Virus record (IMG/VR): IMGVR_UViG_3300018933_000008
Coordinates: 1 to 46,067 of that record
DNA length: 46,067 nucleotides
Direction: 5' to 3' (one strand)
Origin: a virus
The notes beneath the pieces were generated by a model. That model saw only the letters and a list, made by a program, of their open reading frames with translations, ran no database searches and was not told where the DNA came from. Below are positions 1-46,067 of the stretch, one piece after another. The translations under genes were made by a program, and so were the position numbers. Every line of letters begins with the position of its first letter. Within the stretch, counting starts at the first letter, position 1.

Positions 1-11
1 GGTGAGGAACT
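1..11. repeat. Left terminal repeat, putative cos overhang
   Basis: GGTGAGGAACT at the left end is repeated exactly at the right end (46057-46067). Joined over one copy, the junction has a partial dyad (TGCG, 13 nt, CGCA) roughly centred on the repeat, as cosN sites often do. An 11-bp overlap is shorter than usual assembly k-mers. It is what end-filling of 5-prime cohesive ends would leave. The terminase type and position support cos packaging, but the cut position is inferred. Confidence 0.55.
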
Positions 12-117
12 CGCGCAATTCGACTAGGTAATGGGCCTCACAAAACATGCAACGGGCAATCCGGAGTGTCGTATCCAGGCGCGAAGCAGAGATCGCCAAC
101 CTGGCGAACCATGTCTG

Positions 118-149
118 TAACCCCCCTTACAACCACCTTTTAACCCCCC
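118..149. promoter_or_regulatory. Putative terminase-binding (cosB-like) repeats
   Basis: Two copies of TAACCCCCC start at 118 and 141, a spacing of 23 bp or about two helical turns, inside the gene-free leader between the genome end and the small terminase gene. In lambda the corresponding place holds the R sites bound by the small subunit Nu1. The role is inferred from position and phasing. Confidence 0.35.
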
Positions 150-180
150 AAAACCACTGCATTCTTTCGATTCAGCGACC

Positions 181-197
181 GCGTTAGAAATTAACGC
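181..197. repeat. Inverted repeat before terS
   Basis: GCGTTA and TAACGC form a perfect 6-bp inverted repeat around GAAAT, ending 14 nt before the ATG of terS. It could be a protein-binding site in the packaging region or a hairpin in the terS leader. There is no T-run, so it is not a terminator. Nothing else was recognised in 32-211. Confidence 0.4.
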
Positions 198-211
198 AGG
201 CCTTGGCTCAC

Positions 212-820
212 ATGACCATACGATCACACGATGACGAGGTAACCGGCGATACGCCCATTTCGATGCGAGCTTATGCAAAGCTCCGCGGCGTCAACGTGTC
301 CACGGTTTCGCGCGCGATCGCGGCCGGCAAGCTGGATGGGGCGCTGGTGGAGCACGAGGGCGAGATGAAGATCAAAAGCGCGGGTGTTGCGGATGAACTT
401 TGGGCGCGCAACACCCGCCCGTTGCCTAACCGCCCGCCCGAGTTGCCCCCGGAAAGGCCAGCATTGGTGCGGCCCATCGATGTGGCAGGCCCAACCGAAG
501 CCGAAGCAACACCCGACTACTTCAAGTCCCGGGCCATCCGCGAGGCCGCGCTGGCGCGCAAGGAACGGGCCGCCGCCGAGGTAGCGGAACTCGAGCTGGC
601 CGAGCTCCAAGGCATCATGGTCAACGCCACCGAGATGAGGGCGCAGGTTCTCGAGGCCTACACGCAGGTAAAAACCCACCTCCTCGGCGTCCCGACCAAG
701 TTTCGCCAGCGCTGCCCCCACGTCCACACCAAGGACGTGCGCGAGCTGGCCGCCCTGATACGCGAAGCCCTCGAGGAGCTGGCCGCCGAGGGTGACGACC
801 AGGTGGAGCCCACCGAATGA
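212..820 (+). CDS. Terminase small subunit (Nu1-like)
   Basis: DNA-packaging subunit that would recognise cos and recruit the large subunit. The N-terminus (about residues 15-40) reads as a winged-helix/HTH segment (MRAYAKLRGVNVSTVSRAI) as in lambda Nu1. The middle is an Ala/Glu-rich helical segment and the C-terminus is acidic. It has 202 residues, against 181 for Nu1. ATG at 212 is chosen over an in-frame TTG at 203 because GCAGG lies 11 nt before it. The stop overlaps the TerL start by ATGA, so the two are translationally coupled. Confidence 0.85.
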   Translation: MTIRSHDDEVTGDTPISMRAYAKLRGVNVSTVSRAIAAGKLDGALVEHEGEMKIKSAGVADELWARNTRPLPNRPPELPPERPALVRPIDVAGPTEAEATPDYFKSRAIREAALARKERAAAEVAELELAELQGIMVNATEMRAQVLEAYTQVKTHLLGVPTKFRQRCPHVHTKDVRELAALIREALEELAAEGDDQVEPTE

Positions 821-2754
821 TCCGGGCCGCCCACTTCCTCGCAGGCACCCTGCAGGCTTTGCGCCCGCCGGCAGAGCTCGCCCTTTCCGATTGGGCTGAC
901 AAATACTTCTACCTCAGCCCCGAAAGCGCGGCAGAACCCGGCAAATGGCACACGATCCCATATCAAAAAGGGATCATGGACGCGATCACGGACCCCACGA
1001 TCGAGCAGATAACGGTCATGAAGTCCGCCCGCGTGGGCTACACCAAGGTGATCGACGCCGCGATCGCCTACTTCATGCACCAGGATCCGTGTCCGATCAT
1101 GGTGGTTCAACCCACGGTCGAGGACGCGGAGGGGTTCTCGAAGGAGGAAATTGCGCCCATGCTGCGCGATGTTCCCGTGTTGGCCGCCATAACCAACGAG
1201 CCCACCACGCGCGTGTCGGGTTCTACCATCCTCGCCAAGAACTTCCCGGGCGGATCATTGAGCATGGTTGGAGCCAACAGCGGCCGTGGGTTCCGCCGCG
1301 TGAGCCGCCGTGTGGTGATCTTCGATGAGGTGGACGGCTACCCACCAAGCGCAGGGACCGAAGGTGATCAGATCAAGCTCGGCATCAGACGGTCGGAATA
1401 CTACTGGAATCGCAAGATAATTGCGGGTTCCACCCCCCTGATCGCAGGCAAATCACGCATTGAAGACCTGTTTTTAGTGGGCGATCAGCGTCGTTATTAC
1501 GTGCCCTGCCCCCAGTGCGGACACATGGATATCCTCGTTTTCAGCAAGCGGGAGGACGGCCGCGGTCATTACATGCAGTGGCCCGCCGGCCAGCCTGAGA
1601 ATGCCTACCTTGTTTGCAGCGAAAACGGATGCGTAATCGAGGAGCGAGACAAGCGCAACATGATCTACGCGGGTGAGTGGCGCGCCGATGGGCCCGTTTC
1701 CGGGCATGCGTCCTTTCACATCTGGTCGGGCTACTCGTTGTCACCGAATGCTTCATGGGGACAGCTTGCCGCCGAGTTTGTGGAGGCCAACGCGAAGGGC
1801 CCGGAGATCCTAAAGACATTCGTCAACACGGTCTTGGGCGAAACGTGGCGTGAGAAAGGCGAAGCCCCAGAGTGGGAGCGCCTTTACAACCGACGCGAAG
1901 AATACGAGATCGGATCCGTTCCAAGCGATCGAGTGGTGTTACTCACTGCGGGCGTGGACGTGCAGAAAGACCGGCTCGTTTACGAAGTGGTTGGGTGGGC
2001 AACCAACAAAGAGAGCTGGTCAATCGAGGCCGGGATCCTTCATGGGGACAGCGCTTCGGATGAAACGTGGGCGCAGCTGGATGCGCTGCTGAACAGGTCT
2101 TTTCACGCCGCCGATGGGCGCGTGTTCTCGATCGGCATGATGGCCGTCGACAGCGGTTACAACACTCAGACCGTCTACAACTGGGCCCGGCGCTATCCCA
2201 TGTCGCGCGTGATGGCGGTCAAAGGCGTTTCGACGGGGCGCACGCTGGTGGAGCCATCCTCCGCTGTAGACATCTTGATCAATGGCAAGCGGCACCAGCG
2301 CGGCTATCGCGTCACGCCAGTTTACGGCGCAATCGCAAAGCAAGAGTTGTATGGCTGGCTGGGCCTCCGCCAACCTGAGCAAGGCGCGAACCATTCAGCC
2401 GGTTGGTGCCACTTCCCCGAATACGCTGAAGAGTATTTTAAGCAGGTGACGGCCGAGCATCTAGTGAGCGTGCGCGATCGGAAAGGTCGGACCGTCACGG
2501 AATGGCACGTGATCCCGGGTCGAGAAAACCACTGGCTTGACTGCCGCGTTTACGCTCGGGCGGCGGCCAGCGTGAAGGGCTTGGATCGCTTCAAGCAAGC
2601 GGCGCCCGCGCTGCCGCCTCCCCTGCCAAGCGCTACGCCGGCTCCTCCTCCCCCTCCACCGCGCCCAGCAAAGCCGCCAATGTCTCCAGGCAACTGGCTC
2701 AAGGGCCGCGCGAAGGGCGCCCCCAAGGGCGGATGGCTAGGCAAGCGGCGCTAG
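817..2754 (+). CDS. Terminase large subunit, GpA family
   Basis: Packaging ATPase and nuclease that cuts concatemers and pumps DNA into the prohead. It has 645 residues, like lambda gpA (641). Visible are a Walker A-like KSARVGYTK (residues 69-77), Walker B VVIFDE (166-171), a zinc-ribbon insert with C231, C234, C267 and C272, and nuclease-domain acidic residues in AGVDVQ (D381) and AVDSGY (D445). The C-terminal 70 residues are rich in Pro, Ala, Lys and Gly and probably disordered, a likely prohead-docking tail. The next + strand gene is over 1.1 kb away because a minus-strand cargo operon intervenes. Confidence 0.95.
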   Translation: MIRAAHFLAGTLQALRPPAELALSDWADKYFYLSPESAAEPGKWHTIPYQKGIMDAITDPTIEQITVMKSARVGYTKVIDAAIAYFMHQDPCPIMVVQPTVEDAEGFSKEEIAPMLRDVPVLAAITNEPTTRVSGSTILAKNFPGGSLSMVGANSGRGFRRVSRRVVIFDEVDGYPPSAGTEGDQIKLGIRRSEYYWNRKIIAGSTPLIAGKSRIEDLFLVGDQRRYYVPCPQCGHMDILVFSKREDGRGHYMQWPAGQPENAYLVCSENGCVIEERDKRNMIYAGEWRADGPVSGHASFHIWSGYSLSPNASWGQLAAEFVEANAKGPEILKTFVNTVLGETWREKGEAPEWERLYNRREEYEIGSVPSDRVVLLTAGVDVQKDRLVYEVVGWATNKESWSIEAGILHGDSASDETWAQLDALLNRSFHAADGRVFSIGMMAVDSGYNTQTVYNWARRYPMSRVMAVKGVSTGRTLVEPSSAVDILINGKRHQRGYRVTPVYGAIAKQELYGWLGLRQPEQGANHSAGWCHFPEYAEEYFKQVTAEHLVSVRDRKGRTVTEWHVIPGRENHWLDCRVYARAAASVKGLDRFKQAAPALPPPLPSATPAPPPPPPRPAKPPMSPGNWLKGRAKGAPKGGWLGKRR

Positions 2755-2761
2755 GTTGCCA

Positions 2762-2941
2762 TTATGGAAGCGCCCGTAACCTGGGCTGAAGTCGATCATC
2801 AAACGCGAGCCAGCGCCATCCCTCGGGCAGATCGTTGCCTTCTTCGAATCCTTCCTTCGGGTGCCACATCAGGTACCGGCCGTTGCCGGCGTGGATGGTT
2901 GGCGCATCAGTAAACTTGTATCCCTCGGGCGGCGTGCTCAT
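2762..2941 (-). CDS. Hypothetical 59-residue cargo protein
   Basis: Third gene of a minus-strand operon inserted between TerL and gpW. The ATG (2939-2941) overlaps the stop of the preceding gene by ATGA, which fixes the start. The protein (MSTPPEGYKFTDAP...) is Trp/Gly/Pro-rich, with GRYLMWHPKEG and LPEGWRWLAFDDR, and has no signal peptide or membrane segment. I do not recognise the family. It ends 7 nt from the TerL stop, so the two genes converge with no visible terminator. Confidence 0.6.
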   Translation of the reverse strand: MSTPPEGYKFTDAPTIHAGNGRYLMWHPKEGFEEGNDLPEGWRWLAFDDRLQPRLRALP

Positions 2942-3153
2942 CACGACCCCTTCAAAGGCCGGAACAGACCAGCCCTCTTGCAAGCCTCGTAGGCCAGTTG
3001 GTTCGCCGTCATGCCAGCGGCCGCGGCTCGAGCGTCCGCGTTGGCGCGCTCCTCTTTGCTTATGCGAAGTGGGAGCTGGGCTCCCTCTAGTCCGCCTCGC
3101 GGCGTGCGAGGTCGTCCGCCTGCAGGGCTCTTGGTCGGCTTCTTTAGAGGCAT
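2941..3153 (-). CDS. Ribbon-helix-helix-like small protein
   Basis: 70 residues with a basic, Pro/Gly/Arg-rich N-terminus, then LPLRISKEERANADARAAAA and GMTANQLAYEACKRAG. The beta-strand, helix, GMT turn, helix pattern resembles Arc/CopG-type DNA-binding proteins. It overlaps the end of the lipoprotein gene by 10 bp and the start of the next gene by 1 codon. It may regulate its own operon. The fold assignment comes from pattern only. Confidence 0.6.
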   Translation of the reverse strand: MPLKKPTKSPAGGRPRTPRGGLEGAQLPLRISKEERANADARAAAAGMTANQLAYEACKRAGLFRPLKGS

Positions 3154-3680
3154 GGGCAGTTGGCAACGTTCGGGGTGGCGGTGATTCGAACGGTAACCAT
3201 ATTGCCACCAGCTTCCTTTGTCCTGTAGTAGTGGACGTTCGCAAACTTGTTATAGAAGCAAAACTTTTCGTTGGTCGGCGCCGCAAGCATGAGGGTGCAG
3301 GGCGAATAGATCGAGTCTGGGTTGAGCCAGTAGGACGCGCCTGTAATCACAATGCAGCCACGCGAGGGTACTGCATGCACTCGCCACTCCTCACAGCTGC
3401 GTGGCGGGCTGCGCTCGGGATCCACCTGGGGCATGGTGTCCGTCTTGGGCGGCATGGTGTCCACCGGTTGCGGCTGGGGCTTCGTGTCGGTGGCGGGCGC
3501 CGTGTCCAGCTTCGTGGCAGGCATGGAGTCAGAAGGCAAACCAGCATCGGCCTCGGCCTCGCCCATGTCCTCCTGTGGATCTGGCGTCATCATGTCGGCG
3601 TCGGGCGTCCACTCGGCGCCGTCATCACCTGAACACGCAACCAACGCGACGCTGAGCAAAGCCAAAACCAGATTTTTCAT
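3144..3680 (-). CDS. Secreted lipoprotein, prophage cargo (moron)
   Basis: 178 residues. A short signal peptide ends in the lipobox LVAC (Cys16), followed by SGDD and a long Asp/Pro/Thr/Met-rich linker (about 20-95). The C-terminal domain has several cysteines (RSCEEW, RGCIV, SPCTL, KFCFY, NCPCL) and could be disulfide-bonded. Such lipoproteins are typical of myxobacteria-like hosts. A lysogen-expressed lipoprotein on the opposite strand within a late operon is a classic moron arrangement, and surface exclusion of other phages is one possible role. Target and function are unknown. Confidence 0.75.
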   Translation of the reverse strand: MKNLVLALLSVALVACSGDDGAEWTPDADMMTPDPQEDMGEAEADAGLPSDSMPATKLDTAPATDTKPQPQPVDTMPPKTDTMPQVDPERSPPRSCEEWRVHAVPSRGCIVITGASYWLNPDSIYSPCTLMLAAPTNEKFCFYNKFANVHYYRTKEAGGNMVTVRITATPNVANCPCL

Positions 3681-3728
3681 TGCGGGACCTTGGGGTTATT
3701 GGAGCGGTCAATTCCGCCCCGTGAATTA

Positions 3729-3757
3729 AGAGTAAGGCCAGTGGTTTCTGCTAGCAA
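3729..3757 (-). promoter_or_regulatory. Candidate promoter of the cargo operon
   Basis: Reading the minus strand, TTGCTA (3757-3752) and TACTCT (3734-3729) are separated by 17 bp and would start transcription about 40 nt before the lipoprotein ATG. The boxes are moderate matches to a sigma-70 type promoter. The region 3681-3876 is thus probably a divergent control region, with this promoter leftward and the 27-bp element at 3841 rightward. Confidence 0.4.
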
Positions 3758-3772
3758 AAACTATCGGCATAA

Positions 3773-3783
3773 CGCGGTACGTT
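3773..3783. promoter_or_regulatory. CGCGGTACGTT, possible operator
   Basis: This 11-mer also occurs at 28404-28414 in the early promoter region, next to the variant CGCGGTACATT at 28438. Here it lies between the divergent cargo promoter and the 27-bp element. A shared regulator binding both places is an inference. Confidence 0.35.
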
Positions 3784-3840
3784 CAGTCGGTCAACATAAG
3801 GCGCCGTGTGGCAGTGTGCGCCCTGGTGGGCCCGTTGTAA

Positions 3841-3867
3841 TTGACAGCCGGTTAGAGTTGTGATCCT
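3841..3867 (+). promoter_or_regulatory. 27-bp element, copy 1, before gpW
   Basis: First of three identical 27-bp sequences that begin TTGACAGCCGG and end TTGTGATCCT. TTGACA starts exactly 36 nt before the GTG of gpW, the place a -35 box would occupy if transcription began at the GTG. An extended -10-like TGTGATCCT follows after a short 15-bp spacer. There is no Shine-Dalgarno sequence between the element and the GTG. It probably drives the head genes past the cargo insertion. Confidence 0.65.
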
Positions 3868-3876
3868 GCCAATGGC

Positions 3877-4098
3877 GTGGCGTGGACCGACCAGGAATAC
3901 CAAACGCTGAAAGCCGCTGTGGCCAGCGGCGTGTCCTCGATCTCGTTTGGTGGGGGGCCCTCTAACCGATCCGTCACTTATCACGGGCTCGAGCAAATGC
4001 GCGCGCTGTTGAAGGAAATGGAACAGCAGCTATTTCCCGAGCTGCACCAGGGCCGCCAATCGCGCCGCTTCGTTTCGTTCTCGAAGGGTTTCCGATGA
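3877..4098 (+). CDS. Head-tail joining protein, gpW-like
   Basis: 73 residues (MAWTDQEYQTLKAA..., SFGGGPSNRSVTYHGLEQM, then a Lys/Glu/Leu-rich helix and a basic tail), which matches the small lambda gpW type that closes the portal channel and lets the tail attach. Its place just before the gpB-type portal also matches lambda. The start is GTG, 9 nt after the 27-bp element. An ATG at 3872 is out of frame. The stop overlaps the portal ATG by 4 bp. Confidence 0.8.
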   Translation: MAWTDQEYQTLKAAVASGVSSISFGGGPSNRSVTYHGLEQMRALLKEMEQQLFPELHQGRQSRRFVSFSKGFR

Positions 4099-5684
4099 AT
4101 GATCGCGCCCGCGTGGGGCTGTCGTGGTTCGATCGCGCCCTGATCAGCATCGCTCCGGCATGGGGCCTCAAGCGTGTGCGCGCCCGCGTGGCGGCTCGCA
4201 TGTATGCGCGCCACTATGAAGCCGCGGCGGCGAGCCGGCGGACCGTGGGCTGGCGAAAGCAAAGCACGGATGCGAATGCAGCGCTCGTGACCGATCAGGC
4301 AACCTTGCGTGATTTGTCGAGAGACTTGCGCCGCAATAACGGATGGGCGAAGCGAGGCGTTCAGGTGATCGTCAACAACACCGTTGGATGGGGGATCTCT
4401 CCAAGGGTGACGGGGCCGCGTTCGAAGAAGGCGATTCAGGCCTGGAAGGCGTGGGCAGACTCCCCCAACTGTAACTACGACGGGACCATGCCGTTTGCTG
4501 GCATGCAGGCGCTGGCCATGACCACCATCGTGGAAGCGGGCGAGGTCCTAATCGTCAAAGAGGCTGCCAACAAAAACGACGCACTCCCCGTGCCCTTCCG
4601 CATCCGAGTGCTTGAGCCTGATTACCTCGACACTGCCAAGAGTTGCACCGGCCCGAACGGTAACCCAATCATCAGCGGCATTGAGTTGGATGGGCGAGGC
4701 CGCAGGGTGGCCTATTGGATTTACGACAAGCACCCCGGGGCGCTGCTCTGGACAGGGGCGAACGAAAGCAAGCGCGTTGACGCAAGTCGGGTGATCCACT
4801 GCTACGAAGTCAACCGGCCCGGCCAAATGCGCGGGGTTCCTTGGCTTGCGTCCTCCATCGCGCGGCTGCACGACTTCGACGATTACGAAGACGCAAGCTT
4901 GATGCAGCAGAAAATCGCCGCTTGTTTCGGCGCTTTTGTGTCGGAAGCGGACGATGGGACCCGAACAGAATTGGGGCCTGATGGTCTTCCCGTCGCGAAG
5001 GAGGATCCGGTGGAGAGTCTGGAGCCAGGCATGGTTTCGTACCTCAATCCCGGAGAAACGGTTAGCTTCGCGCAGCCTCCCGCCATTCCAGGGCAGGACA
5101 TGTTTTCGCGCAACAACCTCCGGCGCATAGCTGCAGGTATGGGCGTGACCTATGAGGATCTGACCGGCGACTACAGCCAAGTGAATTTCTCAAGCGCGCG
5201 GATGGCGCGCCTTGCCCACTGGGCGAACGTTCACAGCTGGAGGTGGAACATGCTCATTCCCCAGATGTGTGAAGGAGTTTGGAAGTGGGTCATGGAAGAT
5301 CTCGCGACGTTGAGTGGCTGGCGCGAAATTCCAAGGGCGGAATGGTCGCCGCCCCCTATGCCGATGTTGGATCCTGACAAGGAGGGCCTGGCCTACACTC
5401 GCCTGGTTCGCTCCGGCATGCAGAGCTTAAGCGGCGCCCTTCGCGAGCTAGGCGAGGATCCCGAAACGCACTTCGCCCAGATCGCCGCCGACAATGAGCG
5501 ACTGGACAGGCTCAAGATCGTGCTCGACTCTGATCCGCGGCGAACAACTACAGGTGGGCAAGCTCAGCAGGTGGCGTCCGCTCCCGCAAAGGAGCCGCCT
5601 CCAAAGGAGGAAGAGCCAGAGCCCCCAGAGCCGGAAGAAGAGCCGGAAGCGGAAGAAGAAGATTCGGACGGCGCCGAATCGTAG
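4095..5684 (+). CDS. Portal protein, lambda gpB family
   Basis: 529 residues. It forms the dodecameric portal at one capsid vertex, used for DNA entry and exit. The basic N-terminus followed by LVTDQATLRDLSRDLRRNNG, RVLEPDYLDT, EVNRPGQMRGVPWLAS and YEDLTGDYSQVNFSSARMAR is characteristic of lambda-type portals. The last 40 residues are Glu/Pro-rich and acidic, probably disordered. It is coupled to gpW by an ATGA overlap. Six nt after its stop begins the second copy of the 27-bp element. Confidence 0.95.
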   Translation: MNDRARVGLSWFDRALISIAPAWGLKRVRARVAARMYARHYEAAAASRRTVGWRKQSTDANAALVTDQATLRDLSRDLRRNNGWAKRGVQVIVNNTVGWGISPRVTGPRSKKAIQAWKAWADSPNCNYDGTMPFAGMQALAMTTIVEAGEVLIVKEAANKNDALPVPFRIRVLEPDYLDTAKSCTGPNGNPIISGIELDGRGRRVAYWIYDKHPGALLWTGANESKRVDASRVIHCYEVNRPGQMRGVPWLASSIARLHDFDDYEDASLMQQKIAACFGAFVSEADDGTRTELGPDGLPVAKEDPVESLEPGMVSYLNPGETVSFAQPPAIPGQDMFSRNNLRRIAAGMGVTYEDLTGDYSQVNFSSARMARLAHWANVHSWRWNMLIPQMCEGVWKWVMEDLATLSGWREIPRAEWSPPPMPMLDPDKEGLAYTRLVRSGMQSLSGALRELGEDPETHFAQIAADNERLDRLKIVLDSDPRRTTTGGQAQQVASAPAKEPPPKEEEPEPPEPEEEPEAEEEDSDGAES

Positions 5685-5689
5685 GAGTG

Positions 5690-5716
5690 TTGACAGCCGG
5701 TTAGAGTTGTGATCCT
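5690..5716 (+). promoter_or_regulatory. 27-bp element, copy 2, before protease/capsid
   Basis: Identical to the copies at 3841 and 16021. It extends to 29 bp (AG added) in common with copy 3. TTGACA starts exactly 36 nt before the GTG of the protease/capsid gene, with no Shine-Dalgarno sequence between. A dedicated promoter for the most abundant virion protein would make sense. Function is inferred. Confidence 0.65.
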
Positions 5717-5725
5717 AGGCTACGG

Positions 5726-7729
5726 GTGCCGATAAAGGACTCAGTCACAACCCACGACGTCGCGCCACTGAATCTGCGCGCCGAGGTTGGTCATGTAGAT
5801 GAGGAGAAGCGGACGGCGGAGATCATATGGACCACCGGCTCGCGTGTGAAGCGTGGCGGGTTCTGGAGTGATCCATTTGAAGAAGAGCTCAGCCTGGATC
5901 CCAAGCACGTCCGAATGGGACGGATCGGAGGAGGCCGCGCGCCTCTTCTGAATAGCCATCGGTCGGACAGCTTGACCGACGTGATTGGCATCGTTGAAAG
6001 CGCCAAACTTGGCAAGCTTCCAACGGCGATCGTTCGCTTCGCTCGCGACCCCATAAGCGAGGAAATCTTCCAGAAGGTTAAGGACGGAATCATACGCAAC
6101 GTTAGCGTTGGGTACCGCGTCTATCGCCTTGAGCTTGTTGAGGAAAAAGAGGGCGCACTGCCCGTCTATCGCGCGACCGATTGGGAGCCGATGGAGTTGA
6201 GCATGGTTCCAATAGGCGCCGACGATGGGGCCTATGTTCGCGCGGGCGGAATTGAAACAAACCCGTGTGTGATCGTTAGAAAACAGGAGATCTTTCACAT
6301 GCCCCCAGAGAATGAGAAGAAGGAAGCGCCCGCTGTTGTCGACGCCGCACGCGCAGTTCCGCCCGTAGACGTTGAGAAGGCCAAAGCCGAAGCACGCGCT
6401 GAAGAGCGAACGCGGGCCACTGACATTGAGAAGTGGGGAAAGGTCCTCGGGCGTTCAGCTGAGTTCATTTCCGAGCACGTGAGGGCTGGGACGACTTTGG
6501 AGAACTTTCGCGAGTTGGCCCTTGCTGCAAGGGAGCAGGAAATGGTTCCAGTGGTAGCAGACGCCGGCCGCATTGAAACCGTCAAAGGCGGCGACAGCCG
6601 AGACAAGTGGCTTCGCGGCGCAAGCGATTGGCTGATCCGACGCTCAGCCACCGAGTCGCTGGTCGTCAACTATGCTCGCATGAAGGGAGAGACGGTAAAG
6701 ATCGACCCGGGCGAGTTCCGTGGCTTGACGTTCACCGAGCTAGCTCGCCAATCGCTCGAGCGCGCGGGCATCAACGCTCGCGGCATGGACAAGATGGAAG
6801 TTCTCGGCAAGGCCATGACCTTGCGGACCGGCTACAACGCAACGTCGGATTTTCCAATGCTGCTCGAAGGCGTCCTTCATCGGATTATTCTCGCCGCATA
6901 CGCTATCCAGCCTGACACGTGGAACAAGTTCGCGAAGACAGGGAGCGTTTCCGACTTCAGGAAACACGGCAGGCTCCGGCTTGGCTCCTTCGGACGCTTG
7001 CAAAAGGTCAACGAACACGGCGAGTACAAAAATCTCGATCTTCCTCTCGGTGAGCAGGAAGATATCAGCGCTGACACCAAGGGAAATATGGTTGGGTTGA
7101 CTCGGCAGATGCTGATCAACGACGACATGAACGTTTTTTCGACGCTGGGCGCACAGTTGGGTCGCATGGCCAAACGGTCAATCGAGTTGGACACCTACGA
7201 CCTTTTGGCGCTCAACAACGGACTCGGCCCCATCATGAACGATGGCAAGACGCTGTATCACGCAGACCACGGGAATATCAGCCCAGCCGCTGCTCTTAGC
7301 GTGGCTGCTCTGGATGCCGATCGGGTTCTCATGGGCGTGCAACGTGACATTGGCACCAATGAGATTCTGGACCTAGAGCCAGCGATCTTGCTTGTTTCCA
7401 AAGCACAGGGTGGCCTAGCTAAGAACATCAACCAGGCCCAGTACGATATTGACCCCGGGGTGAACGCCAAGATGCTGATCCCAAACAAGTCGGCGGGCAT
7501 GTTCACCACGATCATCGACACGGCCAGAATCTCCGGCAACCGTCGATACATCTTCGCTGACGTCGCTGTTGCCCCAGCGCTGGAGGTCGTCTTCTTGGAT
7601 GGCAAGGAAGACCCTTACCTAGAGACCAAAGAGGGTTGGCGCATCGACGGAGTCGAGTGGAAGGTACGCCTCGATTACGGCGTTGGCGCTATCGATTACC
7701 GCGCCACTGTAACGAACGCTGGCCAGTAA
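5726..7729 (+). CDS. Prohead protease / major capsid protein fusion
   Basis: 667 residues. Residues 1-175 form an HK97-type (S78) prohead protease: LLNSHRSDSLTDVIG carries the likely catalytic His78, NVSVGY the likely Ser127, and ELSMVP ends the domain. Residues 192-280 are charged and helical, like a scaffolding (delta) domain. From about 290 to the end is the major capsid protein (TYDLLALNNG, LYHADHGN, IDGVEWKVRLDYGVGAID). Protease-capsid fusions are known in tailed phages. Self-cleavage would release the capsid subunit. The GTG start lies 9 nt after the 27-bp element. An internal start at 6299 is listed separately. Confidence 0.9.
   Translation: MPIKDSVTTHDVAPLNLRAEVGHVDEEKRTAEIIWTTGSRVKRGGFWSDPFEEELSLDPKHVRMGRIGGGRAPLLNSHRSDSLTDVIGIVESAKLGKLPTAIVRFARDPISEEIFQKVKDGIIRNVSVGYRVYRLELVEEKEGALPVYRATDWEPMELSMVPIGADDGAYVRAGGIETNPCVIVRKQEIFHMPPENEKKEAPAVVDAARAVPPVDVEKAKAEARAEERTRATDIEKWGKVLGRSAEFISEHVRAGTTLENFRELALAAREQEMVPVVADAGRIETVKGGDSRDKWLRGASDWLIRRSATESLVVNYARMKGETVKIDPGEFRGLTFTELARQSLERAGINARGMDKMEVLGKAMTLRTGYNATSDFPMLLEGVLHRIILAAYAIQPDTWNKFAKTGSVSDFRKHGRLRLGSFGRLQKVNEHGEYKNLDLPLGEQEDISADTKGNMVGLTRQMLINDDMNVFSTLGAQLGRMAKRSIELDTYDLLALNNGLGPIMNDGKTLYHADHGNISPAAALSVAALDADRVLMGVQRDIGTNEILDLEPAILLVSKAQGGLAKNINQAQYDIDPGVNAKMLIPNKSAGMFTTIIDTARISGNRRYIFADVAVAPALEVVFLDGKEDPYLETKEGWRIDGVEWKVRLDYGVGAIDYRATVTNAGQ
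6299..7729 (+). CDS. Internal-start product: scaffold domain plus capsid protein
   Basis: Within the fusion gene, an in-frame ATG at codon 192 is preceded by AGGAGA at 6285-6290 with an ideal 8-nt spacer. This is a better ribosome site than anything at the GTG of the full gene. It falls precisely between the protease domain and the scaffold-like domain, so it would give a 476-residue protease-free capsid precursor in excess over the full fusion. The logic resembles nested C/Nu3 in lambda. Seen: site and frame. Inferred: use in the cell. Confidence 0.6.
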   Translation: MPPENEKKEAPAVVDAARAVPPVDVEKAKAEARAEERTRATDIEKWGKVLGRSAEFISEHVRAGTTLENFRELALAAREQEMVPVVADAGRIETVKGGDSRDKWLRGASDWLIRRSATESLVVNYARMKGETVKIDPGEFRGLTFTELARQSLERAGINARGMDKMEVLGKAMTLRTGYNATSDFPMLLEGVLHRIILAAYAIQPDTWNKFAKTGSVSDFRKHGRLRLGSFGRLQKVNEHGEYKNLDLPLGEQEDISADTKGNMVGLTRQMLINDDMNVFSTLGAQLGRMAKRSIELDTYDLLALNNGLGPIMNDGKTLYHADHGNISPAAALSVAALDADRVLMGVQRDIGTNEILDLEPAILLVSKAQGGLAKNINQAQYDIDPGVNAKMLIPNKSAGMFTTIIDTARISGNRRYIFADVAVAPALEVVFLDGKEDPYLETKEGWRIDGVEWKVRLDYGVGAIDYRATVTNAGQ

Positions 7730-7739
7730 GAGCTGCTGC

Positions 7740-7749
7740 GTTCCGGAAC
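7740..7749. repeat. 10-bp palindrome GTTCCGGAAC
   Basis: Perfect palindrome in the 59-bp gap between the capsid and decoration genes. Too short and without a T-run for an intrinsic terminator. It could be a protein site or an mRNA-stabilising hairpin. Confidence 0.25.
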
Positions 7750-7788
7750 CATTCGTTAGCGACTGACTGAGAGAGCAAAGGAAATTTC

Positions 7789-8124
7789 ATGATCAATTAC
7801 GTACAACCGGGAGACGTCTGCACGTTCACCGCGCCCGTTGGTGGCGTGGTGTCTGGCAACGCATACCTGATCGGCTCGCTGTTCGTTGTGGCGGCGATCT
7901 CCGCGCTAGCGGGCGAGGAGTTCGAAGGGAAAATCAACGGCGTGTTCAACCTGCCAAAGGCAGCGGGCGCGCTGGCTGAAGGTGCTCCCGCCTATTGGGA
8001 CAACGATGCCAAGGTGGTCACCGGCACCAACACCGCGGACAGGCTGATCGGGGCCATCACAAAGGCCGCGCTCGCCGGTGACCTGCGGGTCAACGTCCGA
8101 CTCAACGCCATCGCCGTCGTATAA
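7789..8124 (+). CDS. Capsid decoration protein, DUF2190 family
   Basis: 111 residues, MINYVQPGDVCTFTAPVGGV... with the Gly/Ala-rich beta pattern of DUF2190, the family that holds small capsid-stabilising proteins found right after the major capsid gene. It has a good ribosome site (AAAGGAA before the ATG). It would bind the outside of the expanded capsid. Confidence 0.8.
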   Translation: MINYVQPGDVCTFTAPVGGVVSGNAYLIGSLFVVAAISALAGEEFEGKINGVFNLPKAAGALAEGAPAYWDNDAKVVTGTNTADRLIGAITKAALAGDLRVNVRLNAIAVV

Positions 8125-8129
8125 CCGCC

Positions 8130-8459
8130 GTGGACTTCGCCGCCCTCGTTGAAAACCTCGATCGCGCCGTCCTAGGTCACCTGGGCGGCGTCTCGATCGT
8201 GTTTCAACCTGAGGCCGGCGCAGCTGTCCCGGTGAAAGGCATATTTGATCCGCGCTACGTGTTGTCAGACCAGGGCAATTCGGACGTGGAGCAAGTAAGC
8301 CCAGCAGTTTGGCTGAAGCTTTCAGATCTCCCACCTCATCCGTTCCGCGGCAGGCCGCTGGTCATCGTTGACGGCGTTACATACAACGTTCAAGAACGCC
8401 GTACCGATGGGCAGCTGGGCGGCTCGGTTGTTCTGATACTGAAGCGAGCCGTGGTCTAA
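8130..8459 (+). CDS. Head-tail connector, gpFII-like
   Basis: 109 residues, GTG start 5 nt after the decoration gene. MDFAALVENLDRAVLGHLGG, then a beta-rich domain with VKGIFDPRYVLSD and the C-terminal YNVQERRTDGQLGGSVVLILKR, matches the lambda gpFII attachment-protein pattern. It would sit under the portal/gpW and form the platform to which the tail binds. Ends directly against the next gene. Confidence 0.75.
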   Translation: MDFAALVENLDRAVLGHLGGVSIVFQPEAGAAVPVKGIFDPRYVLSDQGNSDVEQVSPAVWLKLSDLPPHPFRGRPLVIVDGVTYNVQERRTDGQLGGSVVLILKRAVV

Positions 8460-8978
8460 ATGCACCAGCGCATGAAGATCCGAAAAAAGGTGCTTCAGAT
8501 GCTGGAGGCTGGCCACACTGGCGCCGCCGTCCGCGACAAGATCGAAGCGCTCAACTGGGAGGACCTGCCTACTTTGACGGTCTACTGCCCAGACGACACG
8601 GTCCAATCTGACAGCGTTGCCACCGCGCCGCGCGAGCTAACTCATGACCTGACTCTGGTTATTGAGGGTTTGGTGGCGCCGGCTGAGAATCCGTGGGACG
8701 CGATGGACGACCTGTCCGAGCGGATAGAAGACATCATGGAGCGGGATCCGTTTCTTGGCGACACGGCTGCCCAGTCGATCCTGGCCGACACGAATATGGA
8801 AGTGCAGGACGATGGCGAGCATCACCTTGGCTTCCTGTCCATGACCTACGCCGTCACCTACAGGACGAGGGTCAAGGTCCACGATTCCGCCTTCGACGAT
8901 TTCAACACTGCTGCCGTGACGTACCGACACGATGGGTCCGACGCCCACGACACAATCATTTTGCAGGAGCCAACATGA
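8460..8978 (+). CDS. Tail terminator, lambda gpU-like
   Basis: 172 residues. MKIRKKVLQMLEAGHTGAAV, LPTLTVYCPDDTV, LTHDLTLVIEGLV and LGFLSMTYAVTYRTRV follow the gpU pattern, the ring that caps tube polymerisation and joins the head. ATG at 8460 follows the previous stop directly. ATG at 8472 is an alternative, and neither has a clear Shine-Dalgarno sequence. In lambda gene Z lies between FII and U. Here it is absent from this place, and a gpZ-like gene is found at 40507. Confidence 0.75.
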   Translation: MHQRMKIRKKVLQMLEAGHTGAAVRDKIEALNWEDLPTLTVYCPDDTVQSDSVATAPRELTHDLTLVIEGLVAPAENPWDAMDDLSERIEDIMERDPFLGDTAAQSILADTNMEVQDDGEHHLGFLSMTYAVTYRTRVKVHDSAFDDFNTAAVTYRHDGSDAHDTIILQEPT

Positions 8979-9193
8979 TCAAAGTTAAGCCGGCCGAAGG
9001 CCTCCGGGTGCGTGACCCCCTGACTCATCAAGTGCTGCCGATCGAGGGCGCCGAAGTCACTGACAATAATTTTTGGCGACGTCGGCTAGCTGCCGGCGAC
9101 GTTGTGCTCATCGAAGAGGCCGCTCAAGCGGAAGCGCAAAACGAGGAACGCGAGGAACACCATGACGATCACGTACAACCAGATTCCAAATAG
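8975..9193 (+). CDS. DUF2635-like small tail-module protein
   Basis: 72 residues, MIKVKPAEGLRVRDPLTHQVLP, then EVTDNNFWRRRLAAGDVVL and an acidic/His-rich tail. This is the small protein usually found immediately before the sheath gene in Mu-like phages, of unknown function. The start overlaps the preceding stop (ATGA), and the end overlaps the sheath gene by 32 bp. Confidence 0.75.
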   Translation: MIKVKPAEGLRVRDPLTHQVLPIEGAEVTDNNFWRRRLAAGDVVLIEEAAQAEAQNEEREEHHDDHVQPDSK

Positions 9194-10634
9194 TCTCCGC
9201 GTCCCGTTCGTCGCTGCAGAATTCGATGCGTCGAATGCTTCACAGGGCCCTGCTTTGCTCGCGTATCGCGCGCTCCTGATTGGGCAAATGCTTCCCTCCG
9301 GGACTGGCCTGCCGAACAACCTTTACCGGGTCACCAGTCCTGACCAGGTGGGAAAGCTTGCGGGTCGTGGCTCCATCGCTCACCGGAACGCAATCGCATA
9401 TTTCAAGGTCAACAAGAGCACGGAGACGTGGCTTGGGTTGCTGGAGGATGATGGCGCTGGCGTGGCTGCCTCTGGGACTTTGACCATCGCAGCAGCCGAC
9501 GCAGGCGCGGGCACGATCGCCCTCTATTTGGGCGGCGAGCGAATCACCGTGGGCGTGGGCGCTGGGGCGACTGCTGCCAGCATCGCCACGGCGGTCGCCG
9601 CAGCCATCAATTTGAAAACGGACCTGCCCGTTACTGCCACCTCGGCCGCCACCGTCGTGACGGTGACCCATCGCCACAAGGGCTTGGTGGGCAATTCCTA
9701 CAACATTCGGACCAGCTACCGCGATGACGAATCGTTGCCAACGGGCGTAACGGTGACCGTAGTCCCGCTGTCCGGTGGTACTGCCAACCCGTCGCTCACG
9801 GACCTTATTGCAGCCTTGGGTGATTCTTGGTTTCACGTGGTGGCCAACCCATATACGGATGCCACCAGCCTGAGCGCTCTTGAGGATGAATTTGCCGATC
9901 GCTTCGGTCCGATGCGCATGATCGACGGCGTCATCATCAGTTCCGCCGCTGGCAGCTTCGGAACGTTAGTGACTTTGGGCAACACCCGAAACAGCCCTCA
10001 CTCGGTAATCGTGGCGCAGCCGGGGCAGAACCCGCTCACCCCGCCGAGCGAATTCGCCGCCGAGGTCGCCGGCCTGGTGGCTTACCATGGAGCGGCTGAA
10101 CCTGCGCGGCCCTTCCAGACGCTCCCGCTAAAGCACACTTTGCCGCCTGCGGAAGTCGATCTGTTCATGACCAAAGAACGCAACGAATTGCTATTTGATG
10201 GCATCGCCACCACACGGCCAGCCGCGGGCGGCGGTGTGCAGCTGGAGCGCCTGATCACGACCTACCAGACCAACGCCTCGGGTTCGCCAAGCACCGCTTA
10301 CCTCGACCTGACGACGTTGCTAACACTGATGTATCTCCGCTATTCCTTCCGTGTTCTTTGGCAAGAAAAGTACCCTCGCCACAAGTTGGCCGACGATGGC
10401 ACGCGCTTGGGAGCTGGGCAAAAGGTGATGACGCCAAAGCTTGGCAAGAGCGAAGCCATAGGTTGGTTTCGCGAGATGGAAGAAATGGGACTGGTCGAGA
10501 ACTTCGACCAGTTCAAGGCAGACATCGTTGTGGAGAGGAACAAGGTCGATCCCAATCGACTCGACCTTCTGCTCCCGCCAGACCTGATCAATCAGCTGAT
10601 CGGAACGGCCATATCCATCCCCTTCCGGCTGTAA
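9162..10634 (+). CDS. Contractile tail sheath protein, Mu gpL-like
   Basis: 490 residues. It forms the outer tail sheath whose contraction drives the tube into the host. The N-terminus (TYNQIPNSLRVPFVAAEFD) and the C-terminal YPRHKLADDGTRL and WFREMEEMGLVENFDQFK segments are typical of Mu-type sheaths. The middle (about 110-240) is the Gly/Ala/Thr-rich surface domain. ATG at 9162 follows GAGGAACACC. The next gene is the tube, as expected. Confidence 0.9.
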   Translation: MTITYNQIPNSLRVPFVAAEFDASNASQGPALLAYRALLIGQMLPSGTGLPNNLYRVTSPDQVGKLAGRGSIAHRNAIAYFKVNKSTETWLGLLEDDGAGVAASGTLTIAAADAGAGTIALYLGGERITVGVGAGATAASIATAVAAAINLKTDLPVTATSAATVVTVTHRHKGLVGNSYNIRTSYRDDESLPTGVTVTVVPLSGGTANPSLTDLIAALGDSWFHVVANPYTDATSLSALEDEFADRFGPMRMIDGVIISSAAGSFGTLVTLGNTRNSPHSVIVAQPGQNPLTPPSEFAAEVAGLVAYHGAAEPARPFQTLPLKHTLPPAEVDLFMTKERNELLFDGIATTRPAAGGGVQLERLITTYQTNASGSPSTAYLDLTTLLTLMYLRYSFRVLWQEKYPRHKLADDGTRLGAGQKVMTPKLGKSEAIGWFREMEEMGLVENFDQFKADIVVERNKVDPNRLDLLLPPDLINQLIGTAISIPFRL

Positions 10635-10653
10635 GACTTAGGAGATAAACATC

Positions 10654-11022
10654 ATGGCGTCGCAACGTAGAGGCGGAATTATCCAGGTCCAGATTGACGG
10701 CGAGGTGCTGGACGTCAAGGGCAATTGGTCCTACAACCTCGGCCGGCCAAAGATGGAAGGCATCATCGGGGCCGACACCGTTCACGGCTACACCGAAAAG
10801 CCCCAGATCGCATTCATCGAAGGTGAAATCACTGACAGCGATGAGATGGATCTCGAAAAGCTGGTGACCATGAAAAATGGAACCGTCACGCTTGACCTGG
10901 CAAACGGAAAGATGATCGCCCTTCGTCGGGCGTGGTTTGCAGGTGATGGAACCGGCAACACCGAAGAAGGAAATATCGAAGTCCGCTTTGAAGGCAAAAG
11001 CGCAGAGGAGATCAAGCCGTGA
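10654..11022 (+). CDS. Tail tube protein, Mu gpM-like
   Basis: 122 residues. GGIIQVQIDGEVLDVKGNW, GRPKMEGIIGADTVHGYTEK and IEVRFEGKSAEEIKP match the Mu-type tail tube family, stacked hexamers that form the inner conduit. AGGAGATAAACATC precedes the ATG. The stop overlaps the chaperone GTG by 4 bp. Confidence 0.9.
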   Translation: MASQRRGGIIQVQIDGEVLDVKGNWSYNLGRPKMEGIIGADTVHGYTEKPQIAFIEGEITDSDEMDLEKLVTMKNGTVTLDLANGKMIALRRAWFAGDGTGNTEEGNIEVRFEGKSAEEIKP

Positions 11023-11318
11023 GTGATTCCGTGACAATCGAGCTCACGTCGCCCATCAAGGCGGGTTCTGAGCTCATCGAAAGGTTGACGTTCCGACAGC
11101 CCAAGGCGAAGGACCTCCGAGGCATTAGCCTTACGATAGGGGACGGCGGGTTCCGCCTTGAAATGGACAGCGTGCTCAAGTTGGCCGCGCGATGCTCTGG
11201 CCAGACCGATCACGCCATCGGTGAGCTTTCACTCAAAGACATGACGGAGGTTGGCAAGGCCGTCATGGATTTTATCTTGCCTTCCCAAGAGACTGGCGAG
11301 ACTGGTTTGGCGTCCTGA
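11019..11318 (+). CDS. Tail assembly chaperone (gp41/gpE-like)
   Basis: 99 residues, GTG start overlapping the tube stop. VTIELTSPIKAGSELIERLT, RQPKAKDLRG and LSLKDMTEVGKAVMDFIL follow the pattern of the E/41/14 chaperone family, which coats the tape measure while the tube polymerises. A second frame (-1) stays open past the stop and probably gives an extended chaperone by frameshifting, listed next. Confidence 0.8.
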   Translation: MSDSVTIELTSPIKAGSELIERLTFRQPKAKDLRGISLTIGDGGFRLEMDSVLKLAARCSGQTDHAIGELSLKDMTEVGKAVMDFILPSQETGETGLAS

Positions 11319-11428
11319 TCGCAGACCCGTTCCACGTCCAGCCGTCAGAGCTCTGGGAGATGGACGCCGAGGAGCTGGGCTTCTGGGTCGAGCGTGCGGT
11401 GTGGCGAAGCAAGCTAAACAGTAAGTGA
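11270..11428 (+). CDS. Frameshift extension of tail chaperone (gpE-prime-like)
   Basis: The -1 frame overlaps the end of the chaperone gene and continues with LIADPFHVQPSELWEMDAEE and LGFWVERAVWRSKLNSK to a TGA at 11426. The content is typical of the C-terminal extension of P2/Mu tail chaperones. There is no start codon with a ribosome site. A four-T run (11270-11273), where a Phe codon can re-pair after a -1 slip, is the best slippery position I see, though it is not a canonical heptamer. The exact slip site is uncertain. Confidence 0.55.
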   Translation, partial: FYLAFPRDWRDWFGVLIADPFHVQPSELWEMDAEELGFWVERAVWRSKLNSK

Positions 11429-11435
11429 GGCGACG

Positions 11436-13154
11436 ATGGCCGGCATTGGCGGAAAGAAATATCCCCTATCGATCATCGTCGGCACTGTTGACCGGGCGAC
11501 GGCTGGGCTTCAGAAGATCAATAAGGAGGTCTCGCGCCTAACCGCGCCCGTTCGACGCCTCAACAACCGGCTGAAGGCCCTCGGCGAGGCGTCAGGCATA
11601 TCGAAGGTTGGGGAGCGGTGGACGGCCGCCGGCAAAGCCATGGGCGGGGTGGGTGCGATTGCTGGCAAGGTCGCATTTGGCGTCGGAGCCATTGCTGGCG
11701 CCGCTGGCCTTGGGCTCCACAGCCTCCATGAGATGGTGGAGGAAAACGATGCACTGGCCAAGTCGGCCGATCGCGTGGGTGAAAGCATCGACACTTATGC
11801 TCAGCTGCGCTTCGCCTTCGGGCAGGCCGGCGTTGGTGTTGAAGAGCTCGATGGGGGCATAGGCACGTTTATCAAGTCCCTCGGCCAAGCAAAGGCGGGA
11901 ACCGGAAAGCTCGCCGGGTTCCTAGGCAAGGTTTCCCCTGCGCTCCTCCGCCAGGTTAAAGGGGCGAAGTCCAGCAAAGAGGCCCTGTTTCTCATGGCCG
12001 ATGCCATGAAGAAGATCGAGGATCCTGGAAAGCGTGCTGCACTCGCCGCGGCCGCCTTCGGGGGTTCGGGCGAAAAGATGATCGGCATGCTGGGCGAAGG
12101 CTCGGCCGGCATTAGGGCTTTGATGGAGGGCTTCGCATCGCGCGCAGGTTCGCTCGAGGATACCGCGCGTATGTCTGAGGGCCTGTCGGATCGATTCGGC
12201 GAGCTTCAGGCCTCCATGGTTGGCGTCAAGAGCGTCATCCTCGGCGCACTAGGCCCTACGCTCAATACGTTGATGTTGGACCTCCAGAAGTTCCTCGCGG
12301 ACAACCAGGGCCGGATCAAGGCGTTTGCCGCCGCGTTTGCTGAGAATCTCCCGGGCGCGATAGAAAAGGCCAGGACGGTTCTAACTACCCTGTACGAGGT
12401 CGTGACCAAAGTGTGGTCGGTGATCGGCGGCGCCGAAGGGGCCGGAATAGCGCTGGGCGCGGTGCTTTCGGTAAAGGTCGTGGCTGCCGCTTTGTCAGTG
12501 GCTCAAGCGCTAGGCAGCACCGTGGCTCTGTTTGGCAAGGTGAGCTGGGTCGTCCTCAAGCTCGTGGGCGGCCCCTTGCCCACGCTGATCAGGTTGATGG
12601 GGACAGGGTTGGTGGCGGCCGTGCGAACGCTTGGCACTGCCATTCTCACCACTCCCATCGGCTGGATCATTGCGGGCATCGTGGGGCTGATTGCAGCTGG
12701 CTGGCTGCTCTACAAAAACTGGGACGAAATCAAGTTTGCGTTCGTCGCGATCTGGATAGCCATCACTGAAGCGTTCACAGCCGCGTGGGACGGCATTAAG
12801 GCTGCGGCTGGCTCGGTCGCTGATTGGGTCCTAGAGAAATGGGCCGCCGTTACGGAGGGGATCACCTCCCGCATCACGAGACTGGTTGATATGGCAAAGG
12901 GAGCAGCTTCGTGGCTGGGCATTGGCGATGACACTGCCAGCAGCGGAGGGACTGGGGGCACTGCCGGTGGAACCATGGCGCGCGCGGCGCAGCTCCCTGC
13001 CGCTGCTCAATTTCAGCCAGGCGTTGGTCGGGCAAGCGAAGCGCGCGTGATGGTGGACTTTGCAAACATGCCCAAAGGCGCTCGAGTGTCGTCCGATCCT
13101 AAGTCCAGCGCTGACGTTGATCTGTCGGTTGGCTATCAGATGGGGGCTCTGTGA
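11436..13154 (+). CDS. Tail tape measure protein
   Basis: 572 residues, setting tail length and later passing into the host membrane. A Lys/Arg-rich coiled N-terminus (residues 10-60) is followed by a Gly/Ala segment AFGVGAIAGAAGLGLHSL, a long helical middle, and hydrophobic segments including TPIGWIIAGIVGLIAAGWLL near 415-440, then a Gly/Ser/Thr linker. It is short for a tape measure, so the tail should be short to medium. GAGG precedes the ATG. Confidence 0.9.
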   Translation: MAGIGGKKYPLSIIVGTVDRATAGLQKINKEVSRLTAPVRRLNNRLKALGEASGISKVGERWTAAGKAMGGVGAIAGKVAFGVGAIAGAAGLGLHSLHEMVEENDALAKSADRVGESIDTYAQLRFAFGQAGVGVEELDGGIGTFIKSLGQAKAGTGKLAGFLGKVSPALLRQVKGAKSSKEALFLMADAMKKIEDPGKRAALAAAAFGGSGEKMIGMLGEGSAGIRALMEGFASRAGSLEDTARMSEGLSDRFGELQASMVGVKSVILGALGPTLNTLMLDLQKFLADNQGRIKAFAAAFAENLPGAIEKARTVLTTLYEVVTKVWSVIGGAEGAGIALGAVLSVKVVAAALSVAQALGSTVALFGKVSWVVLKLVGGPLPTLIRLMGTGLVAAVRTLGTAILTTPIGWIIAGIVGLIAAGWLLYKNWDEIKFAFVAIWIAITEAFTAAWDGIKAAAGSVADWVLEKWAAVTEGITSRITRLVDMAKGAASWLGIGDDTASSGGTGGTAGGTMARAAQLPAAAQFQPGVGRASEARVMVDFANMPKGARVSSDPKSSADVDLSVGYQMGAL

Positions 13155-14377
13155 GCTGGCGAGATGATCTAGGGCATGTGCGGATGCCAGACGGACGCGA
13201 GCTTATAGGCGCGTCCTTCCGTGGCGTCCCATTCTTCGTGAGCTCGGCCGAGCGCATCGGTGGGCGGCGAACCGTCACGCATGAGTTTCCGCTTAGGGAC
13301 GACCCATACATCGATGACCTCGGCCGCAAGTCGAGGACCTTTCCGATTGACGGATACCTTCTGGGCGATGGCTACGTGCGCCACCGCGAGGCCTTGGCAT
13401 CCGCCCTTGAGGATAGCTCAGGGCCGGGGGAGTTGGTTCATCCGTACTATGGAGTAAGACGCGCGATCTGTTCTGATTTCTCCATCAAGGAGAGCTCCGC
13501 AGAGGGCGGCATTGCGACGTTCTCCATCACGTTCCAAGAAGCCCCAGACAGGCCGACCGCACCCACGGAAGAGATCGACTTATCGGCGCAGTTAGAGGAG
13601 GCGGCGGAGGCTGCATACGCGGCCGCGCGCGCCGAGCTGGTCGAGGAATTCGATGCGTTTGGGCTCGCAAACTTTGCGCTTGATAGCGCCGCGGCTGCTC
13701 TGGAAACGGCAACGGCCGCCATGTATGCGGCCCTTGGGGCCCTTGTCGAGTCGGCCCAGCCGCTCGCCCGACTCAATCAAGACGTCAAGGGGCTGGTGGA
13801 AAAATCCAGCGCATTGGCGAAGGCGCCCGGGGACGCGTTCGACGGATTCGCGAGCGTGCTCAGGGCGCAGATCGCAGAGCTCGCGGACCCTGTGCCCAAT
13901 GCCTTGCTTTGGGCACTGTTTCAGATCTTCGATAAGGGCCTCGGCGCGCCGGTGATCGTCTCGACTCCCACTCGGATCCGGGAGCGAAGAAACCAGGACG
14001 CGCTAAACGCGGCGATCCGAAGGATCGTCATCATAGAGGCGGCTCGCAACGCCCGAAGGATCGCCTTCCCGACAATCGAAGACGCTACGGCCGCTCGCTC
14101 GCGGATCATCAAGCGTCTGGATACCACCCTGACTGGCGCCGGCTACATCGCTTATCCCGCGATGGCCGACCTGCGGGCGGCGCTCGTGTTGGCGGTGCCC
14201 GGTGAGTCCGTCTATTCACGGATCATCACCGTAGAACGAAACAGCAGCGTCCCGTCCTTGCTCCTCAGCTACCAGCTGTTTGGCTCTGTAAATCAAGAGC
14301 AAGACCTCATAGCGCGTAACAAGATCTCTCATCCCGGTTTCATGTCCGGACGCCTCAAGGCCCTTTCCAATGGCTAA
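13151..14377 (+). CDS. Baseplate/DNA circularisation protein, Mu gpN-like
   Basis: 408 residues, GTG start overlapping the tape measure stop. The N-terminus MSWRDDLGHVRMPDGRELIG, GASFRGVPFFVSSAERIGGR and RTVTHEFPLRDDPYIDDLGR is the hallmark of the DNA_circ_N family. The middle (about 145-240) is a long Ala/Glu-rich helical segment. In Mu-like phages this protein belongs to the baseplate hub and links the tube end to gpP. Confidence 0.85.
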   Translation: MSWRDDLGHVRMPDGRELIGASFRGVPFFVSSAERIGGRRTVTHEFPLRDDPYIDDLGRKSRTFPIDGYLLGDGYVRHREALASALEDSSGPGELVHPYYGVRRAICSDFSIKESSAEGGIATFSITFQEAPDRPTAPTEEIDLSAQLEEAAEAAYAAARAELVEEFDAFGLANFALDSAAAALETATAAMYAALGALVESAQPLARLNQDVKGLVEKSSALAKAPGDAFDGFASVLRAQIAELADPVPNALLWALFQIFDKGLGAPVIVSTPTRIRERRNQDALNAAIRRIVIIEAARNARRIAFPTIEDATAARSRIIKRLDTTLTGAGYIAYPAMADLRAALVLAVPGESVYSRIITVERNSSVPSLLLSYQLFGSVNQEQDLIARNKISHPGFMSGRLKALSNG

Positions 14378-15449
14378 CGATGTGCGCCTCATTGTAGGGG
14401 GCAAGCGATACGGCGGCTGGAAGTCCATAAGGATCTCCCAGTCTATGGAGTCCATCGCTGGATCCTTTGAGCTGGGCGTCAGTGACAGGTGGGCGGAACA
14501 AAGCGAGCCATGGCCGATCGTGGAGGAGGACAATTGTCGCATCGAGATTAACGGCAGGCCGATCATTGATGGCTACGTTGACCGGCGGTCGATTGGGCTT
14601 AGCGAAGGGGATCGGTCCCTGACTGTTTCGGGGCGAGATCGCGCGGCGGCGCTTGTCGACAATTCGGCGGTGATGAAGAGCTGGTCCTTTAAGAACGTGG
14701 ACGCGTTGGATGTTGCCAGAAAGATTTGTGAGCCCTTCAATGTGCCTGTTTCCCTGCAGCCGGGCCTTAAGCTGCCGAAGGTTCAGGCGAAAGTGGCCAT
14801 AAGCCCCGGCGAAGATGCATTCGGAGTGCTTCAGAAGGTGGTGGGCGCAGCTGGCGCGCTGGTTGTCAGCGATGGAGCTGGAGGAATTCTCCTGACCAGG
14901 ACCGGGAGTAAGCGCGCGGGCCGGCTCGTTCAAGGTGACAACGTTAAAAACGCCTCCGTCGAATACGACGGCGCTGATCGCTTCCACAAATACATTGTGG
15001 TCACCCAAATCCCCGGGACTGACAAGGCTTCGGGCAAAGCTACGAAGGTGCGCGCCGAAGCTATCGACGAAGGCGTGAGGCGCACGGACCGTGTCTTGCT
15101 CGTCCAGTCTGAGACGGGCGTCAACAACGAGTTTGCGAAGCGGCGAGCCGACTGGGAAGCACGCAAGCGCGCGGCGAAGGCGGAGCAGGTTTCTATTACG
15201 GTGCGCGGGTGGCTGCAGCCTAATGGCGAGCTTTGGACGTTCAATACATTGGCCGAGGTCCACGCCCCAGCGATCGGTGTTAACGGCACCATGCTGATCT
15301 CGCAAGTCGACTATGACCTGGGGCCTGGGGGAGAAACCGCAACCCTGTCCCTCATGCGGCCCGATGCGTTCTCCCCGGAGCCTAGAGCCGTCGTCAAGAA
15401 GGGCGGCGCGGGCACGAGGTGGAAAGAGATCGCAAAGGGGGCGCTGTGA
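14370..15449 (+). CDS. Baseplate hub protein, Mu gpP (gp44)-like
   Basis: 359 residues. VRLIVGGKRYGGWKSIRISQ, SMESIAGSFELGVSDRW and SLTVSGRDRAAALVDNSA are typical of the gp27-like hub that forms a trimer between tube and spike. It overlaps gpN by 8 bp and gp45 by 4 bp, in the Mu order gpN, gpP, gp45. Confidence 0.9.
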   Translation: MANDVRLIVGGKRYGGWKSIRISQSMESIAGSFELGVSDRWAEQSEPWPIVEEDNCRIEINGRPIIDGYVDRRSIGLSEGDRSLTVSGRDRAAALVDNSAVMKSWSFKNVDALDVARKICEPFNVPVSLQPGLKLPKVQAKVAISPGEDAFGVLQKVVGAAGALVVSDGAGGILLTRTGSKRAGRLVQGDNVKNASVEYDGADRFHKYIVVTQIPGTDKASGKATKVRAEAIDEGVRRTDRVLLVQSETGVNNEFAKRRADWEARKRAAKAEQVSITVRGWLQPNGELWTFNTLAEVHAPAIGVNGTMLISQVDYDLGPGGETATLSLMRPDAFSPEPRAVVKKGGAGTRWKEIAKGAL

Positions 15450-16024
15450 ACAAGGAGACGCTTCGCGAGATCGGTATCCTGCTAAGGCCCGTCAAGGTCC
15501 GATTGGCGAACGCGATCGCGCGCGCGGTGGTGAATGCCATCGACGATGAGACGAAGATCCAGACTCTCCGGATCGAGGCGCATAAAGGCGAGGACATAGA
15601 CGATGCCGAGCGGTTCCAAAACTATGGCTTTACAAGCGCTCCGCTCCCCGGCGCCGAGGCGATCGCGGTTTTCCCAAACGGTGATCGCGCCCACCCTCTT
15701 GTTGTTGCTGTCGATGATCGGCGCTATCGCTTTAAGGGAATGTTGCCCGGCGAGGTGGCCGTATATACCGACGAATCTGGCCACACCATACAGCTTTTGC
15801 GGGGCAAGAAAACGGTAATGGGCGCGGATGACATCAGGCTAGGGAGCTCGGGCGCCAGCGATCCGGTTGTCAGAATGAGCGACCTTCAAAAGGTGATCGA
15901 CAAAGTGAACCTACACACCCACCTCTACATTCCGGGGCCCCCACTGACCACGCCAGTCCAGACGTTGCCGCCCGCCGTTCCCATGCCACCGGCGACCGGA
16001 TCAGACAAGGTCAAAGCGGATTGA
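15446..16024 (+). CDS. Baseplate central spike, Mu gp45-like
   Basis: 192 residues. The OB-like N-terminal part (YGFTSAPLPGAEAIAVFPNG, VVAVDDRRYRF) is followed by a beta-stranded spike with SGHTIQLLRG and an apex with HTH (His157, His159), the H-x-H motif known to bind iron at the tip of P2-like spikes. GTG at 15446 is chosen because it overlaps the gpP stop. A GTG 27 nt earlier would lengthen the overlap for no gain. Its TGA lies within the TTGACA of the third 27-bp element. Confidence 0.85.
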   Translation: MNKETLREIGILLRPVKVRLANAIARAVVNAIDDETKIQTLRIEAHKGEDIDDAERFQNYGFTSAPLPGAEAIAVFPNGDRAHPLVVAVDDRRYRFKGMLPGEVAVYTDESGHTIQLLRGKKTVMGADDIRLGSSGASDPVVRMSDLQKVIDKVNLHTHLYIPGPPLTTPVQTLPPAVPMPPATGSDKVKAD

Positions 16025-16047
16025 CAGCCGGTTAGAGTTGTGATCCT
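16021..16047 (+). promoter_or_regulatory. 27-bp element, copy 3, before gp47
   Basis: Identical to the copies at 3841 and 5690, with TTGACA starting exactly 36 nt before the GTG at 16057. The stop codon of gp45 is embedded in it. In Mu the gp46 gene would sit here. In this genome gp46 is found 3.7 kb downstream, so the element occupies the vacated junction. Promoter or translation-initiation function is inferred. Confidence 0.65.
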
Positions 16048-16056
16048 AGCGTGTGG

Positions 16057-17115
16057 GTGCCGTTCGCCCGCCCGTCACTATCGGATCTCATAACCCGGAT
16101 CCGGGCAGATCTGTACAGTCGTCTGGCGAACCAGGGGCCGCTGCTCAGGCGCGCCGTCGCGAACGTGGTGGCGCCGGTATGGGCCGGGGCTACGCACATG
16201 CTCCATGGCCATCTGGACTGGATCGCCTTGCAGCTATTCCCCGACACGTCGGAAGAGGTGATGCTGCGTCGCCAAGCCGCCATGTATGGGATTTTTCCAT
16301 CTGCGGCCGAGTTCTCAGCTGGCCCAGTGCTTGTTGCCGGAGACGCCGGAGCGATCGTGCCAGCAGGTTCGATCCTGAAGTCTGCGGCCGGCCAATCCTA
16401 CGAGGTGATCGCGGAAGTAACGCTGCCCACCTTCGACCTGCGAGTAAAAGCGGTTTTAGCGGGCAAGGCTGGCGACCTTGAGCCTGGCGAAACGCTGTCC
16501 TTCGAAACGCCGATCCCGGGCGTGGAATCCGAGACGACGGTCGACGTTCCAGGCCTGCTTGGCGGAGAAGATGAAGGCGACCTGGAGAGCCTTCGCACGC
16601 GCCTTCTGCAGCGGTTGCAGGAACCTCCCGAGGGCGGATCTGACGCTGACTATAAAGCTTGGGCGCTTGCTGTTCCCGGCGTCACTCGGGTTTGGGTTTT
16701 CCCCCGCGAAAACGGCCTGGGCACGGTCGTGGTGCGGTTCGTTGTCGACAATGAGTCGGAGATAATCCCTACAGCGCCGAAGGTGGCCGAGGTTCAAGCT
16801 GCGTTAGACGCCGAACGGCCAACGACAGCAGAGGTTACGGCGCTGGCGCCAATCCCACTCTTGATACCCTTCGATATCCGGCTAACGCCAGACAACTCCA
16901 CAACACGGGCGGCCGCGCTCGCTGAGCTTCGCGACTTGATGTTCCGCGAAGGAGCGGCGGGAAACGGTTTGGGTCAAGGGAAGATCTTGCTTTCGCGAAT
17001 GCGGACCGCAATTGCGGCCGCGGGCGTAACTGACTACCAATTGCTTTCACCAGTTGCGGATGTGGTGCCCGGTCTCGGCCAGCTGCCGGTAGTGGGGGCC
17101 ATCACGTGGGAATAG
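16057..17115 (+). CDS. Baseplate wedge protein, Mu gp47 / gpJ-like
   Basis: 352 residues. VPFARPSLSDLITRIRADL, HGHLDWIALQLFPDTSEE, the beta-rich middle and LAKRLQ-like EEGDLESLRTRLLQRLQEPP, then VWVFPRENGLGTVVVRF match the baseplate J family (T4 gp6-like wedge). GTG at 16057 is preferred to GTG at 16051 because it restores the exact 36-nt spacing from TTGACA seen at the two other elements. The end overlaps gp48 by 10 bp. Confidence 0.88.
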   Translation: MPFARPSLSDLITRIRADLYSRLANQGPLLRRAVANVVAPVWAGATHMLHGHLDWIALQLFPDTSEEVMLRRQAAMYGIFPSAAEFSAGPVLVAGDAGAIVPAGSILKSAAGQSYEVIAEVTLPTFDLRVKAVLAGKAGDLEPGETLSFETPIPGVESETTVDVPGLLGGEDEGDLESLRTRLLQRLQEPPEGGSDADYKAWALAVPGVTRVWVFPRENGLGTVVVRFVVDNESEIIPTAPKVAEVQAALDAERPTTAEVTALAPIPLLIPFDIRLTPDNSTTRAAALAELRDLMFREGAAGNGLGQGKILLSRMRTAIAAAGVTDYQLLSPVADVVPGLGQLPVVGAITWE

Positions 17116-17687
17116 CATCCGCAGCCTATGCGCGAATGAAGCGTTCGTTGCTGCCGCCCGGGCGGGCGTGGACAGCTGCGCCTGGCACCTTCCTTTACCA
17201 GCTATTGCTCGGCACCTCAGACGAGCTTTCGCGAGTGAGTGATCGCGCAGCCAACCTCGTTGAAGAGTCCGATCCACGCACAGCTTTTGAACTGCTTCCA
17301 GATTACGAGCGTGTCTTGAAGCTCGCGCTGAGCGGCACCACTGCGCTGCGCAGGATCGCTGCGACGGAGTTGCTCACGCGACGGCTGAGAGTGCGCCCGA
17401 TCGACTATCGAAACACGCTATCTGCAGTCCTTGGACTTTCTCCTTCAGACGTTCAGGTGATAGAACGCAGCCGCGCAGTCGCCGCAACGTTTGACGAGCG
17501 GATGATCTTTGAGTTCTACATCTACCGCAATCCTGCATTGCCAGGTACCTACGATGTTGACCTTGCGCAGGAGATCGTCAACAGGATCCAACACTCCCAC
17601 ACGCGCGGCATGGTGGTTTTGTCGACACACTTCTTGTGTGATGACGAGCCGCTGAGCCTTTGCGACCGAGATCTTTTAGGAGTCTGA
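17106..17687 (+). CDS. Baseplate protein, Mu gp48-like (tail protein I class)
   Basis: 193 residues, GTG start inside the gp47 gene. MKRSLLPPGRAWTAAPGTFL, LVEESDPRTAFELLPDYERV and a C-terminal LCDDEPLSLCDRDLLGV follow the DUF2313/gp48 pattern. In Mu this protein completes the wedge and connects to the fibres. The following genes are receptor-side structures. Confidence 0.85.
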   Translation: MGIASAAYARMKRSLLPPGRAWTAAPGTFLYQLLLGTSDELSRVSDRAANLVEESDPRTAFELLPDYERVLKLALSGTTALRRIAATELLTRRLRVRPIDYRNTLSAVLGLSPSDVQVIERSRAVAATFDERMIFEFYIYRNPALPGTYDVDLAQEIVNRIQHSHTRGMVVLSTHFLCDDEPLSLCDRDLLGV

Positions 17688-17693
17688 AACTAT

Positions 17694-18779
17694 ATGGCGC
17701 TGCCACTCTCGAGAAACACAACGTACGCCGTAAAGTCACCGGTGAAGTCGGCAGATCTGAACGCCATCCAGGATCAGATCATAGCCTTGCACAGCCGGAC
17801 TGTTGAGCTGCCGTGGCTGAACTGGACCCTTCACAGGCCATCGGATGACAACGCTACGATAGGAGCTGCGGATCCGTTTACGGGGATGGGCTACCAAGGC
17901 GGCGCCCCGGGCGGCGCACAGCGACGGATCGTGGCGATAACCAACAATGGGCTTTGGTCGTCCCGGGACGCGATCAACTGGGACCAGGAAACAAAGCCTG
18001 GAGACTTCTTCGGCCCGAGCGGTGCGGCCGCAAGAGTTGTTTTGTTTTCAGCAGTAGCGGGTGGCCTGTGGATCGTTGTTGGGAGTGGAGCCGGAGGCGG
18101 CATTATCACGTCACCGGAAAGTGCCTTTGCGTGGACAGCACGAACGGATCCCGGCGCGGCCGCAGATAAAAATGCAATCTGCGAAAGCGGCTCGATCATC
18201 GTCGCTGCGCGCAGCGCTGGAGGCTTCATCACGTCCACCAATGGAACGTCCTGGACTGAGCGAACGCACCCTTCGACCGACAAGAATGTGGTTGACGTCA
18301 CTTGGTCGCCGTCGCTCGGGATCTTCTGCGCGGTCACCTCCTTCGGAAACCGGTTAACGAGCCCCGATGGCATAACCTGGACAAATCAAGGCAATCCCAC
18401 CCCAGGCACGACGCGCCTGGATTGCATCGTATGGAGCGAGGCGCATGGCGTGTTTGTGGTCCAGAACCGGGTGACCGGGCGGACCGAAAGATCTCCCGAT
18501 GGAATCACCTGGACCATCGGTGGAACCTGCATCGCAAGCGTAGCGGCGGGCGGCGGTCACCAGGGCGGCGCACAGATGCTTGCGGATGGCGATGCCATCT
18601 ATTCGCCGGGCGTCTATCTTGCGCGCTCCATGGATGGGGGCGTGTCGTGGGAGCTGACTGACGCGCCGGGGGTGATGGCCTGGCACGGGATCGTCAAGAT
18701 AGCAGGCCGCCTGGTCTTGTACGGAGGCGGCAACCTGCTTCGGCCCTACGTCGCAATGTCGCTCAAGCAATCGCCGTGA
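17694..18779 (+). CDS. Beta-propeller (BNR/Asp-box) tail protein
   Basis: 361 residues. The N-terminus (YAVKSPVKSADLNAIQDQII) looks like a tail-attachment segment. From about residue 80 there are at least five repeats of an Asp-box pattern: SSRDAINWDQE, TSTNGTSWTER, TSPDGITWTNQ, RSPDGITWTIG and SMDGGVSWELT. These build a sialidase-like beta-propeller. In phages such domains are found in side fibres or receptor-binding proteins and may recognise surface sugars. No enzyme residues are evident. TTTAGGAG precedes the ATG. Confidence 0.75.
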   Translation: MALPLSRNTTYAVKSPVKSADLNAIQDQIIALHSRTVELPWLNWTLHRPSDDNATIGAADPFTGMGYQGGAPGGAQRRIVAITNNGLWSSRDAINWDQETKPGDFFGPSGAAARVVLFSAVAGGLWIVVGSGAGGGIITSPESAFAWTARTDPGAAADKNAICESGSIIVAARSAGGFITSTNGTSWTERTHPSTDKNVVDVTWSPSLGIFCAVTSFGNRLTSPDGITWTNQGNPTPGTTRLDCIVWSEAHGVFVVQNRVTGRTERSPDGITWTIGGTCIASVAAGGGHQGGAQMLADGDAIYSPGVYLARSMDGGVSWELTDAPGVMAWHGIVKIAGRLVLYGGGNLLRPYVAMSLKQSP

Positions 18780-18785
18780 TCTCAA

Positions 18786-19778
18786 ATGGCGCTAACGTTC
18801 CTTTCCAGCGCGCTCTCTGATGCCCCTCCCGTGGGTCCCAAGGTCATCTTTGATCTTAAGACCCGCAAGAAGTTGGTTGGGCACACTATAGTCGCGAGCG
18901 GCGACGGACTCTCCGCATTCAGTGCAAGCGGCGACGTGATCACGCATTCAGGCGACGGCCCTGGGGGAATGAACAACCAGGGCGCTTGGTTCGTGGAGCA
19001 AGCGCCGACAGGCGGGCGGCAGTCATGCTTTCAGATTGGGCACGTCAACGGCGTTTTGTGGTGGCAGTACTCCAAGTCCGCGGGCTTTGTAGGAGGTTCG
19101 CCAAGCGCTTCGACCTGCCCCACTGCCACCGACGCAAAGAACGTTTTGGGCACAGGCCCCGGGTTCTCGGGAGCCACATACGTTACCGGTGGCATATCGG
19201 CGATCCGCTACAGCATTTTGGTTGACGACGCAGCCCCATGGGGCTGGCTTGTGATGGCTAACCCTTCCGCGGGCGCTGGCCAATCGTCGCCGTATTGGAT
19301 GCAAATGTTGCTGGCCTGCGACCCGGTCATGGCGCTGCCCGGCGATGACGATCCTTACATGTTCCTCGCCGCGTACGGAGCGGACCAGGTGGGAAGCCCC
19401 GTCTACCACGGCATCAATAACACCCAATCGGCCTTCGTTAAGCATGCGACGTTAGACGGATCCTACGGGGCGTGGGGTTACAACAACGGCGCCTGGCAGT
19501 CCATCCCCTGGAGGCCACCTGCTGCGTATCCAAGTCACCAGGCGCCAAATACCCTTGGGGTTAATCCCTACTCTGGAAACGACATGTTGATCGCCGTGCC
19601 CTACATGGCCAGCAGTCCGCCGCTTTCCAACGGTGGATATAAGGGCCTAAGCACGCTGCTGCATTTCACCTCAGCCAATCGAACGATGGCGGACAGGTAT
19701 CAACTTGAAGCCGAGGGTGACTATCGCGACATCGGCGGCATGGCCATCTCCTGGGATGGAAGCGTGGCGGTACTCTGA
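18786..19778 (+). CDS. Unknown structural protein, probably tail/fibre
   Basis: 330 residues, Gly/Ser/Ala/Trp-rich and beta-like throughout, without signal peptide, coiled coil or recognisable motif. Segments such as NNQGAWFVEQAPTGGRQSCF and YHGINNTQSAFVKHATLDGS suggest a compact surface-binding or sandwich domain. It starts like its neighbour (MAL...) and is coupled by ATGA overlap to the gp46-like gene. Position among baseplate/fibre genes implies a virion role. The family is not recognised. Confidence 0.6.
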   Translation: MALTFLSSALSDAPPVGPKVIFDLKTRKKLVGHTIVASGDGLSAFSASGDVITHSGDGPGGMNNQGAWFVEQAPTGGRQSCFQIGHVNGVLWWQYSKSAGFVGGSPSASTCPTATDAKNVLGTGPGFSGATYVTGGISAIRYSILVDDAAPWGWLVMANPSAGAGQSSPYWMQMLLACDPVMALPGDDDPYMFLAAYGADQVGSPVYHGINNTQSAFVKHATLDGSYGAWGYNNGAWQSIPWRPPAAYPSHQAPNTLGVNPYSGNDMLIAVPYMASSPPLSNGGYKGLSTLLHFTSANRTMADRYQLEAEGDYRDIGGMAISWDGSVAVL

Positions 19779-20629
19779 TGGCCACCTATCAGATAGAGTT
19801 TCTGTCGCTTTCGCCGCCTGCAGGCGCTGCAGATGCGGATCCACCTGCGATCACGTTCTCGCCGCTAGCGGGTGCTGTTATCCCGCCGACCGACGTCGTG
19901 ACCATTCAGGTCACAGACGCGAGCCCCATTACTTCTCTGTTTGTGGCCGTTCAATTTCTCGGTGGGACGTGGGAGATCGTTCACGATGGCGCGAGCTTCA
20001 CTCCGCGCTTTGCGGCCGGGAGCTCCGGTGGGACTCCTGAAAACCGGGTCTTGGGGATCGCGTTTCCAGGCGGTTGGCCTGCGGCTCCCGTGTTCAAAGT
20101 GTGGGCTGGCGACGTGCATGGAAACCTTGCGCAGGCGTCTGCCGCCTACGCCTTGCCGGCGCTCGTGCCTTCGTCGAGCGAGAGTCTGAGCGCATTCGAT
20201 CCATACCTCGCGACCGAAGGACTTCGGACCGCGGTCATCATCTCGCTGTTCAGTGACCGTCGCGCGGACGATGGGTCAACGGTGCCGGCGGGCGACGGGG
20301 ATCTGCGCGGCTGGTGGGGTGATGCATTCAGTTCGACTCAAGGCGACCGAATAGGGTCCCGCTTGTGGTTGCTAGACCGATCGACGATCACCGCCAACCT
20401 GTCCCAGCGCGCTCAGGAATACGCGAAGGAAGCGTTGGCGTGGATGCTCGAGGACAACGTGGCCAGCAAGATCGACGTGTCAGCCGCCGTCGTAGGACGC
20501 GACAGGCTCGACCTTACGATCGAAATCACTCAGCCCCAAGGCGATAGCGTGTCTTTTCGGTTTGCTCACGTCTGGGAAGCCGAGCGCGCCCAACGGTTTG
20601 ATCTCTCCATCTTTGAGGCTGCAACATGA
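19778..20629 (+). CDS. Mu gp46-like wedge protein with extra N-terminal domain
   Basis: 283 residues. The C-terminal part (from about residue 140) carries the GP46 pattern: TAVIISLFSDRRA, DLRGWWGDAF, RIGSRLWLLDRST, AQEYAKEALAWMLEDNVAS and LDLTIEITQPQGDSVSFRF. In Mu gp46 is only this part and lies between gp45 and gp47. Here it is displaced behind two receptor-side genes and fused to an N-terminal Ig-like beta-sandwich (residues 1-130: PPAITFSPLAGAVIPPTDVV, TSLFVAVQFLGGTWEIVHDG). The extra domain may link wedge and fibre. The gene is coupled on both sides by ATGA overlaps. Confidence 0.75.
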   Translation: MATYQIEFLSLSPPAGAADADPPAITFSPLAGAVIPPTDVVTIQVTDASPITSLFVAVQFLGGTWEIVHDGASFTPRFAAGSSGGTPENRVLGIAFPGGWPAAPVFKVWAGDVHGNLAQASAAYALPALVPSSSESLSAFDPYLATEGLRTAVIISLFSDRRADDGSTVPAGDGDLRGWWGDAFSSTQGDRIGSRLWLLDRSTITANLSQRAQEYAKEALAWMLEDNVASKIDVSAAVVGRDRLDLTIEITQPQGDSVSFRFAHVWEAERAQRFDLSIFEAAT

Positions 20630-23600
20630 TCCTCGATTGCATCCTGCAAGACAACCCATTGCCGCCCGCTTTCAATAGCGGCTTGCTGGTCGCCACAAAG
20701 CAGAACCTTCGCTGGCCGCCCGGTGCCTACGGGGATCTGAAGGCGCGGCTGCGGCGTCAGGACGGCACCCCCGTGGTGTTGACCGGAGGCATACTCCGCC
20801 TCGCGATCAGGGAAGTTACCAACGTGACGAGCGCAGCTGCGCTGGTCCGTGATGCGACGCTCACGAATGAGGCGCAGGGTCTTGCTGTTTTCCAGCTGGA
20901 CAGCGGCGACACTGCCGCCTTTGTGGAGGGGCGTCGATATTTCTATGACGTCTGGTGGCTGGATGCCTCCGGGCGGCGCTACCAGGTTGTGCCGCACTCG
21001 GAGTGGGTCGCCGCGCCGGTGGTGTTAGAAACAGGAGACCAGCCCACGCTTGGGCCCTCATTGCCTCCGGGGCCATTCGAGCCGCCCGTTGAGCCGGAGC
21101 TTGATCCGCTTGCCGCCATTGCAGCTGCGGGCGCCACTGGGTCCCTCCTTCGCTGCATAGTGGAAGATCATTCGGTTCCGCCACCGTTCGGCAGCGGCCT
21201 CATGGTTCCAACTCGGCAGCCTTTGCGCTGGCCCCGGGGGGCATACGGTGAGCTAGCGGCACAGGTGCAGCGACGCAATGGATCGCCGGTGGTGTTGAGC
21301 GATGGCATTCTGCGCCTTGCGATCCGGTCCGTTACCAATGTGGCGATCCCCCCGCTGCTGATCAGAGACGCGATCATCACGAACGCGGAACAAGGCCTTG
21401 CCTACTTCGTGATCGTGACGTCGGACACGGCCGGCCTTGCTCAGGGGCAGAAGTACTACTACGACGTCTGGTGGCTTGATCCGAACGGTGAGAGGTACCA
21501 GGTGGTCCCGATCTCTGAGTGGCTTGCCGCCCCAACGGTCTTGCAGCCTGCTGATGCCGCCGACATTCCAGGCGCTACTGTGCCGCTTCCGGTATGGGTC
21601 CAGTCTGTTGTGGCGGGCTCTGGCGTGTCCGTCAACAACATGGATCCGCGCAATCCTGTCGTGTCCGCCACGAGCTCGGCCATCCTCGCGGGCGTTGTGG
21701 CCGGAGCTGGGATCACCGTTGATGGCACCGACCCTGCTTTGCCTGTTATTGCCGCCACCACAACGGGTGTGGTTGCTTCGCTTAACGCTGGCCCGGGCGT
21801 CGCAATTGACGCCAGCGACCCAGTGAACCCAACGATCAGCGCCACTGGCACCGGAGTGGTGGCGAGTCTCAGCGCAGGCGCTGGCATCGCGATCAATAGC
21901 GCGGACCCTGTGCATCCTGTGATCTCCGCGACGGCCACGGGCGTCGTGGCGAATCTGGTGGCGGGCGCTGGCGTTTCAGTTGATGCAACCGATCCTGTCC
22001 ATCCGGTGGTGACGGCCGAGGTTACAGCGGCCCGCCTGATCACTGCCGGTGCAGGCCTCGCGGGAGGCGGCAGCCTATCCGCAGATCGAACCATCGACGT
22101 TGTCGCGAATCCCGATGGCTCCATCGTTGTTAGCTCGGATGACGTTCGCGTTGGCGTCTTGGCTACTGATGCGCAGCATGGCGCACGCGGAGGCGGCTCC
22201 TTGCACGCCGATGCAGTGGCCGGCGGCAATGCGGGATTCTTGTCTGGAGCAGACAAAAGCAAGCTCGATGGCCTCCCCTCCGCTGCCGTGGCGGCTTCGC
22301 GGCAAGTGGTAGCGGGCGGCGGCTTAGTCGGTGGCGGTGACCTGACAGCAGATCGCACGTTCAGCATTGCAGCGAATGCTGATGGTTCGATCGTCGTCAA
22401 CGCAGATGACATTGGCGTGGGCGTCCTTGCGTCGGACGCTCAGCATGGGGATCGTGGCGGGGGCGGCCTCCATGCTACTGCTGTGGCCGGCGGCAACGCC
22501 GGATTCTTGTCTGGTGCAGATAAGAGCAAGCTTGACGGGCTGCCTTCATCCGCCGTGGTGTCGCTAGGGGCGGGAGCAGGGATCTCCGTGGATGCGTTCG
22601 ACCCGCTTCATCCGAGCGTCGCGCTTGCTTGGGCGAACGTGGGCAACGGCGAGCTCTTGCGCAAGATCGGGGATGCCTTGGCCGGCTATCCAATCCTTGC
22701 CGACTGGGCGTTAACCGGAATCCGTTACTACGCGTGCGACTACATCAACGGATCGGACTCCAACGTTGGCTATTCCGACGTGAGCGCTACAGCGGCCGGC
22801 GCCGTGGCGGTTAAGACCATTGAGAAGATGCTTTCCCTCGTCCCACGCTTCGGCGCTGGCCGCGCGTGGGTTGGGCTCGTGCGTGGCAACCCAAGCGGCG
22901 CGTCGTTGACCTACTACCGCCCCGGCTCTGGGACGGTTGTTGATGACGTCGATCTGCGGCCCTTCCGTGACTACCGCTACTACAACGTCAGAACCACGCG
23001 CGATTTCGCGGGCACTGTCGCTGATAAAGAGTTGCTGGCCCCAGAGATCGTTCTTCAAGGGCCAAATAGCGATGGCTCATTTACGGTTGCGGCGGGCGGA
23101 ACCACCTCCGGCATCTCCATCGCAGCAGGAACGCTCACTGCATTGCCTGGGATCGCTGGCTACCGCGTGCGGTTCAAGGGCGTTGTGACCGCCGGGCTTG
23201 CCAACATCAGCCGCAATATCGCATACAACACTACGACCGCGCTGCAGTTTGGAGAAACCACCGCCATTGCGCCCGCCGAAGGGGAGCAATTCTTCATCGA
23301 GCGCCCCGGCGTGATCATCGATAACTTTTTCTCAGGCTCGGGAATGGGCGGCGGCGGCGGCAGTGGGTTTACGTCCACGTTTCAGGCGCACGTCGCTGGC
23401 TTCCGTTGCCTACAAACGACGCTTGCCACGGCCTTTGTCAGCGGCTCAGACCTTACGGTTGACCTGTCGTTTATGGAGTTCCATAACCGGTTCTCCTGCG
23501 GCTACGTGCAGTCCGTTCGCGTTGCTCACGACTATTACGATGAGCTTGGCCTTTCCCGCGTTTCGGGGATGGGGATGCGCGTAACGTGCAACGCTTCGCC

Positions 23601-24336
23601 TAACATGCTTATCGGCGCATCGTCCGCTCAATTCAATATCACGCACTCTGCGATTCTGAAGGGCACTACCACGACGAACGTGGCCATCATTCGGTGCATG
23701 GGCAGCGCGGTAATCGGAGGCGGTTGCTATATGAACATCGCTGTAGCGCCTCTTGCCGGGACCGGGATCATCACAATCGGCAACAATGGGATAACGCAGA
23801 TCCGCCGCGCCTACTTCGACGGCGGCGCTAACGTCAGGGTGTCCAGCGGTGTGATGTGGTGCAACGTGCGCGGTTGCGACTTTAACAACCTCGGATCTGC
23901 CGCCGCAGTCCTAATTAACACTGTCCAATACGGGATGTTGCTGTTCATAGACGATTGCCTATCGAGCCACGGCGGCAACACGGGCGTCGTTGTGAGCATG
24001 TCGGCAAACGGGTTCTACAGTCGCGTGATGTTCGGCTTGGCTGTAGCGAACAACCTTGCGTGGACGGGCGCCGATTTTCTGACAGTGGATGGGACGATCA
24101 CCCAAGCCAACCTCAACGCCAGCCAAATGATCGACAGCCGGCAGAACATATTCCTCGGCGCTAGCACGGGCGCACGACTCCGGAGGCTCACCCCGGGCGT
24201 CGACTTCAATACTCCCGTTCTCACAGCCGACCCAGCGAGTCCGATGGATGGCGACGAGTGGACAACGAACATCGGCGGCGTGCGCAGCAAGTGCAAACGC
24301 ATAGGTGGCGTCACATATCGCACGGTGCTTACTTGA
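20626..24336 (+). CDS. Tail fibre with duplicated domains and beta-helix
   Basis: 1236 residues. Two tandem copies of a beta-rich N-terminal domain (about 1-145 and 172-310: LRWPPGAYGDLKARLRR / LRWPRGAYGELAAQVQR, then YYDVWWLDPNG). Then about five 27-residue repeats (VASLNAGPGVAIDASDPVNP type, 327-463), two 89-residue repeats ending GGNAGFLSGADKSKLDGLPS (about 468-646), and a long Gly/Asn/Val-rich stretch that looks like a right-handed beta-helix (700-1180). The C-terminus SPMDGDEWTTNIGGVRSKCK is a common fibre tip. It should recognise the host surface. The duplicated 5-prime DNA is prone to recombination. Confidence 0.85.
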   Translation: MILDCILQDNPLPPAFNSGLLVATKQNLRWPPGAYGDLKARLRRQDGTPVVLTGGILRLAIREVTNVTSAAALVRDATLTNEAQGLAVFQLDSGDTAAFVEGRRYFYDVWWLDASGRRYQVVPHSEWVAAPVVLETGDQPTLGPSLPPGPFEPPVEPELDPLAAIAAAGATGSLLRCIVEDHSVPPPFGSGLMVPTRQPLRWPRGAYGELAAQVQRRNGSPVVLSDGILRLAIRSVTNVAIPPLLIRDAIITNAEQGLAYFVIVTSDTAGLAQGQKYYYDVWWLDPNGERYQVVPISEWLAAPTVLQPADAADIPGATVPLPVWVQSVVAGSGVSVNNMDPRNPVVSATSSAILAGVVAGAGITVDGTDPALPVIAATTTGVVASLNAGPGVAIDASDPVNPTISATGTGVVASLSAGAGIAINSADPVHPVISATATGVVANLVAGAGVSVDATDPVHPVVTAEVTAARLITAGAGLAGGGSLSADRTIDVVANPDGSIVVSSDDVRVGVLATDAQHGARGGGSLHADAVAGGNAGFLSGADKSKLDGLPSAAVAASRQVVAGGGLVGGGDLTADRTFSIAANADGSIVVNADDIGVGVLASDAQHGDRGGGGLHATAVAGGNAGFLSGADKSKLDGLPSSAVVSLGAGAGISVDAFDPLHPSVALAWANVGNGELLRKIGDALAGYPILADWALTGIRYYACDYINGSDSNVGYSDVSATAAGAVAVKTIEKMLSLVPRFGAGRAWVGLVRGNPSGASLTYYRPGSGTVVDDVDLRPFRDYRYYNVRTTRDFAGTVADKELLAPEIVLQGPNSDGSFTVAAGGTTSGISIAAGTLTALPGIAGYRVRFKGVVTAGLANISRNIAYNTTTALQFGETTAIAPAEGEQFFIERPGVIIDNFFSGSGMGGGGGSGFTSTFQAHVAGFRCLQTTLATAFVSGSDLTVDLSFMEFHNRFSCGYVQSVRVAHDYYDELGLSRVSGMGMRVTCNASPNMLIGASSAQFNITHSAILKGTTTTNVAIIRCMGSAVIGGGCYMNIAVAPLAGTGIITIGNNGITQIRRAYFDGGANVRVSSGVMWCNVRGCDFNNLGSAAAVLINTVQYGMLLFIDDCLSSHGGNTGVVVSMSANGFYSRVMFGLAVANNLAWTGADFLTVDGTITQANLNASQMIDSRQNIFLGASTGARLRRLTPGVDFNTPVLTADPASPMDGDEWTTNIGGVRSKCKRIGGVTYRTVLT
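22029..22565 (+). repeat. Two tandem 89-codon repeats in the fibre gene
   Basis: Two successive in-frame units of about 267 bp encode GAGLAGGGSLSADRT... and GGGLVGGGDLTADRT..., both ending in a GFLSGADKSKLDG segment. DNA identity is high in parts (GCGGGATTCTTGTCTGG and GCCGGATTCTTGTCTGG). A repeat-number change would alter fibre length without breaking the frame. Confidence 0.75.
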
Positions 24337-24650
24337 CCCTGTCGGAGGTGTTCCAGTCGCTGGCGTTCATGCTGATCGCAGTCTCCACGCAAGCGATCAT
24401 GCAAATGTTTGGGCGAGTGACGCTCGTGGTCCGCCCGCACTGGTACAAGCACGAGTGGTTCAAAGCCTTTGTTGCTAGTCAAAACTGCGTATGGGGGATC
24501 ATTCTCGCCTTCGTGGTGGACCTGCCAAGGTTGCCGGTTGGCGAGCGCGTGCTGGTCGGAATGGTGGCGGGCTTTCTGTCGCTTGGTGTTTATGAGATGG
24601 TGCTGAAGCGCTTCGAGGCAACTTCTACCACGCCGAAAGAAGAGTGTTAG
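24333..24650 (+). CDS. Putative holin
   Basis: 105 residues. It starts at TTG 24333, which overlaps the fibre stop (TTGA). ATG 24369 is an alternative. Hydrophobic segments VFQSLAFMLIAVSTQAIMQM, VWGIILAFVVDLP and GMVAGFLSLGVYEMVLK give two to three membrane spans with a charged C-terminus. Small size, position between fibre and endolysin, and topology fit a holin that permeabilises the inner membrane. It has no family signature I can name. Confidence 0.65.
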   Translation: MTLSEVFQSLAFMLIAVSTQAIMQMFGRVTLVVRPHWYKHEWFKAFVASQNCVWGIILAFVVDLPRLPVGERVLVGMVAGFLSLGVYEMVLKRFEATSTTPKEEC

Positions 24651-24653
24651 GCC

Positions 24654-25184
24654 ATGGCAATGGGCGGCGGGATCCCAGGGCGGGACAGAGGTGCAGTGCC
24701 CCACGAGATCCACAATGATCCCGCTAGCGGCGTCATTGAACTAAAGGGCGAGGCGCGCCACCTCTGGAAAGCAACGGAGGAACTTAAGGCAGCACTGCGC
24801 CACCAAGCCGAGGACTTCAATGCCCGTTTGCGGGCCCAAGGTGAAGAGTTCCGTAACACCTTGAACCTTCAGAACCAAGACCAGAGCAAGTTTCGGATCG
24901 AGGCATGGGACCGCATAAGGCACCTGGAGATCTGGCGCGCCGCGATCGGCGGTGGGTTCGCGTTGTTTACTGTGCTCCTAATTGTGGTGTGGCGGTTTGC
25001 CGGCTCGGCGGCCGAAGCCGAAGTGAAGGCGGTTGTTGCCAAGCAATCGGCCGAGGACAAGAAGGCCTACGAGTCACTGAGGGAAACGATCCAGACGCAA
25101 ATGATTCGACTCGAAGAGATGGAAAAGCTTCGCAAGGAAGCTACGGCAGCGCAGAGGGCAGACGGGGGGAAGGTGCGCCGATGA
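24654..25184 (+). CDS. Coiled-coil membrane protein of the lysis module
   Basis: 176 residues. A soluble coiled coil (about 30-85, ATEELKAALRHQAEDFNARL) is followed by one membrane segment (AAIGGGFALFTVLLIVVWRFAG, about 97-118) and a second charged coiled coil. ATG 24654 comes right after the holin stop. It might be a holin partner, an antiholin or a membrane anchor. I cannot assign a family. The end overlaps the next gene by ATGA. Confidence 0.6.
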   Translation: MAMGGGIPGRDRGAVPHEIHNDPASGVIELKGEARHLWKATEELKAALRHQAEDFNARLRAQGEEFRNTLNLQNQDQSKFRIEAWDRIRHLEIWRAAIGGGFALFTVLLIVVWRFAGSAAEAEVKAVVAKQSAEDKKAYESLRETIQTQMIRLEEMEKLRKEATAAQRADGGKVRR

Positions 25185-25414
25185 CGCGTGACCAAGACAA
25201 AATCGATACGGTCGAGATCGATCCTATCAAGTCATCAGTGCATGATGCTGCGGACAAGCTGCGATCACTGGCTCATAGGCTGGATGATGCTGTGGCCGGA
25301 CCCAGCAGCGAGGAGGAGATCCGCAGAATGTGCCTGCTGATCAGGCGGTCTGGGAAGGAGCTGCGCGAGCTCGCGAGGTCAATTGAGAGACACATTGGAG
25401 GCGGCGATGGATGA
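25181..25414 (+). CDS. Hypothetical 77-residue helical protein
   Basis: Charged, all-helical protein (VHDAADKLRSLAHRLDDAVA, EEEIRRMCLLIRRSGKELRE) with no membrane segment. ATG overlaps the previous stop, and its end overlaps the following gene by 8 bp. It sits in the lysis cluster, but its function is not recognisable. Confidence 0.6.
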   Translation: MTRDQDKIDTVEIDPIKSSVHDAADKLRSLAHRLDDAVAGPSSEEEIRRMCLLIRRSGKELRELARSIERHIGGGDG

Positions 25415-25676
25415 CGAATGCACCGGCGAGCGGCCGCCTAGGAGCGTGGACGGAACGCATCCGGATAACCGCTGGTTGCTTTTGCGGCTCGCCAATTTCC
25501 TAGTGGAGGCACGGGAGCACAGCACGCGCTTGCGCATGCACTATCGCAATCTACGCGACTTGCCGCATGCGGCGGCTGGGCACTTCGGCGAGCTCCTTCT
25601 GGAGGAACAGAAGCGCCACCTTGCCCGCATTGGGGAACAACTGGAAGAGCTGCGCGAGAACGTGAGGAACGGATGA
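25407..25676 (+). CDS. Hypothetical 89-residue protein
   Basis: ATG 25407 is preceded by GGAGGCGGCG, a clear ribosome site. The body is helical and rich in Glu, Arg, Leu and His (LLLRLANFLVEAREHSTRLR, LLLEEQKRHLARIGEQLEEL). It has no signal peptide or membrane span. It precedes the endolysin with an ATGA overlap. Unknown function. Confidence 0.6.
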   Translation: MDDECTGERPPRSVDGTHPDNRWLLLRLANFLVEAREHSTRLRMHYRNLRDLPHAAAGHFGELLLEEQKRHLARIGEQLEELRENVRNG

Positions 25677-26194
25677 TCCGACCCGTTGACATCGCATTAA
25701 AGTACGAGGGGATTCGCGAAGTGGGGGGAGCCAACCGCGGCCCCGAAGTTGAGCGCTTCCTCAGGACCGTCAAGAAGCCTCCGGGCCTTGCGTGGTGCGC
25801 AGCATTTGTTTGCACATGCGTACTGGAGGCGTACCAGCGAAACTATAACGACGCCGGCAACGTTGGCCCGATCCCAGAGAAGACTTTGCCCATACCGCTC
25901 ACCGCCGGGGTGATGGCGCTGTGGGCACTTGCTCCTGTCAATCGCAGGACGGGGCCTCGGCCTGGCGCGATTTTCATCATCGACAAAGGCCTAGGAAGCT
26001 CTGGGGCGCGCATCGGACATACCGGATTCGTCGTGTCCGTGGAAGGGCAGCACATTCTCACAATTGAGGGCAACACCTCGATGGCAGGGTCTCGGGACGG
26101 AGACGGAGTTTATCGCGGCAAGCGCAGGCTCGGAACCATCCTAGGATTTCTCGATGTGTCGCCAATGGAGAAGGGTTCCATTGCCAACTCATAG
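25673..26194 (+). CDS. Endolysin, CHAP/NlpC-P60-like cysteine peptidase
   Basis: 173 residues. Cys42 in GLAWCAAFVCTCV, His116 in RIGHTGFVVSVEG and Glu/Asn in TIEGNTS (132-134) form the order Cys, His, polar residue of CHAP-type amidase/endopeptidases that cut peptidoglycan. No signal peptide is visible, so release through a holin is expected. Basic residues (RGKRRLG) lie near the C-terminus. It is followed by a spanin-like gene, completing a lysis cassette. Confidence 0.82.
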   Translation: MIRPVDIALKYEGIREVGGANRGPEVERFLRTVKKPPGLAWCAAFVCTCVLEAYQRNYNDAGNVGPIPEKTLPIPLTAGVMALWALAPVNRRTGPRPGAIFIIDKGLGSSGARIGHTGFVVSVEGQHILTIEGNTSMAGSRDGDGVYRGKRRLGTILGFLDVSPMEKGSIANS

Positions 26195-26801
26195 GCCTTG
26201 GCTCATTGCGTGCGTTGCGTGTCTTGCCCTCGGCGGCTGGCTGGGTTGGCGCGTGCGAGGCGAGCCGCCCAAGCCGAACGTGGTGAAGGTGCACAAAGAA
26301 AATGACGAGTCGCGAGACAAAACGAGCGCCTCGGCAAGCTCAGCTGTGGAGGTGAGTTCGGTGCAAGTAACGCCGCCCACCTCAGTTAAACGCAAGCGAA
26401 CGCTTTACCATCCCCCGGTTGTTTCGTGTGCGCCCGCGGATAAGCCGTGCGTCTGTCCCGGCCCCGGCCCCATTGCCGAAGTGGACGAAACGGACACTGC
26501 AACCGGGCAAGGCGTGCTTGCCACGAACGCCAAGAGCGCCAGCGCATCTGAGCAACAGGCCGACAACCACCGGCGCACCGAAAACGAGGGCGTGCAACAT
26601 GACACCTACGCGGAGTGGCCGCGGCTTACGCTCAGCCTCGGCGCTGCTGTGAGCCCTCTCGCCGACGAGAAACGCCCTGCCCCTGCGCTAGGGGCAACGC
26701 TTAGGATTTTCGAAAACTACAACGTGCAAGCTGTGGCCGAGTCTCAGCTGGATTTCGAAGAACTTCGGATCGTGGCCCTGTTCGGCCTCCCGATCTGGTG
26801 A
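26181..26801 (+). CDS. Membrane-anchored periplasmic protein, spanin-like
   Basis: 206 residues from TTG 26181, chosen because GGAGAAGG lies 6 nt before it. GTG 26154 is a weaker in-frame alternative. One N-terminal membrane segment (WLIACVACLALGGWLGW) is followed by a periplasmic part with a Pro/Cys-rich stretch (SCAPADKPCVCPGPGP) and a beta-like C-terminal domain. Position directly after the endolysin suggests outer-membrane disruption. The usual nested Rz1 lipoprotein is not evident, so this is tentative. Confidence 0.55.
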   Translation: MPTHRPWLIACVACLALGGWLGWRVRGEPPKPNVVKVHKENDESRDKTSASASSAVEVSSVQVTPPTSVKRKRTLYHPPVVSCAPADKPCVCPGPGPIAEVDETDTATGQGVLATNAKSASASEQQADNHRRTENEGVQHDTYAEWPRLTLSLGAAVSPLADEKRPAPALGATLRIFENYNVQAVAESQLDFEELRIVALFGLPIW

Positions 26802-26824
26802 CCCACAAACAAAGGAGAAACGAC

Positions 26825-27046
26825 ATGTCAAAACTGGTAAGCGTAGACGGTGGAACAACTCTGCAAACGGGTGAAGACATCGAAGAAGAGATCCTCGAGG
26901 AGCACTATCAAGCGTTGAGAGCGGCGATGGATCCGGACATCCGGGACCAGGTCGCTGGCAGGTCCAGGGAGAACGATCCGGAGGAGCGCCGCATGTTCCT
27001 GCGCCTCTATCTCGAGCGCGCCCAATCCGATCTCGTGGTGGGTTAA
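26825..27046 (+). CDS. Hypothetical 73-residue acidic protein
   Basis: It has the strongest ribosome site in this area (AAAGGAGAAACGAC before ATG 26825), so it may be well expressed. Acidic and helical: GEDIEEEILEEHYQALRAAM, then a Glu/Arg-rich end. No membrane segment or cysteine. Family not recognised. Confidence 0.6.
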   Translation: MSKLVSVDGGTTLQTGEDIEEEILEEHYQALRAAMDPDIRDQVAGRSRENDPEERRMFLRLYLERAQSDLVVG

Positions 27047-27084
27047 AGCCTCGGCTCACGCCGGGCACGGCGCAGGGGCCATGC

Positions 27085-27402
27085 ATGATCAAGATCGGCG
27101 GGGTTCCTGCGAAGCGTCTGGCCGAGCTGCGCGGGCGGCTGGTGGATGCGGGTGTGGCCTTTCAATGCCCGTGCGGTTGCGGGATCCCTTGCTATCTACC
27201 TTTCGTTAATCCGATCACGTCTGAGGACGAGCGCCCGCGAAAGTTTGAGAGGCACCGCGCTGAGTGGTCGTTGATGTGGCAGCGCTCGGGGTGCACGCTT
27301 GACGCCTTGACTCTATGGCCTGGAGTCTTTCGCCGGTCGTCCTGCGGGTGGCATGGCTACATAACCAATGGCGAGGCGCGAACGGTTTTAAGCTGGGGAT
27401 AA
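27085..27402 (+). CDS. DUF6527-like zinc-binding protein
   Basis: 105 residues with FQCPCGCGIP at 27-36 and a second half with a Cys near position 75 and SCGWHGYITNGEARTVLSWG at the end. The CPCGCG start and the closing C-x-W-H-x-x-I-x-x-G pattern resemble DUF6527, small metal-binding proteins seen in phages and also beside ThiF/ubiquitin-like gene sets. No such partner is visible here. Function unknown. Confidence 0.6.
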   Translation: MIKIGGVPAKRLAELRGRLVDAGVAFQCPCGCGIPCYLPFVNPITSEDERPRKFERHRAEWSLMWQRSGCTLDALTLWPGVFRRSSCGWHGYITNGEARTVLSWG

Positions 27403-27403
27403 A

Positions 27404-27940
27404 ATGCGGCGGGTGATCGGGTTTGATCAAGCAACGGAGGCCTTCGGATTCGGGGTGATCGACGTGGTGAGCGGCGCCCCCGTATACGTTGCCTGCGGCG
27501 TCCTGCACGCGCCGGGCGGGTGGCCACGCTTTCGGCGCCTGCAGGAGATCCATGCAGACATCAAGGCCACACTTGCAGAGTACGCGGTCGCCGACACTGA
27601 CGTGGTGCTGGAGGGTGGCGTGGATCGATACGCCAGCGCTGCGCTTGCGGGCGGCGAAGCCCGAGGGATAGCGATGGGGCCTTTGTTCGATGCGGGCGTG
27701 ACGTGGGAACGCATCCATGAGATTGCTCCAACGCAGATGAAGCTGGCGATTGCCGGCCATGGGCGCGCGCCGAAGGCCTCTGTGGCAGCCGCAGTGAAGC
27801 TCTCCCTCGGCATGCGCCAGCGCCCCGAGCTTGACGCAGCGGACGCGTTAGGGCTTGCGCTGGCGTTCGCGCGTGGTGTTCGCGGGACCAAGTCGAAAAT
27901 GCGGCGCCCTCCGCGAGCCGTGATAGCGTCAGGATCGTGA
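27404..27940 (+). CDS. RuvC-like Holliday-junction resolvase
   Basis: 178 residues with an RNase H fold pattern: Asp8 in VIGFDQATEAFGF, Glu70 in TDVVLEGGVDRY, and Asp144/Asp147 in ELDAADALGLALA. These are the four metal ligands of RuvC. The phage protein would resolve branched replication or recombination DNA before packaging. It is followed by a GTGA-coupled HTH gene and then by the recombination operon. Confidence 0.85.
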   Translation: MRRVIGFDQATEAFGFGVIDVVSGAPVYVACGVLHAPGGWPRFRRLQEIHADIKATLAEYAVADTDVVLEGGVDRYASAALAGGEARGIAMGPLFDAGVTWERIHEIAPTQMKLAIAGHGRAPKASVAAAVKLSLGMRQRPELDAADALGLALAFARGVRGTKSKMRRPPRAVIASGS

Positions 27941-28398
27941 CTCAGGAGGAAATCGCAGCTCAGATTGAGGCGGAGGCCGAAGGGCTTGAGTCGAGCAGCG
28001 ATCCCGTTGCACGGGCGGCAGCGAAACGACTGCGCGTATACGCCACTGCCATTCGGCGGTTGCCTGACGGGACGTTGCGCGGTACGATTGTCCCCGACAT
28101 GCTAACCCCAGCGCAGATGAGCGCCGTCAAGAGTTCCGCGGAATTGCGTAAAGGGAGCCTCCACCCTCTTCAGGCATGGTTGTATTCGCGGGATGAAGAG
28201 TCACCCGGCCCCCGCACCCTAGAGGCCTTGGCTGGGGCTCTGAGGCTAAACGAAAGTCGCACAAGGAGCTGGTGCCGCAACAGGGATGCTCGACGGATCC
28301 CAGAGCACGTGGCGAAGCTGATCGAGCGTCGTTGGGGCTTTAAGGCTATCCCGGAGAATTACCCAAACGGTATCAAGTCCGCGAAAACCCGGGCTTAA
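27937..28398 (+). CDS. Putative HTH regulator (YdaS/Cro-like C-terminus)
   Basis: 153 residues, GTG start overlapping the RuvC stop. The C-terminal half contains PRTLEALAGALRLNESRTRS, WCRNRDARRIPEHVAKLIER and RWGF, which reads like the YdaS/Cro class of phage HTH proteins. The N-terminal half is helical and acidic. It lies just before the early promoter and its CGCGGTAC repeats, so it is a candidate for the protein that controls it. Its own family is not certain. Confidence 0.55.
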   Translation: MTQEEIAAQIEAEAEGLESSSDPVARAAAKRLRVYATAIRRLPDGTLRGTIVPDMLTPAQMSAVKSSAELRKGSLHPLQAWLYSRDEESPGPRTLEALAGALRLNESRTRSWCRNRDARRIPEHVAKLIERRWGFKAIPENYPNGIKSAKTRA

Positions 28399-28403
28399 AA
28401 GCG

Positions 28404-28450
28404 CGCGGTACGTTTTCGGTTGCCGCGCGGGACGGTTCGCGGTACATTTT
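28404..28450. promoter_or_regulatory. CGCGGTAC direct repeats, putative operator pair
   Basis: CGCGGTACGTTTT (28404-28416) and CGCGGTACATTTT (28438-28450) differ at one base in 13, with starts 34 bp apart. A shorter match, CGCGGTACG, lies upstream at 28078, and the first 11 bases recur at 3773. The second copy overlaps the -10 box of the early promoter, so a bound protein would block it. Between the two, CGCGCGG and CCGCGCG also form an inverted repeat. Confidence 0.5.
28420..28448 (+). promoter_or_regulatory. Early promoter, apparently leaderless
   Basis: TTGCCG (28420-28425) and TACATT (28443-28448) with a 17-bp spacer form a good sigma-70 type promoter. The expected start, 6-7 nt after the -10 box, is the ATG at 28455 itself, and no Shine-Dalgarno sequence precedes it. 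It would drive 28455 to 30847 and end at the terminator at 31097. Confidence 0.6.
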
Positions 28451-28454
28451 AGGC

Positions 28455-28715
28455 ATGAAGTCCGCCGCTGTTGTCTCTCGCGTTTTTACCCTCTGCTCCG
28501 TTTGTGAAACCCGTTACAGCGACGGCCCCATCTGCGGTCAGTGCTGCAGCTCTTACCCGGCCGACACAACGCAAACCGAGCTCGTTGCTGTCAGCTCCAT
28601 CGACCTCCTTATGGAGTCCGACTCGGTGAGAGCGGAAGCGATGGGCTACGAGTCGCCACCTAGCTACAGCTGCGATCGTGAACGCCTCACCGTCGAGATC
28701 TCAGCGGTCCCATAA
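28455..28715 (+). CDS. Small Cys-rich (zinc-ribbon-like) early protein
   Basis: 86 residues. FTLCSVCETRYSDGPICGQC holds two C-x-x-C pairs about 13 residues apart, a zinc-ribbon pattern. The rest is Ser/Glu-rich without motif. First gene of the early operon, with its ATG at the predicted transcription start. It may be a DNA- or protein-binding early factor. Not recognised. Confidence 0.6.
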   Translation: MKSAAVVSRVFTLCSVCETRYSDGPICGQCCSSYPADTTQTELVAVSSIDLLMESDSVRAEAMGYESPPSYSCDRERLTVEISAVP

Positions 28716-28750
28716 CCACCCCCAAACACCCCCAAACCAAAGGAAACGCA

Positions 28751-28930
28751 ATGAGAATGATTATGACAATTCCATTCCTGAAGCCAGCCCAGGAGCCGAA
28801 GCGCCACCGGTTTGATCTCACTCCGGTGGTCAAGAAATCACTGCCACCTTCGCAGCGAACGTATGGCGCATCCACCGGAGCTTATCCGGAGGGGCTGCCA
28901 GCGGTCGGCTCGCAGGTGAAGCCAACCTGA
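28751..28930 (+). CDS. Hypothetical 59-residue protein
   Basis: Short gene with a clear ribosome site (AAAGGAAACGCA before ATG). The protein is MRMIMTIPFLKPAQEPKRHR, then FDLTPVVKKSLPPSQRTYGA and a Gly/Pro tail. It is basic and probably unstructured. Codon use agrees with its neighbours. Two CACCCCCAAA units lie just upstream (28717-28736). Function unknown. Confidence 0.55.
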   Translation: MRMIMTIPFLKPAQEPKRHRFDLTPVVKKSLPPSQRTYGASTGAYPEGLPAVGSQVKPT

Positions 28931-28941
28931 AGGAGAGCCCC

Positions 28942-29883
28942 ATGTCTGAATCCACTGGTGACGCTGAGCTGCTGCCTCTAGATGAGGTGCAGCTCGCGTC
29001 GCCTCCTCCCAAGATCGTGCTCAGCCCGGGCGTCTATACCGACGTCCCCGCAAGCCTCTACCATTACGACCCTTGCGGCGGGGCGCCCGTCCTGAGCGCA
29101 TCCATTGCGAAGATTCTCGTGACCGAGTGCCCGCTTTCGGCGTGGGCTGCGCACCCGCTCTTAGGCGGTGGGCTTCATGCAGTTTCGGAGGCCATGGAGC
29201 GAGGTACGATTCTGGACACGTTGCTGGCGGGCGGTGAGGCCGCCTTTGCCGATCTCCCTTACGCCGAGTTCAGGACTAACGAGGCGAAGGCCGCGCGCGA
29301 CGGGGCGATAGCCGAAGGTCAGATCCCGATGCGCAAAGGGCAGCTAGATGAATGGCGAGAAAAGGCAAACACCATCCGCGGGCGCTTCGCTGCTCGTGGT
29401 GTCGTGCTGTCGGAGTACGAAACTCAAGTCACACTCGTGTGGTATGAGACGGCGACGGACGGCACGCCGGTGTTGTGCAAGGGCCGGCTCGATTATCTGC
29501 GCGGCGCCGACATTGCGGATCTCAAGACCTCCGAAGATCTCTCAGACCGCGCCCTGGCAAATACGATCCTGAAGTTCGGCTACCACATCCAGCGGGCCGC
29601 ATACCTTTCGGCGCTGGGCAAGCTCATGCCGGACATGGCCGGCCGCCACGGTTTTCATTTTCTGTTCGCCGAGCCAACCCCGGCGCACGCCACTCGCTGC
29701 GTCTCGCTTGATGGGATGCTTTGCCAGCTGGGCCGCGTGGAATGGCAGCGTGCGATTGATCTATGGGCGCAGTGCCTGCGGACGGGCCAATGGCCTGATT
29801 ACAACGACACTGAGATCGTGGCGCCGCCTTGGGTGGGAGATCGCATTCTTGCAGCGGGAGGCTCAAGTGCTCTCCCCTTCTAA
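28942..29883 (+). CDS. PD-(D/E)XK exonuclease, DUF3799/RecE-like
   Basis: 313 residues. LSASIAKILVTECPLSAWAA, ERGTILDTLLAGG, Glu158/160 in LSEYETQV, Asp184 in KGRLDYLRG, Asp193-Leu-Lys195 in IADLKTSED and YHIQRAAYLSAL form the core of the Cas4/RecE-type nuclease family common in phage recombination operons. It would resect double-strand ends to give single strands for annealing. AGGAGAG precedes the ATG. The next gene, a RecA-like ATPase, overlaps by 17 bp. Confidence 0.82.
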   Translation: MSESTGDAELLPLDEVQLASPPPKIVLSPGVYTDVPASLYHYDPCGGAPVLSASIAKILVTECPLSAWAAHPLLGGGLHAVSEAMERGTILDTLLAGGEAAFADLPYAEFRTNEAKAARDGAIAEGQIPMRKGQLDEWREKANTIRGRFAARGVVLSEYETQVTLVWYETATDGTPVLCKGRLDYLRGADIADLKTSEDLSDRALANTILKFGYHIQRAAYLSALGKLMPDMAGRHGFHFLFAEPTPAHATRCVSLDGMLCQLGRVEWQRAIDLWAQCLRTGQWPDYNDTEIVAPPWVGDRILAAGGSSALPF

Positions 29884-30847
29884 TCGCAAGTTCGAGTCAC
29901 GTCCTGCGGTGCGCGCGTCGGTCCCGCTGTTCGTGTGGTTGTTCGGCCCGAGCGGAAGCGGGAAGACTTTCTCAGCCTTGCGGCTCGCCACGGGCATGCA
30001 GCGGGTCGCTGGTGGCGATATTTATTTCATCGACTCGGAGGCTAATCGCGCTCTTCACTACGCCGACAGATTCAAGTTTCATCACGTGCCATTCGAGGCG
30101 CCTTTTGGTCCGCTTGATTACATGGATGCTATTCGATACTGCATCCACAAGGGAGCCAAGACGATCGTTACTGACTCCTTCTCTCACATGCACGAAGGGC
30201 CAGGCGGGACGCTTGAGTCACACGCGCAGGAGCTAGATCGGATAGCCGGTGATGACTGGGGGAAGCGCAATCGGAGCACGATGCTCGCCTGGCAGCGGCC
30301 GAAGTCTGAGCTTCGCAAGTTCCTCAACGACCTGACACAAAAGCAGATCAATCTCGTTGGGTGCTTCCGTGCCAAAGAGAAGGTCAAGCTGATCAAGGGC
30401 AAGGATCCAGAGCCGCTGGGTCTGATGCCTATTGCCGGCGATGAGATGATCTACGAAGGCACCGTGTCTTGCCTGCTTCACCCAGGAGCGGGAGGCGTTC
30501 CATCGTGGCACCCGGACGAGCTTGGAGAGAAGGCGATCATCAAGCTTCCAGAGCAGTTCAGATCGCTGTTCAGCGAACGCAAGCCACTTGACGAAGACAT
30601 TGGCGAAGCCTTGGCCAGGTGGGCATCCGGAGAAGCGATGAAGCCGGCTGCGGTTGATCGGGCGCAGGCGCTGGTGGAGTTGTCACAGGCCCTGGAAGCG
30701 AGGGGCTTTAGTGATCCAAGTTCGCGCCTTGAATGGGTAAGCGGCCAGCTTCGGCGCCCGGTGAACGCCCCCAAGGAGATCAAGCCAGCGGAGCTGCCAG
30801 GTTTGGTGCAAGCCGCGAAGAAGATCGGCGAGGGGGTGATCGCCTAA
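29867..30847 (+). CDS. Sak4-like RecA-fold ATPase (recombinase)
   Basis: 326 residues. GTG 29867 is chosen because GGGAGG lies 6 nt before it. Longer in-frame starts would run deep into the nuclease gene. Walker A GPSGSGKT at 27-34, DIYFIDSEAN at 51-60, Walker B-like TIVTDSFSHM with Asp103, and a sensor-like NLVGCFRAKEK. This is the phage Sak4/AAA_24 type, which promotes single-strand annealing, often with an SSB. None is visible here. Paired with the exonuclease as a recombination system. Confidence 0.8.
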   Translation: MLSPSNRKFESRPAVRASVPLFVWLFGPSGSGKTFSALRLATGMQRVAGGDIYFIDSEANRALHYADRFKFHHVPFEAPFGPLDYMDAIRYCIHKGAKTIVTDSFSHMHEGPGGTLESHAQELDRIAGDDWGKRNRSTMLAWQRPKSELRKFLNDLTQKQINLVGCFRAKEKVKLIKGKDPEPLGLMPIAGDEMIYEGTVSCLLHPGAGGVPSWHPDELGEKAIIKLPEQFRSLFSERKPLDEDIGEALARWASGEAMKPAAVDRAQALVELSQALEARGFSDPSSRLEWVSGQLRRPVNAPKEIKPAELPGLVQAAKKIGEGVIA

Positions 30848-30858
30848 ACACCTCCAGA

Positions 30859-31083
30859 TCAGGTCGCCCGCTTCGGACGGCGAGGCGGCCCCCCGCCATC
30901 TACCCGGCGCATGTTCCACAAACCCACGGCTCCTTGAGGCGTAAGGCTCACGGGGCCGCTGGCTTTACAGGAACGGCACGCGATCCGGTAGATGCGTCCG
31001 CTTCGGTCAACCCTCATCGACTGCCGGCAATCGCCGCAGTGAGGACATGACTCCAGCGTTCCTAGCTCGTCCCTGTCGAACAT
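30859..31083 (-). CDS. Restriction alleviation protein, Lar-like
   Basis: 74 residues on the minus strand. Cys13/Cys16 (SCPHCGDC) and Cys36/Cys39 (ACRSCKASGP) make a zinc ribbon, and GAVGLWNMRR matches the closing WN-x-R of the Lar family, which protects incoming DNA from type I restriction or enhances modification. ATG 31083 has GGAAGGGGAA before it. The C-terminus is basic (PPRRPKRAT). It converges with the Sak4 gene 11 nt away, and its leader contains the hairpin that ends rightward early transcription. Confidence 0.7.
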   Translation of the reverse strand: MFDRDELGTLESCPHCGDCRQSMRVDRSGRIYRIACRSCKASGPVSLTPQGAVGLWNMRRVDGGGPPRRPKRAT

Positions 31084-31096
31084 CGGTTCCCCTTCC

Positions 31097-31121
31097 GGCG
31101 CTTGTTTAGCGCCTTTCTTTT
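31097..31121 (+). terminator. Rho-independent terminator of the early operon
   Basis: GGCGCT (31097-31102), loop TGTTT, AGCGCC (31108-31113) then TTTCTTTT. A perfect 6-bp GC-rich stem followed by a T-rich tail on the + strand, 250 bp after the Sak4 gene. On the minus strand the same hairpin sits just before the ribosome site of the Lar-like gene. Confidence 0.7.
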
Positions 31122-31548
31122 CGCCCGAACAATGTAGGGAAATGAATGACAACTCATGACTACCAGCTGACCCGCAGAGGCCAAAGCGCTGATCAAATTC
31201 GATCAGATCAAAATCGATCATCCACGTCGCCCTGTCGAGACTTCGCAAAGCAAACAACGGGGTTGGCGCCGGTGCAAGGATCGGACTCGACACAAATCCG
31301 AAGCACATCGGAAATCATCGGCCGCGCCTCTGTTTTATCAATAGATTACCGGCTCCCATGCCAGTCCGCATCGTCCGCGCGGCGCGTTACGCTCCTGCTG
31401 CGCGCCAACATTTTGGAGGTGAAAGTCAGGTTATTGACAGACCAACCTTGGCCAAACGCCAAAGTTAGTTTACGGTGGGCTGGCCAATGCCCCAAACCCA
31501 CAAGAAGTGCCCGGCGGTGCGGCCGTGGATAGACCGACAGGAGACGAG
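31122..31548. other. Gene-free region before integrase
   Basis: 427 bp with no convincing gene. It holds a tandem 15-bp near-palindrome at 31191-31220 and a TTGACA at 31434-31439 with no good -10 box. It is the likeliest place for integrase arm sites, operators or attP, since phage attP usually adjoins int. I could not identify a tRNA-like core. Confidence 0.4.
31191..31220. repeat. Tandem 15-bp near-palindromic repeats
   Basis: GATCAAATTCGATCA (31191-31205) is followed without gap by GATCAAAATCGATCA (31206-31220), 14 of 15 bases equal. The first, with the preceding T, is a 16-bp palindrome but for one mismatched base pair. It contains four GATC-type half sites at regular spacing. It resembles a cooperative operator or recombinase arm-site array. 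Confidence 0.55.
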
Positions 31549-32694
31549 ATGAACCCCGCGACGCGCCTAATGATGGAGGAGTTCGCGGCGATCAAATCCC
31601 ACTTCGGCATCACGTCGATTCCCAGGCCTCGCCTGACGGTGGCGCAGGGATGGGAGAAGTGGCGACCCTTTCTTGAATTCAGGGTTCAGGCTGGGGAGCT
31701 GCGCGATAGCACCAGAAAAAAGATCGAGCTCGCCATGAAGAGCGTGATCCCTTTCTTCGGGCACAAGATCATTGAGGAGCTGCAGCGGTCGGATGTGTAC
31801 GAGTACCAGGAGAAACGCTGCAAACAACCAAACACCAAACACCGCCGAGGAGGGAAGATCAGCAAAGCTACAGCGACCGTGGAAATACGGGCGCTGATAG
31901 CCATGCTCCACGGGCTCAAGGGCGAGGGGTTGATAAACGAGAACCCGCTCGCAGGGATGCCGGTAGACAAGAAGAAGCGGAAGGTCAAGCAACGTCTACG
32001 CGTTTTCACCCCGGACGAAATCAGCCTCCAGCTGAGGACGGCGCGGCTGAAGGGCTACCTGCACCTCGCCGCGGTGATAGCGGTTATGCGTGGATCGGGC
32101 ATCCGCCCCGGCGAGCTAATAAAGCTTCGGTGGGAAGATTACGACAGGGCCAAGGGCGTGCTCATGGTGCCCGATGAGATCGCGAAAACAGCGGTGGCGC
32201 GGGAATGCGTTCTGCTTAGGGAGGGCCTGCAGGCCCTGGAGGAGATCCGACGCCCCGACTCCCCTTGGTTGTTTCCATCGAACTATTCAACCACCCTTGA
32301 TCAGCACATCTCGTACCAGTCGATTGATGAGCAGTGGCGCAAGACCACCGCGGCCAGCGGGATTGCGATGTGCGAGGACGGCAGCCCGCCCATTCTGTAT
32401 TCGCTTCGGCACACCCTCGCCACGGTCCTTGGCTTTGAGCTCCGGTGGGAGGCGCAGATGATTTGTGATTGGATGGGCTGGGAAAACTTAGAACAAGCCA
32501 CCGACTACCTGCACGTCCAAAACGAACACCTGGCGCAGCAGGCTAAGGAGATCGAGGATCGGAACAGTGCTCCACCACGCAAACCTCCGGTGCGCAAGCC
32601 TCCCAGTATGGCCCACATGAAGGATCTTGAAGGTCTTCGTAGGAGCCCAAAGCGGTCAGACGATAACGAAAAAAAGGAGGACGATTCCGATTGA
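31549..32694 (+). CDS. Tyrosine integrase
   Basis: 381 residues, ATG 31549 after ACAGGAGACGAG. A SAM-like core-binding domain (about 35-135) is followed by the catalytic domain: Arg186 in SGIRPGELIKLRWED, box II YSLRHTL (284-290) with Arg287 and Tyr284 where His is usual, Trp311 in DWMGWENL replacing the second His, and nucleophile Tyr320 in ATDYLHV. The last 50 residues are Pro/Lys-rich. It integrates and excises the prophage. No excisionase is obvious nearby. It shows the phage is temperate. Confidence 0.92.
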   Translation: MNPATRLMMEEFAAIKSHFGITSIPRPRLTVAQGWEKWRPFLEFRVQAGELRDSTRKKIELAMKSVIPFFGHKIIEELQRSDVYEYQEKRCKQPNTKHRRGGKISKATATVEIRALIAMLHGLKGEGLINENPLAGMPVDKKKRKVKQRLRVFTPDEISLQLRTARLKGYLHLAAVIAVMRGSGIRPGELIKLRWEDYDRAKGVLMVPDEIAKTAVARECVLLREGLQALEEIRRPDSPWLFPSNYSTTLDQHISYQSIDEQWRKTTAASGIAMCEDGSPPILYSLRHTLATVLGFELRWEAQMICDWMGWENLEQATDYLHVQNEHLAQQAKEIEDRNSAPPRKPPVRKPPSMAHMKDLEGLRRSPKRSDDNEKKEDDSD

Positions 32695-32711
32695 CCGGTT
32701 GGCCCCTTCGA

Positions 32712-32725
32712 GGCTAAAAGTAGCC
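32712..32725 (+). repeat. Short hairpin after integrase
   Basis: GGCTA, AAAG, TAGCC forms a 5-bp stem 17 nt after the integrase stop. No T-run follows, so intrinsic termination is unlikely. It may protect the message end or belong to the larger inverted structure that follows. Confidence 0.35.
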
Positions 32726-32726
32726 A

Positions 32727-32798
32727 TCCCCAACCCGGCCGCCTGCTGCCGCTCGTGATGGGTCGCCCACTGCCTGCGCGTTTGCGAAGGGTTGGGGA
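32727..32798. repeat. 10-bp inverted repeat with 52-nt loop
   Basis: TCCCCAACCC (32727-32736) pairs perfectly with GGGTTGGGGA (32789-32798). GTAGC and GCTAC flank it outside and may extend the stem. It lies in the 196-bp gene-free gap after integrase and could be a structured RNA, a recombination site or a regulator site. Confidence 0.45.
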
Positions 32799-32890
32799 CG
32801 ATTCCTGCTACGACGCGCCGTGTGCGCTGGGCGGCCCATTAGGGGCGGTTGCGAGCGGCTCTCTTTATCCCCAAAGCAGGATATCTCACG

Positions 32891-33163
32891 ATGGAACTAC
32901 AAAAAGGCCCTGAATTATTCCGGGCGGTTACCAGCGGCACCAAACGGCGCGTCGGGACAGACCGAAATATAGACTCAAGTCGCCCCTTTGCGCCAAGTAG
33001 CGCACCTCTGAAGAAAGGAGGTAAGAGGGAAAGAGCGACTCCATGTGTGGAACGGGACGATGATGTCATAGTCCATCCCGCTGCGCAAAAATACGGCGCG
33101 CAGCGTGCACAATTAGAGGCCCACTTCGCAAAGCAGCGACGGCGCCAAGGCGGTGGCCGGTGA
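32891..33163 (+). CDS. Hypothetical 90-residue basic protein
   Basis: ATG 32891 has AGGA about 12 nt before it. The protein (MELQKGPELFRAVTSGTKRR, later LKKGGKRERA and FAKQRRRQGGGR) is Arg/Lys/Gly-rich and probably disordered with a helical C-terminus. It opens the rightward replication region and overlaps the next gene by 4 bp. Not recognised. Confidence 0.5.
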   Translation: MELQKGPELFRAVTSGTKRRVGTDRNIDSSRPFAPSSAPLKKGGKRERATPCVERDDDVIVHPAAQKYGAQRAQLEAHFAKQRRRQGGGR

Positions 33164-33420
33164 AGCGGGCCATTGTCTCCCGGAACACGTTCCGCGAGAA
33201 AGGTGGCACTCTCAGCGCGGCGGGGCTCACGATGTGGAGCCGTCCCGTTGTTGAGCTGACACTCGAGTGTGGGCACTCCAAGTTCTACCGGGGAGGCAAT
33301 GCGTCCCGGGCGCCCTCTGGCGAATCCACCGTGTGCCGGACCTGCACCTTGGCTGAGGACGCCCGGAAGCGATTCGCGCAGCGGCAGGTGGCCGCTAGTG
33401 AGAGCGGAGGCGCCTCGTGA
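33160..33420 (+). CDS. Hypothetical 86-residue zinc-ribbon-like protein
   Basis: GTG start overlapping the previous stop. LTLECGHSKFYRGG and STVCRTCTLAEDARKR give C-x-H and C-x-x-C groups about 24 residues apart, a plausible metal site. The N-terminus is basic. Likely a small nucleic-acid or protein adaptor. Function unknown. Confidence 0.55.
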   Translation: MKRAIVSRNTFREKGGTLSAAGLTMWSRPVVELTLECGHSKFYRGGNASRAPSGESTVCRTCTLAEDARKRFAQRQVAASESGGAS

Positions 33421-33797
33421 TCGTCGCCTACGTTTGTTTTCCCTACCGCGCCACGACCCTTGAGGGCGTCCTTCGGAACAAGCTCGAGGCGCGGGCCATC
33501 GCGGAACGCATCAATGCGATCCCAGGCTGGCGCGCCCTTGTGCCTCACAACCTCAGTGAAGGGATCCAATCCTCCCTCACAGAGGAGCAGTGGCTGGCGT
33601 TTGACATCGAGATGATGAAGCGCTCCGCGGATGTGGTCGTCCTCCACCGGGAGCGCAGCTGCTCCTCTGGATGCGTTGACGAGTTGCGTGAGTGGGGCGG
33701 CCCGAAAATACCCGAGCATGACCTCGAAACGTGGGCGGCCCACAGCGCCCCGCGCCACTTCCGAAAGCTGCTGAACCCGGCGAGGGCCCCGCGATGA
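33417..33797 (+). CDS. Nucleoside deoxyribosyltransferase-like (DUF4406 type)
   Basis: 126 residues. IVAYVCFPYRATTLEGVLRN, ALVPHNLSEGI, RSADVVVLHRER and SSGCVDELREWG follow the order of the DUF4406 / nucleoside 2-deoxyribosyltransferase-like fold common in phages: GPYRA-like start, PH motif, DVVV strand and SxG..E. Possible roles are nucleotide salvage or removal of nucleotide signals. Substrate unknown. GTG start overlaps the preceding stop. Confidence 0.65.
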   Translation: MIVAYVCFPYRATTLEGVLRNKLEARAIAERINAIPGWRALVPHNLSEGIQSSLTEEQWLAFDIEMMKRSADVVVLHRERSCSSGCVDELREWGGPKIPEHDLETWAAHSAPRHFRKLLNPARAPR

Positions 33798-34291
33798 AGG
33801 GCCGAATCAAACGCTTCGCTGAAGGCACGTCCGTGACCCCTGAGGCCAGTCGCACCGAAGCCGAAAAGCTCCTGGCGAAATACGGGGCCAGAGAGATTGG
33901 GCTGATGACGTCGGAGGTCGCCGGAGTCTCGGTGATCATCTTCGTTGCCGAAGGCCGCAAGGTGAAGCTGGAGGTCAAGCACCCCACCGAGGCCCAGTGG
34001 GAGGCCGAGGCAAAACGCCGTGACTTGTGGCCGCACCATCAGCGATACAAGTCCGTTCGCCAAGGATGGTTTGAGTCTGAGCTTGCGCGCCGCTGGCGCG
34101 TCCTCGTGCTCCGCCTGAAGGCCAAACTCGAAATGTGCGCGGACGATCCGGCCGCCTTTGACCGGGAGTTCCTGCCCGAGATCATGTTGCCAGACAACCG
34201 CACCGTGGGGGAGACCGTCATCCCGATGATCGATCGCTCCTACGAGGAACGAGGAAACATGCTTCTGTTGCCGGGGATGGGGACACCATGA
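33794..34291 (+). CDS. Conserved phage protein of unknown function
   Basis: 165 residues. GTSVTPEASRTEAEKLLAKY, SVIIFVAEGRKVKLEVKHP, ARRWRVLVLRLKAKLEMCAD and FLPEIMLPDNRTVGETVIPM form a pattern I know from many tailed phages, typically annotated hypothetical and found near replication genes. The ATG overlaps the end of the previous gene. The fold seems alpha/beta. No catalytic motif. Confidence 0.7.
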   Translation: MKGRIKRFAEGTSVTPEASRTEAEKLLAKYGAREIGLMTSEVAGVSVIIFVAEGRKVKLEVKHPTEAQWEAEAKRRDLWPHHQRYKSVRQGWFESELARRWRVLVLRLKAKLEMCADDPAAFDREFLPEIMLPDNRTVGETVIPMIDRSYEERGNMLLLPGMGTP

Positions 34292-34347
34292 ATACCCTCC
34301 TCATCATCGGTGCCGTTGGCCTCCTGATTTGGGCGGTGTGGCCATGA
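34288..34347 (+). CDS. 19-residue membrane micropeptide
   Basis: MNTLLIIGAVGLLIWAVWP is a single hydrophobic helix. Both ends are exact ATGA overlaps, with the upstream gene (34288) and the methyltransferase (34344), so the frame is fixed by its neighbours. It may be a membrane micropeptide or merely a reading frame that keeps ribosomes moving between its neighbours. Confidence 0.5.
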   Translation: MNTLLIIGAVGLLIWAVWP

Positions 34348-35129
34348 GCGCGGCCGGCAGGGGTGCAAGGCGGGGCGGGTCCGATGACTTCTACGTCACT
34401 CCTCATTGGGCCGTCGACCGCTTGCTGGAAAAGTGGTCACCTCCAATTGACGGGGATTTCGTCGAGCCATGTGCTGGCAACGGAGCGATCATGCGCGCGC
34501 TGCGTGGCCGAGGTCTCACGTGGGACCGCGCGACCGCGATCGAATGCCGAGCCAAAGAGTACGACGTGCTCTCAGGCCTATTCGACACTGTGAAGATCGG
34601 TGACTTCCTAGCGGCCCCGGAGCTCTTCCTTCCCGAGGTGGTCTCCACGATCATCACGAACCCGCCGTACATCAAGGCGGAAGAGTTCATAAGAGCTGCG
34701 AGGGCTAAGTTTCCCAACGCCACCTCGGCCTGGCTGGTGCGTCAGGGGTTCTTAGCTAGCGAGGAGCGTGTGCAGCTGTGGAAAGACGTTGGTTCGCCTG
34801 ACGTCTATGTCTTGCCCAATCGACCAAGCTACACGGCCGACGGCAAGACTGATGCCTCTGACTATTGCTGGATCGTCCTGCCGAAGGAGCCGCGGGAACA
34901 CGGCCAATTGGTGATGTTGGGCTCAACGCCGAAAGAAGTGCGTGTCGCCGCGCTCCTCAAGGTGAAGAAGAAAAGGAAGAAGGGGATCGAGACCGCATTG
35001 GCCGCTTTGGAGAAGCAGACGACCGCGCTCGCGCGTCAGCTGGTCAAGACTGAGACCGCGATCGCGGAGATCAAGAAGAGGTTATCAAAGTCGGGCGCGA
35101 AGGATCGATCTGAAAAGGGGGCAGCATGA
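34344..35129 (+). CDS. N6-adenine DNA methyltransferase-like protein
   Basis: 261 residues. DFYVTPHWAVDRLLEKW, motif I FVEPCAGNGAIM (SAM binding, 39-50), an acidic AIECRAKEYD, and motif IV NPPY (106-109) identify an amino-methyltransferase. DVYVLPNRPSYTADGKTDAS follows. The last 70 residues are a Lys-rich coiled coil. It could mask phage DNA from restriction, complementing the Lar-like protein. No partner nuclease is visible. Confidence 0.8.
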   Translation: MSAAGRGARRGGSDDFYVTPHWAVDRLLEKWSPPIDGDFVEPCAGNGAIMRALRGRGLTWDRATAIECRAKEYDVLSGLFDTVKIGDFLAAPELFLPEVVSTIITNPPYIKAEEFIRAARAKFPNATSAWLVRQGFLASEERVQLWKDVGSPDVYVLPNRPSYTADGKTDASDYCWIVLPKEPREHGQLVMLGSTPKEVRVAALLKVKKKRKKGIETALAALEKQTTALARQLVKTETAIAEIKKRLSKSGAKDRSEKGAA

Positions 35130-35449
35130 CGAAGCGCGCCCGCCCTTCACTAGACATCGCCGCTAAGCCGGAAACAGTGGCCATCATGCAAGCCGTTGCG
35201 GCCGCGTACGGCGTCTGTGCTGAGGATCTCACGTTCCAATCCACGCGTGGCGTCCTTCCTTACAGCTCTCCGACTATGCGTGCTCGGCGTGTGGCTATCG
35301 TCGCCCTTTACAAGCAATGGGGCAACGCCAAGGCGATCGCGAAGGTGTTCCAGCGTCACGCTAGCAGTGTCTGGACGGTGCTCAATGGAGCATCAGAGGC
35401 TGAACATGCAACTGCCGGCGAGATCGTCGCGGGGGTTTCGTTCGCATGA
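35126..35449 (+). CDS. DnaA domain IV-like DNA-binding protein
   Basis: 107 residues. VAIMQAVAAAYGVCAEDLTF, SPTMRARRVAIVALYKQWGN and AKVFQRHASSVWTVLNGASE follow the DnaA C-terminal domain: helix, R-x-x-R-A-R-x-x-A, and the H-x-S-V signature. No ATPase domain is attached. It may bind DnaA boxes, regulate host DnaA, or help the phage origin about 800 bp downstream. ATGA-coupled on both sides. Confidence 0.65.
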   Translation: MTKRARPSLDIAAKPETVAIMQAVAAAYGVCAEDLTFQSTRGVLPYSSPTMRARRVAIVALYKQWGNAKAIAKVFQRHASSVWTVLNGASEAEHATAGEIVAGVSFA

Positions 35450-35631
35450 AGCTTACACCCAGCGAGCCCTTTAACGATCACCTCGATGCATGCGCGCGGT
35501 GCCTGAGGAGCCCCTTCGATTTGTGCCCCGAAGGGAAGCGCCTGCTGGAGGAAACGAGAGACCTGGTGGCGAAGCATCTGCAGCTGATGAGCGATGTACG
35601 CGCCGCGCAGAAGAACGGCGGGCCCCAATGA
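35446..35631 (+). CDS. Small Cys-containing phage protein
   Basis: 61 residues. FNDHLDACARCLRSPFDLCP contains H-x-x-x-C-x-x-C followed by a third Cys, a metal-site pattern seen in many small phage proteins of unknown function. The rest is one helix. ATG overlaps the preceding stop. Confidence 0.6.
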   Translation: MKLTPSEPFNDHLDACARCLRSPFDLCPEGKRLLEETRDLVAKHLQLMSDVRAAQKNGGPQ

Positions 35632-35852
35632 TTTTGCTCACGACCATGACACAGCACACGTTGCCTACCGAAAAACATTGCTGCGGCAGGCGCCAAGACC
35701 GCGATGGGGGTTGGTTCGGATCCCTCCGGCACAACACAAGGGCGCTGGCCCTCGTGCCAATCATTGGCGTGTGCAGACATGAGACCCGCGGCGCTCTGGT
35801 GTCTGGGTGGGTCGTGAGCTCCTTTTCTACACACCAAGGAAGGCTCAACTGA
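35628..35852 (+). CDS. Hypothetical 74-residue protein
   Basis: ATG overlaps the previous stop (ATGA) and the stop touches the replication gene. MILLTTMTQHTLPTEKHCCG, WFGSLRHNTRALALVPIIGV, then a Ser/Val-rich end. Three Cys and several His could bind metal. Not recognised. It may serve mainly as a coupling frame. Confidence 0.5.
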   Translation: MILLTTMTQHTLPTEKHCCGRRQDRDGGWFGSLRHNTRALALVPIIGVCRHETRGALVSGWVVSSFSTHQGRLN

Positions 35853-36817
35853 TGGCCGCCAACATCAGCTACAGAACGAAGAGAAGCGACTTCTTCGTGC
35901 ACCCGAAGACTGCGGGGCTCTCCCCTTTCGCACAGTGCCTATGGAACCAGGCGCTATTGTCCAACATCGCGGGCGTGCTGCAGCGAAGCGAGCGCCTGAT
36001 GGCGAAGGTTGGAGCCATGACCGCCGAGCAGGTCCGGAGCGGTATCGCGGAGCTCGAGCAGCGCGGCCTGTGCAAGTACTTCGAGGACGACGAGGTGCTT
36101 TGGCTGATTGAAGCCGCCGACGAACAGGCCACAAATCCCAACGCCTGGAAACACGTATGGGCGGTGGTCGACACGGCGCCGCAGCTCGTGCGTGAAGCCT
36201 TCGAGGTACGGTATTCCCGCGCCGGAGGGAGACCCGCCGCAAAGGGTATCGGATACCCTATCGCATACCCTATTCCGGACCCCCAAACCCAACTCGAAAC
36301 AGCCCTGATCGGACCCCCAAACCCAACTCCGATCACTCAGGAACAAGAACAGGAACAAGAGAAAGAACAGGAACAAGAGCAGGAGCAGGAGAACACACGC
36401 GACCCCTCCCCCCCGGTCCCTCCAGCCCCACCAGCTCCGGTTCTTCACAGTTCCGACCCCCCGCTGGACCGTTGCATCCGCGAGGTCAACGCCGCTCGGG
36501 CGAAGCGAAAGCTGGACCCGATCAGCCGCATGCAGGGCCGCGAGGTGGAAAGCCTGCTGTTCCATGCCCTCGAGATTTGCCAGGACGTAGAGGCCGCATA
36601 TGGGGCCTACCTCCAGCGCGGTGACCAGTGGGACGCCGACCGAGGGTTCCCGATCGCCAAGTGGGCGAAGACGCCAATGCACTGGCTCACCGCCAAGGCC
36701 ACAGTCCGCCGCGTGGGCCACACCCGCGCCGAGGATTTCTCAGCCGAGCACGCCGCCACACCCGAGGGTCCACTGGACCTGAACAAGCTTCGCAGCAACC
36801 GGAGAGCCACGCCATGA
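35852..36817 (+). CDS. Replication initiation protein (lambda O-like organisation)
   Basis: 321 residues, ATG 35852. Residues 5-110 are a winged-helix domain (LSPFAQCLWNQALLSNIAGV, EQVRSGIAELEQRGLCKYFE) typical of phage origin-binding proteins. A low-complexity linker (about 130-205: PIAYPIPDP, PPNPTPIT, then Gln/Glu repeats) is followed by a C-terminal helical domain (MQGREVESLLFHALEICQDV, WAKTPMHWLTA) that probably binds the loader or helicase. The DNA of the linker contains the putative origin repeats. The next gene is a DnaC-like loader, as with O and P in lambda. Confidence 0.75.
   Translation: MAANISYRTKRSDFFVHPKTAGLSPFAQCLWNQALLSNIAGVLQRSERLMAKVGAMTAEQVRSGIAELEQRGLCKYFEDDEVLWLIEAADEQATNPNAWKHVWAVVDTAPQLVREAFEVRYSRAGGRPAAKGIGYPIAYPIPDPQTQLETALIGPPNPTPITQEQEQEQEKEQEQEQEQENTRDPSPPVPPAPPAPVLHSSDPPLDRCIREVNAARAKRKLDPISRMQGREVESLLFHALEICQDVEAAYGAYLQRGDQWDADRGFPIAKWAKTPMHWLTAKATVRRVGHTRAEDFSAEHAATPEGPLDLNKLRSNRRATP
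36244..36395. repeat. Putative phage replication origin (iterons)
   Basis: Inside the initiator gene: palindrome GGGTATCGGATACCC (36244-36258), ATACCCTAT twice at 12-bp spacing (36253, 36265), a perfect 19-bp repeat beginning GGACCCCCAAACCC at 36277 and 36311 (34-bp spacing), then a purine-rich tract of AACAGG/GAACAAG units (36340-36395). In lambda the origin also lies in the middle of gene O, with iterons followed by an easily melted strand-biased tract. Confidence 0.6.
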
Positions 36818-37437
36818 CCACCGAATCCGAGTCCGTGTTTCCTGAAAAACTGCCTCCTGGCAACAGCTGGGAGAGCGCCGAGGATGACGAAAAAGCAAAG
36901 GCAGCCCAGTGGGGCCGCTTTGAAGCGCCGCCACGCCACAAAGAAGCACTGAAGAAGCTCACGTTGCGCCCCACCACGGCGCGAACAGCGTGCGCAAAAG
37001 CGACTGGGACCGTCGTGCTTTATGGCGACTGCGGATGCGGCAAGACCCTTGCGGCTGTGGAATGGCTGCGTGAGGAGGTCATGCGTACTTCCAACAACGC
37101 CCCATCCGCTCGCTTCATCAGCGCGCCAGCGCTCGCACGACTTGATCGCTACGATGACAAAGTGATTAACCCGCTGCTTCGTGTGCGCAGGCTGGTCATC
37201 GACGACCTGGGGACCGAGTACAACGACGCGAAGGGCGCCTTCACGTCGCTGTTTGACGAGGTGATCAACGCGCGACATGCGGCGCGGCTGCCGACCGTCA
37301 TCACCACGAACCTGGGATATGAGGCATTCTCCGAGCGCTACGGCGAGCGTGTGATCGACCGCATCACCGAGTCGGGAGCCTTCACCGCATGCGGTTCTCA
37401 AAGCCTTCGCACGGCTGAACCAAAGGGACGTGGTTAA
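36814..37437 (+). CDS. DnaC-like helicase loader ATPase
   Basis: 207 residues. Walker A GDCGCGKT (71-78), Walker B LVIDDLGTE (127-135) and sensor-like LPTVITTNLG give a compact AAA+ ATPase of the DnaC/IstB class. The N-terminal 60 residues are charged and may contact the helicase. It would load the host DnaB-type helicase, since no phage helicase gene is seen. ATG overlaps the initiator stop. Confidence 0.85.
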   Translation: MTTESESVFPEKLPPGNSWESAEDDEKAKAAQWGRFEAPPRHKEALKKLTLRPTTARTACAKATGTVVLYGDCGCGKTLAAVEWLREEVMRTSNNAPSARFISAPALARLDRYDDKVINPLLRVRRLVIDDLGTEYNDAKGAFTSLFDEVINARHAARLPTVITTNLGYEAFSERYGERVIDRITESGAFTACGSQSLRTAEPKGRG

Positions 37438-37552
37438 CAAATGTTTTTGCCGCCCGGGCCAGGAGCACGTGCATCGAATGTTGAACCGCTGCGCGTGGGA
37501 TACGGACGAGAACCGGGCGGCACTTTTTCATGAGGCGCATACGCAGCGATAG
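37430..37552 (+). CDS. Hypothetical 40-residue Cys-rich protein
   Basis: GTG 37430 lies within the end of the loader gene with AAAGGGA just before it, a cramped ribosome site. MVNKCFCRPGQEHVHRMLNR continues to CAWDTDENRAALFHEAHTQR. Cys5, Cys7, His and a later Cys could form a metal site. The amino-acid make-up is protein-like, but the overlap with the next gene keeps confidence low. Confidence 0.4.
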   Translation: MVNKCFCRPGQEHVHRMLNRCAWDTDENRAALFHEAHTQR

Positions 37553-37940
37553 CGTCTTGATCACGGTCAACGGGATAACGAAGAGTGTCACGCAGTGGGC
37601 CCGGGATACAGGCAAGCCTCGGCAAACCATCGAGGATCGCCTCGTGAACGGATGGGACCCGGTGGATGCGGTGTTGGTGCCACGGGCCCGCAGAGGGACC
37701 ATCAGGGATGACAACATCATGATCACGATCGGGGGCGTGACGAAGAACGTGGCCGAGTGGTCGCGAGAAACAGGCAGGCCGCAAGGCACGATCAAGTCAC
37801 GCATTCGGAGCGGGTGGGATCCAGCAGACGCTGTGTTAGTGGCGCCCGCTGAGTACGCCCAGCTGAACCTCAAAGACAAGCAACGCTACGCCTTGCAACG
37901 TGCGCGCGGGCGGATGGACAGAAAGCGGAACCAGCGATGA
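37530..37940 (+). CDS. Tandem-repeat DNA-binding-like protein
   Basis: 136 residues with two copies of a 45-residue unit: VNGITKSVTQWARDTGKPRQ / TIEDRLVNGWDPVDAVLV and IGGVTKNVAEWSRETGRPQG / TIKSRIRSGWDPADAVLV. Such units (short strand pair plus helix-turn-helix) accompany HNH/homing nucleases and phage regulators. Here no nuclease domain is attached. The C-terminus is strongly basic. It may be the left-over DNA-binding part of a homing element or an independent regulator. Confidence 0.65.
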   Translation: MRRIRSDSVLITVNGITKSVTQWARDTGKPRQTIEDRLVNGWDPVDAVLVPRARRGTIRDDNIMITIGGVTKNVAEWSRETGRPQGTIKSRIRSGWDPADAVLVAPAEYAQLNLKDKQRYALQRARGRMDRKRNQR

Positions 37941-37953
37941 AAAGGACTAACCA

Positions 37954-38196
37954 ATGGCAGTCGAAAAACTAAGAACCACACAACCTCCAGACGAAACCCC
38001 GACTCCGCATGCGCGGATGGCGATAGCGGTTGATGCGCATGTTTCCCTTCCCACGGTCGATCGAGTCTACACAGGTCGGACGGTTCAACAGTCCTTGTAC
38101 GAGCGCATTCGCGACTCGGTGGAGCGGCTTGGGTACGCGGAGGTCTACCCGATTCCTCCCCACGTTCGAGTGCAACGGCTCATCCGCAAAGATTGA
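37954..38196 (+). CDS. LacI-type HTH protein
   Basis: 80 residues. MAIAVDAHVSLPTVDRVYTG, then RTVQQSLYERIRDSVERLGY reproduces the LacI-family HTH and hinge (residues 21-62), but there is no ligand-binding domain. It could be a phage repressor or antirepressor that binds as a small dimer. The ATG is 13 nt after the previous stop. The target is unknown. The operator-like repeats at 31191 and 28404 are candidates. Confidence 0.65.
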   Translation: MAVEKLRTTQPPDETPTPHARMAIAVDAHVSLPTVDRVYTGRTVQQSLYERIRDSVERLGYAEVYPIPPHVRVQRLIRKD

Positions 38197-38227
38197 TGGC
38201 TGCATTCGGCGTGAAGAGGACACAGCG

Positions 38228-38425
38228 ATGAGCAAACAAAAAATAGCTTGCGACGATCAAATGTCGGAGATCATGGCGGTCCTGTTTCACCAAGCAGAAG
38301 CGCATCGCCTCGCATCTCTCGTTGACACGATGATCGCACACGTGGAGTCACGCGCACAGGCCACGGGTTCCGCTGAGCTGGCATGCCTGGCGCAGCAACT
38401 GAAGGAAATCAAGGAGTGTTCATGA
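38228..38425 (+). CDS. Hypothetical 65-residue helical protein
   Basis: MSKQKIACDDQMSEIMAVLF, HQAEAHRLASLVDTMIAHVE and a short helical end with LAQQLKEIKECS. All-helical, with two Cys in the C-terminal half. GAGGACACAGCG precedes the ATG. Overlaps the next gene by ATGA. Not recognised. Confidence 0.55.
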   Translation: MSKQKIACDDQMSEIMAVLFHQAEAHRLASLVDTMIAHVESRAQATGSAELACLAQQLKEIKECS

Positions 38426-38640
38426 CGACCAAAAAGACAGGCGCAGCAGGAAAGCTCGAGCGAGAAAACGAGGAGCTGCGAAAGCAGTTGGCCACTATCG
38501 AGGAGGAAAACCAGCGGCTGAAAGATCAGATGGCTGGGGCCGACACGGCCGAGCGGCCAATGGTGAGCAATAGGGGCGCACCGCTTGTGATCGATCCAGT
38601 GACGCTGGTGGGCATGACCAGAGGTAAAGGGATCAAGTGA
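38422..38640 (+). CDS. Hypothetical 72-residue coiled-coil protein
   Basis: Residues 10-40 are a clear coiled coil (KLERENEELRKQLATIEEEN), followed by a Gly/Pro/Val-rich C-terminus. AAGGAGTGTTC precedes the ATG. It may be an oligomerising adaptor. Function unknown. Confidence 0.55.
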   Translation: MTTKKTGAAGKLERENEELRKQLATIEEENQRLKDQMAGADTAERPMVSNRGAPLVIDPVTLVGMTRGKGIK

Positions 38641-38777
38641 TGGAGGCTTCCGGGCGTAAGGAGGTGGCGGAAGCTGTGCTGATCGCAGCGCTGTCGGCCG
38701 CCGCTGTTCGCCTGGTTGAAGCCATAGCGGATCGCATCCAAGCCAAGCGCAAGAAGTGCAAAGGCAAGCGCCAGTGA
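38640..38777 (+). CDS. 45-residue amphipathic helical protein
   Basis: MEASGRKEVAEAVLIAALSA, then AAVRLVEAIADRI and a Lys/Arg-rich end (QAKRKKCKGKRQ). The hydrophobic centre and basic tail suggest a membrane-surface or nucleic-acid-binding peptide. The start overlaps the preceding TGA by one base and the end overlaps the next gene (GTGA). Confidence 0.45.
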   Translation: MEASGRKEVAEAVLIAALSAAAVRLVEAIADRIQAKRKKCKGKRQ

Positions 38778-39022
38778 AATCGCTCGAGGGCGAGATGCTC
38801 GTGGTTTGGATCCTCAGGCATTACGAAATGTACTTCGAGCAATTGTCTCAGCAGGAGCGCTCTTATGAGCGGAGCCTGTTCACGGCCCTAAGGCAACACA
38901 TTGAGGCCAACGCGGTCATCTTCGGCGCAAGCGACACAGCTATGCGCACAGCAATCGAACGAGAGAGGGCGGAGCTGATCAAACGGATCGGCCCTCTCAT
39001 GCTCCCGGTGAAAGGAAACTAG
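38774..39022 (+). CDS. Hypothetical 82-residue protein
   Basis: GTG start overlapping the previous stop. Helical: KSLEGEMLVVWILRHYEMYF, RSYERSLFTALRQHIEANAV and RTAIERERAELIKRIGPLML. No motif or membrane span. Function unknown. Confidence 0.5.
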   Translation: MKSLEGEMLVVWILRHYEMYFEQLSQQERSYERSLFTALRQHIEANAVIFGASDTAMRTAIERERAELIKRIGPLMLPVKGN

Positions 39023-39505
39023 ATGGACAGGTGGAAGATCGTTCAGGTGGTGGGCGACATGCCAGCCTATGTGTTGGCCTGCGGTGACAACACTCGCGTG
39101 ATCTCAGGGGTGCCCCCGGGTACACCAATCGAGCGCGTATGGGAGCTGGCCAAGGCGGACTGCGATCGCCGAAACATACTCCTCGATCATCGCGAGCACG
39201 TTAAGACGCTAGAAGCGCGGCTGAGCGTGTTTGAGGACTTCGCAAAGGGCGTGGTTGATGGGTGCGTGGATGAAACGCTGGACGGGACTCCAGTATGCGG
39301 CGAATGCGGCTGCGAGCTGGTTGGCTGGAACCCAGACATGGACGCAGACAAGCAGGTTGCTCGTGCAGAGCACAATGGCGACTGCATCACGGCGCAGGCA
39401 ATGCGCGCGCTCCTTGGCGCTCCGGAGGTAAAGCGACCGCCCGTGTTTCACGTGGAAAGAGCCCTGCCCATCTTTCAAGACAGCTTACTGGAGGCCCTGC
39501 GATGA
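39023..39505 (+). CDS. Hypothetical protein with C-x-x-C-x-C site
   Basis: 160 residues. The N-terminal part is alpha/beta-like (DRWKIVQVVGDMPAYVLACG), followed by a helix (HREHVKTLEARLSVFEDFAK) and TPVCGECGCELVGWNPD, then HNGDCITAQAMRALLG, which could form a Cys/His zinc site. It starts directly after the previous stop. The same W-K/R-x-V-x-V start appears in the protein at 41330, so the two may share an ancestral N-terminus. Confidence 0.55.
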   Translation: MDRWKIVQVVGDMPAYVLACGDNTRVISGVPPGTPIERVWELAKADCDRRNILLDHREHVKTLEARLSVFEDFAKGVVDGCVDETLDGTPVCGECGCELVGWNPDMDADKQVARAEHNGDCITAQAMRALLGAPEVKRPPVFHVERALPIFQDSLLEALR

Positions 39506-39879
39506 CTCGCGGTGAAGCGATAAAGGCGTTGATTGCGGGCAAGAAGGTGGAACGGTTCAATGTTGACACCGCTGGCGAGTCTATCTGGCCCCTCCGTTGG
39601 GACGACCAGGGTGGGCTTCTGGTTCTGTTCAAGGGCCATTGGGTCATCGAATGCGGGTTTATCGACAGCAACGCCGGGGACTTCAAATACCGCGAAATCT
39701 GGGAGCCCCGCATATTCCTGGACGTCTGGGAGGAAGTCCGGACGTTCGAGGAGGCGGAGCCGGCGGGGGCTGCACAGGGCCGACCATTGGCTGTGTACGT
39801 CGATAAAGGTGGATTCTTGAACACCGCGCCCGTTGAGTACCTCAGCGGCTACTGGGCCAAGCGAAAGGCCGGCAAATGA
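39502..39879 (+). CDS. Hypothetical phage protein, Thoeris/SSB-unrelated small beta type
   Basis: 125 residues. MTRGEAIKALIAGKKVERFN, PLRWDDQGGLLVLFKGHWVI and YREIWEPRIFLDVWEEVRTF. The start resembles small phage proteins that begin with a helix and G-K-K-V followed by beta strands, whose function is not established. The call only notes that I see no relation to known defence or SSB families. ATG overlaps the previous stop. Confidence 0.5.
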   Translation: MTRGEAIKALIAGKKVERFNVDTAGESIWPLRWDDQGGLLVLFKGHWVIECGFIDSNAGDFKYREIWEPRIFLDVWEEVRTFEEAEPAGAAQGRPLAVYVDKGGFLNTAPVEYLSGYWAKRKAGK

Positions 39880-40544
39880 ACCTCACCACATGGCAGCGCA
39901 ACGTCCAGACCTTCCACCTGGCGCTCGGGCTTGAGAGCGGCAACTACGCCGCGCCTATGCCACTCTCGGGGGCAAGGCTCGAGCTGCGCGCGCGGCTCCT
40001 TGATGAGGAGGTGGGCGAGTTGGCCGTGGCTCACAATAGACACGACCTGATCGAGATCATTGATGCTCTGATCGACCTGGCATACATCACGCTCGGGGCC
40101 TTCGATGTGGCCGGCATGGTGGCTGACTCGCGGTTCATGGAGATCATAGCGAGCGGCTCCTACCGCCACACGGCCCCCTTCACTATCCGCTGCTCTGATG
40201 AGCTGCGAGCGGTCGAGTCAGACGGCCGCGCGATCGTGTCCGTAATGTACGTGGAATACAACCGGGGTTGGGCCTTCCAGCGGTTTGATCTCCTGGATGA
40301 CCTCCTCAAGCAGATAGCACGGGCGTTCACGTCCCTGCGCCTTGATCCCAGACCGTTTTGGAATGAGGTGCATCGCTCAAATCTTGCCAAGGCGGGCGGC
40401 CCAATCATCCAGGGGAAGCAACGCAAGCCCACGGGATGGACGCCTCCCGATATCGCAGGCGTTCTGATCGCACAGGGAGTCGAGATCGAAGATAGGGAGA
40501 TAAGCCATGGAATCCAAAGCAGTCAGCATCACAACAGCCCTTAA
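39876..40544 (+). CDS. MazG-like all-alpha NTP pyrophosphohydrolase
   Basis: 222 residues. LLDEEVGELAVA (Glu44, Glu45, Glu48) and LIEIIDALIDLAYITLG (Glu60, Asp63) form the E-x-x-E...E-x-x-D metal site of the MazG/phosphoribosyl-ATP pyrophosphohydrolase fold. The C-terminal FWNEVHRSNLAKAGG and KPTGWTPPDI match the second half of the phage type. Between them (about 85-155) is an extra beta-rich segment. It may clear non-canonical nucleotides or signalling nucleotides such as ppGpp. It overlaps the following gene by 38 bp. Confidence 0.75.
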   Translation: MNLTTWQRNVQTFHLALGLESGNYAAPMPLSGARLELRARLLDEEVGELAVAHNRHDLIEIIDALIDLAYITLGAFDVAGMVADSRFMEIIASGSYRHTAPFTIRCSDELRAVESDGRAIVSVMYVEYNRGWAFQRFDLLDDLLKQIARAFTSLRLDPRPFWNEVHRSNLAKAGGPIIQGKQRKPTGWTPPDIAGVLIAQGVEIEDREISHGIQSSQHHNSP

Positions 40545-41082
40545 GCGCGCCGGCTCCACGGCCCTCCGTGACATGAGGGCCGAGGCCAAGAAGCGGATCC
40601 GCGAGAAGAAGAACATCAAGGCGAAGGACGTGGCGAAGGCGATCCACATACAGCGCCCGCGGCGTGTGGTGGGTGGAGCTCCGGCATCATGGGCGGTCAA
40701 CTTCAGTGGCGGGATCGTGCGGCTCGCGGCCTATCCCCATCGGCAAAACAAGCAGGGTGTGTCGGTGAAGATCAACAAGGGCGGCGGCGCCACGCTGATC
40801 AAGAGCGGCTTTATCGCAACGATGCGCAGCGGCCACAAGGGCGTCTTTGTCCGCGTGAAGGGTGCCGGAGCGAAAGGCGGACGGCGTCGGAAGAGCGGCC
40901 TCGTAAGCAGGTTGCCAATCAGAGCCCCCTTTGGATCTCGGCCCGTTGATGCCTTGCTGCAGCCCGGGCGCGCGCAGCTGGTGGCGGACCGCGGCCTTAA
41001 GTCTTTCATGGACACGTTCAAGAGGCTTGGCCCTGGGGCGTACGAGATGTTGCCAGCGTTGTCGAAAGCGAGGATCGAGTAA
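40507..41082 (+). CDS. Minor tail protein Z-like, relocated
   Basis: 191 residues, ATG 40507 with GATAGGGAGATAAGCC before it. The Arg/Lys-rich helical start (RDMRAEAKKRIREKKNIKAK), GVSVKINKGGGATLIKSGFI, ATMRSGHKGVFVRVKG and a basic linker before RLPIRAPFGSRP follow the lambda gpZ (GPZ) pattern. gpZ links the tail to the head in lambda. Normally it lies between FII and U, about 32 kb away, where this genome has no such gene. Here it sits among accessory genes. Confidence 0.7.
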   Translation: MESKAVSITTALKRAGSTALRDMRAEAKKRIREKKNIKAKDVAKAIHIQRPRRVVGGAPASWAVNFSGGIVRLAAYPHRQNKQGVSVKINKGGGATLIKSGFIATMRSGHKGVFVRVKGAGAKGGRRRKSGLVSRLPIRAPFGSRPVDALLQPGRAQLVADRGLKSFMDTFKRLGPGAYEMLPALSKARIE

Positions 41083-41333
41083 TGGCATTTAGAGGCGAAC
41101 ACCGCGAGATCAGTTTCTTCGAGCGGCCCGAATCAGGGGATCCCGACATAACGTTCCGGCAAAACATTCCCGAGGCCGATCCCGGGATTTCTTGGAACCT
41201 GATCGGAACCGCGCCGACCGACGACACGAGGGTCTGGTTGCTGGTCCATGGCCAGGCCGTGCAAGGGAATCGCTTAAGCCCTGAGTTTGCTTTTGCGACA
41301 CATTGGGCGCTGATCACCGGGCCGCAGCGATGA
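41082..41333 (+). CDS. DUF551-like small protein
   Basis: 83 residues. The segment WNLIGTAPTDDTRVWLLVHG and FATHWALITGPQ matches the W-x-x-I-x-x-A-P-x-D...A-T-H-W pattern of DUF551, short proteins frequent in phage accessory regions with no known function. The ATG overlaps the gpZ-like stop by one base. Confidence 0.6.
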   Translation: MAFRGEHREISFFERPESGDPDITFRQNIPEADPGISWNLIGTAPTDDTRVWLLVHGQAVQGNRLSPEFAFATHWALITGPQR

Positions 41334-42157
41334 GCGAAACGAACGTGGATAAGTGGCGAGTGGACCGGGTGAACGAATGCGGAGAAGGCCGTTATCTCTG
41401 GAGGCTCGCCAGAGCGGGCGAAGTCCTGATCGATCCGGCTGTATTTGCGTCCTCCTTTGGCGAAGCGGCAACCCTCGCCCAGCAAGAATGCGACAAGCGC
41501 AACGACGAGCTTGACGCCGAGGTCCCGCCGGATGGGTTCGTCAAGGCGACAGTGCCGACGATACTGGACCATCAAAATCCGGATGATGAGAGAAAATGGT
41601 TCCTCGCCTGGGATGACGACAATGGCTACTCGTCATTGGAAGCCTCGGCGCTCTTGCCCGTGGGTACCATGTGGCTCGCGTTTGCGCCCTCGAAGCGGGA
41701 GGAGGACTTGGAGCGCAAATACAAAGGCGCTTGCATGCGTATCGCAGAGCTTGAAAACAAAACCAATTGCCTTGAAACAGAGGAGCGCCTGCGCGCGATT
41801 GCTATGCGCGAGAACTCTGATCTGCGCGACAAGGTCAAGGCGCTCGAGGCCGAGCGGGACGAGCTGAAACGTGGGCTCGCGGACTTAGGCTGGCTCGAGG
41901 TGCTGGAGCTGCGCAAGGTAGTCAAACAGCTCGAAGCAAAGATAGTCGATTTAAGCAATGACAACGCGAACCCAGGCGAGCCCGCCCCATCAAACGGCGT
42001 CGAGTGGGAGGAGGACAAGGAGGGGTGGTTCTGGTGGGTGGAGAGAGGGAAGAAGATGGCTGTACGTCACAATGGCAAATGGAGTTGGGTGTCTGAGCGG
42101 ACAGATAGCAGCTCCACCGAAGACGTGCGCGTGCGTCCCAAGGGGTGGAGGCCGTGA
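41330..42157 (+). CDS. Hypothetical protein with coiled coil
   Basis: 275 residues. N-terminal domain DKWRVDRVNECGEGRYLWRL, a middle with DERKWFLAWDDDNGYSSLEA, a long coiled coil (about 120-200, LERKYKGACMRIAELENKTN to LRKVVKQLEAKIVDL) and a Trp-rich C-terminus (EDKEGWFWWVERGKKMAVRH). Three distinct parts suggest an oligomeric adaptor. ATG overlaps the previous stop. No family recognised. Confidence 0.55.
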   Translation: MSETNVDKWRVDRVNECGEGRYLWRLARAGEVLIDPAVFASSFGEAATLAQQECDKRNDELDAEVPPDGFVKATVPTILDHQNPDDERKWFLAWDDDNGYSSLEASALLPVGTMWLAFAPSKREEDLERKYKGACMRIAELENKTNCLETEERLRAIAMRENSDLRDKVKALEAERDELKRGLADLGWLEVLELRKVVKQLEAKIVDLSNDNANPGEPAPSNGVEWEEDKEGWFWWVERGKKMAVRHNGKWSWVSERTDSSSTEDVRVRPKGWRP

Positions 42158-42444
42158 GTGTGCATCACGGCCGGTGTCACGACATGACCTGCGAAGGTGA
42201 ATGTACAGGAGTGGGCTCGGACGACAGGCCAATCCCGCCCGCAAATCAACATGGGTTTTACAATGACTTGGGGCCCAGCCAGTTCCGCGAAGCTTGGATG
42301 CTCAAGCTCGTTGAGTTGGCCGATGCGTATCGGGAGGCGGTGCTATTGGCTAACGCGTCTCCCATGGTTGATACGAGGAGCGCGGCGGCTGACGCGCTGA
42401 ATGCGCTGGAACGTCACGCCTACAACGAAGGGAAGGCGCCATGA
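42154..42444 (+). CDS. Hypothetical 96-residue protein
   Basis: GTG start overlapping the previous stop. A Cys/His-rich N-terminus (VHHGRCHDMTCEGECTG) may bind metal. The rest is helical (REAWMLKLVELADAYREAVL, AAADALNALERHAYNEGKAP). Unknown. Confidence 0.5.
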   Translation: MSVHHGRCHDMTCEGECTGVGSDDRPIPPANQHGFYNDLGPSQFREAWMLKLVELADAYREAVLLANASPMVDTRSAAADALNALERHAYNEGKAP

Positions 42445-42659
42445 GCCAGAAGCGGATTGGGGAATGGGTGCTCGATGATTATGACGGCTTCCAGGGGCCT
42501 GACCTTTTCAATAAGCGCCTTTGCATTTCAACTGGCGTCGAATGGCTGGACATACAAGCGGATGACAGCGGCACCGAGACTATCCCCCTCAACGCAATCA
42601 AGGCCCTAATCGCCGCGCATGAGGCGTGGCTGGCGAAACGGGAGGGCGAGGCGCCATGA
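42441..42659 (+). CDS. Hypothetical 72-residue protein
   Basis: Alpha/beta: RIGEWVLDDYDGFQGPDLFN, CISTGVEWLDIQADDSGTET and a helical end IKALIAAHEAWLAKREGEAP. ATGA overlaps at both ends. Unknown function. Confidence 0.5.
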   Translation: MSQKRIGEWVLDDYDGFQGPDLFNKRLCISTGVEWLDIQADDSGTETIPLNAIKALIAAHEAWLAKREGEAP

Positions 42660-43114
42660 ACCGACAACAGCGAAGAGCCGGCCTATCGACCGCGCGTGCA
42701 CGCAAGTCCTGGGAGTGGCAATCAAAGAACCGCGCGCAACTGGCCGCTGAGGGAGGCGGAGTGGCCCTGGCGACCACCTGGCGCAACCTCCAGACGGCAT
42801 ACCTGAACGACTTCTATTCGGTGCAGGTCTATCACGTGGAGACGGATTGGGGCCAAGTGACCCACGCGATCGTGAGGGAACATGAGGAGCGGGAGCCACC
42901 CTGGCGTGATCTCCAGCGCATCAAAAACGAGCTGTTCGGATCAGAGAGAGTGGCGGTGCAGGTCTATCCGCGCGTAACCGAGGTGGTGGATCAGGCGAAC
43001 CTCTATCACCTGTGGCTGTTGCCCGTGGGCATGAGCCTACCCTTCGGGCTCCATACCTTTGCCAGTGGCATTGGGATCTGTTCCACCGTTGATGAATTGG
43101 AGCCCACTCCATGA
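42656..43114 (+). CDS. DUF7694-like phage protein
   Basis: 152 residues. A basic N-terminus (NRQQRRAGLSTARARKSWEW) is followed by WRDLQRIKNELFGSERVAVQ, VYPRVTEVVDQANLYHLWLL and PVGMSLPFGLH. The second half matches a family of small phage proteins with the W-x-x-L-Q-x-I-K-N-E-L...Y-H-L-W core. Function not established. Confidence 0.6.
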   Translation: MNRQQRRAGLSTARARKSWEWQSKNRAQLAAEGGGVALATTWRNLQTAYLNDFYSVQVYHVETDWGQVTHAIVREHEEREPPWRDLQRIKNELFGSERVAVQVYPRVTEVVDQANLYHLWLLPVGMSLPFGLHTFASGIGICSTVDELEPTP

Positions 43115-43551
43115 GGCCGACGCAATATCCAAGGATGCCGGCAATTGGGGATCAGGGAAAGCCTCCGGCCGTGCCATGCCCAAGCGGCGACCGACTGTGG
43201 AGCGATCGAGCGCTGAACAAGTACCAGTTAGACCCTTGGCCTGAACCGCCGCCGCGCAAGCGAGAGCCTCCGCCCGCGCCGACCCCAACCCTGCTCCCCA
43301 GATCAATGCGCGAGATGCAGGAGGCGGACGAGCGAAAGGCACTGCAAACGCCGTTTGAGGCCTACTGGGCTGATTGCGAACGCATGGCAGACGAGATGCT
43401 TGCGGTACGACCGTTGCCGCCATTTGACCCGGATCTAATGGAGATCCAGGGGCGGATCGGAGATCTTGATTTCGCGCGCACGATCCTCTGCGCCTTAACG
43501 CTGGCTGCGGCTGCCGTTGGTTGGTTCTTGTACCTGACGGGGGCCAGATGA
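43111..43551 (+). CDS. Membrane-anchored hypothetical protein
   Basis: 146 residues. Pro-rich N-terminal half (WPEPPPRKREPPPAPTPTLL), a helical middle and a C-terminal membrane segment (ILCALTLAAAAVGWFLYL) ending in TGAR. It is followed by another membrane peptide, so the two may act together. ATGA overlap at the start. Confidence 0.5.
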   Translation: MRPTQYPRMPAIGDQGKPPAVPCPSGDRLWSDRALNKYQLDPWPEPPPRKREPPPAPTPTLLPRSMREMQEADERKALQTPFEAYWADCERMADEMLAVRPLPPFDPDLMEIQGRIGDLDFARTILCALTLAAAAVGWFLYLTGAR

Positions 43552-43649
43552 AGCCGATCGTATACCTGGGCTGGGGCCTCCTAACGGGCCTCCTGATTGA
43601 AGCGTTCGCGATGACGATCGCGGGTTGCTTGGAATGGGTGGTCAGATGA
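43548..43649 (+). CDS. 33-residue membrane peptide
   Basis: MKPIVYLGWGLLTGLLIEAF, then AMTIAGCLEWVVR. One hydrophobic helix with Gly and one Cys. Both ends are ATGA overlaps, so start and stop are fixed by the neighbours. It may be the partner of the preceding membrane protein. Confidence 0.5.
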   Translation: MKPIVYLGWGLLTGLLIEAFAMTIAGCLEWVVR

Positions 43650-44167
43650 TGAGCAGAACGCTAGAAGTGGCCGAGCTGTTTGAGGAGGCGCAGGGATACG
43701 CTCCAACCAGGCGCCTGGCGTTTGCAGAGTTCGGACCCGACCCTCTGCTCGTCACGATTGAGAGCGGAACAGAGTTCTGGCGGCGCTGGAGGGAGGAGCT
43801 GGGGCCGGCGTACAAGCTCTACAAGGCCTTTGTTGACAAGATGTGGGCCACCAGGAACAGGGAGCGAATACGCCTCACGGAGCGTGCCAGGCGCCGAAGA
43901 AAAGGGATTCCGCCGCGTCGGACTGCGATGCCTCCAGAGGAGCGCAAGCGTCGGAAGCGCGAGTCTCGCGCGGTGTGGGCGAAGCGCAACAAAGACAAGG
44001 TCTCGGCCTACAACAAGGCCTACGGTGCAAAGTATTACGCGGCCAAGCGAGAGAAGATCCTGGCCGCCCAACGCGCCCTACGAGAGGACCCGAGCAAGCG
44101 CAAGAGGCCTTTTAAGCCTCGGGAGAAGACCTTGGGAGGAGATGGGCATGGGCAACAGGGCCAGTAG
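43646..44167 (+). CDS. Hypothetical basic protein
   Basis: 173 residues. The N-terminal 60 residues are mixed (VAELFEEAQGYAPTRRLAFA), the rest extremely Arg/Lys-rich (ERARRRRKGIPPRRTAMPPE, KREKILAAQRALREDPSKRK), which suggests binding to nucleic acid. The end overlaps the next gene by 20 bp. Family not recognised. Confidence 0.5.
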   Translation: MMSRTLEVAELFEEAQGYAPTRRLAFAEFGPDPLLVTIESGTEFWRRWREELGPAYKLYKAFVDKMWATRNRERIRLTERARRRRKGIPPRRTAMPPEERKRRKRESRAVWAKRNKDKVSAYNKAYGAKYYAAKREKILAAQRALREDPSKRKRPFKPREKTLGGDGHGQQGQ

Positions 44168-44657
44168 GAAGAAGAACCTGGTGGGCCGGGTCGTTGGCGG
44201 CCGCAAAAAGATAAGAGCGCGACTGAAGCACGCAGAGCAAATGCCGTTCGCCATGACGAAGGACAAAGAGCCGCCCCTTCCGACGGGATGCATGAAAGCA
44301 ACAGAGGCGGAAGCGGAGGATGCGCAGCTGGATCGCGAGCTTGCGTTTCGCGAAGCGGCCGATCCTGCGCTTATGCCCATGCTTCAGATAGCGGTGCCGA
44401 TGTGGATGGAGCGCCACCGGACGGCGTCGTTTGAAACGCTGAAGGAACGGGCGGCCGCTTGCGCTGAGAAGATCTCGCGTGGTGACGCGATAGAGAGGAG
44501 AGTCAAGCGAGGTGCTTCCGCTAGCCTCTTTAATGCCATCGCTGAAGGCCTCGCAGTGGCAACTCTTAACAGCCCAGATGGCAGCCTGAGCTGGTGTGGC
44601 CTGCGTTTCAGTAGAGATTTCGATCTGCCAGTCGCTGCTGATGAGGCGAAGTCATGA
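44148..44657 (+). CDS. Hypothetical 169-residue protein
   Basis: ATG 44148 is chosen over ATG 44142 because GGAGG is then 8-9 nt away. A basic start (RASRKKNLVGRVVGGRKKIR), a helical middle with PMLQIAVPMWMERHRTASFE and a small alpha/beta end (SPDGSLSWCGLRFSRDFDLP). Unknown function. Confidence 0.5.
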   Translation: MGNRASRKKNLVGRVVGGRKKIRARLKHAEQMPFAMTKDKEPPLPTGCMKATEAEAEDAQLDRELAFREAADPALMPMLQIAVPMWMERHRTASFETLKERAAACAEKISRGDAIERRVKRGASASLFNAIAEGLAVATLNSPDGSLSWCGLRFSRDFDLPVAADEAKS

Positions 44658-44833
44658 AGTGCGCGAGGTGTGGCGAAGAACGGCACGCGAGCCAGTGCGC
44701 TCATTTTACGTGCAAGGTTTGCGGCGAAAGCCTCGCTAACTGCTTCCACTGCGACGGTCAACCGTATCCAGCCGTCGACGCTTTCAGGCGTGATCACGTG
44801 TGCGATGAGTTGGCCATGCGGAGGGAGAAATAG
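44654..44833 (+). CDS. 59-residue multi-zinc-finger protein
   Basis: MKCARCGEERHASQCAHFTC, KVCGESLANCFHCDG, then a short end with a last HVC. Ten Cys and several His in 59 residues give at least two C-x-x-C pairs plus more, enough for two metal sites. It is likely a compact zinc protein that binds nucleic acid or protein. ATG overlaps the previous stop. Confidence 0.6.
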   Translation: MKCARCGEERHASQCAHFTCKVCGESLANCFHCDGQPYPAVDAFRRDHVCDELAMRREK

Positions 44834-44836
44834 AAC

Positions 44837-45103
44837 ATGTATTCGAACGACACGAAGCCCGAAGTCACTGTGACGGCAAATTTCAAGACGCCCGAGAGTG
44901 CGATCTGGGCCATGAAGCTTATAGATCTCGCTCAAACACTCGAGGAATCCACGCGCCGCTATCGCATGAGCAAAGCGCGGTGCGAGGAGGACCGGTCGGA
45001 CGCGCCCGATCCAGAGACACTGGAAGCCTACAAGGAGCGTCGCGATAGAGCTCAGGCCGAGCTACTTGCTCACGCCCTTGCGGGTGGAAAGTGCCACCGA
45101 TGA
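44837..45103 (+). CDS. Hypothetical 88-residue helical protein
   Basis: Starts 3 nt after the previous stop with GGAGGGAGAAATAGAAC before the ATG. A beta-like start (PEVTVTANFKTPES) then helices (AIWAMKLIDLAQTLEESTRR, RRDRAQAELLAHALAGGKCH). Unknown. Confidence 0.5.
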   Translation: MYSNDTKPEVTVTANFKTPESAIWAMKLIDLAQTLEESTRRYRMSKARCEEDRSDAPDPETLEAYKERRDRAQAELLAHALAGGKCHR

Positions 45104-45405
45104 GTGCCGAGGCATCTTTTCACAACGTCCTGCGCATCAAGGGAGGGCTCATTCGCTGGTCAAGCTTCTGGCTTGGATGGATCGCTTGTGCGTGGCTTGG
45201 CGTGCTCACGCCAGGGTCATTTTCGTGGTGGAAGGTTGCCGTCATGCTCGGGAGCACTGCCACATGGTTGTGGGTTGCGTCCCGCGAGCGCAAGCAATCG
45301 GTGAAGGCTGCTGTGGCCGCGGTGGACAGCTTATGTGCCCACCTGAAAAGGGACACGGACCATCCATCAGCCACGGGCCCTAGCAAGCCGCCGAGGGTGC
45401 ACTGA
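45100..45405 (+). CDS. Small membrane protein
   Basis: 101 residues with two membrane spans (WSSFWLGWIACAWLGVL and WWKVAVMLGSTATWLWVA) and a basic, Pro-ended C-terminus. It could be an accessory holin or a superinfection-type protein. The sequence gives no further clue. ATGA overlap at its start, one-base overlap at its end. Confidence 0.5.
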   Translation: MSAEASFHNVLRIKGGLIRWSSFWLGWIACAWLGVLTPGSFSWWKVAVMLGSTATWLWVASRERKQSVKAAVAAVDSLCAHLKRDTDHPSATGPSKPPRVH

Positions 45406-45716
45406 TGAGCTGGGCCACTCCCTATGTCAAACAGCTCATGGCGGGCAAGACCGTCTCCTTTAGGCCTAGCGGCAACTCCATGGCGCCGCGGATCAAGTCC
45501 GGGCAGCTGTGCACGGTTGAGCCGCTTTCCCCTGACCACTGCTGTCTCATCCCGGGGGACGTGGTGTTGTGCAAGGTGGGAGCGGCGCAGTATTACCTCC
45601 ACCTCGTGCAGGAGGTCCAGGGCGATCGCTACCTAATCGGCAACAACCGAGGGGGCGTCAACGGCTGGCTGAAGGCAAGCAGCATCTATGGGCGCTTGGT
45701 GAGGTTGGACCCATGA
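45405..45716 (+). CDS. Stand-alone S24/S26-type peptidase
   Basis: 103 residues. PSGNSMAPRIKSGQ holds the nucleophile Ser25, and PGDVVLCKVG the general base Lys57, the Ser/Lys dyad of LexA/CI-type and signal peptidases. YLIGNNRGGVNGWLKASSIY continues the beta fold. There is no DNA-binding domain and no membrane anchor. It might cleave a phage repressor in trans, or be a repressor remnant. It lies next to last before the genome end. Confidence 0.7.
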   Translation: MSWATPYVKQLMAGKTVSFRPSGNSMAPRIKSGQLCTVEPLSPDHCCLIPGDVVLCKVGAAQYYLHLVQEVQGDRYLIGNNRGGVNGWLKASSIYGRLVRLDP

Positions 45717-46067
45717 TCGACAGGAGCAAGAACAGGGCTCGCCTATGGCCACCAGGGATCGATCCATGTGATGCATGGCCTGGCGATAGCATCCTGAATC
45801 GTTCCCTGATGAGCCCATCGTGGACGTTCACACGTGTGCTGCAGGGTGATGGGATGAGCTGGATTCAAGAGGACGATACGGACCAGTGGATGCGTGCGCT
45901 ATTGCCGAGGCGCTGGAAGAAGGAAGCGAACACCGCGAGGGGCAAGCGGCGATCAACACGAACGCCTCACAGCGGGGCTGCCAAGAAGCCTCAATGCATG
46001 GGCACCCACCCCGGGGGGAGTACTTGGGTCCTTCCCCCGACACCGGCCTACGTGCGGGTGAGGAACT
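45713..46067 (+). CDS. Hypothetical protein crossing the genome ends (partial here)
   Basis: ATG 45713 overlaps the preceding stop. The frame is open to the last base (118 codons). If the ends are joined over the 11-bp repeat it continues with NSRNSTR and stops at 29-31 of the window, 124 residues in total. Contents: WPPGIDPCDAWPGDSILNRS, SWTFTRVLQGDGMSWIQEDD and a basic, Pro-rich end. A gene that spans cos is complete only in circular or concatemeric DNA. Function unknown. Confidence 0.5.
   Translation, partial: MIDRSKNRARLWPPGIDPCDAWPGDSILNRSLMSPSWTFTRVLQGDGMSWIQEDDTDQWMRALLPRRWKKEANTARGKRRSTRTPHSGAAKKPQCMGTHPGGSTWVLPPTPAYVRVRN
46057..46067. repeat. Right terminal repeat, putative cos overhang
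   Basis: GGTGAGGAACT, identical to positions 1-11. Together they imply either cohesive ends filled in before sequencing or a circular molecule written with a short overlap. Confidence 0.55.

Follow-up and report, generated by a model that had tools for sequence, protein, structure and literature searches.

The window, the whole stretch of DNA analysed here (an IMG/VR virus record, 46,067 bases long), carries on its + strand three identical copies of a 27-mer, TTGACAGCCGGTTAGAGTTGTGATCCT, which is probably a clade-specific phage late promoter from which leaderless or nearly leaderless mRNAs would be made for the virion operons. The copies lie at 3841-3867, 5690-5716 and 16021-16047, and in each of them the first T of the element is 36 nt before a GTG start codon (3/3). 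The sequence-only reading of this DNA had described three perfect 27-bp elements at this distance from a GTG and had seen no Shine-Dalgarno (SD) sequence in between; both observations were borne out, the former to the exact coordinates and against a chance expectation of 0 (100 dinucleotide shuffles). A search of the window with up to three mismatches allowed gave no fourth copy. The bases flanking the element on either side are not common to all three copies, and the identity stops at the element edges. The elements, the genes that they precede, and one further putative promoter are as follows.

3841..3867, + strand: predicted promoter element, copy 1, before gpW (TTGACA 3841-3846; GTGATCCT 3860-3867)
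3877..4098, + strand: gpW head-tail adaptor, GTG start (phrog_2545, E 2.4e-12)
5690..5716, + strand: predicted promoter element, copy 2, before the capsid gene (TTGACA 5690-5695; GTGATCCT 5709-5716)
5726..7729, + strand: protease/major capsid fusion, GTG start (phrog_4523, E 1.3e-172; start fits the profile)
16021..16047, + strand: predicted promoter element, copy 3, before gpJ (TTGACA 16021-16026; GTGATCCT 16040-16047)
16057..17115, + strand: baseplate wedge gpJ/gp47, GTG start, VPFARPSL (phrog_6, E 3.6e-65, from residue 1)
28420..28454, + strand: possible ordinary leaderless promoter, TTGCCG-N17-TACATT-N6-ATG, before an 86-aa ORF at 28455 (a single weak example that may be due to chance)

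The window phage is an integrase-bearing myophage that encodes a terminase, sheath, tube, RecE-like exonuclease, and DnaC-like loader. The three GTGs are the correct starts, because the gpW and gpJ profiles align from residue 1 (for gpW, profile positions 1-68 with residues 1-72 of the window protein) and the capsid start fits phrog_4523. Elsewhere in the window, a putative tail fibre gene (20626-24336, 1236 aa) contains a direct repeat of 247 nt (22045-22558; 72% identical, period 267), and a cysteine-rich 59-aa ORF (44654-44833), a putative zinc-finger protein, is without a family match.

The exact 27-mer TTGACAGCCGGTTAGAGTTGTGATCCT was not found in IMG/VR, because the sequence of its spacer is free; terminase relatives of the window phage possess diverged copies composed of TTGAC(A), 14 unconserved bases, and GTGATCC(T). 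Relatives were gathered using a TTGACA-N13-GTGATCCT scan, with many chance hits among the matches listed, and further relatives using protein-guided scans with gpJ and capsid alignments; all are metagenome contigs, in which some starts are ambiguous by a few codons. The bipartite pattern was present in 32 of the 41 records searched whole (not a frequency, because some records were chosen for having the pattern) and on one strand only within each record, and a reversed-pattern control in the same 41 records was empty. The longer relatives have three to seven copies, which lead gpW, capsid, tail terminator, tube, gpJ, and a small number of genes further downstream, and across dozens of related contigs the element precedes late virion operons on the coding strand. 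About four fifths of the gpJ homologues that are at least 50% identical to the query have it. Outside these uncultured phages, Bordetella phages PBb001 and PBb002 (capsid ~50% identical) show, by eye, boxes resembling those of sigma70 in the same three gaps or close to them. The relatives recovered by a capsid-guided genome scan for the host, in Marinobacterium, Pseudoalteromonas, and Caulobacter, were all distant; among 398 Pseudomonadota genomes there were nine with strong gpJ matches, and none of the 10 gpJ copies examined was preceded by the element. A description of such a promoter was not found in the literature covered, which takes in few subscription journals.

Geometry was assessed at 302 start codons of homologues (gpW, capsid, gpJ, and terminator) located by tblastn, which lessens motif-based choice, with some loci motif-fetched. 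At these starts TTGAC lies 36, 37, or 38 nt before the start codon in 24, 21, and 14 cases, respectively, and at any other distance in four cases at most, while TGATC lies 16, 17, or 18 nt before it in 28, 14, and 11 cases. Random distances to starts and placement within genes were both looked for in the related phages and neither was seen, the distance being fixed in dozens of them. For 66 non-redundant elements selected by TTGAC at 34-42 nt, so that this half is conserved by construction, TGATC occurs at position 21 in 49 and at position 22 in eight; the halves are separated by 14 nt, less often 15, and spacer positions 10-15 hold almost no information. When the gap is longer, the start codon keeps its distance from TGATC: for gpJ, 16 nt separate TGATC from the start in 16/19 cases, among them every one of the four whose spacer is 1 nt longer. 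The TCCT begins about 13-15 nt before the start, which is near the -10 distance of leaderless promoters. Two conserved halves at near-fixed spacing, with the start codon locked to the downstream half, are what is expected of a promoter in which the -10 determines where transcription begins.

Genes led by the element have largely lost the SD sequence. An SD of at least 4 nt was identified at 11/66 element-led starts vs 51/82 control starts, and one of at least 5 nt at 1/66 vs 20/82, the controls being homologous starts taken from those same contigs, with the element present at one of these starts only. The tube gene provides a natural swap: the element without an SD in contig G041, and an SD without the element in the other tube homologues. 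A few element-led genes retain an SD, such as GGAGGAG before the capsid gene at L025.

Putative promoters with what looks like a more conventional -10 occupy the same position before early genes of this lineage. In four of six phages (G041, G042, G009, and G011) TTGAC lies 35-37 nt ahead of the start of the Cro-like gene. The -10 boxes, few in number and read by eye, include TAAATC (G041) and TAGACA (G042), both with TTGAC, and TAGAAG with TTGCGG (G021), others being less clear; these TA-type boxes occupy the place of TCCT in the late element. A relative, contig G045 (IMGVR_UViG_3300037424_001249), has three genes with TTGAC-N17-TAnnnT-N6/7-ATG, one of these promoters directly at the start of a gpZ-like gene, and its capsid promoter is without TGATCC. 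Because the Cro-like genes and G045 show TTGAC together with TA-type boxes, leaderless geometry appears to be used in this lineage, although such cases are few: over all contigs the count of the TTGAC-N17-TAnnnT type is about what shuffles give without an ORF filter, and over all starts the TANNNT excess at -12/-11 is weak. These early promoters agree with the published signature of bacterial leaderless genes (PMC3160421). The late element thus has the geometry of ordinary leaderless promoters and a different -10, with TGATCCT rather than the TANNNT consensus at the -10 place in most of the 66 elements. A C at -11 would normally kill a sigma70 promoter, which counts against the promoter reading.

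From the sequence of the element, its fixed geometry, the loss of the SD, its position before particular genes, and its conservation, we infer promoter function, a 5' end at the start codon, and a need for an altered or phage-directed polymerase, with late timing. Region 4 of a sigma factor would read TTGAC(A) as the -35, and the second half, (c)GTGATCCT, would replace the -10, with TG at the extended -10 position and TCCT taking the place of TAnn in the early promoters. Transcription would begin ~36-38 nt after the first T, either on the start codon or 1-3 nt upstream of it; ribosomes would then initiate on these mRNAs without an SD. The changed -10 would make transcription dependent on an altered or phage-directed RNA polymerase, and this dependence would confer the late timing. 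The proposal of leaderless promoters in the sequence-only reading is therefore strengthened by the fixed distance in dozens of relatives, the SD loss, and the TA-type early promoters at equal distance; the alternative that it offered, pairing with 16S rRNA, fares poorly (see below).

The same reading took the perfect conservation of the three copies to signify selection or recent duplication; this conservation is of two kinds. TTGAC and TGATC(C), the two halves, recur throughout the clade; the spacer varies freely elsewhere and is identical only in the window phage, which suggests recent copying. Spacers in other phages are 41% identical within a genome vs 36% between genomes. Short-tract copying from one promoter to another, with the conserved halves as anchors, probably made the window spacers identical. 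The capsid copy may be the source, because the spacer of the capsid element in G011 contains the same nine bases, GCCGGTTAG.

Three other explanations would give the element a different function. In the first of these, already raised from the sequence, GUGAUCC would pair with GGAUCAC near the 3' end of 16S rRNA and recruit ribosomes, as the 7-nt complementarity and the location of the site upstream of SD-less starts might suggest. Such pairing, if selected, should extend to G19 and A27, yet G is found at the former in 7/66 elements (C in 46) and A at the latter in 3/66 (T in 39), and it would be broken by the same-place variants GTCATCC, GTAATCC, CTGATCC, and GTGATTC. The start also lies too far away, 9-12 nt after GATCCT, whereas an SD register would have it almost at once, and neither TTGAC nor the 14-15 nt gap is accounted for; we regard this explanation as very unlikely. 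We would give a little more room to the element being the operator of a phage regulator that overlies the start region, with the real promoter elsewhere, although this too is unlikely. An operator could well be bipartite, strictly spaced, and clade-specific, as the element is, and the clade has a zinc-finger/winged-helix protein found only there. However, TTGAC is a canonical -35, the early genes have TTGAC plus TA-type boxes at equal distance, an operator would not need the start codon to be locked to the TGATC side, and the window is without a recognisable homologue of this protein.

The third, a structured RNA leader in which a hairpin with GTGATCCT in its loop regulates translation, appears extremely improbable. 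Perfect inverted repeats with variable arms do surround GTGATCCT more often than expected (at least 7 bp in 6/66 elements vs 1.2 expected; at least 8 bp in five vs 0.27), but such a stem is missing from most copies and from all three in the window, its register is not constant, RNAalifold on the 66 elements gave no consensus pair, and there was no Rfam match. If the promoter reading is right, moreover, the upstream arm is not transcribed from the element promoter. The copies at L026:4387, L038:12902, L025:3414, L034:8718, and L103:9502 are situated inside perfect inverted repeats of 7-9 bp, with variable arms of which the 3' arm reaches the start codon region. A conserved RNA hairpin, prompted by the repeats at L026, L038, and L025, was considered and rejected, these being a minority and none occurring in the window. 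By analogy with T4 gene e, we would guess that the stems may silence read-through mRNA.

If the element is a late promoter, a modified polymerase or a new sigma specificity for it is possible. Among 18 contigs, no match to the sigma region-2 domain (PF04542) was found, and PF04545 gave one match above cut-off, in G009 only; divergent factors may escape these profiles. Tentatively, and with somewhat less than even confidence, we suggest that these uncultured myophages, as a whole clade, express their virion proteins from leaderless mRNAs, that the host main sigma would be unable to open the TGATCCT -10, and that a phage factor, as yet undescribed, would redirect the polymerase. The candidate for this factor is a zinc-finger/winged-helix protein next to the late operon, or another protein in those phages without it. 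This protein of ~112-138 aa (the G021 frame is longer) combines a Cys2-His-Cys motif with a MerR-like winged helix, and in G009, G021, G041, G042, and G043 its gene is directly upstream of the gpZ-like gene. One locus is L417:10982-11317, with homologues in G009, G021, G042, and G043. An IMG/VR scan recovered eight loci, namely those of the five phages just listed, a sixth with the element, and two short contigs without it; the protein is apparently confined to the clade. No homologue was found in the window or in G045, and a PDB fold search with a model of the protein gave weak MerR-like matches, none significant. We therefore treat it as a lead, not a result, with respect to reading the element. 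The gpZ-like gene is the most widely conserved in the clade outside the structural module; in the window its product is encoded in the early half (40507-41082; weak Minor_tail_Z/phrog_27), and it is present also in G045.

Virion proteins are abundant, and their mRNAs normally carry strong ribosome-binding sites. If our reading is true, structural operons fired from start-codon promoters would be a clear example from nature of leaderless translation at high output, and the conservation of a C in place of the flipped A of the -10 would suggest that polymerase specificity can be changed by an undescribed route. The element consensus is precise enough for finding further late genes and for reporter testing.

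Phage late promoters read by a modified polymerase are familiar from SPO1 (gp28 and gp33-34). The T4 late promoters, which involve gp55, are likewise read by a modified polymerase (PMC3014915). Like both, the element is short, repeated, located before late genes, and unusual in its -10; unlike both, it has the canonical TTGACA as its -35, no sigma factor encoded by the phages was recognised, and the predicted leader is 0-3 nt. At T4 gene e, late promoters are located inside a translation-silencing hairpin (PMC3014915), which resembles the minority of relatives with the promoter inside an inverted repeat and differs from the window copies, which have no such repeat. Leaderless genes in bacteria have a TANNNT signature ~12 bp before the start (PMC3160421); the element shares with these promoters a -10 region ~12-13 nt before the start, TTGACA at -35 distance, and a missing SD, but its -10 reads TGATCCT, the second position of the -10 being C, and it is confined to late virion genes of a phage clade. 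In Cluster K mycobacteriophages, the SAS/ESAS system includes a 13-bp repeat with AGGAG in the ribosome-binding site position (PMC3203893). As there, the element is repeated, asymmetric, and fixed before starts in a phage clade, with inverted repeats at some copies; unlike SAS, it has a -35/-10 layout and replaces the SD, and its sequence and place are different.

Follow-up and report, generated by a model that had tools for sequence, protein, structure and literature searches.

The window, by which we mean the whole stretch of DNA analysed here, is a complete IMG/VR virus record of 46,067 bases, and its PHROG matches (large terminase, portal, protease/major head protein, tail sheath, tape measure and baseplate hub) indicate a temperate phage with a contractile tail. 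An integrase gene, assigned by a PHROG match, lies at 31507-32694, and exonuclease VIII-like and AAA_24 genes occupy 28942-30847. The locus of interest is an initiator gene on the plus strand (35852-36817), which encodes a protein of 321 amino acids with an N-terminal winged helix, a low-complexity linker and a C-terminal domain of unrecognised family. The gene starts with an ATG preceded by AAGGAAGG, with a GTG at 35807 as a possible alternative, and no sigma-70 promoter-like site is found near it. Its stop codon overlaps the start of the next gene (ATGA), which lies on the same strand (36814-37437) and encodes a DnaC-like helicase loader with the P-loop of an ATPase (phrog_50, E=7.8e-27). 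Because no DnaB gene was recognised among the window ORFs tested, the phage probably relies on the helicase of its host. Two further observations concern the surroundings of these genes. A small ORF upstream of the initiator (35126-35446) weakly matches the C-terminal DNA-binding domain of DnaA (PF08299, E=0.0053, below the curated cut-off). Upstream of the integrase gene, tandem 15-mers (GATCAAATTCGATCA / GATCAAAATCGATCA, 31190-31220), which have 8 window matches with at most 3 mismatches against 2.2 expected, may form a repressor operator or an integrase arm site.

The initiator is not readily placed by conventional means. Single-protein scans return no close relatives, and neither Pfam nor NCBIfam gives a match at E<=1, a DnaD, DnaT or Phg_2220 domain included. 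The model Phage_rep_org_N (PF09681 / TIGR01714), whose low-complexity region is said to mirror origin repeats, matches neither the window protein nor 9 relatives at E<=1, nor any of the 36 members of family alignment A4 at E<=0.01. The initiator was furthermore not found in the 41 terminase-related records searched, only one of which matched the helicase loader; no close DNA relative could therefore be compared, which we counted against an origin at this locus. The way into a family was instead a weak tblastn match to Escherichia phage Fraca. Members of this family occur in Fraca and in Klebsiella, Acinetobacter, E. coli, Streptococcus, Geobacillus, Psychrobacillus and Tenacibaculum phages, where the initiator gene lies directly upstream of a gene for a DnaC-like loader, a DnaB-like helicase, a primase/helicase or another replication ATPase. 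The family corresponds to phrog_1701, 25210, 12196 and 6251, annotated as 'DnaD-like helicase loader' and 'replisome organizer DnaA-like'.

Several comparisons tie the window protein to this family. A profile of the relatives' N-terminal domains, made without the window sequence, recovers the protein by hmmsearch at E=3.2e-5, against 1.4 for the best of 2000 shuffled versions; hhalign gives a probability of 94% for the N-terminal domain, and phmmer reaches 1.9e-6 between the window initiator and the best of 80 relatives. The protein's only PHROG matches are 25210, 12196 and 1701, the last at 0.0032; phrog_1701 is matched by 35 of the 36 members of A4, and the window N-terminal domain alone does not reach 0.001. 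Structure prediction points the same way: prediction from the single sequence was useless (pLDDT 40), and AlphaFold2 with 35 relatives aligned (36 rows) predicts a winged helix over residues 21-93 (35912-36130, plus strand), with block means of pLDDT of 82-95 for residues 21-90. Searches with this model recover the common fold only, with weak winged-helix matches in the PDB by Foldseek (best E 0.017, MarR-type) and a VIA-align Z of 7.2 to a TFE-type winged helix; the BFVD matches include several named replisome organizers, none at E<0.001. On these profile comparisons, the window N-terminal domain belongs to a diverged and widespread phage family of winged-helix initiators. The homology is distant, at about 20% identity and confined to the N-terminal domain, and no relatives of the C-terminal domain were found.

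The linker DNA carries a dense array of repeats, which an earlier, sequence-only reading had placed at 36244-36395; that placement holds, although the array begins about 4 bp further left, with an iteron at 36240. Three iterons can be distinguished by their fit to the consensus GAWRGGGYWTC. Iteron A (CAAAGGGTATC, 36240-36250, plus strand) has one mismatch; iteron B (36252-36262, minus strand, reading GATACCCTATC on the plus strand) matches perfectly and is the best or near-best motif site in the window; and iteron C (36264-36274, minus strand, reading CATACCCTATT on the plus strand) lies 12 bp from B and has two mismatches. The 12-bp spacing noted earlier is confirmed by a directly tandem pair, TATCGGATACCC (36247-36258) and TATCGCATACCC (36259-36270), identical at 11 of 12 positions. 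Iterons A and B face each other in a palindrome, AGGGTATCGGATACCCT (36243-36259), which is real and, at 17 bp, one pair longer than the 15-mer originally described. A palindrome of this length arises in 28 of 2000 trials of synonymous reshuffling, which makes it weaker evidence than the repeat that follows.

This repeat, CGGACCCCCAAACCCAACTC, occurs at 36276-36295 and again, as an exact copy, at 36310-36329; what had been taken for a 19-bp pair is thus a genuine pair of 20-mers. Since 3 does not divide the offset of 34, the two copies are read in different frames and encode different peptides (PDPQTQL and GPPNPT). No out-of-frame repeat of 20 was obtained in 2000 synonymous shuffles (longest 12) or in a second set of 500 (longest 13), and nowhere else in the window do exact repeats within 100 bp reach this length. 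It is the strongest evidence inside the window. Of all the genes in the set, only the homologous initiator of Gordonia phage Toast has the core of the 20-mer in its linker, in the form of shared 12-mers. Sharing of this kind arises in 4 of 2000 simulations, and it suggests that the 20-mers may be a second type of iteron. The central 10-mer, ACCCCCAAAC, has four exact copies in the window against 0.06 expected. As a separate observation, the non-coding DNA upstream of the exonuclease VIII-like gene (28717-28737) contains ACCCCCAAAC twice in tandem, and could be a second initiator-binding site.

Adjoining the repeats on the right is the purine-rich tract of the earlier description, present at 36338-36391 on the plus strand. 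It comprises 18 codons, mostly for Gln and Glu, is 85% purine and repeats with a period of six bases in CAGGAA-like units; across the 46 kb, on either strand, it is matched only by itself shifted by 1-4 bases. Every third base is an A, so that the complement reads TnnTnnT. By computed stability, no 54-mer in the gene or in the 2 kb around it is less stable than the one that begins at 36325, and the tract is likely to be an unwinding region.

Comparative evidence comes from the family. Two family alignment scans yielded 160 loci, which together with named phages were dereplicated to 73 representative genes. Nearly all 73 contain a 6-bp-periodic tract at gene position ~400-520, encoding QE, KE, EE, N-rich, NA or EV/EI repeats. 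Over a length of 36 nt, 67 of the 73 genes, and none of 751 control stretches, keep one A or T at >=90% of every third position, a periodicity partly due to the encoded amino acids. Directly before the tract stand tandem iterons, mostly spaced at 11 bp: GATACCCTATC or GATACGGTATC in Firmicute-type phages, GAAGGGGCTTC in Klebsiella/Fraca-type phages (inverted in Acinetobacter B1251 and PhiR5_2) and GAAAGGGTTTC in another Klebsiella phage. On one strand or the other, many agree with GAWRGGGYWTC. The 90 nt before the tract hold 93 iterons over 72 relatives, compared with 13.9 (maximum 27) after synonymous codon permutation, and these are spread over all three reading frames (43/29/21). As such, the proposal of origin-like repeats in the initiator linker gains support from dozens of homologous initiators with like iterons and a hexamer tract in the same place. 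Relatives whose linker lacks the repeats would have spoken against it; the outcome is largely favourable, in that at least one iteron (<=1 mismatch) precedes the tract in 60 of the 72 and other branches carry a different iteron at that place, such as ACGATACGT in Geobacillus PK3.6, Clostridioides CD1801 and Bacillus 268TH008.

Two side observations extend this survey. In Oenococcus phage Krappator27 (L279:1486-2385) and Streptococcus phage Javan271 (L111:2486-3346), iteron-like repeats (ACGAATCGTGG, CGATTCG) follow the hexamer tract. In Pseudomonas phage KLEP17-4, the gene before the DnaC-like loader (L103:1357-2157) has a 19-bp out-of-frame repeat in its middle, GAACAGCAGGTGAACAGCA, which appeared in none of 500 synonymous shuffles; this gene is possibly the site of another intragenic origin.

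The consensus GAWRGGGYWTC was written after both relatives and window had been viewed, and the clean test is a de novo motif trained on 45 Firmicute-type relatives only, from which the window and the proteobacterial relatives were left out. Scanned over the 46 kb, this motif has its best site at 36253, and its sites of ranks 1, 2, 5, 7, 8 and 13 all fall at 36239-36275, the five of these that rank among the top eight lying at 36241-36275. Three distinct sites within 36 bp, counted at an 11-bit threshold chosen after seeing the scores, never arose in 300 simulated genomes or in 5000 synonymous linkers. One-mismatch matches to GAWRGGGYWTC in the whole window, by comparison, are at chance level (9 against 9.95 expected); the signal is the clustered, best-scoring set and not the single-mismatch consensus matches. 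A motif derived from GGGGCTTC-type proteobacterial relatives only does not pick out the window linker.

A rival reading takes the repeats for an operator only: the initiator would bind within its gene to keep its synthesis low or to block transcription, and replication would start elsewhere. Palindromic iterons are typical of operators too; a second type of site with a ACCCCCAAAC core also lies in non-coding DNA, at 28718-28737. An operator would, however, be unusual inside coding sequence, some 390 bp past the start codon and fused to a tract that is conserved in relatives, and it would leave the hexamer tract without a role. In many relatives, moreover, the next gene encodes a helicase loader, a helicase or a primase/helicase. 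We consider it quite unlikely that the array is an operator only.

What the repeats conserve, DNA or peptide, is addressed by the window's iteron-pair pattern (21 defined bases), which matches in only four of 2.9 million viral contigs. All four matches fall inside initiator-type genes, on the complementary strand, and the family profile confirms three of these genes (4.8e-12 to 1.5e-8), the fourth being truncated. In loci L286, L287 and L288, a run of the window's own hexamer, (CAGGAA)n, comes after the 12-bp iterons; L285 shows the iterons but no CAGGAA tract, and downstream of the L288 initiator a DnaB-like gene was recognised by sequence inspection. The iterons are read as DRVSDRV in L286-L288 and as GYPIAYPI in the window, and the CAGGAA tract as Gly-Thr rather than Gln-Glu. 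Because the same iterons and tract are read in another frame, the comparison indicates that it is the DNA, not the peptide, that is conserved. This supports the earlier suggestion that the linker is dictated by its DNA. It also bears on the notion that the linker is a disordered spacer grown by slippage, with the DNA repeats as a by-product of the peptide. Simple repeats do slip, initiators often have charged or polar linkers, and within the window Gln/Glu codons explain the tract well; yet the iterons do not belong to the class of simple repeats, the two 20-mers are read in different frames, the CAGGAA repeat specifies Gly-Thr in L286-L288, and the relatives' iterons occupy every frame, so that slippage is a highly improbable account.

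In several lineages, a second set of iterons lies in the region encoding the DNA-binding domain itself. In the proteobacterial branch and L288, the recognition-helix codons contain further tandem iterons, with 33 sites against 6.3 expected (maximum 13), and this set may likewise consist of binding sites. Iterons are seen in both recognition-helix codons and linker at L106:2683-2710 and 2938-2965 and at L288 gene positions 187-209 and 397-431. In L106 and L288, a copy of the presumed binding site thus seems to encode the very helix that would bind it. The window has a degenerate, iteron-like GGAGCGGTATC (36036-36046, plus strand, two mismatches) in its predicted recognition-helix codons, which is weak. 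Least probable of all is that the linker is a recombination joint for swapping N- and C-terminal initiator domains: relatives with similar N-terminal domains and linkers do differ in their C-terminal domains (DnaD, Phg_2220, weak DnaT similarity, and in several cases no domain recognised by Pfam or NCBIfam at E<=1), but a joint explains neither the tandem iterons in recognition-helix codons nor the fixed order of iterons then tract in most relatives, and may itself be a side effect of an origin kept there.

Taken together, 36240-36391 is very probably the replication origin of the phage, situated inside its own initiator gene, a reading well supported by comparison with relatives. The best explanation is a lambda-like intragenic origin on an initiator family in which no homology to lambda O was detected. 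In such an origin, initiator molecules would bind cooperatively to iterons A, B and C, and probably to the 20-mers too. Once bound, these would distort the DNA and open up the neighbouring purine tract, and the C-terminal domain together with the DnaC-like protein would then load a DnaB helicase, probably that of the host, onto the exposed strand. Transcription through the gene may aid opening, as in lambda. With the site inside the gene for the initiator, the two would move as a unit. A GC-skew analysis, which had been proposed as a check, gives no clear origin signal.

A broader generalisation would unite these phages across phyla in one family of winged-helix initiators with a single portable, intragenic DNA origin module. 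Such a module would comprise 11-12-bp GAWRGGGYWTC iterons, a second set of these in the recognition-helix codons of several lineages, and a hexamer tract in which every third base is A or T; the linker peptide would be a frame-dependent by-product (QE, KE, NA, EV or GT), and the tract may be a strand-specific, single-strand loading platform like DnaA-trios or TnnT. We regard the arguments for and against this full generalisation as evenly balanced. A sequence rule of this kind, with an iteron consensus and a hexamer tract that keep a constant position within the initiator gene, would predict origins for many mostly uncharacterised phages, including those whose initiators Pfam and NCBIfam miss. 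It would also offer a clear case of an overlapping DNA function that dictates protein sequence and, should the tract act as a strand-specific loading site, a design common to phage and chromosomal origins.

Among known systems, phage lambda is the closest in anatomy. Its origin iterons are annotated in gene O, with 6-iteron variants known in Stx phages (PMC7466680). The iterons of lambda O are in unequal reading frames, as are the repeats here. As in lambda, the window has its repeats (36240-36329) in the middle of the initiator ORF (35852-36817), including iterons that are tandem by sequence; an easily melted tract adjoins them, judged by computed stability and purine asymmetry, and a helicase-loader gene follows immediately. 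The earlier comparison with lambda gene O is supported in this anatomical sense and does not extend to homology: the window initiator is related to DnaD-like and replisome-organizer PHROGs, and no lambda O-type family model matches it in Pfam and NCBIfam (E<=1) or PHROG. Furthermore, the window has 11-12-bp iterons of the GATAGGGTATC type in place of lambda's 18-bp iterons, a hexamer-repeat tract in place of a plain AT-rich region, and a loader that is DnaC-like, unlike lambda P. Phage P1 offers a second parallel, in that oriL is postulated to lie inside the initiator gene repL, where synonymous changes in the AT-rich region inhibit replication (PMC9948254); the P1 initiator, RepL, is a different protein.

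The phrog_1701, 25210, 12196 and 6251 initiators (Geobacillus virus E2, Escherichia phage Fraca, Klebsiella prophages) share with the window the homologous N-terminal winged helix and the layout of iterons followed by a 6-bp-periodic linker tract; the gene order is similar in many of these phages, and the iteron sequence is very similar in the Firmicute-type members L203, L209 and L230. The window differs from phrog_1701-type members in a protein without Pfam or NCBIfam match, an unrecognised C-terminal domain, a 60% GC genome, an iteron register of 12 bp (common to L286-L288) instead of 11, and the additional pair of 20-bp repeats. In the origin oriC of B. subtilis, DnaA boxes are accompanied by DnaA-trios, and DnaD recognises the single-strand motif TnnT (PMC10201434). 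The window resembles its unwinding region in that double-strand sites are followed by a tract phased at 3 nt, with TnnTnnT on the complement; a functional parallel to the recognition of TnnT by DnaD is speculation by analogy, no DnaA being known to act here. Set beside these systems, the intragenic origin is of a kind already known. In the open-access literature no description of the family-wide, frame-independent module of iterons and hexamer tract was found, older phage-origin papers in subscription journals being outside the scope of that search.
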